From Prauserella isguenensis (GTDB lineage Bacteria > Actinomycetota > Actinomycetes > Mycobacteriales > Pseudonocardiaceae), in NCBI RefSeq assembly GCF_014191605.1, contig NZ_JACHWU010000002.1, positions 310,001-374,000 of the forward strand: DNA of 64,000 nt, in the 5' to 3' direction. This document shows positions 1-64,000 of the stretch, piece after piece. The position numbers and the translations under genes were made by a program. The notes beneath the pieces are model-generated. The model was not told the DNA's origin, searched no databases, and was given only the letters and a program-made list of their open reading frames with translations. Position 1 is the first letter of the stretch; each line of letters opens with the position of its first letter.

Positions 1-1236
1 GGCACGGTCGGCGCCGAGCCGGGTCGCGTACATGCCGTCGGTTCCGCCCCAGTTGCCGTCGAACAGTGGCTGCATCGACGCGGCGACGTTGACACCGGCG
101 AGGACGTCGGCCTGCTGCGCGTCGATCATCTCGACGTGTTCGAGCCGGTGCTTGGCTCCGGCGAGGGCCCGCCGGCCGACCTGCTTCTCCGCGAGGCGGA
201 AGCCTTCCACGACCTCGCCGACGCCCGCCTCTCCGATGACGTGGAAGCCGGCCTGGAGTCCCGCATCGGTGCACAGGGCGATGTGGTCGGCGATCTCGTC
301 GGCGTCGAGGTAACGGTTGCCGGTGGTGTCGGCGTCGGCGTAGGGCGTGTGCAGGGCCGCGGTGCGGGACCCCAGCGAGCCGTCGACGAGCAGATCGCCC
401 GCCAGGCCGCGGGCGCCGAGCCTGCGAGCCGTGTCGACGGCGTCCTGTCCGCGTGCGCCCCAGTAGCCGACGACCTCGGGCAGCCCGGGCGTCGACGCCA
501 GGTCCAGCAGCCCGCGCAGATCCTCCTCGCTCGAGATGCCGGGGGCGGCGTTCTCGTGGACGGAGACGATGCCGTGGGCTGCGGCGGCGCGCAGGAAGGT
601 CTCCTGCACGCGACGGCGGTGCTCCGGTCCGAGGGCCGTGCGGGAGGCGGTGATCGCGGCGCTGTGCGCCTCGCGGGTCACCGGGCCGTCGTCGGACCAG
701 CCGGGCAGCTGCCGGATCCCCGGGGCGCGGTCGACCAGCGCACTGGACACGAGCGCCGAGTGGACGTCCACCCTGCTCAGGTACACGGGCGCGCCGCCTG
801 CCGCCTCGTCCAGCTCTGCCCGACTCGGCAGTCGCGGGTCCGCCCAGGCCGTCTCGTCCCAGCCGTGCGCGATCAGCACCTCGCCGGGCGTGGCGGCGCG
901 GCGGACGGCGGCGAGGAGTTCACCCGCGTCGCGGACGCGGGCCAGGTCGACGCCCGCCAGGTGCAGTCCCGCGTTGGTGGCGTGCACGTGGGCGTCGACG
1001 AAGCCCGGGGTGACGAACGCGCCGTCGAGTTCGACCACCTCGGCGTCCGGGTGGAGTGCGCGCCCCGGGCCGTCCTGCCCCACCCACACGACCGTGCCGT
1101 CGGTGACCGCCATCGCCGTGGCGTCGCTGGATGCCGGCGTGTGGATGTGCCCGCCGAGCAGCAGGGTCGTGCGAGGGCCTGCCGTCGTGCGGCCTGCGGC
1201 GGGGGGACCTGCGGATTCAGCGGAAGAACTCGTCAC
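1..1236 (-). CDS. Amidohydrolase family protein, YtcJ-like (3' end outside window)
   Basis: Metal-dependent amidohydrolase of the YtcJ type; the substrate cannot be read from sequence. 412 codons are visible from a GTG at 1236; the C-terminus lies beyond base 1. The translation has the N-terminal beta-sandwich start, then the metal-binding HxH in VTPGFVDAHVHA (H83, H85). Further on are GDLLVDGSLGSRTAAL, typical of YtcJ proteins, and HVIGEAG and RLEHVEMID carrying further metal-ligand histidines. It diverges from the lysine aminomutase gene across a 98-bp AT-richer gap. There is no clear Shine-Dalgarno at the GTG. The family is clear; the reaction is not. Confidence 0.85.
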   Translation of the reverse strand, partial: MTSSSAESAGPPAAGRTTAGPRTTLLLGGHIHTPASSDATAMAVTDGTVVWVGQDGPGRALHPDAEVVELDGAFVTPGFVDAHVHATNAGLHLAGVDLARVRDAGELLAAVRRAATPGEVLIAHGWDETAWADPRLPSRAELDEAAGGAPVYLSRVDVHSALVSSALVDRAPGIRQLPGWSDDGPVTREAHSAAITASRTALGPEHRRRVQETFLRAAAAHGIVSVHENAAPGISSEEDLRGLLDLASTPGLPEVVGYWGARGQDAVDTARRLGARGLAGDLLVDGSLGSRTAALHTPYADADTTGNRYLDADEIADHIALCTDAGLQAGFHVIGEAGVGEVVEGFRLAEKQVGRRALAGAKHRLEHVEMIDAQQADVLAGVNVAASMQPLFDGNWGGTDGMYATRLGADRA

Positions 1237-1334
1237 GTCCGGCAGTGTGCCACGACCAACGCGGCGAGAATCTTTGCATCCATTCCGCGATATGACAGGA
1301 TAATTTCAACGTAACCGCGAGTTGAGGAGCAGAT

Positions 1335-2774
1335 GTGACTGCGACCCAGGAGCCTGCTGCCGGCACACACCCGTCCGCGCACGCCACCGACCAGGCAGGG
1401 CAGCGCAGCGTCGAACAGGGACACGGCGTCGAACAGCCCTACGAGTACCGGCGCGCCGAACTGACCGAACCGGACTGGCGCCGCTTCCCCGGCTGGCGCG
1501 ACGTGACCGAGGCCGAATGGCGCGACGCCCAGTGGCAGCGGGTCCACTGCGTCCGCAACCTCAAACAGCTCCGCACCGTGCTGGGTGACCTGGTCGAGGA
1601 CCGGTTCTTCGAGGACCTGGCCGCCGACCAGCGCGACATGGCCACCATGTCGATGCTGCTCCCGCCGCAGATGCTCAACACGATGGCGCCGCTCGCGGGC
1701 ACCGACCCGGAGAAGGTCACCGAGGAGTTCTACGCCGACCCGATCCGGCGCTACATGCTGCCGGTGCGCAGCGACCGCGATCCGCGGTGGCCGAGCCACC
1801 CGCACTCGGAACGGGACTCGCTGCACGAGGCCGAGATGTGGGTCGTCGAGGGGCTGACCCACCGCTACCCCACCAAGGTGCTCGCCGAACTGCTCTCGAC
1901 CTGCCCGCAGTACTGCGGCCACTGCACCCGCATGGACCTCGTCGGCAACTCGACCGAGCAGATCGACAAGCACAAGCTCGAACTCAAACCGGTCGACCGG
2001 CAGGACCAGATCGTCGACTACCTCAAGCGCACCCCCGGCGTGCGGGACGTCGTGGTCTCCGGCGGCGACGTGGCGAACGTGCCCTGGCACCAGCTCGAGG
2101 CGTTCCTCATGCGGCTGCTGGACATCGAGACGGTGCGGGACATCCGCCTCGCCACCAAAGCCCTCGCCGGCCTTCCCCAGCACTGGTTGCAGCCCAAGGT
2201 CGTCGAAGGACTCGAGCGGGTCGCAGGCACGGCACGGCGCCAGGGGGTCAACCTCGCGATCCACACGCACGTCAACCACGCCCAGTCGGTGACCCCGCTC
2301 GTCGCCGAGGCGGCACGGACGGCGCTCGAGGTCGGCGTGCGCGACGTGCGCAACCAGGGCGTGCTCATGCGCGGGGTGAACGACACACCGGCGTCGCTGC
2401 TCGACCTGTGCTTCGCGCTGCAGGGCGAGGCGAACATCCTGCCGTACTACTTCTACATGTGCGACATGATCCCCAACGCCGAACACTGGCGGCTCTCGGT
2501 CGCCGAGGCGCAGCACCTGCAGCACGCGATCATGGGCTACCTGCCGGGTTACGCCACGCCGCGGATCGTGTGCGACGTGCCCTACGTCGGCAAACGGTGG
2601 GTGCACCAGCTCGCCGAGTACGACCGTGAACGCGGCATCTCGTACTGGACGAAGAACTACCGCACCGGCATCGAACTGGACGACCCGGAGGCCCTCGAAC
2701 GGCGCTATCCGTACTACGACCCCATCTCGACCCTGCCCGAGGCGGGCCGGGCCTGGTGGACCGAGCGCGGCTGA
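1335..2774 (+). CDS. kamA: Lysine 2,3-aminomutase (radical SAM, PLP)
   Basis: Converts L-lysine to L-beta-lysine by radical SAM chemistry with PLP. The 479-residue product has the cluster motif CPQYCGHC (C190, C194, C197) that ligates the 4Fe-4S cluster. The segment around DVPYVGKRW supplies a candidate PLP lysine (K420), and YYFYMCDMIP is a KamA-family block. GTG start with GAGGAG 6 nt upstream. The usual N-acetyltransferase partner of the beta-lysine osmolyte pathway (AblB) is not next to it, so beta-lysine may serve another use such as catabolism or antibiotic building. EpmB-type beta-lysylation is less likely because that family is shorter. The family is certain; substrate specificity is inferred. 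Confidence 0.9.
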   Translation: MTATQEPAAGTHPSAHATDQAGQRSVEQGHGVEQPYEYRRAELTEPDWRRFPGWRDVTEAEWRDAQWQRVHCVRNLKQLRTVLGDLVEDRFFEDLAADQRDMATMSMLLPPQMLNTMAPLAGTDPEKVTEEFYADPIRRYMLPVRSDRDPRWPSHPHSERDSLHEAEMWVVEGLTHRYPTKVLAELLSTCPQYCGHCTRMDLVGNSTEQIDKHKLELKPVDRQDQIVDYLKRTPGVRDVVVSGGDVANVPWHQLEAFLMRLLDIETVRDIRLATKALAGLPQHWLQPKVVEGLERVAGTARRQGVNLAIHTHVNHAQSVTPLVAEAARTALEVGVRDVRNQGVLMRGVNDTPASLLDLCFALQGEANILPYYFYMCDMIPNAEHWRLSVAEAQHLQHAIMGYLPGYATPRIVCDVPYVGKRWVHQLAEYDRERGISYWTKNYRTGIELDDPEALERRYPYYDPISTLPEAGRAWWTERG

Positions 2775-2783
2775 GGCGCCCGA

Positions 2784-2826
2784 GAGGGGCGGGCGGCCCC
2801 GCGCTCCGCGCCACCGCCCGCCCCTC
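2784..2826. terminator. Bidirectional hairpin terminator
   Basis: A perfect 13-bp inverted repeat (arms 2784-2796 and 2814-2826, GAGGGGCGGGCGG) with a 17-nt loop sits between the convergent ends of the aminomutase and aldolase genes. There is no U-tract, as is usual in high-GC actinomycetes. Confidence 0.7.
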
Positions 2827-2834
2827 GACTCACC

Positions 2835-3719
2835 TCACGCGTCGACGACGGCTTCCAACTCACGCAGCCGTGGCAGGGCGCGGCCGGTCAGCCGCTCCCG
2901 GCGAACGTCACCGGAGATCGACAGGCTGTCCTTCCACAGCGAACGGCCCGCCATGGCGCCGCTCGCACCGCCGTCGACCGCGACCTTCACCTGCCCGATG
3001 AACGTCTCGTGGTCCACGCCGGCCGACAACACGGCCCACGGCACGCCCGCAGCCGCGGAGGTCACCTCGGCGCATGCCTCGGCCGAACCGGGATACTGCA
3101 GCTTGAGCACCTTCGCGCCGCATGCGACGGCGAGTCGGGCGCCGTCGGCCACCAGCCCCGGGAACTTCGCGGCGTAGTCCTCTTCGGACTCGTTCTCGAG
3201 GCGGTAGGTCAGCAACTCGACGATCAGCAGCACGCCCTCGTCGGCACACGCCTGCACCAGCTCGCGGATCTGACCCGCCACGGCCGAGTCCGGCCCCTGC
3301 CGGTCCGGCCGGGTGTAGAACAGCATCTTCGCCACGTCCCCACCGAGGTCGCGCACCCGACGTGCCGTCACCCCCGGCACGTACTGCGTGTACCGCAACC
3401 CGTCGACCGTCTCGTAGCCCGACGCGTCCATCCCCACGACCAGACCGGTGTCCCTCGCGAGTGTCCCGTCGTCGACCACCCCCGGCAGTGCGACCTCGGC
3501 GTCCAACAGGATCGCGGGCGCCTGGTTCGCCAGATGCCGCACGAGATCGCTCTTGGCCGCGGCCAGTTCGCCGGTGTCGATCCCGGACGGCCCGTCGGGG
3601 GCGTCGTCCATGGCCTTCTTCATGCCGTTGCGCTGGTCGGCGGCGACGATGAGCATTCGCCCGGCCGGCGTGGAGATCGCGGCGAGACCGCGGCGTTCGG
3701 ACGTCGTCAGGGTGTTCAT
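2835..3719 (-). CDS. LacD/YihT-like class I aldolase
   Basis: Class I (Schiff-base) aldolase of the LacD/YihT branch, whose members cleave tagatose 1,6-bisphosphate or 6-deoxy-6-sulfofructose 1-phosphate to DHAP and an aldehyde. 294 residues from an ATG with a strong AGGAGGAAAG ribosome site. Visible blocks are AADQRNGMKKAM near the N-terminus, KMLFYTRPD in the middle, GAKVLKLQYPG (probable Schiff-base lysine) and GRSLWKDSL near the phosphate site. It follows the FGGY kinase by 58 bp on the same strand, so the two are probably one transcript. A kinase then aldolase suggests phosphorylation and cleavage of a ketose. The exact sugar is not determined. Confidence 0.8.
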   Translation of the reverse strand: MNTLTTSERRGLAAISTPAGRMLIVAADQRNGMKKAMDDAPDGPSGIDTGELAAAKSDLVRHLANQAPAILLDAEVALPGVVDDGTLARDTGLVVGMDASGYETVDGLRYTQYVPGVTARRVRDLGGDVAKMLFYTRPDRQGPDSAVAGQIRELVQACADEGVLLIVELLTYRLENESEEDYAAKFPGLVADGARLAVACGAKVLKLQYPGSAEACAEVTSAAAGVPWAVLSAGVDHETFIGQVKVAVDGGASGAMAGRSLWKDSLSISGDVRRERLTGRALPRLRELEAVVDA

Positions 3720-3777
3720 TCTTTCCTCCTGTGTTCTGGTGCGGTCTCGGGGTGGAGTTCGGTCTCCGAGGCAGACC

Positions 3778-5121
3778 TCAGGGCACCGGGGCGGGCAGCA
3801 GGCCCGCGGCGACACGCGCGGCGCCGAACGCGGTCTCCTGCGCTCGGTCGGACACCGTCAGCTGCGGCAGCACTTCCGCGCGGGCACGTTGCACGCTGCG
3901 CATGCCCGCCCAGCCGCCGGTGAGCGTCGCCGACGTGGCGGGCGGCACTTCCCGGTCGAGCGCTGCGATGAGCGCGCGGATCTCGTCGTTGCTGTGGCGC
4001 AGCACGGCGCCGAACACCTCGGCGGGGCCGGCACCGTCGGTCCGCACCGTGACGGCGAGGTCGCCGTCGTCGTTGCGGGCACCGGAGACCTCGAGTCCAC
4101 CCGCGGGCAGTTCGCCCTCGTAGGGAAGCGCCATCACAGCGTCGTCGAGCCGGTCGCGGCCGTCGCGGTCGGTGATGCCGAACGTCTGCATCGCCCGCCG
4201 GAGCAGCAGACCGGTCTTCACCCCGGCGACGAGCACGTGTTTGCCACCCGCGACGTGCCGCACCTCGTTGATCAGGTGCCCGGCGAGCCGGGTGCGCGCC
4301 GCGTACCCGAGCGGCTCGTCGATCACCCGCAGCAACACCTCGGCCGTGCCCATCGACACGTGGTAGTGCCCCGGCCCGATCGCGCCGTCCGCCTCGGCGG
4401 CGACGAGGTGGTCGTGGCCCGCGACCGCGATCCGCGCACCCGCCACCGACGCAGGGAACTCTCCCGACACGGCACCCAGGTCGGTGCCCGCGGGCTCGAT
4501 CGGCGCGAGCAGCCCGTCGTCCGCGCCCAGCTCGGCGAGCATGGCGTCCCACGGCTCGCCGGTGTCCTGATCGAGCAGTCCCGTGCGCGAGGTCAGTGAC
4601 GCCTCCAGCGAGGGGCGACCACCCAGCACGATCGCGGCGAACTCGGGAAGGTTGACCCAGCGGAGCCCGGCCAGGCGCACGCCGCCGTCGCGCAGGTACG
4701 CCAGCTTCGCCGCCGACGTCTGCGAGCCCAGCGGCAACCCGGTGCGCCCGGCGAACTCGGTGCGAATCTCGTCGGGGAAAGCCCGAATCTGGTCGGCACC
4801 GCGCGGGTCGAACCACGCGAACGCCGGAGCCACGGCCCGCCCCGACGGGTCGAGCAGCACCCCGCTCTCCCCCATGCCCGACACCGCGACGGCGTCGATC
4901 CTCCGGTCGGTGCGGGCGGCCAGCCGCTCGGCCGCCCCGTCGACGAGCCGGTGCAGCGCCGCCTCGAGACTGTCGACGGGCAGGTCGGTCGTGCCGCCGG
5001 ACCCGTGCCGCCACGGCGTCGGGATCTGCTCGAGCGCCAGCTCCGTTCCGTCGTCGTCGACGACCAACATCTTGATGCCGGTGCTCCCGAGGTCGATCCC
5101 CGCCACAAGGCCGCCGCTCAT
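3778..5121 (-). CDS. FGGY-family carbohydrate kinase
   Basis: ATP-dependent sugar kinase of the FGGY superfamily (xylulokinase/rhamnulokinase/gluconokinase fold). 447 residues from ATG 5121, preceded by GGAAGGGG. The N-terminal phosphate loop is GIDLGSTGIKML (residues 8-19). MGESGVLLD and PAFAWFDPRG fit the sugar side, VAGHDHLVA opens the second domain, and TGGWAGM forms the C-terminal adenosine-binding region. It is the first gene of a minus-strand pair with the LacD-like aldolase and faces two operator palindromes. The sugar is unknown; a ketose is inferred from the aldolase partner. Confidence 0.85.
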   Translation of the reverse strand: MSGGLVAGIDLGSTGIKMLVVDDDGTELALEQIPTPWRHGSGGTTDLPVDSLEAALHRLVDGAAERLAARTDRRIDAVAVSGMGESGVLLDPSGRAVAPAFAWFDPRGADQIRAFPDEIRTEFAGRTGLPLGSQTSAAKLAYLRDGGVRLAGLRWVNLPEFAAIVLGGRPSLEASLTSRTGLLDQDTGEPWDAMLAELGADDGLLAPIEPAGTDLGAVSGEFPASVAGARIAVAGHDHLVAAEADGAIGPGHYHVSMGTAEVLLRVIDEPLGYAARTRLAGHLINEVRHVAGGKHVLVAGVKTGLLLRRAMQTFGITDRDGRDRLDDAVMALPYEGELPAGGLEVSGARNDDGDLAVTVRTDGAGPAEVFGAVLRHSNDEIRALIAALDREVPPATSATLTGGWAGMRSVQRARAEVLPQLTVSDRAQETAFGAARVAAGLLPAPVP

Positions 5122-5208
5122 CGACCCGCCCCTTCCCGCATTCGCCGTTGACTCCGATGACGTCCGTGCACCCGACGACGCCTCGCTCGGGTGCCGCGCC
5201 ACCGGTTT

Positions 5209-5248
5209 ATGACTCCGGTGACATAGCGAGTCATGACACCGGTGACGT
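5209..5248. promoter_or_regulatory. Tandem LacI-type operators (left pair)
   Basis: Two 16-bp palindromes, ATGACTCCGGTGACAT (5209-5224) and ATGACACCGGTGACGT (5233-5248), start 24 bp apart between the divergent kinase and fusion genes. They match the pair at 7682-7721 next to the LacI gene. A palindrome centred on CG is typical of LacI-family operators. The second site overlaps the predicted -35 of the plus-strand promoter, so repression is the expected effect. Confidence 0.75.
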
Positions 5249-5262
5249 ACCGCGGCTATCAT
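5234..5262 (+). promoter_or_regulatory. Promoter of the kinase/HAD fusion gene
   Basis: A -35-like TGACAC (5234-5239) and a -10 TATCAT (5257-5262) are 17 bp apart. The predicted start of transcription is at or next to ATG 5270, so the mRNA should be leaderless; the only purine run (GGGAG) is 2 nt from the ATG, too close for a normal ribosome site. The -35 lies inside the second operator palindrome. Confidence 0.55.
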
Positions 5263-5269
5263 CGGGAGC

Positions 5270-6496
5270 ATGGCGTCGCATTGTCAAACCACCCGGCCGC
5301 TCGTGATCGGCGTCTCGGGCCCCGCCGGCAGCGGGAAGACGACCCTCGCTCGCAACCTGGCCACCGAACTCCGGGTTCCCCTACTGGACCTGGACGCGCT
5401 CACGACACCGCTGCTGGACCGGCTGCACGGACCCGTGTTCACCGAGCACTGGCTGTGCCCGCCACACGGCGACGCCGTCCGAGCGGCCCGGTACGCGGCC
5501 CTGCGCAGCACCGCCGCCGACGTGGTCGCGTCGGCGGGCGCGGCCGTGCTCGTCGCACCGTTCACCGCCGAACTCACGGGCGGACCCGCGTGGCAGGAGC
5601 TCACCGCGGCACTCGCCCCCGCCGAACTGCGCATGGTGCATCTGCGCGGAGACCCCGAACTGTTCGCACGCAGGCGCGCCGGCCGCGGCGCGTCCCGCGA
5701 CACACACCGGGCCGCCGACCCCGCACCCGTGCGGCCCGCCGTCCCCCATATCGGCATCGACGCGGAGTTGACGCCGCCGCAGCAGCACTTCCGGGTGCGG
5801 CGCGCCCTCGGGCATCGCACCGCCCTCGACCCCGGCGCACCGGTGTTCGACGGGCCTTTCGACGCGGTCCTGTTCGATGTGGACGGTGTGCTGGCGGACT
5901 CGACCGGATCGGTCCTGCGGTGCTGGGAACGGCTGGCCCGAGACTTCGGCATCCCTCCGGCCACGGTGGCGCGGAACCACGGCCGCCCGGCGCGCGCCCT
6001 CATCGAGCAGGTGCTGCCCGGGGACCAGGCGGCCGCCGGGATGCGCCACATCGAACGCCTCGAAGTGGACGACGCCCCCGCGGTGAGCGAGATTCCGGGC
6101 GCCCGCACGCTCCTCGACTCGCTGCCCGCGGCACGGCACGCCCTGGTGACCTCAGGCACGCCCGCGATCGCCCGCGCCCGGCTCGACGCCGTCGGCATCA
6201 CACCACCGCCGGTCTTCGTCACGGCCGACGACGTGCACACCGGCAAACCGGATCCGGAGCCCTACCTCCTCGCGGCACGCCGGTTGGGTGTGCCGCCCGA
6301 ACGGTGTCTGGTCGTGGAGGACGCACCCGCCGGGGTCGCCGCAGCGCGCGCGGCGGGCTGTGCGGTGATCGGTGTACTCGGCACGGTCGCCCCGGGGGAG
6401 CTTGCCGCGGCGGACCTGCTCGTGGACGGTCTCGACCGGCTCACCGCCTCCGTCGATGACGCCGGTGTCCACCTGGCGGCGCCGGAGGCCGGCTGA
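5270..6496 (+). CDS. P-loop kinase / HAD phosphatase fusion protein
   Basis: A 408-residue two-domain protein. Residues 1-190 form a P-loop kinase of the uridine/gluconate kinase type with Walker A GPAGSGKT (17-24). Residues about 198-395 form a subfamily IA HAD phosphatase or phosphomutase. HAD motif I is FDVDGVLAD (nucleophile D203, acid D205), motif II VTSGTP, motif III GKPDPEPY and motif IV VVEDAPAG, all intact. Kinase and HAD activities in one chain may interconvert phosphorylated intermediates of the sugar locus or adjust their level; this is inferred. It is divergent from the FGGY kinase and under the shared LacI-type operators, with a predicted leaderless start. Confidence 0.8.
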   Translation: MASHCQTTRPLVIGVSGPAGSGKTTLARNLATELRVPLLDLDALTTPLLDRLHGPVFTEHWLCPPHGDAVRAARYAALRSTAADVVASAGAAVLVAPFTAELTGGPAWQELTAALAPAELRMVHLRGDPELFARRRAGRGASRDTHRAADPAPVRPAVPHIGIDAELTPPQQHFRVRRALGHRTALDPGAPVFDGPFDAVLFDVDGVLADSTGSVLRCWERLARDFGIPPATVARNHGRPARALIEQVLPGDQAAAGMRHIERLEVDDAPAVSEIPGARTLLDSLPAARHALVTSGTPAIARARLDAVGITPPPVFVTADDVHTGKPDPEPYLLAARRLGVPPERCLVVEDAPAGVAAARAAGCAVIGVLGTVAPGELAAADLLVDGLDRLTASVDDAGVHLAAPEAG

Positions 6497-6520
6497 CGGC
6501 GTGTCACCGAGCCGGCGCGG

Positions 6521-7504
6521 TCACCTCGCCGCGGCGCACGACTCACGTTCGATCAGGCGCACCCCGAGCACCGTGCGCCTGCGAAATCGGCGCTTGGGGT
6601 GCTCCAGGCGTTCGAACACCCGCCTGGCGGCGTGGTCGCCGAGCAACGCGGGGTCCTGGTCGATCACCGTCATCGCGGGCGTGACCATGTCCGCCATCGG
6701 GAAATCGCCGAAACCGACGACCGCGAACGCGTGGTCTCGCAGCTCCGGTACGAGAGCCATGCTGCTGCGGGCGTTGGACGAGAAGATCGCCGTCGGCGGC
6801 TCCGGCAGAGCGGTCAACCTCGCGACGGCGTCGGCCGCGCTCGCCCTGTCGACGACACCAAAGATCTCGTAGGCCTCGTCGTGGTCGAGGCCGTGGTCGG
6901 CCAGCGCCGCGCGGTAGCCGCGGAGTCTGCTCCTGCCGGTGGGGACGTCGGAGATGTCGGCGACGAACGCGATCCGTTCGTGCCCGTGCTCGAGCAGGTG
7001 CGCCACGCCCATACGGGCGCCGCCCTCGTCGTCCTCGAGGAACGCGTCGGCGGACACGCCGCCGGGGGCGCGGTCGACGAACACGATGGGAAGCCGGTCG
7101 GACCACCGTGAGAGGTACGAGTTGTCCGTCGCGACGGGCGCGATCACCAGGCCGCTCAGCGACTGCGACAGCAGCCGCCCGACGAGCTTGCCCTCCTGCT
7201 CGCCGTCCTCGCCGATCGTGGTGACCATGGTGGACATGCCGTGCTCCACGGCGACCAGGTTCACCGCTTCGGCCACGGCCGCGAAGAACGGGTCGAGCAG
7301 GTCGGGCACGACGACACCGACGACCGGAGCCCGGCCGTTGCGGAACGTCGTGGCCACCGCGTTGGGGACGTAGCTCAGCTCCCGCATCGCCAGCTCGACA
7401 CGCGCCCTGGTCTCGGGCAACACGTGCTCGTCGTTGTTGAACACACGCGACACGGTCTTCGCGCTCACTCCGGCGAGCGCAGCGACATCTCGCATCGTGG
7501 TCAT
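6521..7504 (-). CDS. LacI-family transcriptional regulator
   Basis: 327 residues from ATG 7504 (MTTMRDVAALAGVS), chosen because the family's helix-turn-helix begins immediately; an in-frame extension to 7612 adds no conserved sequence. The N-terminal HTH plus hinge (1-60) is followed by a periplasmic-binding-type effector domain (VVGVVVPDLLDPFFA onward). It lies tail to tail with the kinase/HAD fusion and diverges from the sugar transporter. The four palindromic sites at 5209-5248 and 7682-7721 are its most likely targets. The effector is probably the transported sugar or a phosphorylated derivative (inferred). Confidence 0.88.
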   Translation of the reverse strand: MTTMRDVAALAGVSAKTVSRVFNNDEHVLPETRARVELAMRELSYVPNAVATTFRNGRAPVVGVVVPDLLDPFFAAVAEAVNLVAVEHGMSTMVTTIGEDGEQEGKLVGRLLSQSLSGLVIAPVATDNSYLSRWSDRLPIVFVDRAPGGVSADAFLEDDEGGARMGVAHLLEHGHERIAFVADISDVPTGRSRLRGYRAALADHGLDHDEAYEIFGVVDRASAADAVARLTALPEPPTAIFSSNARSSMALVPELRDHAFAVVGFGDFPMADMVTPAMTVIDQDPALLGDHAARRVFERLEHPKRRFRRRTVLGVRLIERESCAAAR

Positions 7505-7681
7505 GAGTTTCGGGCCGGACCTTTCGACGAGGGGACGCGCTGGGCACATCGGCTTCCGGCGCAGTGTATCGATTCCGGGCGCCGGTGTTCGGACCTCCGA
7601 TCCCCGGGACACGTCCCGCCCGGACCTGGCGACCGCTGCGACGCGGTGACCGCCGCGACGGAACCCGTGTCGTCACCGGCT

Positions 7682-7721
7682 ATGTCACCGGTGACGTTCT
7701 GAATCTTGACATCGGTGACAT
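7682..7721. promoter_or_regulatory. Tandem LacI-type operators (right pair)
   Basis: ATGTCACCGGTGACGT (7682-7697) and TTGACATCGGTGACAT (7706-7721) repeat the 24-bp spacing of the left pair. The second includes TTGACA (7706-7711), a good -35 for the transporter; a -10 TCTACT at 7729-7734 is 17 bp further. This 343-bp gap between the regulator and transporter genes holds nothing else recognisable. The resulting leader to the transporter ATG is about 105 nt. Confidence 0.75.
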
Positions 7722-7847
7722 GACGCCGTCTACTGTGCCGGTGCGGCCACCGCGTGGCAGCCGCACCCATCCGGGCGGGTGTATGCGCCCGGCCTCCAGA
7801 CGTCGCGGATCATCGCGATGCGGGAACGAGACAACGGGAGTCGACAG

Positions 7848-9239
7848 ATGAACGACAGCGCTGTCGTCGGCAGCGCCCGCCCGCGCAGAAGCGCGGGTAC
7901 GGGCGCCACGGTGATCGCGGCATTCGGTGGCCTACTGTTCGGTTACGACACCGGCATCATCTCCGCGGCCCTGCTCTACATCGGGCCGGAGTTCGGGCTC
8001 AGCGACCAGGCGAAGGAGTTCGTCGTCGCGTCCCTGCTGGTCGGCGCGATCATCGGTGTCGCAGCGGGCGGTGCGATCATGGACCGGCTCGGCAGGCGCC
8101 GGACGTTGTTCGCGGTCGCCGTGCTGTTCCTCGTCGGTGCGATCGCCTCCGGGCTGGCGGCGTCGACGACGATCCTGCTGGCGGCGCGGATAGTGCTCGG
8201 CCTCGCGATCGGCGCGGCCTCGGTCGCGGTTCCCGCCTACATCGCCGAGATCGCACCCGCCCACCTGCGCGGCCGGCTGGTGTCGGTGAACCAGCTGATG
8301 ATCTCGTCGGGCATCCTCATCTCGTACGTCACCGGCTACGTCCTGTCCGATTCGCAGGCCTGGCGCTGGATGCTCGCGGTCGCGGCCGTACCCGCCGTGA
8401 TCATGCTGGTGGCGCTGCCGATGCTGCCCGAGAGTCCGCGATGGCTGCTCTCCCAGGGCCGCGAGCAGGAGGCACGCAGGCTGCTGCGGCGAACCCGATC
8501 CGCGGACGCCGTCGACGACGAGGTCGCCGAGATCACCGCCGCCATGCAGGCCGAGAGCCGCCACACCTTCCGGGACCTGCTCTCGTCCCGCTTCCGCCCC
8601 GGCATCATCCTCGGCGTCGGTGTCGCCGCGACGAACCAGCTGGTCGGTGTCAACGCGGTGACGTACTACACCCCGACACTGCTCACCGGCTCCGGGTTCG
8701 GCGACTCCGCCGCGATCCTGTCGTCGGTCGGCCTCGGTGTCGCGAACGTCGGCTTCACGCTCGTCGGCTTGCTGCTCGTCGACCGGATCGGGAGGCGCCC
8801 CCTGGTGCTCGGCGGCACGGCCCTCGTGGTGCTGTCGCTCGTGGTGATCGGCGCCGTCTACGCCTTCACCGACCTCGGCGGCGTCTGGGCGGGCGTGCTG
8901 CTGACGTTCCTGATGATCTACCAGGCCTCGTTCTCGGCGAGCCTCGGATTGGCGATGTGGTTGGTCAACAGTGAGGTCTTCCCGACCGAGGTGCGCGGCA
9001 AGGCCGGCAGTGCGGGCCTGGCGACGCACTGGATCCTGAACCTGCTGATCTCGGTCACGGTGCTGACGACGATCAACGCGCTGTCACCGAGCGGGCTGTT
9101 CTGGCTGTACGCGGTCCTGGGTGGACTCGGCCTGCTGTTCCTCCACCGGCGACTGCCCGAAACTCGCGGCCGCACGCTCGAAGAGGTCGACGCCCAGCTC
9201 AACGGAACGCCCGCGGAGCGCACCACCGTCGCGAGCTGA
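7848..9239 (+). CDS. Sugar-porter family MFS transporter
   Basis: Proton-linked sugar symporter of the MFS sugar-porter family, 463 residues, 12 predicted transmembrane helices. Family signatures are present in order: GYDTGIISAA in TM1, DRLGRRR after TM2, PAYIAEIAPAHLRGR after TM4, PESPRWLL before the central loop, DRIGRRPL after TM8 and PETRGRTLEEV at the C-terminus. ATG 7848 was chosen over 7779 because CGGGAG lies 7 nt upstream. It is divergent from LacI and controlled through the palindromes at 7682-7721, so it is the likely importer of the sugar used by the FGGY kinase. Confidence 0.92.
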   Translation: MNDSAVVGSARPRRSAGTGATVIAAFGGLLFGYDTGIISAALLYIGPEFGLSDQAKEFVVASLLVGAIIGVAAGGAIMDRLGRRRTLFAVAVLFLVGAIASGLAASTTILLAARIVLGLAIGAASVAVPAYIAEIAPAHLRGRLVSVNQLMISSGILISYVTGYVLSDSQAWRWMLAVAAVPAVIMLVALPMLPESPRWLLSQGREQEARRLLRRTRSADAVDDEVAEITAAMQAESRHTFRDLLSSRFRPGIILGVGVAATNQLVGVNAVTYYTPTLLTGSGFGDSAAILSSVGLGVANVGFTLVGLLLVDRIGRRPLVLGGTALVVLSLVVIGAVYAFTDLGGVWAGVLLTFLMIYQASFSASLGLAMWLVNSEVFPTEVRGKAGSAGLATHWILNLLISVTVLTTINALSPSGLFWLYAVLGGLGLLFLHRRLPETRGRTLEEVDAQLNGTPAERTTVAS

Positions 9240-9241
9240 CA

Positions 9242-9299
9242 CGGGCGGGAACGCCGGCGCGTGTGGGGTACTCACCTCGCGCGCCGGCGTTCCCGCCCG
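9242..9299 (+). terminator. Strong hairpin terminator after the sugar transporter
   Basis: A perfect 20-bp inverted repeat (9242-9261 and 9280-9299) with an 18-nt loop begins 3 nt after the transporter stop codon. It closes the sugar locus. Confidence 0.8.
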
Positions 9300-9302
9300 C
9301 GA

Positions 9303-9371
9303 GGTCTGTTCCACGGTGCCGCGCCGAGCGGCATAGCCGTCGAGCGAGACGACGAGGTCGACCATCAGATC
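9303..9371 (-). pseudogene. Possible relic of a RibD/DHFR-like gene N-terminus
   Basis: On the minus strand a short frame reads MVDLVVSLDGYAARRG. This resembles the first beta strand and VSLDG motif that open RibD-C/dihydrofolate-reductase-like proteins. The match ends within about 20 codons at the transporter terminator. No further domain follows, so if real it is a remnant. Based on one short motif only. Confidence 0.25.
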
Positions 9372-9380
9372 GGGCACCGG

Positions 9381-9416
9381 GTCTCGCTCCGCCTCCGCGT
9401 CTCGCTCCGCCTCCGG
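9381..9416. repeat. 18-nt direct repeat, two copies
   Basis: Two adjacent copies of GTCTCGCTCCGCCTCCGC (17 of 18 identical) lie just upstream of the promoter of the FtsX-type gene. No function is apparent. Confidence 0.6.
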
Positions 9417-9473
9417 TAACAATCCGGGCGATTGTCCCGTCTCCCGGGCTGCGACGCACTACAGTTCCCCGCC

Positions 9474-12071
9474 ATGCGGCAGAGACGACGGCCGAGGCGC
9501 TCGCGGGTGCCTCTCGCGTGGCGGACGGCCCCGCGGGCCGCGCTGTCGAGTCCGCTGGTCGTGCTCATCACGGCGGCGACCGCACTGCTCACCTGCTTTC
9601 TCGCCACGGCCACGTCACTGCATACCTCGGCCGCCGCGGGCGCGGCGATCGCCGACCGTGCCGGCAGCGTCTGCGAGGACCAGTACGGCCCGTTCTTCAA
9701 CGCCCGTTCGCTGACCCCGTCGGAGGCTGCCCTCGTGGCCGACACGGTGCGCACCCGTGCGCCCGAGCACGGGTTCGGACGTCCCGTCGTCGGGCTGTAC
9801 ACACCGGTGGGAGCCGCCGAGTTCGGCGACGAGACGTACCGGTTCCGGCTCGCCTACCGCGACGGCGGCGTCGACGACCTGGAGTTGCTGCGCGGCACGC
9901 GCGACTCCGGGCTCTGGGTCGGCTCCGAACTCGCCGACGCCGAGAACATGCCGCTCGGTACTCGCGCGCACGGCGGCGCATTGCCGCCCACCACCGGTGT
10001 CTACCGGGATCTGCGCCTGCCCGCACCCGGCCCGTGGTGTTCGGCCCGCGACATGACGATCACCAACCGGCTCGTGGACCACATCGAGACCGGCGCGATC
10101 GTCTTCGCCACCGACCGGGACGCCTTCGACCGGGCCGTCACGCACTTCGACCGCCTCGAGCGCACCGTCGTCAGCTTCCGGGCGCCCCCGCCGTCGACCC
10201 TCGACGAGGCGGAGGACCGCGCCGCACGAGCCCGCGCCCTGATCGCCGACGTCGACGCCGACCTGCGGGCGCGCGGGCACGCCGACCTGGTGCACGGCTC
10301 GGTCCCCTTCCAACGATCGATCGACCTCGCGGGCCGGGCCGAGTCGAACGTGGGCCTGTCGATCCTTCCGCTGGCGATCCTGGCGGTGCTCGTCGGCTGC
10401 GCCGGTGCGGGGATGCTGGGCGTGCAGTGGTACCAGCGCCGCTACGCCGTGATCAGGCTGCTCGCCGCCCGCGGCCACGGCCCCGGTGCGGTCGGACTGT
10501 TGGCGCTCGCCGAACTGGGGCTGCCCGTGACACTCGGCGGCGCGGCGGGCATCCTGCTCGCCCGCGTGCTGCTGCCCGCCTACGGGCCACCCGGCACGAT
10601 CGAGTCGGCGGAAACCTGGGCGGCGGCAGCCGGTGGCGGCGCTGCGCTCGCGCTGTCGCTGCTGCTCCTGGTCTCGATCGTGGCGCTCCGCGCGCACCGC
10701 GAGTTCCAGCGCGGCCGCGCCGCGAGCCGCCGGCTCCGCAGCCGACTGCCCGCCTACGTGCCGTGGGAACTCGGCACCGCCGCCGTGGCCTGGGCGGGCT
10801 GGCTGCGGCTCGCCGAGTACGGCGGCACGTCACGGCTCGGGGACCCGCTGCCCCAGGTCGATCCGCTGGCCCTGACCTATCCCGTGGCGGTGGTGCTCAC
10901 GGTCGGGATCGTCACGGCCCGGGTGGCGTTCGTGCTGTTGCGGCTGTCGCATCGGGCACGGCTGTGGTCGCGGCCCCCGCTGCAGCTGGCGATCCGCCGC
11001 CTCGCCGGCGCCCGCGCCGCCGTGGTCGGCGTCCTGGTGGTCACGATGCTCGCCGTCGGCACCCTGGCTGTGGGCACCGGCGTGTCGGAAGGACAGCGCG
11101 GGGCCCTCGAGAACAAGACGGGCATGTACGTCGGGGCCGAGTCGTCGGTGGACGTCGGACGAAGTGTCGGGACCGGTGAGACGCCACTGCCTGCGGGCGC
11201 CCGTACGGGCACCTCGCTCGTCGGCCGGTTCAACTACACCGCGGGCGAGCCCACCGTCGCCGTGGTCGACCCCGAAACCTTCACCGGCGTCGCCTGGACG
11301 CGCACGTTCGACGACGCCCGGCTCCGCGCGCTCCTGGAACGCATTTCCGCGCCGGACGGCCGACAGCTCCCCGCGCTCCGCGTCGGGGCGCACCCGGCGG
11401 CCCCGCCCGAGGTGGCAGGTCTGCCGCCCCTGGACGTCGCGGCAGACCTCGACACGTTCCCGCTGCTGAGCGGAGAACCCGGCTACGTCGTCTCCCGCGA
11501 CGCGCTCACCGACGCGCAACTCGCAGAGGTTCCGCAGTGGACGGTGCTCTCGTCCGGACCGCTCCGGGACCTCACCCGCGCCTTCAGCGACGCCGGCATG
11601 GTGCACCCGAACGCCGAGAGCCGCGCCGACGTCCTCGACGCCCTGCCCTTCCACGTCGTCGACTGGACGTTCTCGTTCGTCACGCTGCTCGGTCTGGTAC
11701 TGGCCGTGGTCGCGATCCTGGCTCTGGTGGTGGCCGTCGAAACCCGCCGCAGACAGAACGCCCTCGCGGCCACCCTGCTGGTGCGGATGGGGATGCGCCC
11801 GGCCACGCTGTTGCGCAGTCACCTGGCCGAGCTCGGCGCGATCGGCGGACTCGCCACGGTCGCGGGCGTGGCGACCGGCGTGACGGTGGCGGCGATCTCG
11901 GTGCGCCGGTTCGACCCCGTCCGCTGGCTCGCGCCCGTACCCGAGTTGCCGGACCTCGCAGGACTGATCGTGAGCGTGGTCGCCGTCAGCACCGTCGTAG
12001 TGCTGCTGACGGCCCTGCTCGCGGTGCGTTCCGCCCGCACCACCACCCCCGCGGAGCTGCTCCGTGCCTGA
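9474..12071 (+). CDS. FtsX-type ABC transporter permease
   Basis: 865-residue permease of the FtsX/MacB superfamily. It has an N-terminal membrane helix (about 20-45) and a large extracytoplasmic domain with two conspicuous cysteines (in SVCEDQYG and GPWCSARD) that could form a disulfide. A first FtsX helix group follows (about 290-420), then a second extracytoplasmic part and a C-terminal FtsX group. This duplicated layout is typical of actinobacterial lipoprotein or peptide exporters. ATG 9474 is preceded at 8 nt by TACAGT (9460-9465), so a leaderless message is likely. It overlaps the next ATPase gene by 8 bp. The substrate is unknown. Confidence 0.85.
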   Translation: MRQRRRPRRSRVPLAWRTAPRAALSSPLVVLITAATALLTCFLATATSLHTSAAAGAAIADRAGSVCEDQYGPFFNARSLTPSEAALVADTVRTRAPEHGFGRPVVGLYTPVGAAEFGDETYRFRLAYRDGGVDDLELLRGTRDSGLWVGSELADAENMPLGTRAHGGALPPTTGVYRDLRLPAPGPWCSARDMTITNRLVDHIETGAIVFATDRDAFDRAVTHFDRLERTVVSFRAPPPSTLDEAEDRAARARALIADVDADLRARGHADLVHGSVPFQRSIDLAGRAESNVGLSILPLAILAVLVGCAGAGMLGVQWYQRRYAVIRLLAARGHGPGAVGLLALAELGLPVTLGGAAGILLARVLLPAYGPPGTIESAETWAAAAGGGAALALSLLLLVSIVALRAHREFQRGRAASRRLRSRLPAYVPWELGTAAVAWAGWLRLAEYGGTSRLGDPLPQVDPLALTYPVAVVLTVGIVTARVAFVLLRLSHRARLWSRPPLQLAIRRLAGARAAVVGVLVVTMLAVGTLAVGTGVSEGQRGALENKTGMYVGAESSVDVGRSVGTGETPLPAGARTGTSLVGRFNYTAGEPTVAVVDPETFTGVAWTRTFDDARLRALLERISAPDGRQLPALRVGAHPAAPPEVAGLPPLDVAADLDTFPLLSGEPGYVVSRDALTDAQLAEVPQWTVLSSGPLRDLTRAFSDAGMVHPNAESRADVLDALPFHVVDWTFSFVTLLGLVLAVVAILALVVAVETRRRQNALAATLLVRMGMRPATLLRSHLAELGAIGGLATVAGVATGVTVAAISVRRFDPVRWLAPVPELPDLAGLIVSVVAVSTVVVLLTALLAVRSARTTTPAELLRA

Positions 12072-12798
12072 ATCCCCGACCGCCACTCCCGCCTACCGCC
12101 TCCGGTCGGTGTGCGTCGACTACCCGACCCCCGCCGGGCCCGTGTCCGGCGCGCGGGACATCACCCTCGACATCCCCTCCACCGGCATGACCGTCCTCGC
12201 CGGCCCGTCCGGCTCCGGGAAGTCGACGTTGCTGCGGGTTCTCGGGTTGTTCGAACGTCCCGACCGCGGCACCGTGGAGCTCGACGGCACCGACCTCGCC
12301 CGGCTCTCCCACCGGCGCCGCCGCGCCCTGCGCCGTGGCCGGATCAGCCTCGTGTTCCAGAACCCGGTCGACAACCTGTTGCCCCAGCTGTCGGTGGCGG
12401 GCAATCTCCGCGCCGCCGCCGAGTCGGCGGGCCGGCATCGTTACCCCGACGACGAGCTCGGCGACGTCCTCGAGGACCTGGGGCTCGACGGCACCGGCGA
12501 ATGGAGCGTCACCGCGCTCTCGGGCGGACAGCAGCAACGACTCGCGTTCGGCTGTGCGCTGGCTCGCCGCACCCCGGTGATCCTCGCCGACGAACCGACC
12601 TCGCAGTTGGACGACACGTCCGCCACCCGGGTGCTCGACGTGCTCCGGCGGCTCGCCGACCGCGACCTGACCGTCGTGGTCACCTCCCACGACGGCCGGC
12701 TCATCGACCTCGCCACCCGCGTCGTCCGGCTCCGCGACGGTGCGCTCCACGCCGTCGCGGACGAGGCGGAAGCGGAGAAAGGACACGACACGGTATGA
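12064..12798 (+). CDS. ABC transporter ATP-binding protein (first)
   Basis: 244-residue ATPase of the LolD/MacB class: Walker A GPSGSGKST, Q-loop FQNPVDNLLPQ, signature LSGGQQQRLAFGCAL, Walker B VILADEPTSQLD, H-loop VVTSHD. GTG start inside the permease's last codons and ATGA overlap with the next ATPase gene show tight translational coupling. It pairs with the FtsX-like permease at the membrane. Confidence 0.92.
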   Translation: MPESPTATPAYRLRSVCVDYPTPAGPVSGARDITLDIPSTGMTVLAGPSGSGKSTLLRVLGLFERPDRGTVELDGTDLARLSHRRRRALRRGRISLVFQNPVDNLLPQLSVAGNLRAAAESAGRHRYPDDELGDVLEDLGLDGTGEWSVTALSGGQQQRLAFGCALARRTPVILADEPTSQLDDTSATRVLDVLRRLADRDLTVVVTSHDGRLIDLATRVVRLRDGALHAVADEAEAEKGHDTV

Positions 12799-13502
12799 CG
12801 GCCACCGACCTCGCCACCGGCAGCACCGGGACCGCGGGCGAGCACGCGCTCGAGGCCGCGGGCCTCCGGCGCCGGTTCCCGCACCCCGGCGGTGACGTCG
12901 ACGTGCTCCGCGGCGTCGACCTCACGGTCGCCGCGGGCGAGCTGGTGACGGTCGCGGGCCGTTCCGGCTCCGGCAAGAGCACCCTGCTGGCCGTGCTGTC
13001 GGGGTTCGACACGGGCGACGCCGGTTCCGTGCGGATCGTGGGCGAACCCGTCACGGCGGACGTGCCGTGGCAGCGGTGCGCACTCCTGCCCCAGGCGCTC
13101 GGTCTCGTGCAGGAACTCACCGCGGGCGAGAACGTGGCCCTGCCGTTGCGGTTGACGGACGTACCCGCCGCGGCCGTCCAGGCGAGGACGACGGAACTGC
13201 TGGAGGCGTTGTTCGTCGACGGGCTGGCCGACCGGTACCCGCCCGAGCTGTCGTTCGGCCAGCAGCAGCGCGTCGCACTGGCCAGGGCGCTCGCACCACG
13301 TCCGGCGGTTCTCATCGCCGACGAGCCGACCGCCCATCTCGACGCGGGCACCGCCCCGGCCGTGCTGTCCCAGCTGCGGGCCCACGCCGACCAGGGCGGC
13401 GCGGTGCTCGTCGCCACCCACGACGACGCCGTGCACGCGCTCGCCGACCGCCGACTCGACCTCGCCCACGGTGTCGTCGCCCGAGCTTCCCTTCCGCGGT
13501 GA
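12795..13502 (+). CDS. ABC transporter ATP-binding protein (second)
   Basis: 235-residue ATPase with Walker A GRSGSGKST, a Q-loop in LLPQALGLVQ, signature variant LSFGQQQRVALARAL (F replaces the usual G) and Walker B VLIADEPTAHLD. It is clearly diverged from the first ATPase (different signature, different Q-loop). The transporter may therefore be an asymmetric heterodimer rather than a duplication product. Starts at ATG 12795 in the ATGA overlap. Confidence 0.92.
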   Translation: MTATDLATGSTGTAGEHALEAAGLRRRFPHPGGDVDVLRGVDLTVAAGELVTVAGRSGSGKSTLLAVLSGFDTGDAGSVRIVGEPVTADVPWQRCALLPQALGLVQELTAGENVALPLRLTDVPAAAVQARTTELLEALFVDGLADRYPPELSFGQQQRVALARALAPRPAVLIADEPTAHLDAGTAPAVLSQLRAHADQGGAVLVATHDDAVHALADRRLDLAHGVVARASLPR

Positions 13503-13575
13503 CGGCCGACCGCCCCACCTGATTCGACATACCGCCGTATCCGGATGAAACGGCACCGACCGTAGAATCACGGCG

Positions 13576-14655
13576 ATGGCCAGATCACGTTGGTGGCTCG
13601 GTGCATTCGCGCTGGCCGGGGTTGCCCTGCTCGTCGCGGTGTTCGTGCTGATGACCGCCGACCAAGCACCCGACGGCCGCACCGGCCCGCCCGGACGCGG
13701 TCCGCTCACCGTCGTGTCCATCGGCGACAGCACGGTCTCGGGCGAAGGCGCGGGCGAATACACCGCCGCCACCGACGGCAAGGACGGCAACTGGTGCCAC
13801 CGGTCGCCGAACGCGATGGTCAACCACATCGAACTGCGCGGCGTCACCGAACACGTCAACCTGGCCTGTTCGGGCGCGGCGTCGAAACACATCCGACTCG
13901 GCGACAAAAAGCAGTGGACCGAGCCCTCCCAGGCACTCCAGCTGAAAGAGCTCGTCAAGGATCACCGCGTCGCCGCCGTCGTCGTCGGGATCGGCGCGAA
14001 CGACGAACCGAAGTTCTCCCGCCTGATCTCGCAGTGCTTCACCGCGTGGTTCTCCGACGAGGCCGCGCCGTGTAACGAGAACATCCGGTCGGATTGGGAC
14101 CAGCGCGTCGACACGATGGTGCCGAAGGTCGCGGACGCGCTCAACGACGTGCGCACAGTGCTGCGCGAGGCCGGTTACCGCAAGGAGGACTACCAGCTCG
14201 TGCTGCAGTCCTACGCCTCCCCCATCGGGCCGGACATGCCGGAGAGTCTCCGGAACCTCGACGGCTGTCCGTTCCGCAGGGCCGACCTCCGTTGGGTCCG
14301 CGACACCGGCGCGATCGACCTGGCTGCGGGCCTGCAGCGCGCCGCGGAGAAGGCCGACGCCCGGTTCCTCGACCTGTCCCGCGCAGCCCTGGGGCACGAG
14401 GCGTGCAGTGGCGGCGAGGACAAGAACTCGGAATGGTTCACCCGGTTCACCGTCCGCTGGTCCGACCTGGAACACGCGGACCGCGCCAATCACGCCATCC
14501 AGGAGTCGTTCCACCCCAACGCCCGCGGCCACCGGCAGTTCGCCCGCTGCATGAGCGAATTCCTGCCGTCCACAGAGGACTCTGCCGCGTGCCTGGTGGG
14601 TGACGACGGCAACCTCCACCCCGCCGCCTCGGTGACGGCCGAACACGGCCGATGA
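13576..14655 (+). CDS. Secreted SGNH/GDSL-family hydrolase
   Basis: 359 residues: an N-terminal signal or anchor helix (about 5-28), then an SGNH esterase fold. Block I SIGDSTVSGEG holds the serine nucleophile, GIGANDE is block III with the catalytic-site asparagine, and SFHPNARGH is block V with the Asp-less His segment typical of the actinobacterial subgroup. Several cysteines suggest disulfides outside the membrane. TAGAAT (13563-13568) lies 7 nt before ATG 13576, so it probably has its own leaderless promoter although it follows the ABC genes by 73 bp. Likely a lipase, esterase or glycan deacetylase; the substrate is unknown. Confidence 0.8.
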   Translation: MARSRWWLGAFALAGVALLVAVFVLMTADQAPDGRTGPPGRGPLTVVSIGDSTVSGEGAGEYTAATDGKDGNWCHRSPNAMVNHIELRGVTEHVNLACSGAASKHIRLGDKKQWTEPSQALQLKELVKDHRVAAVVVGIGANDEPKFSRLISQCFTAWFSDEAAPCNENIRSDWDQRVDTMVPKVADALNDVRTVLREAGYRKEDYQLVLQSYASPIGPDMPESLRNLDGCPFRRADLRWVRDTGAIDLAAGLQRAAEKADARFLDLSRAALGHEACSGGEDKNSEWFTRFTVRWSDLEHADRANHAIQESFHPNARGHRQFARCMSEFLPSTEDSAACLVGDDGNLHPAASVTAEHGR

Positions 14656-14668
14656 CCCGGGCGGCGCG

Positions 14669-15145
14669 TCACAACGTCGGCGAACGCCCTTCGAACGGCG
14701 TGGACAGCACGACCGTCGTCCGGGTCGACACCTTCGCGACCTCGCGAATCCGCCGCAGCAGGTCTTCGAGCCCCAACGGCGAGGGCACCCGGACCAGCAG
14801 GATGTACGACTCGTCGCCCGCGACCGAATAGCATGACTCGATCTCGGGGATGTGCTCGAGCCGCTGCGGATAGTCGTCGGGCGCCGCCGGGTCGTTGGGT
14901 GTGAGCGAGATCAGCGCCGTCAGTGGGAGGCCGATCTGCTCCCCGTCGAGCTTGGCCGTGTAGCCACGGATGACGCCGCGCTGCTCGAGCCTGCGCACCC
15001 GCTGGTGGACCGCCGACACCGACAGGCCCACCCGTTCGGCGAGGTCGGTGAAGCTGCGCCGCCCGTCGGCGGACAGCTCCGCGACGATCGCCTTGTCCAA
15101 CGGCTCCAGTCCGGTGCCCGGTGTACTCGCCCCGGATGCCGTCAT
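14669..15145 (-). CDS. Lrp/AsnC-family transcriptional regulator
   Basis: 158 residues: an N-terminal winged HTH (LDKAIVAELSADGRRSFTDLAERVGLS) followed by a RAM/AsnC ligand domain. Its ATG (15145) overlaps the stop codon of the Xaa-Pro peptidase (ATGA), so the two are co-translated. An amino-acid-sensing regulator coupled to a dipeptidase suggests control of peptide-derived amino-acid use (inferred). Confidence 0.88.
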   Translation of the reverse strand: MTASGASTPGTGLEPLDKAIVAELSADGRRSFTDLAERVGLSVSAVHQRVRRLEQRGVIRGYTAKLDGEQIGLPLTALISLTPNDPAAPDDYPQRLEHIPEIESCYSVAGDESYILLVRVPSPLGLEDLLRRIREVAKVSTRTTVVLSTPFEGRSPTL

Positions 15146-16287
15146 GAGTCGAGCACGACCAGCTCGTGGGGACGGGTGTTCAGCGGTTCGGCACCGTCGG
15201 CCGTCACGACGACGATGTCCTCGATTCGCGCGCCCCAGTGCCCGGCCGTGTAGATGCCGGGTTCGATACTGAAGGCCATGCCCTCCTCGAGCGGCAGGTC
15301 GTTGCCCGCGACGATGTAGGGCTCCTCGTGGACGTCGAGGCCGATGCCGTGGCCGGTGCGGTGGATGAAGCGGTCGCCGAATCCGGCGCCGGCGATGATG
15401 TCGCGGGCGGCCGCGTCCACCGACTCGGCACCCACGCCCGGCCGCACCGCGTCGACGGCGGCGTGCTGGGCGCGCTGCAGCACGGCGTAGGTGTCGGCGA
15501 CGTCCCGGTCCCGCGGTTCACCGACGGCGTAGGTGCGGGTGCAGTCGGAGTTGTAGCCCTCGGGGATCGGCCCGCCGATGTCGACGACCACGACGTCGCC
15601 CTGTTCGATGACCCGGTCCGACACGTCGTGGTGCGGGCTCGCCCCGTTCGGCCCGGAGCCGACGATGACGAACTCGGCCGCCGTGTGGCCCTCCTCGACG
15701 ATGGCCGCGGTGATATCGGCGCCGACCTCGGCCTCCGTGCGACCCGGGCGCAGCCACTCGCCCATCCGGGCGTGCACGCGGTCGATCGCGGCGCCCGCAG
15801 CCCGCAGCGAGGCGATCTCGGCGGCGTCCTTGCGCATCCGCAGTTCGCGCAGCACCTGCCCGGCCAGCACCTGTTCGGCATCCGGCACCGCCCTGCGCAC
15901 GCCCAGCACGTGCAACGCCGCCATCATGTCGCTCACGGCGACCCGGCCCGCGGCGCCGACCCGGTCGGCCACGAGCCGGTACGGATCGTCACCGTCGACC
16001 CAGGTGACGACGTCGATGCCGAGTTCGTCGGTCGGCACGTCGGAGTAGCCGGGCAGTTCGAGCTTCGGGACGACCAGTGCGGGCGGAGCGTCGTCCGCGG
16101 GGACGACGAGAGTGGTCAGCCGTTCGAACGAACCGCCGGCCTGACCCACGAGGTAACGCAGGTCCGAACCGGGCGCGATGAGCAGCGCGTCGGTGCCGGC
16201 GTCGGCGGCGGCCTTGCCGGCACGGTCGATACGGGACCGCAGCGTGGCGGCGTCGGGCGCGGGAGTGTGCAGCGATCGGCGGGACAT
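15142..16287 (-). CDS. M24-family Xaa-Pro peptidase
   Basis: 381-residue metallopeptidase of the aminopeptidase P/prolidase family. An N-terminal creatinase-like domain (1-140) precedes the pita-bread catalytic domain. Metal ligands can be assigned to VVVDIGGPIPEGYNSDCTRTY (two Asp), HRTGHGIGLDVHE (His), FSIEPGIY (Glu) and ARIEDIV (Glu). ATG 16287 is preceded at 7 nt by TATTGT (16295-16300, minus strand), a leaderless promoter signature. Cleaves the bond before proline in di- or oligopeptides in the cytoplasm. Confidence 0.9.
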   Translation of the reverse strand: MSRRSLHTPAPDAATLRSRIDRAGKAAADAGTDALLIAPGSDLRYLVGQAGGSFERLTTLVVPADDAPPALVVPKLELPGYSDVPTDELGIDVVTWVDGDDPYRLVADRVGAAGRVAVSDMMAALHVLGVRRAVPDAEQVLAGQVLRELRMRKDAAEIASLRAAGAAIDRVHARMGEWLRPGRTEAEVGADITAAIVEEGHTAAEFVIVGSGPNGASPHHDVSDRVIEQGDVVVVDIGGPIPEGYNSDCTRTYAVGEPRDRDVADTYAVLQRAQHAAVDAVRPGVGAESVDAAARDIIAGAGFGDRFIHRTGHGIGLDVHEEPYIVAGNDLPLEEGMAFSIEPGIYTAGHWGARIEDIVVVTADGAEPLNTRPHELVVLDS

Positions 16288-16421
16288 GGGCCCGACAATA
16301 CCGAGCGGGCCCGCGCCGGGTCGTGGTCGGGCGAGCGGGCGCCGGACGGGCTTGCCCGTTTCGGGCGACACCCCTAGGTGTGGCCCGCAGCCCCCGGGCC
16401 CGGCCGTGGGAAGCTGTTCGG

Positions 16422-17378
16422 GTGAGCATCGGTTCCGTGGCGCTGCTGGACGCGGCGAGCCTGTATTTCCGTTCGTACTTCGCCCTGCCCGAGTCGATGA
16501 CCGCTCCGGACGGCACGCCCGTGAACGCGGTCCGGGGCTTCGCCGACACCGTGGCACGCATCCTCACCGACCGCAGGCCGACCCGGCTCGTGGCATGTCT
16601 CGACGCGGACTGGCGGCCGCAGTTCCGCGTCGACGCGCTGCCGAGCTACAAGGCCCACCGCGTCGCCGAGGAGGTCGAAGCGGGCTCGGACGTGGAAGAG
16701 GTGCCCGACACGCTGAGCCCGCAGGTGCCGATCATTCTCGACCTGCTCGACGCCGCGGGGCTGGCCGTGGCCGAGGCTCCCGGGTTCGAGGCCGACGACG
16801 TCATCGGCACGCTGACCGCCCGCGAGAAGACCGACGCCGTCGAGGTCATCACCGGCGACAGGGACCTGTTCCAGCTCGTGCGGATCGCGCCGACCCCCAC
16901 CTCGGTGATCTACGTCGGCAAGGGCTGGGCCAAGGCCGACGTGCTCGATCCCGCGGGAGTCGCCGCGCGATACGGCGTTCCCACCGAAAGGGCGGGCGCC
17001 GCCTACGCGGACATGGCCATGCTCCGCGGTGACCCGTCCGACGGCCTGCCCGGCGTGGCGGGCATCGGGGAGAAGACCGCCGCCAAGCTCATCACCCAGT
17101 TCGGCACGTTCGAAGCCCTGGTCGAGGCGGCCCGCGCGGAAAGCCCGGACCTGCCGGTGAAGACGCGCACCCGCCTCAACGAGGCCGCCGACTACCTCGC
17201 GGCCGCACCGACCGTGGTGCGAGTGGCCGAGGACGCGCCGGTCACGCTCTCCGGCGGCGGCGACGTCGTCCCGGCCGGGGCCGCGGACGAACCGCGGGTC
17301 CGGGAGCTGGCGGAACGCTGGAATCTGGGCGGCTCGGCGACCCGACTGCTCGACGCGCTCGCGACCTACCGCACCTGA
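16422..17378 (+). CDS. 5'-3' exonuclease (PolA-type FEN domain, stand-alone)
   Basis: 318-residue flap endonuclease/5'-3' exonuclease without a polymerase domain. The N-terminal PIN-like fold contains ALLDAASLYFRSYFA, then ACLDADW and GFEADDVIGTL with metal-binding acids and VEVITGDRDLFQL. The helix-hairpin-helix region is DGLPGVAGIGEKTAAKLI. GTG 16422 follows GGGAAG by 8 nt. Such orphan paralogues of the PolA N-domain act in Okazaki-fragment and repair processing. Confidence 0.88.
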   Translation: MSIGSVALLDAASLYFRSYFALPESMTAPDGTPVNAVRGFADTVARILTDRRPTRLVACLDADWRPQFRVDALPSYKAHRVAEEVEAGSDVEEVPDTLSPQVPIILDLLDAAGLAVAEAPGFEADDVIGTLTAREKTDAVEVITGDRDLFQLVRIAPTPTSVIYVGKGWAKADVLDPAGVAARYGVPTERAGAAYADMAMLRGDPSDGLPGVAGIGEKTAAKLITQFGTFEALVEAARAESPDLPVKTRTRLNEAADYLAAAPTVVRVAEDAPVTLSGGGDVVPAGAADEPRVRELAERWNLGGSATRLLDALATYRT

Positions 17379-17425
17379 CACCGGCCCGGCCGGTACGCCG
17401 CACGAGCCGGCTCCGCCGCCGTCAG

Positions 17426-17501
17426 TCCGGCACGGTCACTCCGGCACGGTCACCCGAGCGCGGTGACGTGGGTGCGGTGACGTGGGTGCGGTCACTCGGG
17501 T
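17426..17501. repeat. Short tandem repeats between convergent genes
   Basis: Two copies of TCCGGCACGGTCAC (17426-17453) are followed by two copies of GCGGTGACGTGGGT (17460-17487) and a degenerate third. The GGTCAC and GTGACG cores allow weak hairpins, so this may be a terminator region between the exonuclease and DUF4333 genes. Confidence 0.5.
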
Positions 17502-17893
17502 GCGCCGACGCGGTACCGGCCCTGATCGGTCTCCACGGTGATGGTCACCTTGCGCTCGCCCGCGTCCAGCTGGATGTAGCAGACGAACGACGCCCCGACC
17601 TGGACCGGTTCGTTGCGCGGACAGGACACCTCACGCACAGGCTGCAGGCCGTAGCCCTCGGTCACCACGTTCCGCACGTCGGCGTTCATCTTCTCGACGT
17701 CGAAGAAACGCACGGTCTCGGTCGGGGTGGGCACCGGTGACGTAACCGCGGTGTCCTTCTCAGCACTCTCCGTGGTGGTGACCGCCGACGTCGGCTCGGC
17801 CGCCGACTCCTCGTCGCCCGCAGGCTGTTCGCACGCCGTCAACAGGCCGAGGCACGCGATTCCCGCGAGTGCCGCGAGCGGACGTCTCCTCAC
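17492..17893 (-). CDS. DUF4333 lipoprotein
   Basis: 133 residues with a signal peptide and lipobox LLTAC, a Ser/Thr-rich linker, then a DUF4333 domain (DVEKMNADVRNVVTEGYGL to the end) with two cysteines (VSCPRNEP, FVCYIQLD) likely disulfide-bonded. Anchored outside the membrane. Its domain is paralogous to that of the protein at 19312-20118. Function unknown. Confidence 0.8.
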   Translation of the reverse strand: MRRRPLAALAGIACLGLLTACEQPAGDEESAAEPTSAVTTTESAEKDTAVTSPVPTPTETVRFFDVEKMNADVRNVVTEGYGLQPVREVSCPRNEPVQVGASFVCYIQLDAGERKVTITVETDQGRYRVGAPE

Positions 17894-17926
17894 GAGCCCC
17901 TCATCTCGATGTTGATCTGTTGCGGG

Positions 17927-19129
17927 CTAGAAGAACGTACCGCACCACGGCGGCGCGGGGGTCGTGAACAGCCGGTCCGCCCGCTCGGCCACGCCGGCTG
18001 TGGTCGCACGAACACGCCCCGTGTCGACCAGCTGCGACGGCCGCCACGCGCCCAGGTGGAGCATCGCCAGGGCGTCCACGGACAGCTGCAGGCGAGCCGG
18101 TTCGTCGGTGCGTGCCACGCCGTCGGGTCCGACGCGGTAGCGGCCACTGTTACCGGGCAGCACCGGATCGGTCACCTCGAGCACGACGTCCTCGCCGGTG
18201 TAGGTGCGGGCGGCCAATGCCGCGGGCACGTCGACCAGTCGTAGCCACAGGTCGTCGAACTGCGCGGTGGTCGAGACCGCGCGCGCGTCGGTGAGCAGCA
18301 GCTCCACCGGCTCGTCCACGGGACGTCCGTTCGCGGTGACCTCGTGGATCAAATCGACCGACAGCAGGTAGCGCCACAGTCCTGCGAACGCCTCGGGTCC
18401 CCCGGCCTGCAGTTCGAGCAGGTTCAACGTCGCCGAGTCGGGACGGGGCCGGTCCACGGAGTACACCGCGAAACCGTCGACGCCGCCCGTGCCCCGATGG
18501 GTGACGGCGGTGACCGGGCCGTCCTGCTTCTCGGCGGTGCGGCGCAGCTGTGACCACCACTCGGCCGGGCGGGCCAGCATGCCCGGCCGAGTCGTCATCG
18601 CAGGGTAGGCCGCTGCCCACTGGTCGAAAGCCCGGTCGAAGTCCTCGATGTCCACCCGGCCGCCCACCGGCGCGTCCTGCCGCATCCGTGCCCGGCGCAC
18701 GTCGACGGTGTAGGCACGCGCCCAGGTGGCCACGCCGTAGCCGAACCGGCCGTAGATCGCCGACTCCGAGGCGTGCAGGCCCGCGGCGACGACTCCGCGG
18801 TCGGCGAACTCGCGCAGCTGGGCGTGCATCAGTTCGGTCAGCACACCCCGACGGGTGCGGTCGGCCCGCACCCCCACGCTGGTGACCGCACCGAGCGGCA
18901 CCTCGCCGCCACCGGGCAGCGTGAGCGCGGAGTCGAACGACCGTGCCGTGCCGATCAGCGCACCGGAGTCGACCTCGTGGACGCCGAGGCTGCGCGCCGA
19001 CTGCAGCCCCGCGCGCACCTGCGGCCACTCGTCGTCGGTGATCGGTTTGGCGTGCAGCGTGGCGCGAAACAGCTCCTGCGACGCGCGCAGTTCGTCGTCG
19101 GCCAGGGTCCGGACGTCGTGATCGGTCAT
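17927..19129 (-). CDS. Eis-like GNAT N-acetyltransferase
   Basis: 400 residues with the three-part architecture of Eis: a GNAT domain, a second GNAT-like domain and a C-terminal SCP2-like domain. The acetyl-CoA loop reads SVGVRADRTRRGVLTELM (R/QxxGxG/A-type), and the free C-terminal carboxylate that Eis uses as a base is present at the final FF. Known members acetylate lysines or aminoglycoside amines; the native substrate here is unknown. ATG 19129 was preferred to 19153 because the fold begins just after it. Confidence 0.85.
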   Translation of the reverse strand: MTDHDVRTLADDELRASQELFRATLHAKPITDDEWPQVRAGLQSARSLGVHEVDSGALIGTARSFDSALTLPGGGEVPLGAVTSVGVRADRTRRGVLTELMHAQLREFADRGVVAAGLHASESAIYGRFGYGVATWARAYTVDVRRARMRQDAPVGGRVDIEDFDRAFDQWAAAYPAMTTRPGMLARPAEWWSQLRRTAEKQDGPVTAVTHRGTGGVDGFAVYSVDRPRPDSATLNLLELQAGGPEAFAGLWRYLLSVDLIHEVTANGRPVDEPVELLLTDARAVSTTAQFDDLWLRLVDVPAALAARTYTGEDVVLEVTDPVLPGNSGRYRVGPDGVARTDEPARLQLSVDALAMLHLGAWRPSQLVDTGRVRATTAGVAERADRLFTTPAPPWCGTFF

Positions 19130-19200
19130 GCCACCGATCATTTCCGACGCCACGACCGGATCGCCACCGGATTCCCGGGCGGGACGGCACGCTGTGACGA

Positions 19201-19258
19201 AGCCCCTCCGACGAGGGGGACGAAGGGGCTCCGACGAAGGGGCTCCGACGAAGGCGCT
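19201..19258. repeat. 14-nt tandem repeat / possible terminator
   Basis: Units of CCGACGAAGGGGCT recur at 19231-19244 and 19245-19258, with degenerate copies before. AGCCCC (19201-19206) can pair with GGGGCT (19225-19230), so the block may end transcription of the DUF4333 gene at 19312-20118. Confidence 0.45.
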
Positions 19259-19311
19259 GTGGAGAAGCGTCGTGCCGACGCTTCTGCGGTGCCGGGCGGC
19301 CCCGGGCGGTG

Positions 19312-20118
19312 TTACTGCAACCGGCCGACCTGGTACCGGGCGTCCTCGCTCTTCACCGTGATCGTGACCTGCCGGGTCTCACCCTGGACGTTGACGTCGC
19401 AGGTGAACGTCTCGTCGACGGTCACCGGCTGGTCCTCGGGGCACGTGACGCTCTGCACGCCTTCGACCCCGTAGTTCTCGGTGAGTACGCGCTGCACGTC
19501 CTGATTCATGGCCTCGGCGTCGAAGACCTTCGTCGCGAGGAGCCCGACGGGCCACAGCAGGACCGCGACCGCGGCGATCGCCAGGAGGAGCACGGCGCCC
19601 AGTCCGATCCACATGCCCGTGCCTGAGCCGCTCTTCGACTTCTGCGGCGCCGGACCCGCGGCGCCCATGCCGGGCGGCGGGCCGTACGGCTGTCCCGGCG
19701 GGGCCTGTCCGGGCTGACCGAACTGGCCCTGTTGCCCGGGCTGGGCGCCCGGCTGCGTGTACGAGGCGGTGCCGTGTGCCCCGGGTTGCGGCGGCTGGCC
19801 GGGCTGTGTGAACTGCCCCGGCGGGCCGGGCTGTTGCTGCGGCGGCATGGGCTGCCCGGGCGGCGGAGTGGGCGCAGGCTGTCCCGGCTGCGGGCCCTGC
19901 CCCGGCGGGTAGCCCTGCGGCTGGCCGTAGCCCTGCGGCTGGCCGTAGCCCGGCTGCTGCGGCGGTTGGCCGGGCGGTTGCGGGTACCCCGGCTGCGGGG
20001 GCTGCTGACCCGGGTACTGCCCGTAGGCCGGTTGCCCGGGGAAACCGCCGGACGGCGGGCCCGGAGGCTGCTGTTGGCCCCACTGCTGCGGGTCATTGCC
20101 TCCGTACGGCGTGCTCAT
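19312..20118 (-). CDS. Proline/glutamine-rich membrane protein with DUF4333 domain
   Basis: 268 residues. The first about 165 are a disordered Pro/Gly/Gln/Tyr-rich cytoplasmic tail. Then come a single membrane helix (WIGLGAVLLLAIAAVAVLLW) and an external DUF4333 domain with two cysteines (TCPEDQP, FTCDVN). ATG 20118 has GGAGG 8 nt upstream. The layout matches actinobacterial envelope proteins whose Pro-rich tails meet cell-division or secretion partners. Exact role unknown. Confidence 0.8.
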   Translation of the reverse strand: MSTPYGGNDPQQWGQQQPPGPPSGGFPGQPAYGQYPGQQPPQPGYPQPPGQPPQQPGYGQPQGYGQPQGYPPGQGPQPGQPAPTPPPGQPMPPQQQPGPPGQFTQPGQPPQPGAHGTASYTQPGAQPGQQGQFGQPGQAPPGQPYGPPPGMGAAGPAPQKSKSGSGTGMWIGLGAVLLLAIAAVAVLLWPVGLLATKVFDAEAMNQDVQRVLTENYGVEGVQSVTCPEDQPVTVDETFTCDVNVQGETRQVTITVKSEDARYQVGRLQ

Positions 20119-20275
20119 CGTGCTGCCTCCGCCAATCGCCACCCGGCCGTCACGCCACCTGCGCGGCCGCCTCGGGCATTCTCGTCCATGCGTCGCGTGT
20201 GATCCAACCACAACGGCGCACGGCGGGTGCGTGAAGGTGGCCGGGCATCACTCGGTGCCCGCGTCGCGCGGAGCC

Positions 20276-23077
20276 TCACACCTCGCCCGCGGCGACAACA
20301 CCGCGGCGCAGCGCCTTGACGGCCTTGGCCGCCGCACCGCCCACGGGGTGCTCCTTGCCGAGCACGACCCGCAGCTGGTCCAGCAGGTCGATCACCTGCC
20401 GCGACCAGCGCACGAAGTCGCCGGCCGTGAGCTCCTGACCGTTGGCCTCCGACGTGGTCAGCACCCGTTCCAGCGACTCGCCCCGCGCCCACCGGTACAC
20501 CGGCCAGGCGAACCCGGCGTCCGGTTCCCGGGTGCGGTCGAGCCGGTGCCTGCGCTCGTCCTCGGTCAACTCGCTCCAGACCGTCACCGTCTCCTGCCAC
20601 GCCGTCGACACGGCGCCCTGCGGCAGTTTCGGTTCGGCCATCGCGTCCCGCCTCGCCTCGTAGACCAGCGAGGAGACGACCGCGGCCAGTTCCGGAGCCG
20701 ACAGGCCGTGCCAGACGTGCCTCCGCACGCACTCGGCTGCGAGCAGGTCGGACTCGCTGTAGATCCGGGCCAGCATCATGCCGTCCTCGGTCACCCGGTC
20801 CGCGTCCGTTTCGGCGTCGCCGTCGTCGGTGGCGGCGGATCCGTCCCGCTCGAGGTAGGCCCGTTCGGTCAGCAGCGCGCAGATCCGATCGAACGAGCGG
20901 GCAAGCGAATGTGTGGTCGCGGCGACCTTGCGTTCGAGTTGCTGCGTCTCGCCCTGCAGCCGCTGATAACGCTCGACCCACCGCAGGCTGGCCTCCCGGT
21001 CGGCCATGCCGTGCACGGGGTGGCTGCGCATCCGCTGCCGCAGCTCCGCCAGTTCCGCGTCGTCGTTCGCTCCGGATCGCTTGCGCTGTCCGGACGGCTT
21101 CTCGATGCCGGTGTTGCGCAGCGACGAGGCGATGTCACGCCGCACCTTCGGAGACCGCAGTTCGACGTGCCTGGGCAGCTTCACCCGGCCCAGCGCCTCC
21201 ACGGCGGACGGGAAATCTGCGGCCGAGAGCGTGCCCGACCACCGGTCCTCGGTGACGACCACGGGTCGGGGCTCGTGCAGCGGGTCCACGCCCGGGTCGA
21301 TCACGACGGCCAGTCCCGATCTGCGGCCGGACGGCACGAGGATGACGTCGCCCTTGCGCAGCTTCTCCAGCGAGCGTGCGGTCTCGGCCCTCCGGTGCTG
21401 GCTGTTCTGCTTGGCCAGGTACTTCTCGCGGTCGGAGACCTTCTTGCGCAGCGCGACGTACTCGAGCAGTTCGTCGAAATCACCGGACACGGCCTCCGCG
21501 TAGCCGGCGAGGGCATCCTTGTTGCGCTCGATCCGCTTGGCCGTCCCGACGACGGCGCGGTCCGCCTGGAACTGCGCGAACGACTGTTCCAGCAGTTCGC
21601 GGGCGGCCTCGGCGCCGAACTGGCCCACGAGGTTGATGGCCATGTTGTAACCGGGGCGGAACGACGATTTGAGCGGGTAGGTCCGGGTGGAGGCGAGGCC
21701 GCCCACGTGGCGCGGATCGACACCGGGCTGCCACAGCACCACGGCATGGCCTTCGACATCGATCCCACGGCGTCCGGCGCGGCCGGTGAGCTGGGTGTAC
21801 TCGCCGGGCGTGAGGTCGACGTGCGCCTCGCCGTTGTACTTGACCAGCCGTTCCAGCACGACCGTCCGCGCCGGCATGTTGATGCCCAGCGCCAGCGTCT
21901 CGGTGGCGAACACGACCTTCACCAGGCCGCGGACGAACAGCTCCTCGACGGTCTCCTTGAACGCGGGCAACAGCCCGGCGTGGTGCGCCGCGACGCCGTG
22001 TTCGAGCCCGTCACGCCACTCCCAGTAGCCCAGTACCGCCAGGTCCGACTCGGGCAGGTCGGCGGTGCGCTCGTCGACGATCCTGCGGACCTCGGCGATC
22101 TCCTCCGGATTGTTGAGCCGCACCCCGGCGTGGACGCACTGGCCGACGGCTGCGTCGCACCCGGCGCGGGAGAAGATGAACGTGATCGCGGGCAGCAGCG
22201 CGGCACGGTCGAGCCGGTCGATGACGTCGACACGCGACGGCGGCCGGAACCGCGGCATGCGCGGTTTGCCCCGGTCACGGCCACGCTTGCCCCGTCCGCC
22301 GCCGAATGCGGCCGGCGCGTGCATCCGGGCGAGCTCCTCGACCCGGCGCAGCAGCTGCCGGTTGATCTTCGGTTCGTCGCCGTGCTCCTCGCCGACGAAC
22401 AGGTCCATGAGCCGGTTGCCCACCATCATGTGCTGCCACAGCGGCACCGGCCGGTGCTCGTCCACCACGACCGCCGTGTCACCGCGGACGGCGACGAGCC
22501 ACTCGCCGAACTCCTCGGCGTTGCTGACGGTCGCCGACAGCCCGACCACGCGCACGTACTCGGGCAGGTGCAGGATGACCTCTTCCCACACCGCGCCGCG
22601 GAACCGGTCGGCGAGGTAGTGCACCTCGTCCATGACGACGTAGCCCAGCTCGTCGAGCGCGGCCGAGCCCGCGTACAGCATGTTGCGCAGGACCTCGGTG
22701 GTCATGACGACGACCTGCGCGTTGCCGTTGATCGCCGTGTCGCCGGTCAACAGGCCGACCGCGTCCGCGCCGTGCCGTTCGACCAGGTCGGCGTACTTCT
22801 GGTTCGACAACGCCTTGATGGGCGTCGTGTAGAAGCACTTCCGGCCCTCGGAGAGTGCGAGGTGCACCGCGAATTCGCCGACCACGGTCTTGCCGGCACC
22901 GGTCGGGGCGCACACCAGCACGCCGTGCCCGTCCTCGAGCGCCTCGCACCCCCGCACCTGGAAGTCGTCGAAGTCGAAGGCCAGCTCGGCCGCGAATCGG
23001 GCCAGTTGAGGGTGGTCGCTGCGCCGGCGGGCTGCGGCGTACGCCTCGGCCGGGCTGGGAGAGGCGGATGAGTCCAC
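20276..23077 (-). CDS. helY: Ski2/Mtr4-like RNA helicase HelY
   Basis: 933-residue superfamily-2 helicase. Motif I is APTGAGKT (57-64), motif II MDEVHYL (DEVH type) and motif III LSATVS; the C-terminal RecA lobe ends with QLTGRAGRRG. A long C-terminal region with coiled-coil character resembles the DSHCT module of Mtr4/Ski2. GTG start; AACCCT lies 6 nt before it, a weak leaderless -10. It sits near tatC/tatA and pafBC as in other actinomycetes. Probable role is RNA unwinding in turnover or ribosome maturation. Confidence 0.93.
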   Translation of the reverse strand: MDSSASPSPAEAYAAARRRSDHPQLARFAAELAFDFDDFQVRGCEALEDGHGVLVCAPTGAGKTVVGEFAVHLALSEGRKCFYTTPIKALSNQKYADLVERHGADAVGLLTGDTAINGNAQVVVMTTEVLRNMLYAGSAALDELGYVVMDEVHYLADRFRGAVWEEVILHLPEYVRVVGLSATVSNAEEFGEWLVAVRGDTAVVVDEHRPVPLWQHMMVGNRLMDLFVGEEHGDEPKINRQLLRRVEELARMHAPAAFGGGRGKRGRDRGKPRMPRFRPPSRVDVIDRLDRAALLPAITFIFSRAGCDAAVGQCVHAGVRLNNPEEIAEVRRIVDERTADLPESDLAVLGYWEWRDGLEHGVAAHHAGLLPAFKETVEELFVRGLVKVVFATETLALGINMPARTVVLERLVKYNGEAHVDLTPGEYTQLTGRAGRRGIDVEGHAVVLWQPGVDPRHVGGLASTRTYPLKSSFRPGYNMAINLVGQFGAEAARELLEQSFAQFQADRAVVGTAKRIERNKDALAGYAEAVSGDFDELLEYVALRKKVSDREKYLAKQNSQHRRAETARSLEKLRKGDVILVPSGRRSGLAVVIDPGVDPLHEPRPVVVTEDRWSGTLSAADFPSAVEALGRVKLPRHVELRSPKVRRDIASSLRNTGIEKPSGQRKRSGANDDAELAELRQRMRSHPVHGMADREASLRWVERYQRLQGETQQLERKVAATTHSLARSFDRICALLTERAYLERDGSAATDDGDAETDADRVTEDGMMLARIYSESDLLAAECVRRHVWHGLSAPELAAVVSSLVYEARRDAMAEPKLPQGAVSTAWQETVTVWSELTEDERRHRLDRTREPDAGFAWPVYRWARGESLERVLTTSEANGQELTAGDFVRWSRQVIDLLDQLRVVLGKEHPVGGAAAKAVKALRRGVVAAGEV

Positions 23078-23206
23078 GGGGCCAGGGTTTCACATCGGCG
23101 GTCACGCCCGCATGAGGCACTCCGTGATCGATGCGGTTGTCGACGACTCGCGCTCGCCACAGGCGGCCGCCGCGCCGGTGTCGGTGGGCGGCGCTACCGT
23201 CCGATC

Positions 23207-23620
23207 ATGACCCCGGAGCGGCTCAGAACGGCGTGCCTGGCGTTCACCGGCGCAGGTGAGGAGTTCCCGTTCGACGAACACCTGAGCGTGTTCAAGGTCG
23301 GCGGGAAGATGTTCGCGTTGTCGGCGCTCGGGCGCAGGCCACTGAGCGTGAACCTCAAGTGCGACCCGGAGCTGGCCTTGCAACTGCGGGCCTCGTATCC
23401 CGCGGTCACGCCCGGCTGGCACATGAACAAGCGGCACTGGAACACGGTCGTGCTCGACGACGGCTCGCTTCCCGAACAGTTGATCCTCGACCTCGTCGAG
23501 GACTCGTACGACCTGGTCGTCGCCAAGCTGCCGCGGGAGACTCGGGAACGGCTCGGGTGGAAGGCGCTGGCCGAGGAGAACGTCAGGCGAGGACCGTCAG
23601 GGCCTGGGGGACGCAGCTGA
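23207..23620 (+). CDS. MmcQ/YjbR-family protein
   Basis: 137 residues of the MmcQ/YjbR (CyaY-like fold) family, often called DNA-binding but without proven function. The family pattern includes FPFDEHLSVFKVGGKMFA, NLKCDPE, and the closing WNTVVLDDGSLP segment. TACCGT (23195-23200) lies 6 nt before the ATG, predicting a leaderless message. Its 3' end overlaps the convergent diacylglycerol kinase gene by 38 bp. Confidence 0.85.
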   Translation: MTPERLRTACLAFTGAGEEFPFDEHLSVFKVGGKMFALSALGRRPLSVNLKCDPELALQLRASYPAVTPGWHMNKRHWNTVVLDDGSLPEQLILDLVEDSYDLVVAKLPRETRERLGWKALAEENVRRGPSGPGGRS

Positions 23621-24491
23621 TCGACGTCGGCAGCCCGCCGAACGGGTCGCCGTCGGCGAACACCGGCCAGGCGGCGCCGGCCGTCGTGCCGACGTCGGCG
23701 ATCTCGACGGCGCGGGCCCGCAGCGTGGTGACCGCCGGGTGCTCCACGTGACGGCCGGTGCGCAGCTGCGGCAGCACGCGCACCAGTTCGCGGTAGCCGA
23801 CCTTGCCGACGACGGTCACGTCGAGCAGTCCGTCGACCGGATCGGCACCGGGGCAGACCGGGATGCCCGCCCCGTACCAGGGTGTGTTGCCGACGGCGAC
23901 GAGCATTGCGGGCATGGTCAGCTCTCCGGCGTCCTCGGTGGTGACCCGGATGTCGCGCGCCCGGAAGGAGGCCATCTCGGCGGCGATCGCCACGTCGTAC
24001 CGGCGCGGGCCGCGGGGCCACGGGAGCCGGTTCGCCCTGTCGTTGACCGCGGCGTCGAAACCCGTGCACAGGACGGTGCCGAACCAGGTCTCGCCGGCCC
24101 TGCCCAGGTCGAGCCGACGTCGATCACCACTGCGGAGGGCACCGGTGAGCAGGTCCACCGCCGCGGCCGGGTCCACGGGAACGTCGAGGGCGCGGGCGAG
24201 GTCGTTGCCGGTGCCGGAGGGGACGATGCCGAGCGCCACGGACGTACCGGCGCAGAACTGCACCGCCTGGTGGACCGAGCCGTCACCACCGACGACGATC
24301 AGCGCGTCGAGTCCGCGCTCCCGCGCCGCGTCGAGTCGCCGCCGCGCCCCGTCGACCGTGTCGGCGTCGATCACGTCGAGCCGAGCGATGTGCGGCCGCA
24401 GTCGCGTGGCCACGGCCCCGGCCAAACGCGCCGCCGCTCCCCTGCCGGATCCGGGGTGGAACGCCAGGGCTATACGAGGACCGCCGCTCAC
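23583..24491 (-). CDS. Diacylglycerol kinase-family lipid kinase
   Basis: 302 residues, DagK/YegS fold. The ATP loop is VVGGDGSVHQAV, followed by GIVPSGTGNDLAR, both family signatures; a beta-sandwich C-domain closes with FADGDPFGGLP. It phosphorylates diacylglycerol or a related lipid at the inner membrane face. GTG 24491 overlaps the tatC stop codon (GTGA), so it is translated with tatC. A longer in-frame opening to 24758 lies inside tatC and is not used. Confidence 0.87.
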   Translation of the reverse strand: MSGGPRIALAFHPGSGRGAAARLAGAVATRLRPHIARLDVIDADTVDGARRRLDAARERGLDALIVVGGDGSVHQAVQFCAGTSVALGIVPSGTGNDLARALDVPVDPAAAVDLLTGALRSGDRRRLDLGRAGETWFGTVLCTGFDAAVNDRANRLPWPRGPRRYDVAIAAEMASFRARDIRVTTEDAGELTMPAMLVAVGNTPWYGAGIPVCPGADPVDGLLDVTVVGKVGYRELVRVLPQLRTGRHVEHPAVTTLRARAVEIADVGTTAGAAWPVFADGDPFGGLPTSISCVPQALTVLA

Positions 24492-25432
24492 GTGACGTCG
24501 TCGGTGTCGCGCCGGCCGTCGGTGTCGTTCACCGTGCTCGGCGTGTACTCGAACGGGGCGGGCTCGTCGTCGTCGAGCTCGTCCCAGCCCTCGCTGCCAC
24601 GCCGGCGGTCGAGCTTGCGGTCGTGGAAGCGCGTGATCTGCAAGGAGATCTCGAACAGGATGCACAACGCACCGGCCAGCCCGATCATCGAGAACGGGTC
24701 CGCGGGCGTCACGAACGCCGCGAACACGAACATGATCATGATGATGCCGCGGCGCCACTTCTTGAGCATCTGGTACCGGACGACGCCCACGCGGTTGAGC
24801 ATGATGATCAGCAGCGGCAGCTCGAAGCTCACGCCGAAGATCAGCAACAGCGACAGCACGAACGAGATGTACTTGTCACCGGTGAACCACGTGGCGAACT
24901 CGCCCGCACCGAACGTCGTGAGGATCTCCAGCGCGTGCGGGGCCATGAAGTAGGCCAGCAGCGCACCGCCCGCGAACAGCAGCGACGCGATGCCGACGAA
25001 CGTCATCGCGTGCTTGCGTTCCTTGGAGTACAGCCCGGGAGCGATGAACGCCCACAGCTGGTAGAGCCAGAGCGGCGAGAACAGGACGGCACCGGCACTG
25101 AGGCCGACCTTCATCTGGATCATGAACGCTTCGAAGGGCACCGTCTGCAGCAGCTGGCATTCCCCACCCTTGGGGTAGCGCTGCTCCTGCGGGATGGCGC
25201 AGTAGGGCTCGGTGACCAGGTCACCGAGCGTCGGGATCGGCCCGATGCTGTTGCCGAACCAGATGAACCCGATGATCCCGCCCGCGATCAGGGCGAGCAG
25301 CGCGTAGCCGAGCCTGCGGCGGAACTCGTAGATGTGCTCGACGAGCGACATCGTGCCGTCGGGGTTGTGCCGACGGCTCCGAGCTTTCCGTTTACCGCCC
25401 CGACCTTCGCGCTGTGCGGAGGTGTCTCCCAC
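24488..25432 (-). CDS. tatC: Sec-independent translocase TatC
   Basis: 314-residue receptor subunit of the twin-arginine translocase. The N-terminal cytoplasmic segment runs into SLVEHIYEFRRRL, the signature for signal-peptide binding. Six membrane helices follow, with the conserved glutamate in VSFELPLLI and FxxPxxD-like FVTPADPFS. The C-terminus has an acidic tail of about 40 residues. It lies 34 bp after tatA and is coupled to the lipid kinase gene downstream. Confidence 0.96.
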   Translation of the reverse strand: MGDTSAQREGRGGKRKARSRRHNPDGTMSLVEHIYEFRRRLGYALLALIAGGIIGFIWFGNSIGPIPTLGDLVTEPYCAIPQEQRYPKGGECQLLQTVPFEAFMIQMKVGLSAGAVLFSPLWLYQLWAFIAPGLYSKERKHAMTFVGIASLLFAGGALLAYFMAPHALEILTTFGAGEFATWFTGDKYISFVLSLLLIFGVSFELPLLIIMLNRVGVVRYQMLKKWRRGIIMIMFVFAAFVTPADPFSMIGLAGALCILFEISLQITRFHDRKLDRRRGSEGWDELDDDEPAPFEYTPSTVNDTDGRRDTDDVT

Positions 25433-25466
25433 GAAAGCGTTCCGTTCTCGATCCGTGCGGGTGCGA

Positions 25467-25841
25467 TCAGCCGTTCTTCTGCGCCTGCTCGGCGGACTGC
25501 TGCTGCTTCAGCTCGTCCAGCTGGCGCTGCAGCTGCTCCACCTGAACGTCGGCGGACTGGACCGACGTCGCGTCGGTGACCTCGGCGTCGGCCTTGACCG
25601 TCGGGGTCGAGATCTGCTTGGCGTCGGGCGTCGTCGTGGAAGTCGTCGTGGTGGAGGTCGTCGCGTCGGACTCACCCGAGTCCTGGTCCGACTGCTCCCC
25701 CCGCAGGTCCTTCGTCTCGGCCTTGAAGACCTTCATGGACTTGCCGATCGAACGTGCGGCGTCCGGCAGGCGCTTGGCGCCGAACAGCACCACGACGACC
25801 AGCACGAGGATGATCAAGTGCCACGGCTGAAGGGCGTTCAT
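25467..25841 (-). CDS. tatA: Sec-independent translocase TatA
   Basis: 124-residue pore-forming TatA: one membrane helix ([19 protein letters not shown]) with the FG-KRLPD hinge, then an amphipathic helix ([19 protein letters not shown]). A Ser/Thr-rich linker is followed by a C-terminal glutamine-rich coiled coil (residues about 98-120), an unusual tail length for TatA. ATG preceded by GGGAGG. Forms the protein-conducting complex with TatC. Confidence 0.94.
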
Positions 25842-25855
25842 ATTGGGTGGCCTCC

Positions 25856-26113
25856 CTATTCGTTCAGGGCCGATCCTACTGGTTCGGGTGCTGATCCCGA
25901 ACCAGTTCGGACACGTCGGGTACGAAGGTCGCGAACGGCGACGCCGATCGCGGCCGCGCGGGCGCGGAGCAAGCCCAGGCGGGATTCCACGTCCGACCGC
26001 ATGTCCCCGGCGGCACGGCCGAATCCTTTCGCCGCACCTGCCATTCGGACCAGCGCGAGGACGAGCACGATCAACCCGACCCCTGCCACGGCGGCACTCA
26101 GCACGTAGAACAC
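25856..26113 (-). CDS. Small membrane protein of unknown function
   Basis: 85 residues: an N-terminal membrane helix ([20 protein letters not shown]) and a basic cytoplasmic tail ([30 protein letters not shown]). The start at GTG 26113 is supported by TAGGCT 7 nt upstream (26121-26126, minus strand), which overlaps the pafC stop codon. A second GTG at 26104 has GGAGG at 11 nt. It is conserved in position between pafC and tatA in related genomes as a hypothetical gene (from general knowledge of the order, not checked here). Confidence 0.6.
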
Positions 26114-26123
26114 GTCCTCCAGC

Positions 26124-27104
26124 CTACTGCCGGCCGGTGATCGACAGGTGACGTGCTCGTGCCAACCCGGCGGCGGCGCGGCGTCGCACGGCCACCGCGA
26201 GTTCATCCGGCCGTTCCACCGTTGCCCGGCCGCCGAGCCCCAGGACCAGCCTCACCATCCACGATTCGTCGCCGTAACGCATCCGCACGCGCAGCCTGCC
26301 GCCCTCGAGCTCGGCCAGCTCCTGGCACGGGTAGTACTCGGCGACCCACCGTGCGTCCGGCTCGAGCACCAGGTCGGCCTCCGGGTAGCTCTCGTGGGCC
26401 GAGAACACGCCGTCGGAGACGTCGGCGTGCCGGGCGTGCGGTGGTGGCGACGACGGCTCGTCGAGCACGGTCAGATCGTCGACGCGGTCGAGCCGGAACA
26501 GCCGCACGTCCTCGGCGCGGCGGCACCAGCCCTCCAGGTAGCTGTGGGCCTGCACGATGAGCAACCGCATCGGGTCGACGGTGCGCTGCGTGATCCGGTC
26601 CCTGGATGCCGCGTAGTAGCGCATCCGCAGCGCACGCCCACGCTGCAGTGCGTCCCTGACCGTCTCCCTGGTCCGCGCGGTCGTCTCGTGCTCGCGGACG
26701 CCGTTGCCGACGACGACGCCCGCGGGTTCGGCGGCGCCCGCCGCGGTCTCGATCTTCGCGATCGCGCGGCCGACGGCGTCGGTGTCCACCACGCCCGGGG
26801 TTTCGGCGAGCGCCTTCAGCGCGATGACCAGGGCACTCGCCTCGCCACCGGTGAGGCGCAGCGGCCTGCGCATCCCCGCGTCGAACGTCACCGACACGGT
26901 GTCGCCGTCGAAGGACAGGTCGATCAGGTCGCCGGGCCCGTAGCCCGGCAGGCCGCACAGCCACAGCAGCTCGAGGTCCCTGCGCAGTTGTTTCGGCGTG
27001 ACGTCGAAGTCCTGGGCCGCCTGGTCGATCCGGATGCCCGGCCGGGCCAGCAGGTACGGCACGAGAGCCAACAGCCTCGGCATTCGCTCGGTGGCCGCGC
27101 TCAT
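26124..27104 (-). CDS. pafC: WYL-domain transcriptional activator PafC
   Basis: 326 residues: N-terminal HTH (MPRLLALVPYLLARPGIRIDQAA...), central WYL domain (YYAASRDRITQRTVDPMRLL to EGWCRRAEDVRLFRLDRV) and a C-terminal extension (WCX). With PafB it forms the heteromeric activator of the LexA-independent DNA-damage response; the WYL fold senses single-stranded DNA in known members. ATGA overlap with pafB couples their translation. Confidence 0.93.
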   Translation of the reverse strand: MSAATERMPRLLALVPYLLARPGIRIDQAAQDFDVTPKQLRRDLELLWLCGLPGYGPGDLIDLSFDGDTVSVTFDAGMRRPLRLTGGEASALVIALKALAETPGVVDTDAVGRAIAKIETAAGAAEPAGVVVGNGVREHETTARTRETVRDALQRGRALRMRYYAASRDRITQRTVDPMRLLIVQAHSYLEGWCRRAEDVRLFRLDRVDDLTVLDEPSSPPPHARHADVSDGVFSAHESYPEADLVLEPDARWVAEYYPCQELAELEGGRLRVRMRYGDESWMVRLVLGLGGRATVERPDELAVAVRRRAAAGLARARHLSITGRQ

Positions 27105-28084
27105 CGCCTCTCCTCCGCCCCCGCGGCGACCCGTTCGAGCCGGTCCATCACGGCCTTGGCCAGCACGTCGGGGGTCAGCACGACCGCGTCCGGACCGTGA
27201 CCCGCGATCCAATCGGCCGCGCCCTCGGGATGCTGGAGCTCGATCTCGACGACGTCGCCGTCCTCCCCGTCGAGGGAACACCGCTCGACGACACGGGCGT
27301 GCCTGCGGATGCCCGCGGCCCTGCCCTCGGCGAGCCACAGCCGGGCCGTCGTGGCGGGCGACCCGTCGTCGCTCACCGTCGTGCCCGCCACGAAGTCGAG
27401 GAGGTCGACGTCCTCGGGACGTCGCACGGCGGCCCGCTCCCCCGTCTCCGCGACGTCGCCACTGATGCGCGAGAGGCGGAAGCAGCGGGGCGCGTCACGG
27501 TCCCGGTCGTGGCCGACGACGTACCAGCGTCCGCGCCACGACACCACGCCCCAGGGTTCGAGGGTGCGGGTGCGCCGTTCCGGCGAATCGGAGCGGCGGT
27601 AGTCGAACCGCACCGTCGCTCCGCGCTGCACCGCCGCCAGCAGCGGAGCGAACGCCGGCTCGGTGTGCACCCGCGGTTCGACCATCGCCTGCGCCTGGTC
27701 GTCGACCTCGACACCCGCGGCGCGCAGCTTCACCAGCGCCCCGTGCGCCTGCCCGGTCAGCTCCGGCGAGTCCCACAGCCGCGCCGCGAGCGCCACGGCC
27801 GTCGCCTCGTCGGGTGCCAGGTCGACGTCGCCGAGCTCGTAATCACGGCGCGCGATCCGGTACCCCTCGGGGTCGAAAGCGGAATTGCTGCCCGTTTCCA
27901 GCGGGATGCCCAGCTCACGCAGCTCGGCCTTGTCGCGTTCGAACATGCGGAAGAACGCTTCGGTGCTCGCCGCGTCGGCATAGCCGGGTACGATCCCGCG
28001 GATGCGCTCGGCCGGCAGGTACTGCCGAGTGGACAGCAGCGCCAGCACCAGGTTGACCAGGCGTTCTGCACGTGCGGTGGACAC
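27101..28084 (-). CDS. pafB: WYL-domain transcriptional activator PafB
   Basis: 327 residues starting STARAERLVNLVLALLSTRQ, which matches PafB N-termini, then a WYL domain (EPWGVVSWRGRWYVVGHDRDR) and WCX extension. The GTG at 28084 is supported by TAGGGT 7 nt upstream (28092-28097, minus strand), a leaderless promoter separate from pafA. Partner of PafC. Confidence 0.93.
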   Translation of the reverse strand: MSTARAERLVNLVLALLSTRQYLPAERIRGIVPGYADAASTEAFFRMFERDKAELRELGIPLETGSNSAFDPEGYRIARRDYELGDVDLAPDEATAVALAARLWDSPELTGQAHGALVKLRAAGVEVDDQAQAMVEPRVHTEPAFAPLLAAVQRGATVRFDYRRSDSPERRTRTLEPWGVVSWRGRWYVVGHDRDRDAPRCFRLSRISGDVAETGERAAVRRPEDVDLLDFVAGTTVSDDGSPATTARLWLAEGRAAGIRRHARVVERCSLDGEDGDVVEIELQHPEGAADWIAGHGPDAVVLTPDVLAKAVMDRLERVAAGAEERR

Positions 28085-28251
28085 CTCTCCCACCCTAGCC
28101 TGCCCCGATCCGGCGTTCCGGGAGGTCCCCAGCGCGCGCCTTCGCCGTTGCCGTCGGTGTTCGGCCGGCCGGACGGCGCCGTGCAGGTCCGGGCCCGCGC
28201 TGGTGCCCGCGATGGCCGCGGGCGAGCACACCCGGCTCCGGACCTACCGGC

Positions 28252-29610
28252 CTACAACGAGTTGATCAGCCGGTCCACCCGCTCGTCGACGGCGCGGAAC
28301 GGATCCTTGCACAGCACCGTCCGTTGCGCCTGGTCGTTGAGCTTCAGGTGCACCCAGTCGACGGTGAAGTCACGACCGGCCTGCTGCGCCGCCGCGATGA
28401 AGTCGCCACGCAACTTCGCCCGCGTCGACTGGGGCGGTGTGTCCTTCGCGGCCTCGATCTCGCCGTCGTCGGTCACCCGCTGCACCAGCCCCTTGCGCTG
28501 CAGCAGGTCGAACACACCCCGCCCCCGCCGGATGTCGTGGTACGCCAGATCCAGCTGCGCCACCCGCGGGTCCGACAGGTCGAGGTTGTGCTTCGCCCGG
28601 TACCGCTCCACGAACCGGTGCTTGATCGCCCAGTCGATCTCCGTGTCGATCAGCGAGTAGTCCTGCTGCTCGACCGCGTCCAGCGCACGGCCCCACAGGT
28701 CCACGACCCGCCGCATCAGCGGGCTCGCGTCGGTCGCCTCCACGTGCTGCACCGCCCGCGCGTAGTACTCCCGCTGGATCTCCAACGCCGAGGCCTCCCG
28801 GCCGCCCGCGAGCCGCACCTGCCTCCGGCCCGTCATGTCGTGACTGATCTCCCGGATCGCCCGGATCGGGTTGTCCAGGCTGAAGTCCCGGAACTGCACC
28901 CCCTGCTCGATCATCTCCAGCACCAGGTGCGCCGTGCCGACCTTCAGCAGCGTCGTCGGCTCGGACATGTTCGAATCGCCCACGATCACGTGCAGCCTGC
29001 GGTACCGCTCGGCGTCGGCGTGCGGCTCGTCGCGCGTGTTGATGATCGGGCGCGACCGCGTCGTCGCGCTCGACACGCCCTCCCAGATGTGCTCGGCCCG
29101 CTGCGACAAGCAGTACACCGCACCCCGCGGCGTCTGCAGCACCTTGCCCGCGCCGCAGATCAGCTGCCGCGTGACCAGGAACGGCAGCAGCACATCGGCG
29201 ATCCGCGAGAACTCGCCCGCCCGCGTGACCAGGTAGTTCTCGTGACAGCCGTACGAGTTGCCCGCCGAGTCGGTGTTGTTCTTGAACAGGAAGATGTCGC
29301 CGCCGATGCCCTCGTCGGCGAGCCTGCGCTCGGCGTCGACCAGCAGATCCTCGAGGATCCGCTCGCCCGCCTTGTCGTGCGTGACGAGCTGAGTCAGGTC
29401 GTCACACTCGGCCGTCGCGTACTCCGGATGGGAACCCACGTCGAGGTAGAGCCGCGACCCGTTGGACAGGAAGACGTTGGACGACCGGCCCCACGACACG
29501 ACACGCCGAAACAGATACCGCGCCACCTCGTCGGGCGAGAGCCTGCGCTGCCCGTGGAACGTGCAGGTGACTCCGAACTCGGTTTCGATCCCAAAGATCC
29601 GCCGCTGCAT
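28252..29610 (-). CDS. pafA: Pup-protein ligase PafA
   Basis: 452-residue ligase of the glutamine-synthetase-like carboxylate-amine superfamily. It begins [15 protein letters not shown] with the metal-binding glutamate E9. The catalytic region includes [19 protein letters not shown] with the base aspartate, GCHENYL, and [20 protein letters not shown]. It joins Pup's C-terminal glutamate to substrate lysines using ATP. TACCCT lies 6 nt before the ATG (29617-29622, minus strand): leaderless. Confidence 0.96.
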
Positions 29611-29701
29611 TCCTCAAGGGTAGGCGGTGAAAGCCCGGAACTGGGGAACGAAATCGCGCGCGGTCGGACGCCGACACCACCTTCGCACGCCGTACGGCAG
29701 C

Positions 29702-31213
29702 ATGTCGGCCATGACCGCGCCCCTGCTTCGACGTGTCGCCGCACTTCAGCGCGTCGGCCGTCCCGACCGCCGGCTGATGGCCCGCAGCGCAGCCCTGCCC
29801 CGCACCCGCGCCGACGACGCACTGACCGTGATCACCCGGTCGGCGGACAAGGCGCGCCTGTGGTGGGTCGTGGCAGGCGCGCTCGCCACCCGCCGCGGCG
29901 CCCCACGCCGGGCCGCCCTCCGCGGCATCGGCAGCATCGCGTTCGCGAGCCTCAGCGCCAGCTTCGTCGCCAAAGAACTGCTGCCCCGGCGCCGTCCCGC
30001 GGCGTCGGCGGTCCCCGTGCACCGCAGGCTCGCCCGCCGCCCCGATTCCTCCTCGTTCCCGTCCGGCCACGCAGCCTCCGCCGCCGCGTTCGTCGCCGGA
30101 GCCTTCCAGGAATCGCCCGCGGTGGGACTGGCCCTTACGCCGCTCGCCGCCGCCGTCGCCTACTCACGCGTCCACACCGGCGTGCACTGGCCCAGCGACG
30201 TCGGCGCGGGCGCCGCGCTCGGCATTGCCGCCTCGTTCGCCACCCGCCACTGGTGGCCCGTGCACGACGACCGCCCCGGCCGCACCGCCCACCGCGCCGA
30301 CGCTCCCCTCATGGTCGACGGCGAGAACATGCTCGCCGTGGTCAACCCCGCGTCGGGGGACCCCGCCGACGACCCGACCCCTGAGGTCCGCTTCGCCTGG
30401 CCCAAGGCAGACCTGCTGCTGCCCGACCCGGAGGGTGATCTGCGCGGCCAGATCACTGCCGAGATCCGGCGTCGGGCGGGCGGCGACGGAGTCGTCCGCG
30501 CACTCGGCGTCGCGGGTGGAGACGGCACCGTAGCCGCCGTGGCCTCCGTCGCCGCCGACACCGGCCTGCCACTCGCCCTCATCCCCGCGGGCACCCTCAA
30601 CCACTTCGCCCGCGACGTCGGGGTCCGCTCCATGCCCGACGCCGACGTCGCGACCGAACGTGGCGCAGCGGTCGGCATCGACCTCGGCGAGGTGACGGTG
30701 GACGGGCTGGGCGGTGCCCACCGGCGGTGGTTCGTCAACACCGCCAGCCTGGGCGGCTACCCGGAAATGGTGCGGCTGCGCGAGAAGATCGAGCAGCGGC
30801 ATCCGAAATGGCCGTCGGCCGTGCTCGCGATGGTGCGCGTGCTCCGCAGGGCGAAACCGTTCCCGGTGCGACTCAACGGAAAGCGCGCGCTGGTGTGGCT
30901 CGTGTTCGTCGGCAACGGCACCTACGCGCCCAAGGGATTCTGGCCCAACCGCAGGCCTGCCCTCGACACCGGCCTGCTCGACGTGCGCTATCTGCGTGCC
31001 GACGTGCCCTACTCCCGGGCACGATTCGTGCTCTCGGCCGTCACCAAGACCCTCCACGCCAGCCACGTGTACCGGCAACGGGACCTGCCCGCCCTCGACG
31101 TCGAACTGCTCGACGGACACCGCCGACTCGCAAGCGACGGCGAGGTCGGCCCGCTCGGCCGCCAGTTCCGGTTCCGATCCCGCCCCAGCGCGCTGACGAT
31201 CTACCGCCGATGA
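29702..31213 (+). CDS. PAP2 phosphatase / diacylglycerol kinase-like fusion
   Basis: 503 residues joining two lipid enzymes. Residues 1-200 form a PAP2-type phosphatase with motifs KELLPRRRP, SSFPSGHAAS and SRVHTGVHWPSD. Residues about 205-503 form a DagK/YegS lipid kinase with VAGGDGTVAAV, LIPAGTLNHFARD and a C-terminal half ending in the DGEVG motif. Removing and adding phosphate on the same class of lipid within one chain suggests lipid-phosphate turnover. It runs against pafA and prcA and interrupts the proteasome gene set. ATG 29711 is an alternative start. Confidence 0.85.
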   Translation: MSAMTAPLLRRVAALQRVGRPDRRLMARSAALPRTRADDALTVITRSADKARLWWVVAGALATRRGAPRRAALRGIGSIAFASLSASFVAKELLPRRRPAASAVPVHRRLARRPDSSSFPSGHAASAAAFVAGAFQESPAVGLALTPLAAAVAYSRVHTGVHWPSDVGAGAALGIAASFATRHWWPVHDDRPGRTAHRADAPLMVDGENMLAVVNPASGDPADDPTPEVRFAWPKADLLLPDPEGDLRGQITAEIRRRAGGDGVVRALGVAGGDGTVAAVASVAADTGLPLALIPAGTLNHFARDVGVRSMPDADVATERGAAVGIDLGEVTVDGLGGAHRRWFVNTASLGGYPEMVRLREKIEQRHPKWPSAVLAMVRVLRRAKPFPVRLNGKRALVWLVFVGNGTYAPKGFWPNRRPALDTGLLDVRYLRADVPYSRARFVLSAVTKTLHASHVYRQRDLPALDVELLDGHRRLASDGEVGPLGRQFRFRSRPSALTIYRR

Positions 31214-31256
31214 CCGGTGGGCGTGACCCGACATCTCATCGGGTCACGCCCACCGG
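31214..31256. terminator. Bidirectional hairpin terminator
   Basis: A perfect 18-bp stem (31214-31231 with 31239-31256) and a 7-nt loop directly follow the fusion gene's stop and face the end of prcA. It serves both convergent transcripts. Confidence 0.85.
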
Positions 31257-31289
31257 ACACACGATCGCGCCCGCCGTCGGCCGGACGGA

Positions 31290-32075
31290 TCAGTCGGACT
31301 TCTCGTCGCCCTCGGAACCCGAGTCGCTGCTGTCGGCCGCCTCCGTACGGGCGGGAAGCAGCGCATCCAGAGCGGCACCGGTGATGCGGCGGAATTTGCG
31401 CCCCGGACGCTCCCGTTCCAGCACCGCGACCTCGAGCTTGCTCGGCTCACCCTCCTGCGCCGAACCCGACGAACTGTTCCCGTTGCCGCCGCTGCCGCTG
31501 CCCGACGCCGACGGGCGGAACGCCTCCGCAGCGACCCGCACCGCGTCGGCGAGCTCCATGCCGTCGGCGAAGGTCTCCTTCAACTTCGTGTTGATCGCGT
31601 CCGTCTGGCCGCCCATCACCACGAACTGCGGCTCGTCGACGATCGAGCCGTCGTAGGTCAGCCGGTACAGCTCGTCCTCGTCGGCGTTCGCGCCCACCTG
31701 GGCCACACAGATCTCGACCTCGAACGGCTTGAGCTGCTCGGTGAAGATCGTGCTCAGCGTCTGGGCGTACACGTTCGCCAACGCACGCGCACTCACGTCA
31801 CGCCGGTCGTACTGGTAACCCTGCAGGTCCACATGCCGGATACCGCCCCGGCGCAGGCTCTCGAACTCGCTGTAGCGGCCGACCGCGGCGAACCCGATGC
31901 GGTCGTAGATCTCCGACACCTTGTGCAGCGTCGGCGACGGATTCTCCGCCACGAACAGGACTCCGCCCCGGTATTTGAGCACCACGACGCTCCGACCGCG
32001 GGCAATGCCCTTCCGCGCGAGTTCGGAACGCTCCCGCATCAACTGCTCGGGCGAGGCGTACAGCGGCATCGACAC
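31290..32075 (-). CDS. prcA: 20S proteasome alpha subunit PrcA
   Basis: 261 residues. The N-terminal gate helix is [22 protein letters not shown], then the alpha-type beta-sandwich core ([18 protein letters not shown]). A long low-complexity Gly/Ser insertion and an acidic tail follow near the C-terminus. Alpha rings cap the proteolytic core and dock the Mpa ATPase. GTG start; 105 bp downstream of prcB. Confidence 0.95.
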
Positions 32076-32180
32076 TTGCGTTGGCTCCGCTCTGTTCGGG
32101 GATGTGAAGCTGACGACTGTGGGGGAACCGGGCTCGAACCGGCCCGGGTCGCGCGGCCCGCACGCGACCCGGCGACCGGA

Positions 32181-33041
32181 TCAGCCGCGCCAGTCCTGCT
32201 GGGCCGCGCGGTCGGCGACCACGGCCTCGGCGATGGTCGACGTCTCCTCCGTGGGCAACTGCACGGCACCGTGCTCGGCCGTGATCGTGACGACGCTCGG
32301 GTAGATCTTCCGCGCCACGTCCGGTCCGCCGGTCGCCGTGTCGTCGTCCGCGGCGTCGTAGAGCGACTCGATAGCCGCCCGCACCGCGGCGTCCTGGTCG
32401 GCATCGGGGTCGTAGAGTTTCTTCATCGCCGACTTGGCGAACACCGAACCGGAACCGATCGCGTGGAAACCCGCGTTCTCCTCGTACCGGCCACCCGTCA
32501 CGTCGAAGGACACGATGCGCCCCGCCCGTTTGGGATCGGAGGCCTCGATGTCGTACCCGACGAACAACGGGACGACCGCGAGTCCCGCCATCGCCGCGTC
32601 CAGGTTTCCTCGCACCATCGTCGCGAGCTTGTTCGACTTACCGTCGAGCGACAGCGACACACCCTCGATCTTCTCGTAGTGCGCCAGCTCCACGGTGTAC
32701 AGCCGGACGAGTTCGAGAGCGATGCCCGCCGTGCCCGCGATGCCCACGGCCGAGTAGGCGTCGGTCACGTAGACCTTGTCCATGTCACGGGTCGCGATCA
32801 GGTTGCCGCTCGTCGCACGCCGGTCGCCCGCGATCAGTACCCCGCCGTTGAACGTCGCGGCCACGATCGTCGTGCCGTGCGGCGCGTCGAGATCACCACC
32901 CGACGTGCCCATGCCCGCGGACCGCTTGCTGGGAAGCAGATCCGGCGCCTCGGTACGCAGGAAATCGGCGAAGGACGACGTCGTCGACGACAAGTAGGCG
33001 GAGGGCAGCGCGAAGCCCGAGTTGCGCGGAATCTGTTCCAT
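32181..33041 (-). CDS. prcB: 20S proteasome beta subunit PrcB
   Basis: 286-residue precursor with a 56-residue propeptide ending DAPHG; self-cleavage exposes the catalytic T57 of [11 protein letters not shown]. The core retains the Lys-type active-site lysine in the AGDRRATSG region and the conserved [11 protein letters not shown]. Forms the two inner heptameric rings. Follows pup by 79 bp. Confidence 0.96.
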
Positions 33042-33120
33042 GCGTGCTCGTAGTTCCCATCGACGAAAGGGACAGTACCGAAATGTTGATCAGCGAGCCT
33101 AGGTCACGCCGGAGCCTGCG

Positions 33121-33315
33121 TCACTCCCCGCCCTTCTGCACGTAGGCCCGCACGAAGTCCTCGGCGTTCTCCTCGAGGACGTCGTCGATCTCGTCGAGGA
33201 TCGTGTCGACGTCCTCGCCCATCTGCTCACGGCGTTCCTGACCGGCCGGGGCTGCACCTTCGGCCTCGTCCTCGGAGTCGCCGCCGCCGTGCTTCTCGAT
33301 CTTCTCCTGAGCCAT
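33121..33315 (-). CDS. pup: Prokaryotic ubiquitin-like protein Pup
   Basis: 64 residues, intrinsically disordered, with the central Mpa-binding coiled-coil segment (residues about 30-58) and a C-terminus of QKGGE. The final residue is glutamate rather than the glutamine of mycobacterial Pup, so it can be ligated without deamidation. Good ribosome site GGGAGG 6 nt before ATG 33315. Sits 95 bp after dop and before prcB in the classical order. Confidence 0.96.
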   Translation of the reverse strand: MAQEKIEKHGGGDSEDEAEGAAPAGQERREQMGEDVDTILDEIDDVLEENAEDFVRAYVQKGGE

Positions 33316-33410
33316 TGCCGCCTCCCGGTGTGACCGATGAGCTTCTGCCGCCCAGCCTACCCAGAGGAAGGGCGATTCGGGACGATCGTTGACGGAGTGG
33401 TGATCTTCGC

Positions 33411-34913
33411 CTACTCCGATCCGGTCAGGGCCTCGACCAGTTCCTCCGCCGTCTCCGTCCGGTCCAACAGTGCTCCGACGTGCGCTTTCGTGCCTCGCAG
33501 CGGCTCGAGCGTGGGGATCCGCACCAGGGAGTCCCTGCCCACGTCGAAGATGACCGAATCCCACGACGCCGCGGCGATCGAGCTGGCGTACTTCTCCAGC
33601 GTGCGACCGCGGAAGTAGGCCCGCGTGTCCTCCGGCGGCGTCGTGACCGCCCGCTGCACCTCGTCCTCGCCGACCATGCGTTTCATCGAACCGCGCGTGA
33701 CCAGTCGGTTGTAGAGGCCCTTGTCGAGGCGCACGTCCGAATACTGCAGGTCGACCAGGTGCAGCCGCGGCGCCGCCCAGCCGAGCTGATCACGTTCGCG
33801 GTAGGCCTCGACCAGCCGCAGCTTCGCGGGCCAGTCCAGCCGGTCGGCGGCGTCCATGGGGTCCTTCGCGAGCGTGTCGAGCACTTCGCCCCAGACGCGC
33901 AGCACCTCCTTGGACTGCTCGTCCCCGCCGGTCCGCTCCACGTGCGCCGACGCGCGTTCGTGGTACGCGAACTGCAGGTCCAGGCCCGTGTACTTACGTC
34001 CACCCGCGACGTCGACGGTCGTCTTCAGCGACGGGTCGTGGCTGATCTCGTGCACCGCGCGCACCGGCTCGTCGAGCTTCAGGTCGTCGAACCGCACGCC
34101 GGCCTCGATCATGTCGAGCACCAGCGCGGTGGTGCCGACCTTCAGGTACGTCGAGTACTCCGCCAGGTTCGCGTCACCGATGATGACGTGCAACCTGCGG
34201 TACTTGTCCGCGTCGGCGTGCGGTTCGTCGCGCGTGTTGATGATGCCGCGCTTGAGCGTCGTCTCCAGTCCGACCTCGACCTCGACGTAGTCCGAGCGCT
34301 GGGACAGCTGGAAGCCCGGCTCCTCGCCCTGCGGGCCGATGCCCACGCGGCCCGAGCCGGTCATCACCTGGCGCGACACGAAGAACGGCGTCAGCCCCGT
34401 GATGACCGACGTGAACGGGGTCGACCTGTCCATCAGGTAGTTCTCGTGGGTGCCGTAGGAGGCGCCCTTGCCGTCCACGTTGTTCTTGTACAGCTGCAAC
34501 TGTGGCTGGCCGGGCACGGTTGCGGCGCGTATCGCGGCCTGCTCCATGACCCGCTCACCCGCCTTGTCCCACACGACGGCATCCCGCGGATTGGTCACCT
34601 CGGGCGCGGAGTACTCCGGGTGCGCGTGGTCGACGTACAACCGCGCCCCGTTGGTGAGGATCACGTTGGCCGCGCCGAGGTCTTCGACGTCGTTGTCCTG
34701 CGTGGGCTGACTGGGGCCGGTGAGGTCGAACCCCCGCGCGTCCCGCAACGGTGACTCGACCTCGTAATCCCAGCGTGCGCGCCTGGCGCGCGGAATATCC
34801 GCCGCCGCCGCGTAGGCCAGCACGACCTGGGTGGAAGTCAGCACCGGGTTGGCGGTGGCATCGCCCGGGACCGCGATCCCGTATTCCACCTCTGTTCCCA
34901 TGATCCGCCGCAT
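33411..34913 (-). CDS. dop: Deamidase/depupylase Dop
   Basis: 500 residues, PafA paralogue starting [15 protein letters not shown]. It carries the Dop-specific insertion after the first strands (residues about 40-80, the Dop loop region), [15 protein letters not shown] with the catalytic Asp, and [20 protein letters not shown]. With Pup ending in Glu its job here is removal of Pup from substrates. TAGGGT 6 nt before ATG 34913 (34920-34925, minus strand) indicates a leaderless message heading the dop-pup-prcB-prcA run. Confidence 0.95.
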
Positions 34914-34951
34914 GCCACCACCCTACGGGCGCCGCGTGCCACGATCACACC

Positions 34952-35461
34952 ATGGCCGGTGACGAGCTCGTTGCGATCTACGACCCGCACGCACGCGCTG
35001 TCGGCGCCGCGACCAGGGCCGACGTGCGCAGTCGCGGGTTGTGGCACGCCGCCGCCGTCGTACTGGTGCGTTCGGGTGACGGCGAGTCCGTGTACGTCCA
35101 TCGGCGCACCGACACCAAGGACGTGTACCCGTCGGCGCTGGACTGTTGGGCGGGCGGGGTCATCGCCGCGGGCGAATCACCGCACGAGTGCGCGGCCCGT
35201 GAGCTGGGTGAGGAACTCGGCATCCGCGGCGTGACACCACGGCCGCTGTTCACGTGGACGTTCACCGCGGGCACTGTGCGCTGCCACAATTTCACGTACG
35301 AGGTGCGCTGGGACGGGCCGGTCGTGCACCAGCCCGAGGAGGTCGCCGACGGCTGGTGGACACCGCTGCCGGCGCTACGCAGCCGACTCACGGCCGACGA
35401 CGGCACGTTCGTCCCCGACGGCCGACTCGGCGCCCTCGAATGGTTCCGCCGCTACGCCTGA
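34952..35461 (+). CDS. Nudix hydrolase
   Basis: 169 residues with an intact Nudix box GGVIAAGESPHECAARELGE followed by ELGI (pattern Gx5Ex7REUxEExGU), YVHRRTDTKDVYPSALDCWAGG before it. Resembles the isopentenyl-diphosphate isomerase-like Nudix subgroup (COG1443). Hydrolyses a nucleoside-diphosphate-X or similar pyrophosphate. Divergent from dop with only 38 bp between starts. Confidence 0.85.
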   Translation: MAGDELVAIYDPHARAVGAATRADVRSRGLWHAAAVVLVRSGDGESVYVHRRTDTKDVYPSALDCWAGGVIAAGESPHECAARELGEELGIRGVTPRPLFTWTFTAGTVRCHNFTYEVRWDGPVVHQPEEVADGWWTPLPALRSRLTADDGTFVPDGRLGALEWFRRYA

Positions 35462-35495
35462 CCACCACTGCCACGGACCCGGCGCCGAACCGGGA

Positions 35496-36167
35496 TCAGG
35501 CGTGCTTGCCGACCGCGACCGGCGCCAGACGGTTGATGGCGTCCCGGGCACTGCCCCGGTCGGCGGCCCGCACCTCGACGGTCGACAACGTGTCGTCGGC
35601 CGCGATGACGACCGTGCAGGTGGCCACCTGGCACCACGCCTGCGTCTCGACACCCTCGGGAGCGCCGCTCACGGGGATCTCCTCGCCGCCGCACCCGACC
35701 TGCCCGGCCGCCACGTCGGCGGCGGACCTGGCCTCGTAGCGCGTCACGAGGTGGTGCAGCGTCGATCCCGTCGGATACCGCCAGGCCCGCTCGCGGAACT
35801 CCGCGGCGCCCGACTGGCCGGCGATCGTCGCCAGGCACGTCGGCGCAGCGGGGTCGGCGCCCACGGTCGACGGGGCGATCGGTTCGACACCCTCGTCGCG
35901 CACGTCGTCGCCGGTGAGCAGCACGCTCCGGTCCGCGGGCCGGGCGGGAGCACTGTCGGCGCCACCGCCCTCCTGGCCGGTGGCGGCACCGTCCTGCGTG
36001 CCGTCGGTGCCGGGAGTCGCGGCGGTGCCGGTGCGCTCACCCGTGGCGGGCCGGTCGTCGTAGTACGTGTCCAGGTCGTTCTCGCGGTCGGCGCAACCGG
36101 CCACGACCGTCAGCAACGTGATCGCCACGGGCAGACCGGCCATGGTGGTCGTTCGTGCGCGTCGCAC
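35496..36167 (-). CDS. Secreted lipoprotein of unknown function
   Basis: 223 residues: signal peptide and lipobox VVAGC (Cys about 25), an acidic Gly/Thr-rich linker, then a globular domain with six cysteines (PTCLATI, VGCGGEE, AWCQVATC...) that resembles the extracellular sensor-like domains of actinobacterial lipoproteins. GTG start at 36167. Likely an envelope-attached protein; no specific function recognised. Confidence 0.7.
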   Translation of the reverse strand: MRRARTTTMAGLPVAITLLTVVAGCADRENDLDTYYDDRPATGERTGTAATPGTDGTQDGAATGQEGGGADSAPARPADRSVLLTGDDVRDEGVEPIAPSTVGADPAAPTCLATIAGQSGAAEFRERAWRYPTGSTLHHLVTRYEARSAADVAAGQVGCGGEEIPVSGAPEGVETQAWCQVATCTVVIAADDTLSTVEVRAADRGSARDAINRLAPVAVGKHA

Positions 36168-36215
36168 CTGTGTCTCGTCCTCTCCGGCTCGCTCGCTGGG
36201 CGCTCGCGACAGTAG

Positions 36216-37154
36216 TCAACCCCACACGAGCTGCGACCGGCGGGCCCAGTATTCCCGGGGGTTCTCCCGCAGCTCTGCGAGGCGTTCCAAGTCGTCGTCG
36301 CTCAGCCGCAGGTCCGTGGCGGCCAGGTTCGCCTCGAGCTGGGCCACGCCCGCCGGGCCGAGCAACACGACATCGGCCCATTCCTCGGCGTAGGCGGCCG
36401 CGAGCACCACCGCGTCCGGCGTCGTGCCGCGGGCACGGGCGATGTCGGCGACGACCTCCGGCGGATCCACGACGAGCCGGCCGTTGGCGAGCGTCTCCTT
36501 CAGCTGCACCAGCACGCCGGCCCGATGGGCTTCGGCGAGCGCCAGCCCCGCCGACGACTCGAGAACGTTCCACGTCGACTGCACGGCCGTGAACAGCCTC
36601 CTGCCGTCCACGGTCAGCTCGAGCGCCCGGCGGATCGTGTCGGCCTGCGCAGGGCCGGACGTCGAGAAGCCCACGCGCACCCCGGCGTCGACGAGCTCGG
36701 CGAGAGCCTTCTGCAGCGCGTCGTCGTCGAACAGCGGACTGTCCGACGTCAGCGAATGCACCTGGTACAGCGCCGGCGCCGCAGGCAGCGTTTCCCGCGT
36801 CTCCGCCCACTGCGCGCGGAAGCGCGCCGACGAGTGCTCCTTGACCTCGTGCACGGCGGCGTCCATCCGCCACTCGCCCACGTACGCGTAGCCCCATTTG
36901 CTCGACACCGTGACGTCGGCGTGGCCGCGGACCGCGAGCCAGTCGGCGAGGAACTCCTCGGCCCTGCCGTACGACCGCGCGACGTCGACCCGCCGGACGC
37001 CGGCCTCGTAGGCGCGGTCCAGCACGGCGAAGGTCGCCTCGCGCATCGCCTCGACGGTGCGATCCGCGGGCAGTTCCGAGTCCCGGCCGAGGTTGATGTA
37101 CGCGGGCCGCCCCAGCGAGGCGAGGCCCACCGCCGTCCGTGCGATGTTGTCCAT
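36216..37154 (-). CDS. Aldo/keto reductase
   Basis: 312-residue NAD(P)H-dependent reductase with an (alpha/beta)8 barrel. Catalytic tetrad positions can be seen at RRVDVARSYGRAEEFL (Asp, Tyr) and SSKWGYAYV (Lys); the usual His of the LYQVHSLT block is present. ATG 37154 is preceded at 7 nt by TACCGT (37162-37167, minus strand), a leaderless signature. A copy of the GTATAG...TATAC palindrome lies 51 bp upstream. Confidence 0.85.
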   Translation of the reverse strand: MDNIARTAVGLASLGRPAYINLGRDSELPADRTVEAMREATFAVLDRAYEAGVRRVDVARSYGRAEEFLADWLAVRGHADVTVSSKWGYAYVGEWRMDAAVHEVKEHSSARFRAQWAETRETLPAAPALYQVHSLTSDSPLFDDDALQKALAELVDAGVRVGFSTSGPAQADTIRRALELTVDGRRLFTAVQSTWNVLESSAGLALAEAHRAGVLVQLKETLANGRLVVDPPEVVADIARARGTTPDAVVLAAAYAEEWADVVLLGPAGVAQLEANLAATDLRLSDDDLERLAELRENPREYWARRSQLVWG

Positions 37155-37204
37155 GGTGCGCACGGTAGCGGGCGTGGCGAGGGGTAGCCGTTCACTGCCC
37201 CGCC

Positions 37205-37220
37205 GTATAGGTTGTTATAC
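37205..37220. promoter_or_regulatory. 16-bp palindromic site, copy 1
   Basis: GTATAGGTTGTTATAC, with outer arms GTATA/TATAC, lies between the aldo/keto reductase and the small HTH-like gene and contains that gene's stop codon. Two more copies are at 37615-37630 and 63466-63481. Probably an operator for the reductase promoter. Confidence 0.5.
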
Positions 37221-37604
37221 AGTCGGTTCGGTGGCTCGCCGCCGCATCAACTCGAGGAACTGATCGGCCGACAACACCTCCCGGTGGAGCTTCTCCAGTC
37301 GCGCCGCCGGCGCCCGGACGTACCCCTTACCGAACACCGGCGCGATCTGCCGCAGACTCGCGCCGGCCTCCCGCGCCGCGAGCAGCGTCCAGTCCGACGC
37401 GTTCGCACAGGCCGTCGACGCCTGCCGCAACTCCCCGAGCACTGCGATCAACTCCTCGGCCGTCAACTCACCCGCAGCCACGGCCTCCGCGGTCTCCTCG
37501 AGCCAAGCGAGCACCGCCGCAGCCGTCACGGGCGCGGACACGCGCCGCTCCCCCGCTTCCGCGAGCGAGTTCGGCGCGTCGACGGAAGGCATGTCATCAG
37601 TCAT
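37215..37604 (-). CDS. Small protein with HTH-like C-terminal half
   Basis: 129 residues. Not recognised as a named family. The central part (LLAAREAGASLRQIAPVFGK, residues about 81-100) has the spacing of a helix-turn-helix, as in AAREAGASWAEIG-type DNA-binding helices, and is followed by a basic helix (YVRAPAARLEKLHRE). Third-position GC is high, supporting a true gene. Its start is 11 bp from one palindrome copy and its stop codon lies inside another, suggesting autoregulation. Function as a regulator is inferred. Confidence 0.65.
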   Translation of the reverse strand: MTDDMPSVDAPNSLAEAGERRVSAPVTAAAVLAWLEETAEAVAAGELTAEELIAVLGELRQASTACANASDWTLLAAREAGASLRQIAPVFGKGYVRAPAARLEKLHREVLSADQFLELMRRRATEPTV

Positions 37605-37614
37605 GCGCCGGATC

Positions 37615-37630
37615 GTATAGGTCGTTATAC
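37615..37630. promoter_or_regulatory. 16-bp palindromic site, copy 2
   Basis: GTATAGGTCGTTATAC. Read on the minus strand its CTATAC could be the -10 of the small HTH-like gene, putting transcription start within a few bases of ATG 37604. Sequence identity with copy 3 extends beyond the palindrome on both sides. Confidence 0.55.
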
Positions 37631-37657
37631 AAAACGGAGTGTTGCGACATGCCTACG

Positions 37658-37708
37658 CACGTGCGAACGGCCCGCCCCGACATCGTCGGGACGGGCCGTT
37701 CGCACGTG
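37658..37708. terminator. Long hairpin terminator after mpa
   Basis: Arms 37658-37681 and 37685-37708 pair over 24 bp with one mismatch and a 3-nt loop. It follows mpa by about 70 bp and insulates it from the small HTH-like gene. Confidence 0.8.
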
Positions 37709-37776
37709 GCCTCACGACGTCCGGCCGGTCACCCTCCCCGGGTCACCGGACCACGTTCGTCCCAGCACCGCGTTCA

Positions 37777-39591
37777 TCACAGGTACTGGCCGGTGTTGGT
37801 CGCCGTGTCGATCACCCTGCCGGAGTCCTGGTTCTTGCCGGTGACGAGCGTGCGGATGTAGACGATCCGCTCGCCCTTCTTGCCGGAGATCCGAGCCCAG
37901 TCGTCCGGGTTGGTCGTGTTCGGCAGGTCCTCGTTCTCCGCGAACTCGTCCACGATCGCGTCCAGCAGGTGCTGCACCCGCAGGCCCGCCTGGTCGGTTT
38001 CCAGCACCGACTTGATCGCGGCCTTCTTCGCCCGGTCCACGATGTTCTGGATCATCGCGCCCGAGTTGAAGTCACGGAAGTAGAGCACCTCCTTGTCCCC
38101 GTTGGCGTAGGTCACCTCCAGGAACCGGTTCTCGTCGGACTCCTCGTACATCCGCTCGACCGTGTGCTGGATCATCGCGTCCAACGTCGCCTGCGAATCG
38201 CCGGAGAACTCGAGAAGGTCGTCCGCATGGATCGGCAGGTCCGGCGTCAGGTACTTCGAGAAGATGTCCTTCGCACCCTCGGCGTCGGGCCGCTCGATCT
38301 TGATCTTCACGTCGAGCCTGCCGGGACGCAGGATCGCCGGGTCGATCATGTCCTCACGGTTCGAGGCGCCGATCACGATGACGTTCTCGAGCCCTTCGAC
38401 ACCGTCGATCTCCGCCAGCAACTGCGGCACGATCGTCGTCTCGACGTCCGACGACACACCGCTGCCACGGGTGCGGAAGATCGACTCCATCTCGTCGAAG
38501 AACACGATGACGGGCGTGCCCTCGGACGCCTTCTCCCTGGCCCGCTGGAAGATCATCCGGATGTGCCGCTCGGTCTCGCCGACGAACTTGTTGAGCAGCT
38601 CCGGGCCCTTGACGTTGAGGAAGTACGACTTCGCATCCGCGGCGTCACCCGAGACCTTCTTGGCCAGCGAGTTCGCCACCGCCTTGGCGATCAGCGTCTT
38701 ACCGCATCCCGGCGGGCCGTACAGCAACACACCCTTCGGCGGCTGCAGCTGGTATTGCCGGAACAGATCGGAGTGCAGGAACGGGAGCTCGACGGCGTCC
38801 CGGATCTGCTCGATCTGCCCGAAGAGGCCGCCGATGTCCTCGTACGCGACGTCCGGCACCTCCTCCAGCACCAGGTCCTCGACCTCGGCCTTCGGCACGC
38901 GCTCGTAGGCGTACCCGGCCTTCGAATCGACGAGGATCGAGTCCCCGGACTTCAGTTCCTCGGCAGCAAGGGGGTCCGAGAGCCACACGACGCGTTCCTC
39001 GTCCGCATGGCCGACGATCAGACCGCGGGCGCTGCCGCCCTCGGTCTCCGGGGAAAGCACCTCACGCAACGTGCACACCTCGCCGGTGCGCTCGAAGCCT
39101 CCACTCTCGACGACCGTCAGTGCCTCGTTCAACCGCAGGGACTGCCCGCGCTCCAACGATCCGACCTCGACGTTCGGCGACACGGCGACGCGCATCTTCC
39201 TGCCGGACGTGAACACGTCCACCGTGTTGTCCTCGTAGGCCTCGACGAAGACGCCGTACCCGCTCGGCGGCTGCGCGAGCCGGTCGACCTCCTCGCGGAG
39301 CGTCAGCAGTTGGCTCCGGGCCTCACGCAATGTCTCGACGAGCTTCTCGTTCCGCTCGGTGAGCTGTTCGACACGCTCGGTCGCCTCCGCGAGACGTTGC
39401 TCGAGGACACGGTTCTGCCGCGGCGAGTCGGTCAGCTTCCGGCGAAGAAGTGCGACTTCCTCTTCCAACTGCCGGATCTGGCCGGCCTCGTCGCCGGCGG
39501 GGGTTTCCGCGGGAGACCCCGCGCTGGTCGCTCCGTTCGGTTCTGAAGAGTCGGCCTCCTCGTGCCGACCACCGGGAAGGTCGTGTTGCAT
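37777..39591 (-). CDS. mpa: Proteasome-activating AAA ATPase Mpa/ARC
   Basis: 604 residues. An N-terminal coiled coil (about 35-90, [14 protein letters not shown]...) binds Pup. Then come tandem OB domains, an AAA module with Walker A GPPGCGKT and Walker B FFDEMES, and a C-terminal GQYL motif with the penultimate tyrosine that docks PrcA. Unfolds pupylated proteins. ATG 39591 with AGGAGG 8 nt upstream; upstream in-frame codons lack conservation. Confidence 0.96.
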
Positions 39592-40182
39592 TTCGGCACC
39601 TCCTCGGAATGCATTTGCTTCCACGGTACCGGCGATCACCGACAAGAAAAGGCTTCGGCGCGTTACGGAATCGGTGCGTCGCACGGCCCGACCGACTACC
39701 CACAGCTCCGCGCAGGGATGCAGAACTCCGCCGCACTGCGCAATTTCCACCGAACGGCCGCACCGTCCGCGCGCGTCGCGGCCGCGCGCCACGGCCGCCC
39801 GTGGACCGGACAACCCGGACACCGCACCACGATGCGGTGAATCATGATCGACATCGGGACCACGTCCGGGTCGCCCAAGGATCTTCGCAGCGCACGTCCC
39901 ACTCGAGCGGTGCGACGGCGTCGCGCTGTACGTGGGCCTCGCGCGTCACCGTCGCGACTGCGCCAGAGCCCGTCTCCCCTTGTATCCGTCCGCGGTCCGC
40001 CGGGATTCTCGCCCCTCCCCCGCACCAGCACGGCTACGTGCGGGTCGCGCTGCTCACGCCCGGGTCGCCGGCCACCCGGTGACCGACGGTGGTACACGGG
40101 TGGATGAGTGGTGGGAACCGACGCCGATACGATCACATCGCACCGAGGGGGCCACAGCTCGCGCCGACGTAAGGGGACTCGC
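39592..40182. other. Gene-free interval upstream of mpa (591 bp)
   Basis: The longest stretch without a convincing gene. It contains the divergent promoters of mpa and the gene at 40183; no strong TANNNT-N7-start signature, tRNA, or repeat array is visible. A minus-strand open frame (39696-40184) has lower third-position GC (about 80%) and no domain. The plus-strand TACGAT at 40128-40133 is a candidate -10 for the downstream gene. Confidence 0.5.
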
Positions 40183-40965
40183 ATGACCTATCCGCCGCAG
40201 CAACCCGGACCGGGTCAACCCGACCCCTACGGTCAGCAGCCGGGACCGTACGGCCAGCCCGGTCCGTACGGTCAGCAGCCGCCCCCGCCCGGCCCGTACG
40301 GGCACCAGGATCCTTACGGGCAGCAGCAGTTCGGGCAGAACCCGTACGGCCAGGACCCGTACGGTCAGCAGCCCTACGGTCAGAATCCGTACGGTCAGCA
40401 GCCCTACGGTGGCCAGCCCGGCGGCCCGGGCGGCGAGCCGCCGAAGAGCAAGACCGGTCTCATCGTCGGCATCGCCGTCGGCGCCGTCGTGCTCCTCGCC
40501 GGCGTGTTCGCGTTCCTCGCCTGGGTCGCGCCCGGATTCCTCCTCGAGGACGACGAGAGCTCGGAAGGCGGCGACAACAACGCCGCGCCAGCAACGAGCC
40601 AGTCGAACGAGCCGACGACCTCGGCGCCGGAGACCTCACCGCAGACGGAGACCAGCGAGGGCGCGCCGTCGGACGGACGCGCGCCCGGTGCCAAGGCGAC
40701 GCCCGAGGCGACCGCGCAGGCCATCGTTGCCGGGTTCAACTCCGGCGATCGCCAGACCGTGTCCGAGACGATCTGCCTGAGCAAGCCGCAGGAGGTGCCG
40801 CCGATCCCGGACGGCGTCGAGGTCCAAACGGCCGGCTCCCCCCAGGTCAGCGGCGACACGGCGAAGGTCCCCGCCAAGAACGTCACGCAGAACCGGGACT
40901 ACTTCATCGTGCTCAAGAACGAGGGCGGCGGCTGGTGCTATCTGGGCGACCAGGTCACGTCCTGA
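40183..40965 (+). CDS. Tyr/Gln/Pro-repeat membrane protein with DUF4878-like domain
   Basis: 260 residues. The cytoplasmic N-terminus (1-85) consists of imperfect PYGQQ/PYGQN repeats. One membrane helix follows (LIVGIAVGAVVLLAGVFAFL), then a Ser/Thr/Glu-rich linker and an external domain (ATAQAIVAGFNSGDR to the end) of the lumazine-binding/DUF4878 shape with two cysteines. ATG 40183 has AAGGGGA upstream. Envelope protein of unknown role. Confidence 0.75.
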   Translation: MTYPPQQPGPGQPDPYGQQPGPYGQPGPYGQQPPPPGPYGHQDPYGQQQFGQNPYGQDPYGQQPYGQNPYGQQPYGGQPGGPGGEPPKSKTGLIVGIAVGAVVLLAGVFAFLAWVAPGFLLEDDESSEGGDNNAAPATSQSNEPTTSAPETSPQTETSEGAPSDGRAPGAKATPEATAQAIVAGFNSGDRQTVSETICLSKPQEVPPIPDGVEVQTAGSPQVSGDTAKVPAKNVTQNRDYFIVLKNEGGGWCYLGDQVTS

Positions 40966-41004
40966 CGCAGGACGCGGCCTGACGTCGGGCCCCCGCACGG
41001 TCGA

Positions 41005-41048
41005 GGCGGCCGTGCCGGCACGGTCAGCACCGTCCCGGCACGGCCGCC
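41005..41048. terminator. Bidirectional hairpin terminator
   Basis: Perfect 14-bp stem GGCGGCCGTGCCGG (41005-41018 with 41035-41048) between convergent genes. Confidence 0.75.
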
Positions 41049-41107
41049 GTCCCCGGTACGACACCCGACCGGAGGCGTGGGTCGGACCCCGAAGGCGGCG
41101 GTGGCCC

Positions 41108-42004
<897 letters not shown>

Positions 42005-43147
42005 TCAGCGGGTGCGGCGGTTCCCGGAGAGCGCGGCACGCAGGTCGTCGCGGTGCAGCACGCCCGCGGGCCTGCCCTCGTCGTCGACGACGAGGAACTG
42101 CCACGCTGCCACCTCCGCGACGCGTTCGATCACCGCATCGCCCGTCTCCGACTCCAGCAGCACCGTCTCCGCGCGGATCGGTTCGGCCGCCAGTTCGGCG
42201 GGCGCCCGGGGGGATTCCGCGGCCAGCTGTTCGGCCGCGCTCTCGTCGAGCAGTCCCGCCGCGACCCCGTCGGCACGCACGAGCACCACTCCCCTGCCCG
42301 CCGACGCCGACAGCGCCGACTCCACGGGGCTCTCGGCGGGCAGTTGCAGCACCGGTCGCGTCAGGTCGCCGAGCGCCAGTCCGGTCGGCCAGCTGCGCCG
42401 CTGTTCGGCGGCCATCTCACCGGTGGCGCCGGTGACCACGAACCACGCCGTCACGACACACACCCCGAGCCGCAGCCAGCGGTCGTCGCTGCCCTCCGCC
42501 AGGCCCCACAGTGCCCACACCAGCAGGCCGAGCGCGACCAGGCCGCCACCGAACACGGCCGCGCGTGTGCCCGACGCGCGTCTGCCCGTCAGTGACCACA
42601 CGCCCGCCCGCAGCATCCGGCCGCCGTCGAGCGGGAGTCCGGGCAGCAGGTTGAACACACCGACCGCGAGGTTGGCCACCGCGCACTGGGCGACCAGCAG
42701 CCACACCGCACCGCCGGGCGGTACCGCGACCAGCAGCAGCCCGCAGAACACGGCGAGCAGTACGGACACGAGAGGGCCCGCCGCCGCGACCAGGCCCTCG
42801 TGTTTCGGCTTCTCCGGGCTGCGCGCGACCTCGGACAACCCCCCGAGCAGGAACAGCCGCAGCCTGCGCACGGGAATGCCCAGCCGGATCGCGACGAGCA
42901 CGTGGCCCAATTCGTGGGCGAGCACCGAGAGACCCAGCAGGACCGCGAACGCGGCCGCGAGCGCCCACGACACGCCGGGCCCGGCGCCCGGCAGCAGCCT
43001 GCCGACGAGCGGGCTGTACAGCACCACGATGAGCAACGAACCGATCCACCAGGACGGCGCGAGCAGCACGGGTACGCCGCCCACCCGGAACAGCAGCAGG
43101 CCGCCGTCGGTCACGGTCCCGCGCCGGGACCGGCTCGTCGTGTTCAC
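42005..43147 (-). CDS. M50 site-2 protease with CBS pair
   Basis: 380-residue intramembrane metalloprotease (Rip3/SpoIVFB-like class). The zinc motif HELGH is at 78-82, the third ligand in NLLPGLPLDGGRM, and the C-terminal cytoplasmic part carries two CBS motifs (about 260-375). Cleaves membrane-anchored regulators such as anti-sigma factors in known cases. GTG 43147 is preceded at 6 nt by TACCCT (43154-43159, minus strand); leaderless. Divergent from the RecB-like gene. Confidence 0.9.
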   Translation of the reverse strand: MNTTSRSRRGTVTDGGLLLFRVGGVPVLLAPSWWIGSLLIVVLYSPLVGRLLPGAGPGVSWALAAAFAVLLGLSVLAHELGHVLVAIRLGIPVRRLRLFLLGGLSEVARSPEKPKHEGLVAAAGPLVSVLLAVFCGLLLVAVPPGGAVWLLVAQCAVANLAVGVFNLLPGLPLDGGRMLRAGVWSLTGRRASGTRAAVFGGGLVALGLLVWALWGLAEGSDDRWLRLGVCVVTAWFVVTGATGEMAAEQRRSWPTGLALGDLTRPVLQLPAESPVESALSASAGRGVVLVRADGVAAGLLDESAAEQLAAESPRAPAELAAEPIRAETVLLESETGDAVIERVAEVAAWQFLVVDDEGRPAGVLHRDDLRAALSGNRRTR

Positions 43148-43270
43148 CAGGTGAGGGTAGAACGCGCCGTGTGCAACGACCGTTATCGCCGCGCCCGCAC
43201 CCGCCGGTTCGCAGCCCGGCCCGGCGCCCGTGATCGGGTTCTGTCGGAGCCGCTCGTTAGGGTTCCGGGC

Positions 43271-43294
43271 ATGAGCGAGGGCACGCATGACTGA
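43271..43294 (+). CDS. Possible leaderless 7-codon leader ORF
   Basis: ATG 43271 lies 7 nt after TAGGGT (43258-43263), so it would be the 5' end of the mRNA. It encodes MSEGTHD and stops at 43292-43294, overlapping the start of the RecB-like gene (ATG 43287). Its own codons supply GAGGG, the ribosome site for that gene. Translation of the leader could govern the nuclease start. Confidence 0.45.
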   Translation: MSEGTHD

Positions 43295-44231
43295 CACGCC
43301 GGCCGCCACCACCGCCACGAACTCCACGACCGCCACGGATCCGGCAGGACCCGGGGACGGCGCCGCCGAGGCTCCGCAGCCGCGCAGGCGTCCGGCGCTG
43401 TCACCGTCCAGGGCGGGCGATTTCAAGCAGTGCCCGCTGCTCTACCGGTTCCGTGCCATCGACCGGATTCCGGAGCCGCCCACGAAGGCTCAGGTTCGGG
43501 GCACGCTGGTGCACTCGGTGCTCGAGCGGCTGTTCGCGCTCCCCCGTGGCGATCGCAGTCCCGACCGTGCGCACGAACTGCTCGCACCGACGTGGGACGA
43601 GCTGTCTCGGGAGAGCCCCGAGTGGGCCGAACTGTTCGCCGAGGACGAAACGGGGCCGGACGGCAACGCGGTCGGCTGGCTCGACGGGGCGGGCAAGCTG
43701 CTCGACGCGTACTTCGACCTGGAGGATCCGAACCGGCTCGATCCGGAGGCCTGCGAGCTGCACGTCGAGACCGAGCTCGGGTCCGGCGTGCGGCTGCGCG
43801 GCTACGTCGACCGCCTGGACGTCGCGCCGACCGGTGAGATCCGCGTCGTCGACTACAAGACGGGTGCGGCACCGCGGGCCATCGGCGAGGCCAAGGCGCT
43901 GTTCCAGATGAAGTTCTACGCCGTGGTGCTGTGGCGCACCCGCGGCGTGGTGCCCCGGCAGCTGAAACTGATGTACCTGCGCGACGGTCAGGACCTGGCC
44001 TACACCCCCGACGAGGACGAGCTGGCCCGGTTCGAACGCACCCTCGAGGCGATCTGGTCGGCCATCCTCACGGCGGGCAGGACCGGCGACTTCCGGCCGA
44101 GCCCGAGCAAGCTGTGCGACTGGTGCGCTCATCAGGCGCTGTGCCCGGCGTTCGGCGGCACGCCACCGGAGTATCCGGGCTGGCCCGAACCCACCGGCGG
44201 TGAGGAGACGGTGCTCGACCGCGCGGATTGA
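43287..44231 (+). CDS. RecB-family PD-(D/E)XK nuclease with Fe-S cysteines
   Basis: 314 residues. The nuclease core is YVDRLD and VVDYKTG (PD-DxK acid and lysine). Four cysteines fit a 4Fe-4S clasp: C49 (KQCPLLY) and C277, C280, C286 (CDWCAHQALC), as in AddB and Cas4-type exonucleases. No helicase domain and no cas genes nearby. Predicted DNA exonuclease in repair. Coupled to a possible leader ORF at 43271. Confidence 0.87.
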   Translation: MTDTPAATTATNSTTATDPAGPGDGAAEAPQPRRRPALSPSRAGDFKQCPLLYRFRAIDRIPEPPTKAQVRGTLVHSVLERLFALPRGDRSPDRAHELLAPTWDELSRESPEWAELFAEDETGPDGNAVGWLDGAGKLLDAYFDLEDPNRLDPEACELHVETELGSGVRLRGYVDRLDVAPTGEIRVVDYKTGAAPRAIGEAKALFQMKFYAVVLWRTRGVVPRQLKLMYLRDGQDLAYTPDEDELARFERTLEAIWSAILTAGRTGDFRPSPSKLCDWCAHQALCPAFGGTPPEYPGWPEPTGGEETVLDRAD

Positions 44232-44344
44232 CCTCCTCGCGGGCCGTGGCAGGATCGACCGGCACGCCGGGCGCGATCAGCGCCGCACGCGAGTGCTGAT
44301 CGACTACTCTGTTCCCGGCAACCGAGATCCAGGAGCGGCGCACA

Positions 44345-45274
44345 GTGCAGATCACCTCGGTGGTCAATCAGAAGGGCGGGGTCGGCAAGACCGCGCTGAG
44401 TGTCGGCGCCGCCGCCGCACTCGCGGAGCGGGGCCGCCGCGTTCTTCTCATCGACCTGGACCCGCAAGGGCACGCCACCACGGAGATGCTCGGCCTGCCG
44501 GAGGTCCCGGCCGACCGGCCCAGCCTCGCCAAGGCGCTCACGAAGACGTGGCGCGGCCCCGTCGAGGAACTCGTCGTGCCGCATCCGCGCAGCAACGTCG
44601 GCCGCGGCGGAGCGTTCGACGTCATCCCCACGTCCCCCGGCATGTTCGACCTGGTCCGCAGACTGGACCAGTTCCGCGTGCCGGGCTGGCAGTTGGCGCG
44701 GGTCATCCAGTTCGCCAATTACGACCACGTGGTCATCGACTGCCCGCCCGCACTCGACGTGCTGACCAACAACGCGCTCGTGGCCACCAGCGGCCTGCTC
44801 GTCCCGGTCCAGCCTGACCGCACCAGCATCCGTGCGCTGCGCCTCATGCAGGAGCAGATCCGCCATCTGGAGACGATGGTCGAGCGGCCGCCGATCGACT
44901 ACTACGGCCTCGTCCCGGGGCTGTACCGGCGTCCCATCTCCGGGTACGCCGTCACCGCGCTGCGCGAGCTGGAACAGTTCGGCATCCCGGTGCTGCCGCA
45001 CGTGCCGCTCGGCGTGGTCATGAACGAAGCCGCCGCACGCGGCATGCCGGTCACGACGTTCGCCCCGGAGACCACGCAGGCCACGGCGTTCCGCGAGGTC
45101 GCCCGCGCCCTGGACGAATCGCCGGGCACGGCCCCGCAGGCGCCCGCGGCTCCGGAGCAGGACTTCGACTTCGAGGACTTCATCACCGACGTCGCGCACA
45201 CCCGCAACGCCAACGACAACGGCGCCCGCAAGAAGCTTTACGACCTGCTGCCGAAACGCGGCAAGGACAACTAG
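44345..45274 (+). CDS. ParA/MinD-family ATPase
   Basis: 309 residues with deviant Walker A KGGVGKTAL (10-18), switch I DLDPQGHATTEM and Walker B-like VVIDCPPALD. Full-length ParA-type but no ParB gene or parS site nearby, so a chromosomal orphan that may position a protein cargo. The C-terminal 45 residues (ESPGTAPQ... KRGKDN) are an extra acidic/basic tail. GTG start with AGGAG 9 nt upstream; promoter -10 TACTCT at 44305-44310. Confidence 0.88.
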   Translation: MQITSVVNQKGGVGKTALSVGAAAALAERGRRVLLIDLDPQGHATTEMLGLPEVPADRPSLAKALTKTWRGPVEELVVPHPRSNVGRGGAFDVIPTSPGMFDLVRRLDQFRVPGWQLARVIQFANYDHVVIDCPPALDVLTNNALVATSGLLVPVQPDRTSIRALRLMQEQIRHLETMVERPPIDYYGLVPGLYRRPISGYAVTALRELEQFGIPVLPHVPLGVVMNEAAARGMPVTTFAPETTQATAFREVARALDESPGTAPQAPAAPEQDFDFEDFITDVAHTRNANDNGARKKLYDLLPKRGKDN

Positions 45275-45328
45275 CTCGGACGCCGCAGCCGTCATCGGCC
45301 CGGCGATCCCTCCCCGCGCGGATCGGCC

Positions 45329-46318
45329 TCACGACGCGGTAGCCGTGGACTCCCGGTGCCGCAGTGCCGGATTGGCGACCCCGGTGCGCTTCGGCGCTGA
45401 CACGATCATCGAGGTCTCGATGGAGTCGACATCGTCGATCCACCCGCTGCGGGTGGTGAACTCGTGCAACGACGGGATGTCCGTCGTCACGACGTGCACG
45501 AGCAGCTGATACTCGCCCGCGAGCGCCACCGCGTACCGCACCGAGGAGAACTCCCGCAGCGCCAACCCCACAGCGTCGACGTTGCGCGGTGGCACCTTGA
45601 CCCACAACAGTGCCTCGATCGGCAGGCCCAGCAGTGCCGGATCCACCACCGCGCGCACGAGTAGCCTGCCCCGGCCACGCATCGCCTCGATCCGCCTGCG
45701 CACGGTCGGCTCCGACAGTCCGGACAAGGTCGCCAGCTCCTCACCCGGCCTGCGACCGTCGTCGGCAAGCAGCCGCAGCAGCAGGGCCTCGTCCTTGTGG
45801 AACGGCTGCGCCGACGGGTTCGGCTGGTCCGGCAGGGACGGCGCCAGTGCCGCAGCCTCGTCGGCGGTGAGCAAGCCCGGCTGCCACTCGTGCACGGCTC
45901 GGTAGTAACGCAATGCAGGGTTGGTGGAGCACGAGATCAACCCCGGTGTTCCCGGAAGCTCATCGAGGATGAGCGACTCGAACAGGTGTGGCGGGCAGCT
46001 GATCTCGGCGGCGCAGTCGGCAGATCCGGTCAGCAGGTAGGTGAAGGTGGTGTCGTCGCGGCGGGCCATGGCGGTAGCGGCGACGCGGAGCATGCCGGGG
46101 TTGCAGCGCAGCCGCAGCACGGCCATGTCACCGCGGCGCGCCAGGCCGTGCACGGCGACCCTCCCGCTGGAAAGCAGCCGCGCGCCGCGGCGCGCGACCG
46201 TGCGTTCCGGCTCGTCGAGCACGCGGGCGATCCGGTGCCACGAGGCGCGTCCGTCGAGCTGGAGCGCGGCGACGATGCGCCGGTCCAGGGCGTCCAAGTG
46301 CGGTGTTTCGGGTTCCAC
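45329..46318 (-). CDS. Double Lrp/AsnC-type regulator
   Basis: 329 residues containing two Lrp/AsnC units in tandem: HTH-1 (LDALDRRIVAALQLDGRASW) with its RAM domain up to about 165, then HTH-2 (LLRLLADDGRRPGEELATLSGLS) with a second RAM domain. Only the second half may bind ligand canonically. GTG start 112 bp from, and divergent to, the amidase operon, whose control is its likely job. Confidence 0.87.
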   Translation of the reverse strand: MEPETPHLDALDRRIVAALQLDGRASWHRIARVLDEPERTVARRGARLLSSGRVAVHGLARRGDMAVLRLRCNPGMLRVAATAMARRDDTTFTYLLTGSADCAAEISCPPHLFESLILDELPGTPGLISCSTNPALRYYRAVHEWQPGLLTADEAAALAPSLPDQPNPSAQPFHKDEALLLRLLADDGRRPGEELATLSGLSEPTVRRRIEAMRGRGRLLVRAVVDPALLGLPIEALLWVKVPPRNVDAVGLALREFSSVRYAVALAGEYQLLVHVVTTDIPSLHEFTTRSGWIDDVDSIETSMIVSAPKRTGVANPALRHRESTATAS

Positions 46319-46322
46319 CAGT

Positions 46323-46336
46323 CAGATTTTTGGCTG
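46323..46336. promoter_or_regulatory. Possible Lrp-type operator
   Basis: CAGATTTTTGGCTG has the CAG/CTG arms and AT-rich centre of Lrp-family sites and lies 5 bp upstream of the regulator's start codon in the AT-richest stretch of the intergenic region. A single site seen by eye. Confidence 0.4.
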
Positions 46337-46429
46337 ATTCCGTCATTATCGCAATAGGTCTTGTCCGAAAACCGATACCCGCTCACGCTTGTCCTTCAAT
46401 CGTGCGTCGTGGCACACCGGAAGGAGTCA

Positions 46430-47845
46430 ATGGTGACCGAAGAGCTCTGCCGGCTCACCGCCGTCGAGCAGGCCGCCCTGATACGTGGCCGGGAGATCAG
46501 CTCGGTCGAGCTGGTGCGTGCCCACCTGGACCGGATCGAGGCACACAACCCCGCGGTCAACGCGATCGTCACCCTGGCGCCCGAGCGTGCGCTGCACGAG
46601 GCACACGACGCGGACCGCAGGCTCGCACGCGGGGAGTCGCCGGGTCCGCTGCACGGGCTGCCGGTCGCGCACAAGGACCTGCACCTAACGGCCGGCCTGC
46701 GGACGACATTCGGCTCACCGACGCTCGCCGACCATGTGCCGGACTCCGACGACCTCGTGGTCGAACGGCTGCGCGCAGCCGGCGCGATCACGATCGGCAA
46801 GACCAACACGCCCGAGTTCGGCGCAGGCTCTCATACGTTCAACCCGGTCTTCGGCACCACCTGCAATCCCTACGACCTCACGCGGAGTGCGGGCGGCAGC
46901 AGCGGCGGCGCGGCTGCCGCGCTCGCCGCGGGATTCCAGCCGATCGCGGACGGCAGCGACATGGGAGGGTCCCTGCGCAACCCGGCGTCGTTCTGCAACG
47001 TCGTCGGCATGCGCCCGTCGGCGGGCAGAGTGCCGAGCTGGCCGTCGACGTTCGGCTTCAGCGGACTGAGCGTGCAGGGACCGATGGCGCGGACAGTCTC
47101 CGACGTCGCGTTGACGCTGTCCGTGATGGCCGGTCCGGACGACCGCAGCCCGATCGCGCTCACCACACCGGGAGAGACCTTTCGTGCGCCGCTGGAACGG
47201 GACCTGACGGGACTGCGTGTCGCCTGGACGCCCGATTTCGGTGGACTCGTACCGGTCGACCCCGACGTGCTGGCGGTGCTGGGACGGCAGGTGACAGCGT
47301 TCGAACAGCTCGGCTGCCATGTCGACGACGCGTGCCCGGACTTCACCGGCGCCGACGACGTCTTCCGCACAGTGCGAGCGTGGCAGTTCGCGCAGGCCCA
47401 CGGCGCGCTCGTGGACCGTTCGACCGAGCAGGTCAAGGAATCGTTGCGGCGCAACGTCGAGCAGGGCAGGGCATTGTCCGGAGAGGACATCAGTCGTGCC
47501 GAGGCCCTGCGGACCGAACTGTTCCACCGCATGCGAGGGTTCTTCACCCACTACGACGTGCTGCTGGCGCCCGTATGCCAGGTCGTGCCGTTCGACGCGG
47601 CACTCGAATACCCGACCACGGTCGCCGGCACCGTCCAGGACGACTACCTCGGCTGGATGCGCTCGTGCTACGTCGTCTCCGCGGTCGGCAACCCAGCCCT
47701 CTCGGTTCCCGGCGGCTTCACCGCCGACGGGTTGCCGGTCGGACTGCAGATCATTGGCCCGCACCGAGCGGACCTCACCGTGCTGCAAGTCGCTCACGCC
47801 TTCGAACGGCTGACCGGCCACGGACACCACGCCCCCGCGCTCTGA
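46430..47845 (+). CDS. Amidase signature-family amidohydrolase
   Basis: 471 residues with the full Ser-cisSer-Lys triad: K82 (VAHKDLH), GGSSGG (cis-serine S157) and nucleophile S181 in GSDMGGSLRNPA. Hydrolyses an amide; N-acyl amino acid, amino-acid amide or aryl amide substrates are possible. ATG 46430 follows AAGGAG by 4 nt; upstream in-frame ATG 46361 is non-homologous. First gene of an operon with two membrane proteins and an M20 amidohydrolase. Confidence 0.9.
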   Translation: MVTEELCRLTAVEQAALIRGREISSVELVRAHLDRIEAHNPAVNAIVTLAPERALHEAHDADRRLARGESPGPLHGLPVAHKDLHLTAGLRTTFGSPTLADHVPDSDDLVVERLRAAGAITIGKTNTPEFGAGSHTFNPVFGTTCNPYDLTRSAGGSSGGAAAALAAGFQPIADGSDMGGSLRNPASFCNVVGMRPSAGRVPSWPSTFGFSGLSVQGPMARTVSDVALTLSVMAGPDDRSPIALTTPGETFRAPLERDLTGLRVAWTPDFGGLVPVDPDVLAVLGRQVTAFEQLGCHVDDACPDFTGADDVFRTVRAWQFAQAHGALVDRSTEQVKESLRRNVEQGRALSGEDISRAEALRTELFHRMRGFFTHYDVLLAPVCQVVPFDAALEYPTTVAGTVQDDYLGWMRSCYVVSAVGNPALSVPGGFTADGLPVGLQIIGPHRADLTVLQVAHAFERLTGHGHHAPAL

Positions 47846-47904
47846 GGTCCCCCACACGTCCCGCCGGCGCCGCGGGGTCGGTTCACACCCAACCGGAGGT
47901 CGCC

Positions 47905-48603
47905 ATGAACACTCCATCCGTCACGAACTCACCCGTGCTGTGGATCGCGGCACTGGGCGTCTTCGCCGTCATCGCCGTGCAGTCCATTGTGTACTTCCGG
48001 GCGGCGAAACGTGCCGCGCCCGCCGCAGACATGACCGACAGCGAACTGAAGACGGCTTTTCGCGCCGGTGCGGTGTCGGCGATCGGGCCTTCGCTCGCCG
48101 TGGTGCTGGTCGCGATCACCCTGCTCACGGTGTTCGGCACGCCCGTCGTCCTGGTGCGGATAGGGCTGATCGGTTCGGCAGGCTTCGAGACCGTGACAGC
48201 GCAGACCGCCGCGCAGTCAGCGGGTGTCGAGCTGGGCAGCACCGGATACGACAACGCGACCTTCGCCCTCGTGTTCTTCACCATGAGCGTCGCAGGCGCG
48301 GCCTGGATGGTCAGCACGCTGATCTTCGTGCCGTTGCTGAGCCGGGCGGACCGCAGGATCCGCAAGCTCAACCCGGCCGTGATGACGATCGTGCCCGGAG
48401 CGGCCATGATCGCCGGATTCTCGTACCTGGGGCTGACGGAGGTGCGGAAATCGGGTGTGCACCTGGCCGCCTTCCTGACCGGAGCGCTGGTGATGATGCT
48501 GTTGCAGGTCGCGGCGGTACGCCTGCGCAGGACCTGGCTCAAGGAATGGTCCGTCGGTATCTCCGTCGCCGCCGCGCTCGGAGCCGCGGCGATCGCCCTG
48601 TAG
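47905..48603 (+). CDS. DUF5058-family membrane protein
   Basis: 232 residues with five or six membrane helices. Recognised as DUF5058-like from its MTDSELKTAFRAGAVSAIGPSLAV opening and internal GAAWMVSTLIF. These proteins come with a second membrane protein and a peptidase or amidase, so a transporter subunit is plausible. Strong GGAGG site. 59 bp after the amidase. Confidence 0.72.
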   Translation: MNTPSVTNSPVLWIAALGVFAVIAVQSIVYFRAAKRAAPAADMTDSELKTAFRAGAVSAIGPSLAVVLVAITLLTVFGTPVVLVRIGLIGSAGFETVTAQTAAQSAGVELGSTGYDNATFALVFFTMSVAGAAWMVSTLIFVPLLSRADRRIRKLNPAVMTIVPGAAMIAGFSYLGLTEVRKSGVHLAAFLTGALVMMLLQVAAVRLRRTWLKEWSVGISVAAALGAAAIAL

Positions 48604-48625
48604 GCCAGGAGAAAGAAGCCCAACC

Positions 48626-49363
48626 ATGACCACACAGTCCGCGTCCGCGTCCACATCCGCACCGCCCACGACGTCGCTGCAGGGCTTCGACCGCACGACG
48701 TCGCGCTGGGGCAGAGGCACGATGCTGGCCGGGCTCGCCATCTCGCTGGCAGGTCCGCTCTACCTGATGTTCGGGCTCGACTACTGGCCCGGCTGGTCCC
48801 CGGTCGTGCAGGCCTGGGTGTCGGTAGCCGTCGTGTTCGGCGTGTTCTGGGTCGCCGAACCCATCACGTACTTCCCGATGCTCGGGTCGGCGGCGAGCTA
48901 TCAGGCGTTCATGATCGGCAACATCGCCAACAAACTGTTGCCGTCCGCGATCACCGCCCAGCAGGCCATCGGGGCGAAGCAGGGCACGAAGAAGGCCGAG
49001 ATCGCCGCCGTCACCGCGATCGTCGGTGCCGCCGCCGTGCATCTGGTCTCGTTACTGGTGTTCGTGGGACTGCTCGGGACATGGCTGGCGTCACTGATTC
49101 CCGACTCCGTGGCGGAGGTCTTCGGCTACATCGTGCCCGCCGTGCTGGGGCCCGTACTCGTCCAGGCGTTCATGGCGGCGCGGCAGCACCGGACCAGGGT
49201 GATCGCGCTGGCGTGCGGCGCGGCCGGGGTGTTCGTCCTCGTCCGGTTCGTGCCGTCGAGCTCCGTGTACGCCATGGCCGTGTGTGTCACCGCCGCGATC
49301 GCGCTGTCGCTGGCGCTGCGCGACAGGACCGGAACCACCGACGACGAGGAGGCCACCGCATGA
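48626..49363 (+). CDS. Membrane protein, partner of the DUF5058 protein
   Basis: 245 residues, six predicted membrane helices after a Ser/Thr/Pro-rich N-terminus (MTTQSASAS...). The block FPMLGSAASYQAFMIGNIANK is family-specific. Follows DUF5058 by 22 bp with AGGAGA and overlaps the peptidase gene by ATGA. Not assignable to a named transporter class by eye; likely the second half of the carrier. Confidence 0.7.
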   Translation: MTTQSASASTSAPPTTSLQGFDRTTSRWGRGTMLAGLAISLAGPLYLMFGLDYWPGWSPVVQAWVSVAVVFGVFWVAEPITYFPMLGSAASYQAFMIGNIANKLLPSAITAQQAIGAKQGTKKAEIAAVTAIVGAAAVHLVSLLVFVGLLGTWLASLIPDSVAEVFGYIVPAVLGPVLVQAFMAARQHRTRVIALACGAAGVFVLVRFVPSSSVYAMAVCVTAAIALSLALRDRTGTTDDEEATA

Positions 49364-50622
49364 CCGAACCGACCGCAGCCGCTGCCGTACTGACCGGGAT
49401 GGCCGGTGCCGGCGACGAGCTGCAGAGCCTGTATCGGCGGCTGCATGCCCACCCGGAACTGTCCATGCAGGAACACCGCACGGCCGGACTCATCGAACAG
49501 CGGCTGGCTGTCCTGGGCATGACCGTCTTCCGGTGCGGCGGCACCGGGGTCGTCGGAGTACTGGACAACGGTCCCGGGCCGACGATCGCGTTCCGGGCCG
49601 ACACCGATGCCCTTCCGGTGGAGGAACGAACCGGCCTCACCTACGCGTCCACGGCGGACGGAACGCTGGCGGACGGGACCAGTACCAAGGTCATGCACGC
49701 GTGCGGACACGACACGCACGTCGCCTCGTTGCTCACCGCCGCGAGCCTGCTGCACGGCGCGCGTGCGGAATGGTCGGGGACGATCGTGTTCATCTTCCAG
49801 CCCGGTGAGGAAATCGCCGCCGGCGCACAAGCCATGATCGACGACGGACTGTGGGAGCGCGCACCGAAACCGGCGGTGATCCTCGGTCAACACGTCTCGC
49901 CCGGGCCCGCGGGCGTGGTCGGCCACTGCACCGGGACGGCGGCGTCGATGGCGGATTCCTGGGAGGTACTCGTCCGTGGCCGGGGTGCCCACGGGTCGCA
50001 GCCGCACCACTCGGTCGACCCGATCGTGCAGGCGGCACACACGATCACGCGCATCCAAACGGTGGTGTCACGGGAGGTGGATCCGGTCGACGCCGCTGTG
50101 GTGACCGTCGGCAAGTTCGCGGGCGGCACCAAGGAGAACATCATTCCGGATTCTGCGGTGTTCACCCTCAACGTACGCACCTTCGACGAGCCGCTACGGG
50201 AGCACGTGCTGGAATCACTGCGCCGCATCATCCGGGCCGAAGCCATGGCATCGGGAGCGCCCGAACCGGAGATCACGGAGTTGTCCCGGTTTCCCCGGCT
50301 CGTCAACGACGCCGAGGTGACCCGACGAGCGGTCGAGGCGCTCGCCGCGCAGTGGGGCCAGGACGGCGTCACCGAGGCGCAACCACTGATGGGCAGCGAG
50401 GACTTCGGGGCACTGGGCGACGCGATCGATGCGCCCTCGTGCTTCTGGTTCATCGGCGGGACCGACCCGGAGCGTCATGCGGCGGCCACGGCTGCGGGCA
50501 CCGTCTCGACGGACATCCCGTCGAATCACTCGCCCTTCTTCGCTCCGGTCCCCGAGCTCACTCTGCCGCGCATGGTGGAGGCTGCCGTAGTGACGTCCCT
50601 GGAGTTCCTCGAACGCCCCTGA
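49360..50622 (+). CDS. M20-family amidohydrolase
   Basis: 420-residue metallo-amidohydrolase (HipO/IAA-amino acid hydrolase type). Zinc ligands: HACGHDTH, the catalytic PGEE and closing GSEDFG. Removes acyl groups from N-acyl amino acids or similar conjugates. ATGA overlap with the membrane gene. With the amidase it may act in sequence on an imported amide. Confidence 0.9.
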   Translation: MTEPTAAAAVLTGMAGAGDELQSLYRRLHAHPELSMQEHRTAGLIEQRLAVLGMTVFRCGGTGVVGVLDNGPGPTIAFRADTDALPVEERTGLTYASTADGTLADGTSTKVMHACGHDTHVASLLTAASLLHGARAEWSGTIVFIFQPGEEIAAGAQAMIDDGLWERAPKPAVILGQHVSPGPAGVVGHCTGTAASMADSWEVLVRGRGAHGSQPHHSVDPIVQAAHTITRIQTVVSREVDPVDAAVVTVGKFAGGTKENIIPDSAVFTLNVRTFDEPLREHVLESLRRIIRAEAMASGAPEPEITELSRFPRLVNDAEVTRRAVEALAAQWGQDGVTEAQPLMGSEDFGALGDAIDAPSCFWFIGGTDPERHAAATAAGTVSTDIPSNHSPFFAPVPELTLPRMVEAAVVTSLEFLERP

Positions 50623-50670
50623 GGGCAGCTCCGCGCCGGTGGAGCGGATCACCGCCGCTCGTGACACGTC

Positions 50671-50705
50671 GCCGAGCGGGGCCCCGTTGCGGGGCCCCGC
50701 TCGGC
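50671..50705. terminator. Hairpin terminator
   Basis: Perfect 15-bp stem (50671-50685 with 50691-50705) with loop GTTGC, between the amidohydrolase and hisG, which converge. Confidence 0.85.
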
Positions 50706-50720
50706 CATGACGCCGGTGTC

Positions 50721-51566
50721 CTACAGGCGGCAGGAACGGATGTCGGAGGCCAGGATCGCCTTCGCTCCGACGGCGGCGAGCTCGTCCATCACCGCGTTGA
50801 CCTTCTTGCGCGACACCATCGCCCGCACGGCCACCCAGTCCGGGTCGGCCAGGGGCGCGACCGTGGGCGATTCGAGTCCCGGCGTGATCGACGCGGCCTG
50901 TTCCAGCAGCGACCGGGGGCAGTCGTAATCGAGCATCATGTAGTGCTGGGCGAACACCACACCCTGCAACCGGGCGGTGAGCTGCTCGACCGCGGGGGTC
51001 TTGCCGTTACCGCTGTGTTCGATGAGCACGGCCTCGGACACGCAGATCGGGTCGCCGAACGCCACGAGCTCATGCTGGCGCAGCGTCCGGCCGGAGCCGA
51101 CCACGTCGGCGATCGCCTCGGCGACGCCGAGCTGTACGGAGATCTCGACCGCCCCGTCCAGCGGGATGACGTCGGCCTCGACGCCCTGCCGGGCCAGGTC
51201 GTCCCGCACCAGCCGGGGGTAGGACGTGGCGAGCCGCTTGCCCTGCAGATCCGCCACGGTCCAGTCGCGGTCGGCCGGTCCCGCGTAGCGGAACGTCGAA
51301 CCGCCGAACCCGAGGCCGAGCTTCTCCTGCACGTCCGCACCCGAGTCCAGCGCGAGGTCGCGGCCGGTGATGCCCAGGTCGAGTTCCCCGGAGCCGACGT
51401 AGATCGGGATGTCCTTCGGCCGAAGGAAGAAGAACTCGACGTCGTTGACCGGGTCGAGCACCGTCAGGTCCCGCTGCTCATGTCGCTTGCGGTAGCCCGC
51501 TTCACCGAGCATCTCCGACGAGGGTCCGGCGAGCGCACCCTTGTTCGGCACCGCGACACGCAGCAT
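50721..51566 (-). CDS. hisG: ATP phosphoribosyltransferase HisG
   Basis: 281 residues, long-form HisG: catalytic domains with [11 protein letters not shown] and the PRPP loop [13 protein letters not shown], plus the C-terminal ACT-like domain for histidine feedback (from about 205). First step of histidine synthesis. Follows hisE by 17 bp with GAGAGG before the ATG. Confidence 0.96.
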
Positions 51567-51583
51567 CTGACGTCCTCTCTCGC

Positions 51584-51847
51584 TCACAGGTACCGGTAGA
51601 CGTCGTCCATCGAGACGCCCCGGCCGATCAACAGCACCTGAACCCGATACAGCAGCTGGGACACCTCTTCGGCCAGCCGCTCGTCGGATTCGTGTTCGGC
51701 GGCGATCCACACCTCGCCCGCCTCTTCCAGCACCTTCTTGCCCTGCGCATGCACGCCGGCGTCCAGCGCCGCGACGGTGCCCGAGTCCGCTGGACGGGTG
51801 CGGGCACGCTCGGTCAGCTCGCCATACAGTTCGTCGAAGGTCTTCAC
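51584..51847 (-). CDS. hisE: Phosphoribosyl-ATP pyrophosphatase HisE
   Basis: 87-residue MazG-like all-alpha enzyme with [16 protein letters not shown] and the second metal-binding [15 protein letters not shown]. Second step of histidine synthesis, co-transcribed with hisG. GTG start 51847. Confidence 0.95.
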
Positions 51848-51910
51848 GCGGAGAATCCTGTCATCCGCGGCCGCCGGGCCCTCGAGCGGCCTGGCCCGTG
51901 ATGCCGCAGG

Positions 51911-52606
51911 TCACCGGCTCGGGATCAGCCGGGCCAGGTCACCGGCGCCGACTCCCACGAGCGACGGCCGGAACGTCCGCCCCGGACCTCGGTCGACGAC
52001 CACGTCGGCCTCGACGACCAGGACGGCGCAGCCTGCGGCTTCGGCGGACGCGGCGCCGACGGGTGAGTCCTCGACGGCCACGCAGGTGGCGGGATCCACC
52101 CCGAGCAGCCGGGCGGCCCGCAGGTACGGCTCGGGATGCGGCTTGTTCTTGCCGTCGACCTCGTCCCCGCACACCGTGGCGGCGAAGAATTCTCGCCCGA
52201 TCGTGTTGAGTGCGAGTTCGGTCAGACCGCGCTCGGTGGAGGTCACCAACGCGCACGGAACGCCCGTCGCACGGAGCTCTTCCAGGGCTGCCCTGGCGCC
52301 GGGCCGCCAGGGCAGCGCGCCGGAGAACAACTCGGCCGTGCGCCCGCGCATCCAGCTCGCGACGTCGTCGGCGGCCTCGTCGGTCACCGCCCGCCCTGCG
52401 ATCTCCAGCAGCCGCCGGGACGTGGCCGCCATGTTCGACCCGACGAGCGCCGTCCGCTGCTCGAGGGTCAGCTCCCCGCCCAGCCGCTGGGTGGCCTCCG
52501 CGAGCACCACGTCCCAGAGCTTCTCGGAGTCGATCAGGGTGCCGTCCATGTCCCACAACACGGCGGCCGGACCGCCTTCAGCGAGGCCGGAGGACGGATG
52601 GATCAC
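51911..52606 (-). CDS. HAD-superfamily phosphatase (subfamily IA)
   Basis: 231 residues: motif I WDMDGTLIDSE, motif II VTSTERG, motif III GKNKPHPEPY and motif IV AVEDSPVGA. beta-Phosphoglucomutase/phosphatase-like; substrate unknown. The GTG at 52606 has GGAGAAG 4 nt upstream. Distinct from the HAD domain at 5876-6460. Confidence 0.88.
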   Translation of the reverse strand: MIHPSSGLAEGGPAAVLWDMDGTLIDSEKLWDVVLAEATQRLGGELTLEQRTALVGSNMAATSRRLLEIAGRAVTDEAADDVASWMRGRTAELFSGALPWRPGARAALEELRATGVPCALVTSTERGLTELALNTIGREFFAATVCGDEVDGKNKPHPEPYLRAARLLGVDPATCVAVEDSPVGAASAEAAGCAVLVVEADVVVDRGPGRTFRPSLVGVGAGDLARLIPSR

Positions 52607-52703
52607 GGACTTCTCCTCGGTTCGGCGAGCGCACCGCGGGCAGCGGGCGCCCGTCCAGCCTACGGTGGCGAACCGAGTCGCCGTCGGGACGTACGCTGGG
52701 CGG

Positions 52704-53606
52704 GTGAGCACGCCCTTCAACGACTTCACCGACGGCTCCCCCGACGGCGGCGAGGACCGGCAGCGTCGCGGTCCGGTCATGATCGTCTGTTTCGACGGGT
52801 GGAACGACGCGGGCGACGCGGCGAGCACCGCCCTCGAGCATCTCGCGCTGAACTGGGATGCGACGCCGCTGGCCGAGCTCGAACCGGACGACTACTACGA
52901 CTTCCAGGTCGCCCGGCCCACGGTGCGGATGGTCGACGGCGTGACCCGCCGGGTCGAGTGGCCGACGACGCGGTTGTCGGTGTGCCGCCCCGCGGGCTCC
53001 GACCAGGACGTCGTCCTGGTGCAGGGGCCCGAGCCGAGCATGCGGTGGCGCGCGTTCTGCGCCGAGCTGCTCGAGCACGTCGAACAGCTCGGGGTGCAGA
53101 CCGTGATCACGATCGGCGCGCTCGTCGGTGACACCGCACACACCCGCCCGATCCCGGTGACCGGCACGGCCTACGACGCCGACGCCGCCAAGCGGTTCGG
53201 TCTCGAACGTGAGCGGTACCAGGGCCCCACGGGCATCCTCGGAGTGTTCCAGGACCTGTGCGTCAAGGAAGGCGTGCCCGCGGTGTCGCTGTGGGCGGTC
53301 GTGCCGCACTACGTGTCGCACCCGCCGTCGCCGAAGGCCACGATCGCACTGCTGAACAAGCTGGAGGACATCCTCGACGTCGGCATCCCGCTGGGTGCGC
53401 TGCCGGAGCAGGCCGAGGACTGGCAGAAGACCGTCAGCGAGATGGCCGACGAGGACGAGGAGATCTCCGAGTACGTGCGCTCGCTCGAAGAACGGGGTGA
53501 CGCGGAGATCGACCTCGAAGGAGCGAGCGGCGACATGATCGCCGCCGAGTTCGAGCGCTACCTGCGGCGGCGCAGGAACGACGGGCCCGGCCCCGCCGGC
53601 CGGTGA
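52704..53606 (+). CDS. PAC2-family protein (proteasome-assembly-chaperone fold)
   Basis: 300 residues. The fold of eukaryotic PAC2 is seen in GPVMIVCFDGWNDAGDA, VLVQGPEPS and ITIGALVGD blocks, with an actinobacterial helical C-terminus rich in acidic residues. Function in bacteria is unsettled. TACGCT lies 6 nt before GTG 52704; leaderless. Overlaps the MFS gene by GTGA. Confidence 0.82.
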   Translation: MSTPFNDFTDGSPDGGEDRQRRGPVMIVCFDGWNDAGDAASTALEHLALNWDATPLAELEPDDYYDFQVARPTVRMVDGVTRRVEWPTTRLSVCRPAGSDQDVVLVQGPEPSMRWRAFCAELLEHVEQLGVQTVITIGALVGDTAHTRPIPVTGTAYDADAAKRFGLERERYQGPTGILGVFQDLCVKEGVPAVSLWAVVPHYVSHPPSPKATIALLNKLEDILDVGIPLGALPEQAEDWQKTVSEMADEDEEISEYVRSLEERGDAEIDLEGASGDMIAAEFERYLRRRRNDGPGPAGR

Positions 53607-54745
53607 CCGACCCGCGCAACGACGATGCCCCTGCCGCCCGGGTGGGGCTGCAGCTGGGCGCCCTGCTCGGCCCGTTCGGCGGCGGGATCGTCGCGGCCGT
53701 CCTTCCGGAGATCGGGACGAGCTTCGACGTCTCCGCCCAGGCGGCGGCGTCCTCGCTGACCGTGTACCTGCTGCCGTTCGCCGCGTTGATGCTCGTGTCG
53801 GGCACACTCGGCCAGCGCTGGGGTCCCGCCCGCACGATCCGGCTCGCCTACGTCGCGTACGCCGTGGTCACCCTCGTCGCCGCCGTGGCGCCGTGGTTCT
53901 GGCTCTTCCAGTTCGGCCGGGGTCTGATGGGATGCGCCAACGCCTTCACGACGCCGTTGCTGATGGCGCGGCTGGCGGCGATGACACCGCCGGACCGGCT
54001 CGGAAAGGCGCTCGGCGTGTTCGGCGCGATGCAGGCGGTGGGCCAGACCTCGGCCCCGCTGGTGGGCGGCCTCGCGGCCGCGGCGTCGTGGCGGTGGGCG
54101 TTCGTCGGCATCGCCCTGGTCGGCGCCGTGCTGGCAGCCTGGCCGCTGCCCGCCGACGACGAGGACGACCGCGCAGCCACCACCCGGCTCCGCGATCCCT
54201 GGCGCGCGGCCGTCCTGTTGCCGGGGCTGGCGGCGCTGACCGCGTGGGGCTGCCTGGCGGGTCTGTCGTTCCTCGTGGCGTTCCGTCTGCAGGACGCGTT
54301 CGGCTTCGGTGCGGGAATGCGAGGCCTGCTGCTGACCGGGTTCGGTGTCGCCGGATTCCTGGGAGCCCGGTTCGCAGGCGCCGCCGCGGACCGCTTCGGC
54401 GGCCGCCTCACGGCGCTCGGCGGACTGCTCGCCGGTGCGGCGCTGGTCGTCGTCATCGGCGCGACCGGACTCGCGCCGGTCGCCGTGGCGGCGTGGGCCG
54501 CGGCCGGAGTGTGCAGTCAGCTGGTGCTCGTCGCCGTCAACACGACCGTGCTCTCGGGCGACGGGCCCGGGCGGAGCGGTGCGATATCGGTGGTCCAGGC
54601 CATGCGGTTCCTGGGCATGGCTGCGGCACCGGCCGTGTTCACCGCGCCATACCACGCCGATGCGCTGCTGGGCTTCGCGCTTCCTGCGGCGGTGCTGCTC
54701 GCCACCGTGCCCCTCGCGGCGACGCTCACCCGCGCCCGCACCTGA
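53603..54745 (+). CDS. MFS transporter
   Basis: 380 residues, 12 predicted membrane helices, drug/metabolite-exporter type. LGPFGGGIVAAVLPEIGTSF opens TM1 and GRGLMGCANAFTTPLLMARL marks TM4. GTG start within the stop codon of the PAC2 gene, so the pair is co-translated. Substrate unknown. Confidence 0.88.
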   Translation: MTDPRNDDAPAARVGLQLGALLGPFGGGIVAAVLPEIGTSFDVSAQAAASSLTVYLLPFAALMLVSGTLGQRWGPARTIRLAYVAYAVVTLVAAVAPWFWLFQFGRGLMGCANAFTTPLLMARLAAMTPPDRLGKALGVFGAMQAVGQTSAPLVGGLAAAASWRWAFVGIALVGAVLAAWPLPADDEDDRAATTRLRDPWRAAVLLPGLAALTAWGCLAGLSFLVAFRLQDAFGFGAGMRGLLLTGFGVAGFLGARFAGAAADRFGGRLTALGGLLAGAALVVVIGATGLAPVAVAAWAAAGVCSQLVLVAVNTTVLSGDGPGRSGAISVVQAMRFLGMAAAPAVFTAPYHADALLGFALPAAVLLATVPLAATLTRART

Positions 54746-54772
54746 GCGGCCGGTCCGCGAGCTGCCCGCGGG

Positions 54773-55615
54773 TCAGTCCGAGGTCAGGATCTTCCGGAAG
54801 GCGACCGGGCCACGGGCGCGTCGGCGCCATTCACGCGGATAGCCGAGCGAGACCTCTTCGAAGCGCACCCCGTCCGCGTACGTGGTGCGCGGGATGTGCA
54901 GGTGCCCGTACACGGCGAGGCGCGCGCGGAACCGGATATGCCAGTCCTCGGTCCTGGTCGTGCCGCACCACATGGCGAACTCCGGGTAGTACAACGGCGC
55001 GGTCGGATGCCGGTGCAGCGGCCAGTGCGACAGCAGCACCGTCTCGTGGTCGTCGGGGATCTCGGCGAGGCGCTTCTCGCTCAGCGTCAAGCGATCCTCG
55101 CACCACTGGGCCCGGCCCGCGTACGGTTCGTGCCCGAGCAGGTACTCGTCGGTGCAGACCACACCGGCCTCCCTGGCCTGCCGTAGCGCCTCGTCCAGCG
55201 ACGCACCCTGTGTCGCCCGCGTGCGCCAGCTGTAGTCGTACAGCACGAACAGCGGCGCGATCGTGAGCGGGCGCTCGGCATACGGCCACACGGGGAACTC
55301 GTCCTCGGGGGTGAGTACACCGATCTCCCGGCATCGGCGGACCAGCTCGTCGTAGCGCGGACGACCCGACACCTGGTCGGGATCCTTCGCCGTGGTCCAC
55401 AACTCGTGGTTGCCCGGCACCCACACGACCGTGGCGAACCGCTCCCGCAGCCGTGCCAGCGTGTCGACGACGGTGCCGAGCCGCTCGCCTACGTCACCGG
55501 CGACCAACAGCCAGTCGTCGGGGGTGTCCGGCCGGATCACGTCGACGTGCGACTCGTTGCCGGTGTGGGTGACGTGCAGGTCGCTGGTCGCGTGGAGGGT
55601 AGGCACGCGGCCCAC
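54773..55615 (-). CDS. Calcineurin-like metallophosphoesterase
   Basis: 280 residues with metal-binding motifs SDLHVTHTG, LLVAGDVGER, VPGNHELW, LLSHWPLH and GHLHIPR (D-H, GD, GNHE, GHxH). Nucleotide or nucleic-acid phosphoesterase. GTG 55615 preceded by GGGGAG at 5 nt. Lies 35 bp after mshC. Confidence 0.88.
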   Translation of the reverse strand: MGRVPTLHATSDLHVTHTGNESHVDVIRPDTPDDWLLVAGDVGERLGTVVDTLARLRERFATVVWVPGNHELWTTAKDPDQVSGRPRYDELVRRCREIGVLTPEDEFPVWPYAERPLTIAPLFVLYDYSWRTRATQGASLDEALRQAREAGVVCTDEYLLGHEPYAGRAQWCEDRLTLSEKRLAEIPDDHETVLLSHWPLHRHPTAPLYYPEFAMWCGTTRTEDWHIRFRARLAVYGHLHIPRTTYADGVRFEEVSLGYPREWRRRARGPVAFRKILTSD

Positions 55616-55650
55616 GGTATCTCCCCTGCCGGGCTACGGGTCCCGTCTTG

Positions 55651-56913
55651 TCAGGCCGGCTCCTCCAGGGAAACGCCGAGGAGCGCGTCGACCGCAGTGC
55701 CGATCGCCGTGGGCGCGTCCTCGTCGCCACCGGAACCGCTCTGCCCGCCACGGAGCGCCTCGTCGACCCACGCGTCCACGGCGGCGAGCGCGCGCGGCGT
55801 GTCGAGGTCGTTCGCCAGGTGTTCCCGCAGGCGGGCGATCGTGTCGGCCGCCGGCGGCCCCGCGGGCAGCCGGACGGCCTCGCGCCAGCGGGCGAGCCGC
55901 TGCTGCGCCGTCGCCAGCACCTCGTCGGTCCAGGCCCGGTCGTCGCGGTAGTGGCCCGCGAACAGGCCCAGGCGGATCGCGTCCGGTTCGACGTCGGCGG
56001 CCCGGAGCCGGGAGACGAACACCAGGTTGCCCTTCGACTTGGACATCTTGGCGCCGTCGAGCCCGATCATCCCGGCGTGCGCGTAGTGCCGGGCGAACGG
56101 GTGGTCGCCCGCGAGAGCCTCGGCGTGCGCTGCGCTGTACTCGTGGTGCGGGAACGCCAGGTCCGAACCGCCGCCCTGCACATCGAACCCGAGACCGAGC
56201 TGGTCGAGGGCGATGACGCTGCACTCGATGTGCCAGCCGGGCCGGCCCCTGCCGAGTTCGGACTCCCAGTACGGCTCCCCCGCCCGCTCGGCCCGCCACA
56301 GCAGCGCGTCGAGCGGGTCGCGTTTGCCGGGCCGGTCGGGGTCGCCGCCCCGCTCGGCGAAGAACGTGGCCATCGTCTCCGCGTCGTAGCCGGACTCGTA
56401 GCCGAACCGGCCCGTGTACGACCGGTCGAAATAGATGTCCGGGTACTCGGGGTCGTCGACCCGGTAGGCGGCACCGGAGGCCAGGAGCTTGCCGATGACC
56501 TCGACGATGCGGGGGATCGTCTCGACGGCGCCGATGAAGTCACGGGGCGGCAGCACCCGCAGCGCCTCCATGTCCTCCCGGAACAGCGCGGTCTCGCGCA
56601 TCGCCAGCACGACCCAGTCGTCCTGGTCCCGCTCGGCACGCTCCAGCAGCGGATCGTCGATGTCGGTGACGTTCTGCACGTAATGCACCTCGTGGCCCGC
56701 GTCGAGCCACAGCCGGTGCACGAGGTCGAACGCGAGGTACGTCGCGGCGTGCCCGAGGTGCGTGGCGTCGTACGGCGTGATGCCGCAGACGTACATCCGG
56801 GCGATCCGGCCGGGCGAGGTGGGACGGATGTCACCGGATGCCGTGTCGTACAGCCGCAGCGGGCGGGACTCTCCGGGGACACGGGGCACGGCGACCGAGG
56901 ACCAAGTCTGCAT
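55651..56913 (-). CDS. mshC: L-cysteine:GlcN-Ins ligase MshC
   Basis: 420 residues. A cysteinyl-tRNA-synthetase-like ligase that joins cysteine to GlcN-Ins in mycothiol synthesis. It lacks the anticodon-binding part of CysS. HIGH-like motif [14 protein letters not shown] and KMSKS (AKMSKSKGN) are intact, and zinc-ligating Cys/His are visible ([20 protein letters not shown]). TAGGGT 6 nt before the ATG (56920-56925, minus strand) overlaps the TetR stop codon; leaderless. Confidence 0.94.
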
Positions 56914-56922
56914 ATCTCAACC

Positions 56923-57534
56923 CTATGTGCGCCCCGGCGAATCGTTCCCGTCCGGTGGGAAGGACGCCGACCACAGTGTCGCGAGACCGGCGAGCAGCTC
57001 GTCCGGAGTGGGCACGCCGTCCGGGTCGACCAGCCACTGGACGGCGAGGCCGTCGCAGACGGCGACGACGAACGTGGCGACCGCCCGGCAGCGGGGGTCG
57101 TCACCGCGGGTGCCGTCCCCCAGCGACTCGGCGACGAGACCCGCCACCCGCAGCCGGCAGGTGCGGTACAGCTCGGCCAGTTGCCGTCGCAGGTCGGGTG
57201 CGCGTTCGGCCTGGGCGAGCGCCTCGATGTAGGACACGAGCAGCCTGCGCTTGCCCGCCAGCCCGGCGAGCCAGGCCGCCCAGGTCACGTGGCCGCGTTC
57301 GACCGGAGAGGCCGTCGGGTCGGCCATCGCGAGTTCCGCGAGCTGGTCGGTCCACTCTTCGAACACCGTCCCGATCGCCGCGTTCAGCAGTCCGGACTTG
57401 GATCCGAAGTGGTAGCCGATGGACGCCAGGTTGGTGCCGGAGGCCGCGACGAGGTCGCGCGCGGTGATGTGCGCGTAGCCCTTGTCCTCGAGCAGCGTTC
57501 GTGCCGCCGCGAGCAGGTCGTCCCGGTGGCCCAC
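56923..57534 (-). CDS. TetR-family regulator
   Basis: 203 residues: HTH at LLAAARTLLEDKGYAHITARDLVAASGTNLASIGYHFGSKSGLL, then an all-helical ligand domain. GTG 57534 follows TAGGCT by 7 nt (57542-57547, minus strand); leaderless. Divergent from the P450 and 9 bp before mshC. The palindrome at 57612-57633 is its probable operator. Confidence 0.88.
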   Translation of the reverse strand: MGHRDDLLAAARTLLEDKGYAHITARDLVAASGTNLASIGYHFGSKSGLLNAAIGTVFEEWTDQLAELAMADPTASPVERGHVTWAAWLAGLAGKRRLLVSYIEALAQAERAPDLRRQLAELYRTCRLRVAGLVAESLGDGTRGDDPRCRAVATFVVAVCDGLAVQWLVDPDGVPTPDELLAGLATLWSASFPPDGNDSPGRT

Positions 57535-57611
57535 GACCGGGAGCCTACTGCCCGCGGGTCGCTGTGGATCCGGTGCCGCGCCGCCGAGCCGGCCCGCGGA
57601 ACTGGACACCC

Positions 57612-57633
57612 GATCTATACGGGCGTATAAATC
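57612..57633. promoter_or_regulatory. Probable TetR operator
   Basis: TATACGGGCGTATA (57616-57629) with matching GAT/ATC flanks forms a 22-bp palindrome between the divergent TetR and P450 genes, as TetR regulators usually bind their own divergent promoter. Confidence 0.7.
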
Positions 57634-57722
57634 GGCGGCGGGGAGCAGGAACAGGACGGGCCCGTCACCTCGCACCGTCACCGCGCCGTCCGCCACCACT
57701 TTCCGCGCAAAGGAGCGCGCTC

Positions 57723-59075
57723 ATGACGACGACCGAGTCCGCCGGATCCGGAACCCGGAACCCGGCTGTTCGCACCGAGGACGTCACCGCCACCGCGACG
57801 CCGCCGGGTTCGCGCCTGCCTCAGGCCGTCCAGAGCGTGCTGTTCGGGTCGTACCGCGATCGGTGGATGCCCCGGCTGCGTCGCCGTCACGGCGACGTCT
57901 TCCGCCTGCGCATCTTCCCCGAGCGGGACGTCGTGCAGTTGGCGAACGTCGAACACATCCGCGCCGTGTTCGCAGGTCCGGCGGAGGTGTTCCACGCCGG
58001 CGAGGGCAACGTGGTGCTCAAACCCGCCATGGGCAGGCATTCGGTGCTGCTCACCGACGAGGACGTCCATCTGCGCGCCCGCAAGCTCCTCATGCCCGCC
58101 TTCAACGGCGCCGCGCTGCGGGGCTACCGCGACCTGATCACCGAGCTCGCCCGGACCGAGGTCGACGGCTGGCGGCGGGGAGCGTTGCGCTCGCACCGGC
58201 GGATGCAGGCCGTCACGCTGGAGATCATCCTGCGCGTGGTGTTCGGCGTGGCCGAGGGACCGCGACTGGACCGGTTGCGCGCACTGCTCCGCCGCATCGT
58301 CGACATCGGACCGGTCGACATCCTCGGCTGGCACCAGCCGAAACTGCAGCGGTTCGGCGTGTGGAAGCGGGACGCCGAGGTGCGCAAGGCCGCCGACGAG
58401 CTCATCTACGCCGAGATCGCCGACCGCAGGCGGGCGGGCGACCTCGCCGACCGCCGCGATGTGCTGTCCCGACTGCTGACCGTCGGGGAGGGCGCCGACG
58501 GGCTCACCGATGCCGAACTGCGCGACCAGCTCATCACCCTGCTGCTCGCGGGCCACGAGACGACCGCGACGGCCCTCGCCTGGGCGCTGCACGAACTCGC
58601 CCGTGACCCCCGTGCGCTGGCCGACGCCGTCCGCGCCGCCGACGACGGGGACGAGAAGCACCTCGAAGCGGTCGTCAAGGAGGCGATGCGGCTGCACCCC
58701 GTGATCTCCGAGGTCGCCCGCGTGGTGACCCGTGACGTCGAGATCGGCGGCTACCGCATTCCTGCAGGCCACACCGTCATGCCGTCGATCACGATGGTCC
58801 AGCACGACCCGGAGCACCACGACGATCCGCACGCGTTCCGCCCGGAGCGGTTCACCGGCTCCGGACCCACCACCGGCACGTGGTTCCCGTTCGGGGGCGG
58901 CGTGCGGCGCTGCCTCGGCGCCGGCTTCTCCCTCCTCGAGTCCGCCGTCGTGCTGGGTGAGGTGCTGCGGCGCTTCGACATCGCCCCCGACCGGCCGCGG
59001 CCCGAACACGCCAAGGCCCGCAACATCACGATGGTCCCCGCCCGAGGCTCCCGCCTCGTCGTCACGCCACGCTGA
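57723..59075 (+). CDS. Cytochrome P450
   Basis: 450 residues. I-helix LLAGHETTATALAWAL (oxygen-binding AGHETT), ExxR in VKEAMRLHP, heme motif FPFGGGVRRCLGAGF with C397 as ligand. Resembles actinobacterial CYP102/CYP110-like single-domain enzymes with N-terminal FGSYRDRWM; reductase partners are not adjacent. ATG with AAAGGAG. Under TetR control. Confidence 0.93.
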   Translation: MTTTESAGSGTRNPAVRTEDVTATATPPGSRLPQAVQSVLFGSYRDRWMPRLRRRHGDVFRLRIFPERDVVQLANVEHIRAVFAGPAEVFHAGEGNVVLKPAMGRHSVLLTDEDVHLRARKLLMPAFNGAALRGYRDLITELARTEVDGWRRGALRSHRRMQAVTLEIILRVVFGVAEGPRLDRLRALLRRIVDIGPVDILGWHQPKLQRFGVWKRDAEVRKAADELIYAEIADRRRAGDLADRRDVLSRLLTVGEGADGLTDAELRDQLITLLLAGHETTATALAWALHELARDPRALADAVRAADDGDEKHLEAVVKEAMRLHPVISEVARVVTRDVEIGGYRIPAGHTVMPSITMVQHDPEHHDDPHAFRPERFTGSGPTTGTWFPFGGGVRRCLGAGFSLLESAVVLGEVLRRFDIAPDRPRPEHAKARNITMVPARGSRLVVTPR

Positions 59076-59164
59076 ACATCCGGTGTGTCCTGCACGCGGA
59101 CACGCGTGTCCTGCACCAGCGCCGGCTCTCGACTAGCGGCGGTTCTCGGTGAACTACGGTCGGC

Positions 59165-61117
59165 TCATGCGCGCCGGCCGCGCAGGTAGTCGCCCACCAC
59201 GGCGGCACCCAGGCCGTCGAGGTCCGGCGCCAGCACACGGCCGCCCGCCCTGCGGGCGAGCAGGTCCACGAACGCCTCCAACCGCGGGTCATCACCCAGG
59301 CGGAAGACCGACAGCGCCGCACCAGTCTTCGCCAGTCTGTCCACTTCGGACAGCGTCTTGACGAGTGTCGTCGGGCTGGGCGGGTAGTCGAACAGCGCGT
59401 CGCCGTCCGGTTCGAGGTGAGCGGTCGGCTCGCCGTCGGTGACCATCAGCACGACGGGTTGCGCGCTCGGGTGGCGCCGCAGATGCCGTCCGGCGAGCAA
59501 CAGCGCGTGGTGGGCGTTCGTGCCCTGTTCCCACGTCCCGTCGAGTGCCACCAGCTCCGACAGCTCCACCTGCCGGGCGTAGCGCCCGAACGTGATGATC
59601 TGCAGCGCGTCGGTGCGGAACCGTGTCGAGATCAGCTGGTACAGGGCGAGGGCAGTACGTTTCATCGGCAGCCACCGGTCCTCGGCGACCATCGACCACG
59701 ACGTGTCGACGCACAACGCGACCGCGGCTCGTGACCGGTGTTCGGTCTCGGCGACCTCCACGTCGGACACGTCGAGGCTCACCGCGCCGCGCCCCGTCGA
59801 CGCCGTGCGGAGCACCGCGTTCTGCACGGTCTTCGACACCGCCCACGGTTGCGTGTCCCCGAAGGTCCACGGCCGAGTCTGGCCGGTCACGTCGCCGGCC
59901 GCGCCCGCCGCCGTGGTGTCGCGCTCACCGCGGCCCGCCCGCATCGCCTTGACCACATCGGACAGTGCGGTCTCGCCGAGTCGGCGCAGCGCCTTCGGCG
60001 AGAGCCGCAGCGACCCGTCCGGCGCGCGTTCGAACACGCCCTGCCTGCTCAGCTCCCGTTCCAGTTCGGCGAGTCTGCGCGCGTCGACCCCCGCGTCGTC
60101 GCCGAGCTGACGTTCGAGCGACTCGAGGTCGATGTCCTCCAGCCGGGCACCGGGATAGCTTTGGGCCAGCTGCTCCGCGAGCGCATCGAGTTCGGACAGA
60201 TCCGTCATCGCGCGGGCTCCCTCGGCGAGCCCCAGCGGGTCCTCGCCGCGGAACCGGCCGGACGACGACCAGTCCTCCCCCGGCCTCGCGGCACGCAACT
60301 GCTCGTCCAGCCGCGACAACTGGTCGGCGATCCGTGGGTCCCCGAACGCCTGCTGCGAGAGTTCCGCCAGCTCCTGGCGCTGCTCGGGTGTCATCGAGTT
60401 CAGAGCCCGCTGTGCCGCCGCCGACCGCGCGGCCAGCGCGTCGATCAGCTCGTCCACGTTCTGCGGGTTCTCCGGGAAGAGCTCACCGTGCCTGCGCATG
60501 AACTCGTCGAACCGCTCGTCGACGTCCGCGTCACCGCGGGCGTGCGCGGCGAGCAGGTCGTTGAGGTCGGCGAGCATGGCGCCGATCCGGTCGGCGTCCT
60601 CGGACGTCGCCTGCTGCAGCGCCTGCTTCATACCTTCGAAGCGCGACCCGAGCAGTTCCTGCCCCAGCAGTTCGCGGATCCGCTCGTAGTTGTCCCGGCC
60701 GGTCTCCGACCGCCACTCGTGGTCGGCCAGCTCCGACACCGCGCTCGCCGTGCCCGGGGGAAGCGCGTCGAGCCGCATCTCCTCGAAGCGGGCGTCGTCC
60801 GACGGATCGGTCGCCAGGCTCTGCCGCTCGGCCGTGAGCGCCTCGTCGAGCAGCCGCTGCACCTCCTGCAACGTGCCGTCCAGCCGGTGGCGACGCTGGA
60901 TCTCCGACCGGCGCTGCCACACCCTGCGGGTCAGCTCGTCCAGTCCGGCCGTGGTGGGCGTGCCCCGGCGCAGCAACTCGTCCAGCGCCGACCGCGGCGA
61001 CGCGCCCTCCATCACGTCCCTGCCGATCTCGTCGACCGCCTCCCGCAGGTCGACCGGGGGCGCGAGCGGGTCGGGACCGTCGTGATACGGCCCGTACCGG
61101 TACCCGTCGCCGCTCAT
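59165..61117 (-). CDS. VWA-domain protein (MoxR partner)
   Basis: 650 residues: a helical N-terminal part with several predicted coiled segments and a C-terminal von Willebrand A domain. MIDAS is complete, with ALCVDTSWSM (DxSxS) and MVTDGEPT (DG). Chaperone-like partner of the MoxR-type ATPase, coupled to it by ATGA. Probably assists maturation of a target complex. Confidence 0.85.
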   Translation of the reverse strand: MSGDGYRYGPYHDGPDPLAPPVDLREAVDEIGRDVMEGASPRSALDELLRRGTPTTAGLDELTRRVWQRRSEIQRRHRLDGTLQEVQRLLDEALTAERQSLATDPSDDARFEEMRLDALPPGTASAVSELADHEWRSETGRDNYERIRELLGQELLGSRFEGMKQALQQATSEDADRIGAMLADLNDLLAAHARGDADVDERFDEFMRRHGELFPENPQNVDELIDALAARSAAAQRALNSMTPEQRQELAELSQQAFGDPRIADQLSRLDEQLRAARPGEDWSSSGRFRGEDPLGLAEGARAMTDLSELDALAEQLAQSYPGARLEDIDLESLERQLGDDAGVDARRLAELERELSRQGVFERAPDGSLRLSPKALRRLGETALSDVVKAMRAGRGERDTTAAGAAGDVTGQTRPWTFGDTQPWAVSKTVQNAVLRTASTGRGAVSLDVSDVEVAETEHRSRAAVALCVDTSWSMVAEDRWLPMKRTALALYQLISTRFRTDALQIITFGRYARQVELSELVALDGTWEQGTNAHHALLLAGRHLRRHPSAQPVVLMVTDGEPTAHLEPDGDALFDYPPSPTTLVKTLSEVDRLAKTGAALSVFRLGDDPRLEAFVDLLARRAGGRVLAPDLDGLGAAVVGDYLRGRRA

Positions 61118-62541
61118 GGCCCGTAGACCGTCCTCGCGTCGCCACCGTCGCCGGGCCCGCGGACGTCCTTGGCGACCTTCCTGCCGAGGTACAGCGATTC
61201 GAGCGCCAGCTCGACCGCCGCGGCGATCCGCGCGGGCGGGTCCCCGGGACCCGCGCCGCACCGCTCGGCCACCTCGTGCAACACCGGCAGCTCCGGCAAG
61301 GCGCCCAACAGCTCCCGACCGCGAACCCGCTCGCCCGTCTCGACCGGGCTCCCCTCGGTCACCGCCTCCGCCAACGGAGTCAGATCCAGGCCCGCGAACC
61401 GCCCGCGCGCCGTCTCGGCCACCGCCACGCGCAGCAGGTGCACCAATTGTTCGAGCTCACGGCCCTCTTCGCCCGGTTCGAACTCCAGCTTGCCGCGCAG
61501 CACCTCCGGGACCGACTCGAGGTCCACGGGGCGCGCCACCGCGGGCTCCTCCCCGGTCAGCGCGCCACGTCGCAGCGCCGCCGCCGCGACCGTCTCCGCG
61601 GCCGCCACCGCGAACCGCGCCGACACACCGGACCGCTGGTCGATGACCGTCGCCTCGCGCAGCGCGCGCACGAACCGTGCCAGCACCTCCACGAGCGGAT
61701 CGCCGACCTCTGCGACCAGGTCCGCCTCCTGCCGCACCAGGCCGATCTCGGCGTCGAGCTCGTGCGGGTAGTGCGTGCGCACCTCGGCGCCGAACCGGTC
61801 CTTGAGCGGGGTGATGATCCGCCCGCGGTTCGTGTAGTCCTCGGGGTTCGCCGTCGCGACGAGCAGCACGTCGAGCGGCAGGCGCAGCGTGTAACCGCGG
61901 ACCTGGATGTCGCGCTCCTCCATCACGTTCAGCAGCGCCACCTGGATCCGCTCGGCCAGGTCGGGCAGCTCGTTGAGCGCCACGATCCCGCGGTGCGCGC
62001 GCGGCACCAGTCCGAAGTGGATCGTCTCCGGGTCACCCAGCGTCCGACCCTCGGCGACCTTGACGGGGTCGACGTCGCCGATCAGGTCTCCCACGGACGT
62101 GTCGGGGGTGGCGAGCTTCTCGGCGTACCGCTCGCCGCGGTGCAGCCACCTGACCGGCAGCTCGTCACCGAGCTCGGCCGCGCGGCGCACCGACGCGGGC
62201 GTGATCGGGTTCAGCGGGTGCTCGGCGAGTTCGGAGCCCTCGATCGCCGGGGTCCACTCGTCGAGCAGTCCGGCAAGCGTGCGCAGCAGGCGTGTCTTGC
62301 CCTGGCCGCGTTCGCCGAGCAGCGCGACGTCGTGTCGGGCCAGCAGCGCGCGTTCCAACTGCGGCACGACCGTGGCGCCGAACCCGACGATGCCCGGCCA
62401 GGGATCGCGGCCCTCGCGCAACGCCGCGAGCAGGTTGTCGGCGATCTCGTCCTTCACACCACGGGGCGTGTGACCGGCGGCGCGCAGCTGTCCCACCGTG
62501 CGGGGCAGGTCCGCGGGCACGGTCTCCTCTGGGGCCTTCAC
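61114..62541 (-). CDS. MoxR/ChlI-type AAA+ ATPase
   Basis: 475 residues with Walker A LLGERGQGKT, Walker B VALNELPDLAER (ELPDL), the ATANPEDYTNRGRIITPLKD sensor/arginine-finger segment and a helical C-domain. Resembles magnesium chelatase I and MoxR ATPases. GTG 62541 follows TAGGCT by 7 nt (62549-62554, minus strand); leaderless. Acts with the VWA protein at 59165-61117. Confidence 0.87.
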   Translation of the reverse strand: MKAPEETVPADLPRTVGQLRAAGHTPRGVKDEIADNLLAALREGRDPWPGIVGFGATVVPQLERALLARHDVALLGERGQGKTRLLRTLAGLLDEWTPAIEGSELAEHPLNPITPASVRRAAELGDELPVRWLHRGERYAEKLATPDTSVGDLIGDVDPVKVAEGRTLGDPETIHFGLVPRAHRGIVALNELPDLAERIQVALLNVMEERDIQVRGYTLRLPLDVLLVATANPEDYTNRGRIITPLKDRFGAEVRTHYPHELDAEIGLVRQEADLVAEVGDPLVEVLARFVRALREATVIDQRSGVSARFAVAAAETVAAAALRRGALTGEEPAVARPVDLESVPEVLRGKLEFEPGEEGRELEQLVHLLRVAVAETARGRFAGLDLTPLAEAVTEGSPVETGERVRGRELLGALPELPVLHEVAERCGAGPGDPPARIAAAVELALESLYLGRKVAKDVRGPGDGGDARTVYGP

Positions 62542-62632
62542 CTCGACCAGCCTATCCCCGCTGCGACGGTCGCGTCACGATCGGCGATCGCCCGGGATCG
62601 CCCTGTGGCTCCGGGCGGTACCCTCGGGCCCT

Positions 62633-63448
62633 GTGTGTTGTCCCAGTGCGACTCTGGCCGTGTGGTCCTCGGCATGGCTCCACGGCGCGGCCGCGTCCGA
62701 CAACGTGCTCGACTCCCTGCTGCCGTGGGGCGAAGCGCACGAGGTCGTCGCCGCCGACGATGCCACCGGTTCCACCCTCGACCTGCCCGTGACGGGCGGT
62801 TTCCCGGCTCAGCCCGCCCAACTGCTCGGCACGCTCCGCCGGCTCGGCACACCCGACGCACGGCTGGTCCTGCCCGTGCCGGGCGACCTCCGCGGACTCG
62901 GCGGTGGCGGGGAGCTGCCCAAGGCGGCGCTGGCCGCGGGTGAGGCCGTCGTCCTGCCCGGCGCCGGCTACGGCATCGTGCCGCACCACATCGCCGAAGG
63001 CCTCGTCCGCTGGACCGTCCACCCCCTCGCGACCCCGGGCCCGGTCACGCCCCAGGACGTCGGTCTCGAGCACATCGGCCTCGCCGAGGCCGAACACGGC
63101 CTGACCGACGCGATCCGTGACAGCGCGGGCGCCCTGCAGGCGCTCGACGTGGCCAGCGAACGGCCGAGCGTGCGCGCCGAGCTGTCGGCACGGCTCCGCG
63201 CGCGGCCCTCACCCGACTGGCCCGACGGCATGCCCGGTCGCGCCCTGCGGGTGCTGCAGCGCGCCGAAGAGATCGGGGCGATCCTCGACGTCGCCTCCGC
63301 CGAGGAACCGGGTGGCGCGCTGTCGGCGTCGGCCGCAGAGCGGCGCGCCGATGCGCTGCGGCCCCTGTCCGAAGCGGTGCGCACCGCGAGGTGCGCGGCG
63401 GTCAACGAAGCCGTGCGCGTGTTCGCCGATCAGGCGAACCGGCCGTGA
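62633..63448 (+). CDS. Hypothetical protein
   Basis: 271 residues of unknown function, no membrane helix or known domain. Content is high in Ala/Gly, with WLHGAAASDNVLDSLLPWG near the start. Its start could be GTG 62633, 8 nt after TACCCT (62619-62624), or GTG 62660. High third-position GC supports it as a gene. It diverges from the MoxR gene by 91 bp and ends in a long palindrome. Confidence 0.7.
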   Translation: MCCPSATLAVWSSAWLHGAAASDNVLDSLLPWGEAHEVVAADDATGSTLDLPVTGGFPAQPAQLLGTLRRLGTPDARLVLPVPGDLRGLGGGGELPKAALAAGEAVVLPGAGYGIVPHHIAEGLVRWTVHPLATPGPVTPQDVGLEHIGLAEAEHGLTDAIRDSAGALQALDVASERPSVRAELSARLRARPSPDWPDGMPGRALRVLQRAEEIGAILDVASAEEPGGALSASAAERRADALRPLSEAVRTARCAAVNEAVRVFADQANRP

Positions 63449-63466
63449 CGCGTCACGGCCGGTTCG
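63435..63466. terminator. Perfect 32-bp palindrome at gene end
   Basis: The sequence 63435-63450 is the reverse complement of 63451-63466. It spans the stop codon of the hypothetical gene and would form a tight hairpin in RNA, a likely terminator. It directly touches the palindromic site at 63466-63481. Confidence 0.75.
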
Positions 63467-63481
63467 TATAGGACGTTATAC
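63466..63481. promoter_or_regulatory. 16-bp palindromic site, copy 3
   Basis: GTATAGGACGTTATAC, the third copy of the palindrome at 37205 and 37615. It is between convergent genes (hypothetical and hemH), with no obvious downstream gene. Flanks match copy 2 beyond the palindrome. Confidence 0.5.
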
Positions 63482-63528
63482 ACAACGGAGAGGTCGGCGG
63501 CCGTGTGCCGTAGAGGCCCACCACGCCG

Positions 63529-63573
63529 CCGCCCCGCACGTCACCGCCCCGCACGTCACCGCCCCGCACGTCG
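63529..63573. repeat. 15-nt tandem repeat, three copies
   Basis: CCGCCCCGCACGTCA occurs at 63529-63543, 63544-63558 and 63559-63573 (last base differs), then decays. It lies between convergent genes; no coding sense on either strand. Confidence 0.65.
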
Positions 63574-63600
63574 GACGTCACCACGTCGGCACGTCCGCGG

Positions 63601-64000
63601 CTAATCCGCCGCGGACCGCTTCACCGGCGCACAGCACCCCTCCGCGCACGGCGCGCCGTTGCGGGTGCAGCCCGCCACCGGAAACACCTCGGACAGCTTG
63701 CGCACTCCCCCGCCTGCGAGGTGTTCCTGCGCCAGTTCCACGACCAGTTCGGCGAACCGCGGATCTCCGTTCGGGGTGGCCGCACGGGCGAAACCCATGC
63801 CCAGTTCGGCCGCCCGGTCCGCGGCCTCGTTGTCGAGGTCCCACACCACTTCGAGATGGTCGGAGACGAAACCGATAGGGCTCACCACCACGGCCCCGAC
63901 ACCCTCCTCGTGCAGCGCGTCGATGTGGTCGACGACGTCCGGCTCGAGCCACGGGATGTGCGGCGGACCGGAACGGGACTGCCAGACCACGTCGTGCTCG
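63601..64000 (-). CDS. hemH: Ferrochelatase, C-terminal part (5' end outside window)
   Basis: The C-terminal 132 codons or so of a ferrochelatase; the N-terminus is beyond base 64000. Visible are the catalytic-domain segment VVVSPIGFVSDHLEVVWDLD and a C-terminal cysteine cluster, CTRNGAPCAEGCCAP, as in actinobacterial coproporphyrin ferrochelatases that bind a 2Fe-2S cluster. Inserts iron into coproporphyrin in heme synthesis. Confidence 0.88.
   Translation of the reverse strand, partial: EHDVVWQSRSGPPHIPWLEPDVVDHIDALHEEGVGAVVVSPIGFVSDHLEVVWDLDNEAADRAAELGMGFARAATPNGDPRFAELVVELAQEHLAGGGVRKLSEVFPVAGCTRNGAPCAEGCCAPVKRSAAD

Follow-up and report, generated by a model that had tools for sequence, protein, structure and literature searches.

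The window, a stretch of 64,000 nucleotides from Prauserella isguenensis, contains a regulator gene divergent from a tight operon that encodes an amidase, a DUF5058 protein, an orphan membrane protein and an M20 amidohydrolase. The regulator (45329..46318, minus strand, 329 aa) is a tandem Lrp/AsnC-type protein with two AsnC-type HTHs and one recognized ligand-binding domain: Pfam reports HTH_AsnC-type matches on two stretches (1e-18), HTH_24 at 180-214 and AsnC_trans_reg at 239-307, while scores against the NCBIfam equivalogs lie below their cut-offs and name no known member. A conserved 15-base site, TGGCTGATTCCGTCA (46331..46345, plus strand), is its putative operator. The operon, entirely on the plus strand, consists of the amidase-signature hydrolase (46430..47845, 471 aa), the DUF5058 membrane protein (47905..48603, 232 aa), its partner membrane protein (48626..49363, 245 aa) and the M20 amidohydrolase of the TIGR01891 subfamily (49360..50622, 420 aa). 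Gaps of 59 bp (amidase/DUF5058) and 22 bp (DUF5058/partner) and an ATGA overlap (partner/M20) separate the genes; on coordinates and Pfam, the gene set, divergent regulator and spacings described in a sequence-only reading of this DNA are exact. A promoter and terminator scan of the operon gave no signal exceeding that of shuffled sequences.

The DUF5058 protein, proposed here as the first half of a carrier, matches PF16481 (8.9e-62) with 209 bits against a cut-off of 28.2, covering the profile from 1 to 222 of 222 (Pfam). Its partner, the proposed second half, has no Pfam family at E <= 1, and its sole NCBIfam match, to YtaF, is weak (16.8 bits vs a cut-off of 149.6). When Pfam was run on 27 partner proteins, that of the window was without a match and the others gave scattered weak matches, the best with an E value of 0.0036. 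A 19-residue hydropathy scan shows seven peaks in DUF5058 and nine, several of them overlapping, in the partner. Profile searches against the PDB at E <= 10 returned no relative for either protein. For the partner, the structure model built from 32 sequences (pLDDT 82.9, pTM 0.62) had no Foldseek PDB match at E <= 0.001; the model from a single sequence (pLDDT 51) was useless. Mutual homology of the two proteins is unsupported, with an hhalign probability of 0.5 on a 0-100 scale. Together, Pfam, NCBIfam, the PDB profile searches and the partner fold revealed no described class, in keeping with the earlier statement that the pair fits no nameable transporter class, and a literature search found no publication naming DUF5058 or PF16481.

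The pair was compared across 94 loci, comprising nine of 12 plasmid matches (H4, H5 and H9 left out), all 62 of 62 genome-contig loci, 22 further stretches and the window; an earlier set of 91 was counted without the window, L006 and L008. Where short duplicates existed (L001-L003, L076-L082, L084-L094, L096, L097 and L099-L105), only the longer versions entered the counts, which also exclude the below-cut-off matches L004, L083, L095 and L106 and L098, a copy interrupted by an internal stop. The partner adjoins DUF5058 in 93 of the 94 loci (90/91 in the earlier set), which span actinobacteria, proteobacteria, spirochaetes, Desulfotignum relatives and haloarchaea, demonstrating that the two form a near-obligate pair and that the grouping of genes in the window is not due to chance. 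The module is rare: among 396 genomes sampled from the phylum, three (including that of the window) have DUF5058 above the Pfam cut-off, and the search of 40 further genomes of relatives gave none (whole-genome sampling left out Bacillota). Such rarity could suggest a chance neighborhood of unrelated genes, but the recurrence of the same pair in several phyla, usually with M20, and the tight gene spacing in the window make this extremely improbable, and on the strength of that conservation it was ruled out. Phage carriage of DUF5058 was also rejected, with no match among phage records.

Both hydrolases are assigned to their families by score and motif. The M20 protein scores 272 bits against TIGR01891 (NCBIfam cut-off 153.75), matches Peptidase_M20 (6.9e-30) and M20_dimer, and contains HACGHD (113), PGEE (148), GQH (176) and NHS (389), which we take to be the metal-site motifs of the M20 family; its closest solved relative is 6slf (5.1e-84), named N-alpha-acyl-glutamine aminoacylase. 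The amidase matches PF01425 (1.5e-109, 367 bits) and NCBIfam PRK07486 (545.5 bits, cut-off 465), with HKD (81), GGSSGG (155) and GSDMGGS (175) presumably representing the Ser-Ser-Lys motifs of the amidase signature family. No signal peptide was seen by eye on either enzyme. An M20 gene lies near the pair (within 4.5 kb, shorter pieces counted) in 80 of the 94 loci (77/91 in the earlier set), against about 2.2 expected by chance on the assumption that M20 genes are everywhere as dense as in the window's own genome. The co-occurrence of DUF5058 and its partner with hydrolases, which the sequence-only reading had named as a check, is thereby borne out, and the opposite pattern, a pair found mostly without them, is not what the loci display. 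By sequence, the M20 enzymes form four groups, suggesting that the association probably arose more than once; 13 loci hold one M20 cluster to which we gave the presumptive label AbgB-like. No M20 was seen in 14 loci, including two broken copies (L006, L008) and one that stops at a contig end (L031); six Arthrobacter-group loci and L109, L111, L119 and L120 lack it yet appear intact.

The amidase is present in 28 of the 94 loci, so that the obligatory two-step hydrolysis originally proposed is unsupported, and since the six Arthrobacter-group loci contain an amidase in the absence of M20, the two enzymes look more like alternatives or helpers; the amidase appears to be accessory to the system. 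These counts also bear on a rival in line with the sequence-only reading, a general system for N-acyl amino acids or amides in which the amidase acts before M20 and any link to glycine is confined to some relatives. The four-gene operon of the window, the similar sets in Amycolatopsis (L045) and Microbacterium (L049) and, by name only, the aminoacylase 6slf are in its favor, as is the overlap in N-acyl amino acid substrates between two mammalian enzymes, PM20D1 of the M20 family and FAAH of the amidase-signature family (PMC7145423). Unlike the proposed DUF5058 system, the mammalian pair has no carrier and no operon, and its substrates bear long acyl chains. The scarcity of the amidase and its occurrence without M20 make a fixed two-step order unlikely, however, and two linkages described below indicate glycine, that of the riboswitch in actinobacteria and that of glycine-cleavage genes in actinobacteria and haloarchaea; we consider the general system quite unlikely.

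The Rfam search covered 36 of the 93 loci other than the window, plus window positions 40000-55000, and a riboswitch model of our own (R1, built on eight aptamers from L047, L055, L056, L068 and L072) covered all 94 sources. Ten loci from nine genomes (L021, L047, L055, L057, L058, L061, L062, L063, L066 and L122) have a predicted glycine riboswitch (Rfam RF00504) immediately upstream of DUF5058 and in the same orientation; eight of the ten have two aptamers (Rfam and R1 results pooled), and all ten contain M20. Reading the leaders by eye for an expression platform led to no ON or OFF assignment. Beyond these loci and the gcv leaders, R1 matched L006 on the opposite strand (44.2 bits, not above the Rfam score) and L013, L032 and L035 (18-22 bits). 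Sixteen of the 94 loci have glycine-cleavage genes no more than about 10 kb away, against 0.4-0.7 expected; profiles had given 18, from which L114, whose match by eye resembles a NifS-type cysteine desulfurase, and L067, with a GcvT-like match of only 31%, were removed. Other neighbors are SHMT (nine loci), serine dehydratase (eight loci) and TRIC/Gly_transporter-like proteins (11 loci, two of them checked with Pfam). The Spirochaetota and Desulfotignum-phylum loci, whose single profile match was the NifS-like one in L114, exhibited no convincing glycine-cleavage gene and no glycine riboswitch (glycine reductase was outside the search). In the window itself, no RF00504 match exceeded the gathering score between 40000 and 55000, R1 found none over the whole length at E <= 1, and no glycine gene was seen beside the operon; the glycine link reaches the window via homologues and the regulator. 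Elsewhere in the window's own genome, a different contig contains gcvP-gcvT-gcvH-glyA accompanied by a glycine riboswitch, so released glycine would be usable.

The glycine-cleavage neighborhood, and the intact pair loci that lack M20, could also be explained if the pair carried free glycine, either for uptake or for export against glycine toxicity, with M20 handling glycyl peptides that enter otherwise. A plain carrier needs no M20, however, which is present in 80/94 loci, in every riboswitch locus and in four sequence groups, and 11 of the loci encode a separate TRIC/Gly_transporter-like protein nearby; we regard free-glycine transport as unlikely.

Relatives of the tandem-Lrp regulator occur in 48 of 63 actinobacterial pair loci. 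These 63 divide into ten with the riboswitch only, 48 with tandem-Lrp only, none with both and five with neither (Fisher p 2e-8, not a count of independent events), an exclusion that partly tracks phylogeny, as the riboswitch is found in Rhodococcus, Microbacterium, Nocardioides and one further genome. This pattern suggests that the tandem-Lrp protein probably takes over glycine sensing from the RNA, and it fits the earlier proposal of an Lrp-type sensor for the product amino acid, with glycine as the amino acid that the comparison suggests. The putative operator has no second match within two mismatches in the window, and its exact sequence occurs nowhere else in the 4.95-Mb genome. At the same tolerance it lies upstream of DUF5058 in 32 of 33 loci with a close regulator vs one of 15 with a remote regulator, and in none of the ten riboswitch loci or the 36 others; the remote tandem-Lrp group (14 loci, truncated L048 left aside) lacks the 15-base site.

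We therefore favor, with reasonable though far from complete confidence, a glycine-yielding uptake-and-hydrolysis system under glycine-dependent control. DUF5058 and its partner would be the two subunits of a single membrane carrier importing a small glycine conjugate, either an N-acylglycine (such as hippurate or N-acetylglycine) or a glycyl peptide, and cytoplasmic M20 would cleave its amide bond to free glycine, which the glycine cleavage system, serine hydroxymethyltransferase and serine dehydratase would then use. The amidase may broaden the range or make the same cut on other amides, and the tandem-Lrp protein would sense glycine and act via the 15-base operator where relatives use the riboswitch. 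The wider proposition, that the pair is a heteromeric secondary carrier of a new class, specialized for glycine conjugates and distributed across bacteria and haloarchaea, with the tandem-Lrp protein as a riboswitch substitute having its own operator, is more tentative, and we put it at slightly short of an even chance. The scheme provides a first testable function for DUF5058 and for the unnamed membrane family that nearly always adjoins it, and RNA and protein sensors appear interchangeable at the same operon.

Known systems offer partial parallels. AbgT-AbgAB combines uptake of p-aminobenzoyl-glutamate with M20 hydrolysis, and here too a membrane carrier is encoded with M20 amidohydrolase(s) that would free an amino acid from its N-acyl form; however, neither protein of the window pair has an AbgT domain (Pfam, E <= 1), the proposed carrier comprises two small proteins instead of AbgT's one large one, and the link is to glycine, not glutamate. 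The two-protein 5-oxoproline carrier DUF969/DUF979 likewise consists of two small membrane proteins accompanied by a hydrolase, but the window pair has no DUF969 or DUF979 match (Pfam, E <= 1). The glycine riboswitch regulon, in the available portions of the published accounts (PMC3766115, PMC12452182, PMC11477304), comprises gcv, glyA, serine dehydratase and an AGCS symporter and lists no DUF5058, partner or M20 member. The same RNA class occurs here, some of the loci that carry it also hold gcv, glyA and sdaA, and a probable carrier-plus-hydrolase operon would be added to the regulon. A literature search on TRIC glycine transporters, hippurate, N-acylglycine and regulons gave nothing on the present system among the matches listed. 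In Clostridioides difficile (PMC11477304), a YfcC antiporter and an M20D amidohydrolase are under a lysine riboswitch, matching the DUF5058 loci in having a riboswitch-controlled transporter gene in an apparent operon with an M20 gene, but differing in carrier family and riboswitch ligand.

The sequence-only reading had placed five genes at 45329-50622 of the window, and this layout was borne out when coordinates and spacing were rechecked. The block starts at 45329 with a minus-strand regulator of 329 aa, to which Pfam and NCBIfam assign two AsnC-type HTHs and one Lrp/AsnC ligand domain (tandem-Lrp protein); divergent from it, four plus-strand genes form one operon, comprising an amidase (from 46430; PRK07486 subfamily, above cut-off), a DUF5058 membrane protein (from 47905; PF16481 in Pfam), a partner membrane protein without a recognised family (from 48626) and an M20 amidohydrolase (from 49360; TIGR01891, above cut-off). 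Gaps of 59 bp and 22 bp separate amidase from DUF5058 and DUF5058 from the partner, which overlaps M20 in ATGA. The partner has zero Pfam matches, and NCBIfam returns YtaF alone, weakly and below threshold. Both window hydrolases carry their catalytic motifs; no signal peptide was seen by eye in either, and both were therefore taken as cytoplasmic. Tail to tail with M20 lie two minus-strand genes (50721-51847), hisG- and hisE-like by eye, with no link to the module seen.

The homologous loci compared (9 plasmid loci, 62 genome loci, 22 further genome stretches and the window, 94 in all) show the partner adjoining DUF5058 in 90/91 loci in one count and 93/94 in a second, with L107 the sole exception in both. 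Hydropathy is consistent with two polytopic membrane proteins, no homology between the two families was detectable, and a profile search found no solved relatives of either. The structure model of the partner is fair (pLDDT 82.9, pTM 0.62) and matched no fold found in the PDB. Most simply, DUF5058 and its partner would constitute a single two-subunit carrier. The earlier claim that the pair belongs to no nameable transporter class agrees with these searches, which found no described relative of the carrier; neither DUF5058 nor PF16481 is named by any paper in the literature searched. DUF5058 is rare across the sampled genomes: it exceeds the Pfam cut-off in 3/396 genomes of the window's phylum sample, 1/41 in the search among relatives (only the genome of the window itself), 12/149 around the spirochaete record L075, 3/148 around the haloarchaeon L071 and 6/198 around Desulfotignum (L074), each count taking in the genome at the centre of its search.

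Several loci depart from the standard arrangement. At L107 (genome G566) DUF5058 lies next to a gene that is gyrB-like by eye and the partner is not recognisable; two other genomes of the same sample (L109, L111) have the pair at a gyrB-like gene without M20, and G566 carries the complete trio of pair and M20 elsewhere (L108). The copies in L005, L006 and L008 (plasmids) and L062 look broken or contain sequencing errors, with the partner split over separate frames in L005, L006 and L062, and a stop inside DUF5058 with transposases nearby in L008.

M20 is present in 77/91 loci and, with shorter pieces included, within 4.5 kb in 80/94, compared with about 2.2/94 expected if the density of the window's genome (13 M20 matches) held in all loci; the co-occurrence of pair and hydrolase expected from the sequence-only reading is supported. 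The enzymes cluster into four groups, of which three fall in TIGR01891 and the fourth in the ArgE/DapE subfamily, as judged from one example per group (two for the first). That such various enzymes stand next to the same pair argues for a functional need for M20 there. The amidase is less closely tied (28/94 loci, including Amycolatopsis L045, Microbacterium L049, Arthrobacter relatives and the haloarchaeon L013) and occurs without M20 in six Arthrobacter-group loci (L026, L027, L037, L050, L053, L054); for these reasons it was treated as an accessory or alternative hydrolase. In L013, an amidase 37% identical to that of the window follows the trio (10233-11654), giving the same enzyme set in an archaeon. 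PMC7145423 offers a precedent for overlapping roles: in mammals, PM20D1 (M20) and FAAH (amidase signature) both cut N-acyl amino acids, N-arachidonoyl-glycine included.

Gene neighbours and riboswitches both point to glycine. Of the five haloarchaeal plasmid loci analysed, four (L009-L012) have the trio at most about 7 kb from glycine-cleavage components or serine hydroxymethyltransferase (SHMT), lpdA or lipA, and glycine-cleavage genes also neighbour the module in Rhodococcus, Microbacterium, Arthrobacter, Micrococcus and Zhihengliuella. By profile, 18/94 loci have such a gene within 10.5 kb, or 16 once L114 (NifS-like by eye) and L067 (weakly GcvT-like) are removed, against 0.4-0.7 expected from one gcv locus per 3.5-6 Mb genome. 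TRIC-type proteins, Pfam's 'Glycine transporter' (checked for L011 and L028), lie near the module in 11/94 loci (L028, L030, L031, L046, L052, L068 and the haloarchaeal L010, L011, L013, L073 and L121, the first three of these haloarchaeal loci being plasmid-borne), and may offer glycine a way out or another route. No glycine genes were seen beside the window operon, and its genome carries gcvP-gcvT-gcvH-glyA, with their own glycine riboswitch, on another contig. Loci from Spirochaetota and the Desulfotignum phylum showed no convincing glycine-cleavage gene and no glycine riboswitch.

The riboswitch is stronger evidence for glycine than the neighbours. RF00504 scores above gathering directly upstream of DUF5058, on the same strand, in ten loci (L021, L047, L055, L057, L058, L061, L062, L063, L066, L122) from nine genomes, L057 and L061 both belonging to Nocardioides insulae DSM 17944. 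Our own model recovered the same ten from all 94 sources, although, having been built from eight aptamers that include two each of L047 and L055, it is not independent for those two. Two aptamers occur in 8/10 loci with all searches pooled, likely start codons follow tens of bases downstream, and M20 is present in 10/10. The fetched stretches of L057, L061, L063 and L066 contain no glycine-cleavage gene, so the riboswitch there belongs to the DUF5058 operon itself. The window has none by Rfam or our model. In the accessible text of PMC3766115, PMC2211319, PMC12452182 and PMC11477304, glycine riboswitch regulons hold mainly cleavage, serine and transporter genes (malate synthase in one), and DUF5058, the partner and M20 are not among them.

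We propose that the pair would import a glycine conjugate, inward being the presumed direction, that M20 would hydrolyse it, and that the released glycine would enter glycine cleavage, SHMT and serine dehydratase. Speaking against this are the lack of a riboswitch in the window and of glycine genes beside its operon, and the negative results in Spirochaetota and the Desulfotignum phylum. A less likely alternative is that the pair is a glycine importer or exporter and M20 an independent peptidase. Under the preferred reading, conjugate uptake with hydrolysis, the module would be of a kind already known, carrier plus M20, with a carrier that matched no described relative; its nearest parallel in organisation is in C. 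difficile, where a lysine riboswitch controls YfcC together with an M20D enzyme (PMC11477304).

The 63 actinobacterial loci, among which the window is counted via its nearest relatives, comprise 48 in which a tandem-Lrp gene lies no more than 6 kb away, 10 with the riboswitch, 0 with both and 5 with neither (L006, L025, L056, L059, L060), an exclusion with Fisher p 2e-8 for loci that are not independent. Microbacterium has both states (Lrp in L049; riboswitch in L055, L058, L062 and L066). Direct reading of 20 promoter regions gave a common 15-mer in 9, a putative operator with an exact copy at 46331-46345, between regulator and amidase, the only one in the 4.95 Mb genome; with up to 2 mismatches the genome has 8 matches (this site is one of them), near the control level of 5 given by the reversed pattern. 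At that tolerance it lies upstream of DUF5058 in 32/33 close-regulator loci (23/24, mostly Arthrobacter relatives, without the nine discovery loci), 1/15 remote-regulator loci (L048, with a close but truncated regulator), 0/10 riboswitch loci, 0/36 others and 0/330 mononucleotide shuffles. Among the matches listed, ten Arthrobacter relatives have a second, inverted copy (up to 3 mismatches) 21 bp away. Most simply, the tandem-Lrp protein would bind the 15-mer and take the place of the riboswitch, which would make it a glycine sensor. A remote tandem-Lrp group near DUF5058 (L014-L016, L028, L030, L038, L064, L065, L067, L068, L070, L072) lacks the 15-mer; these proteins, 23-29% identical where BLAST aligned them (L068 by profile only), must use another site.
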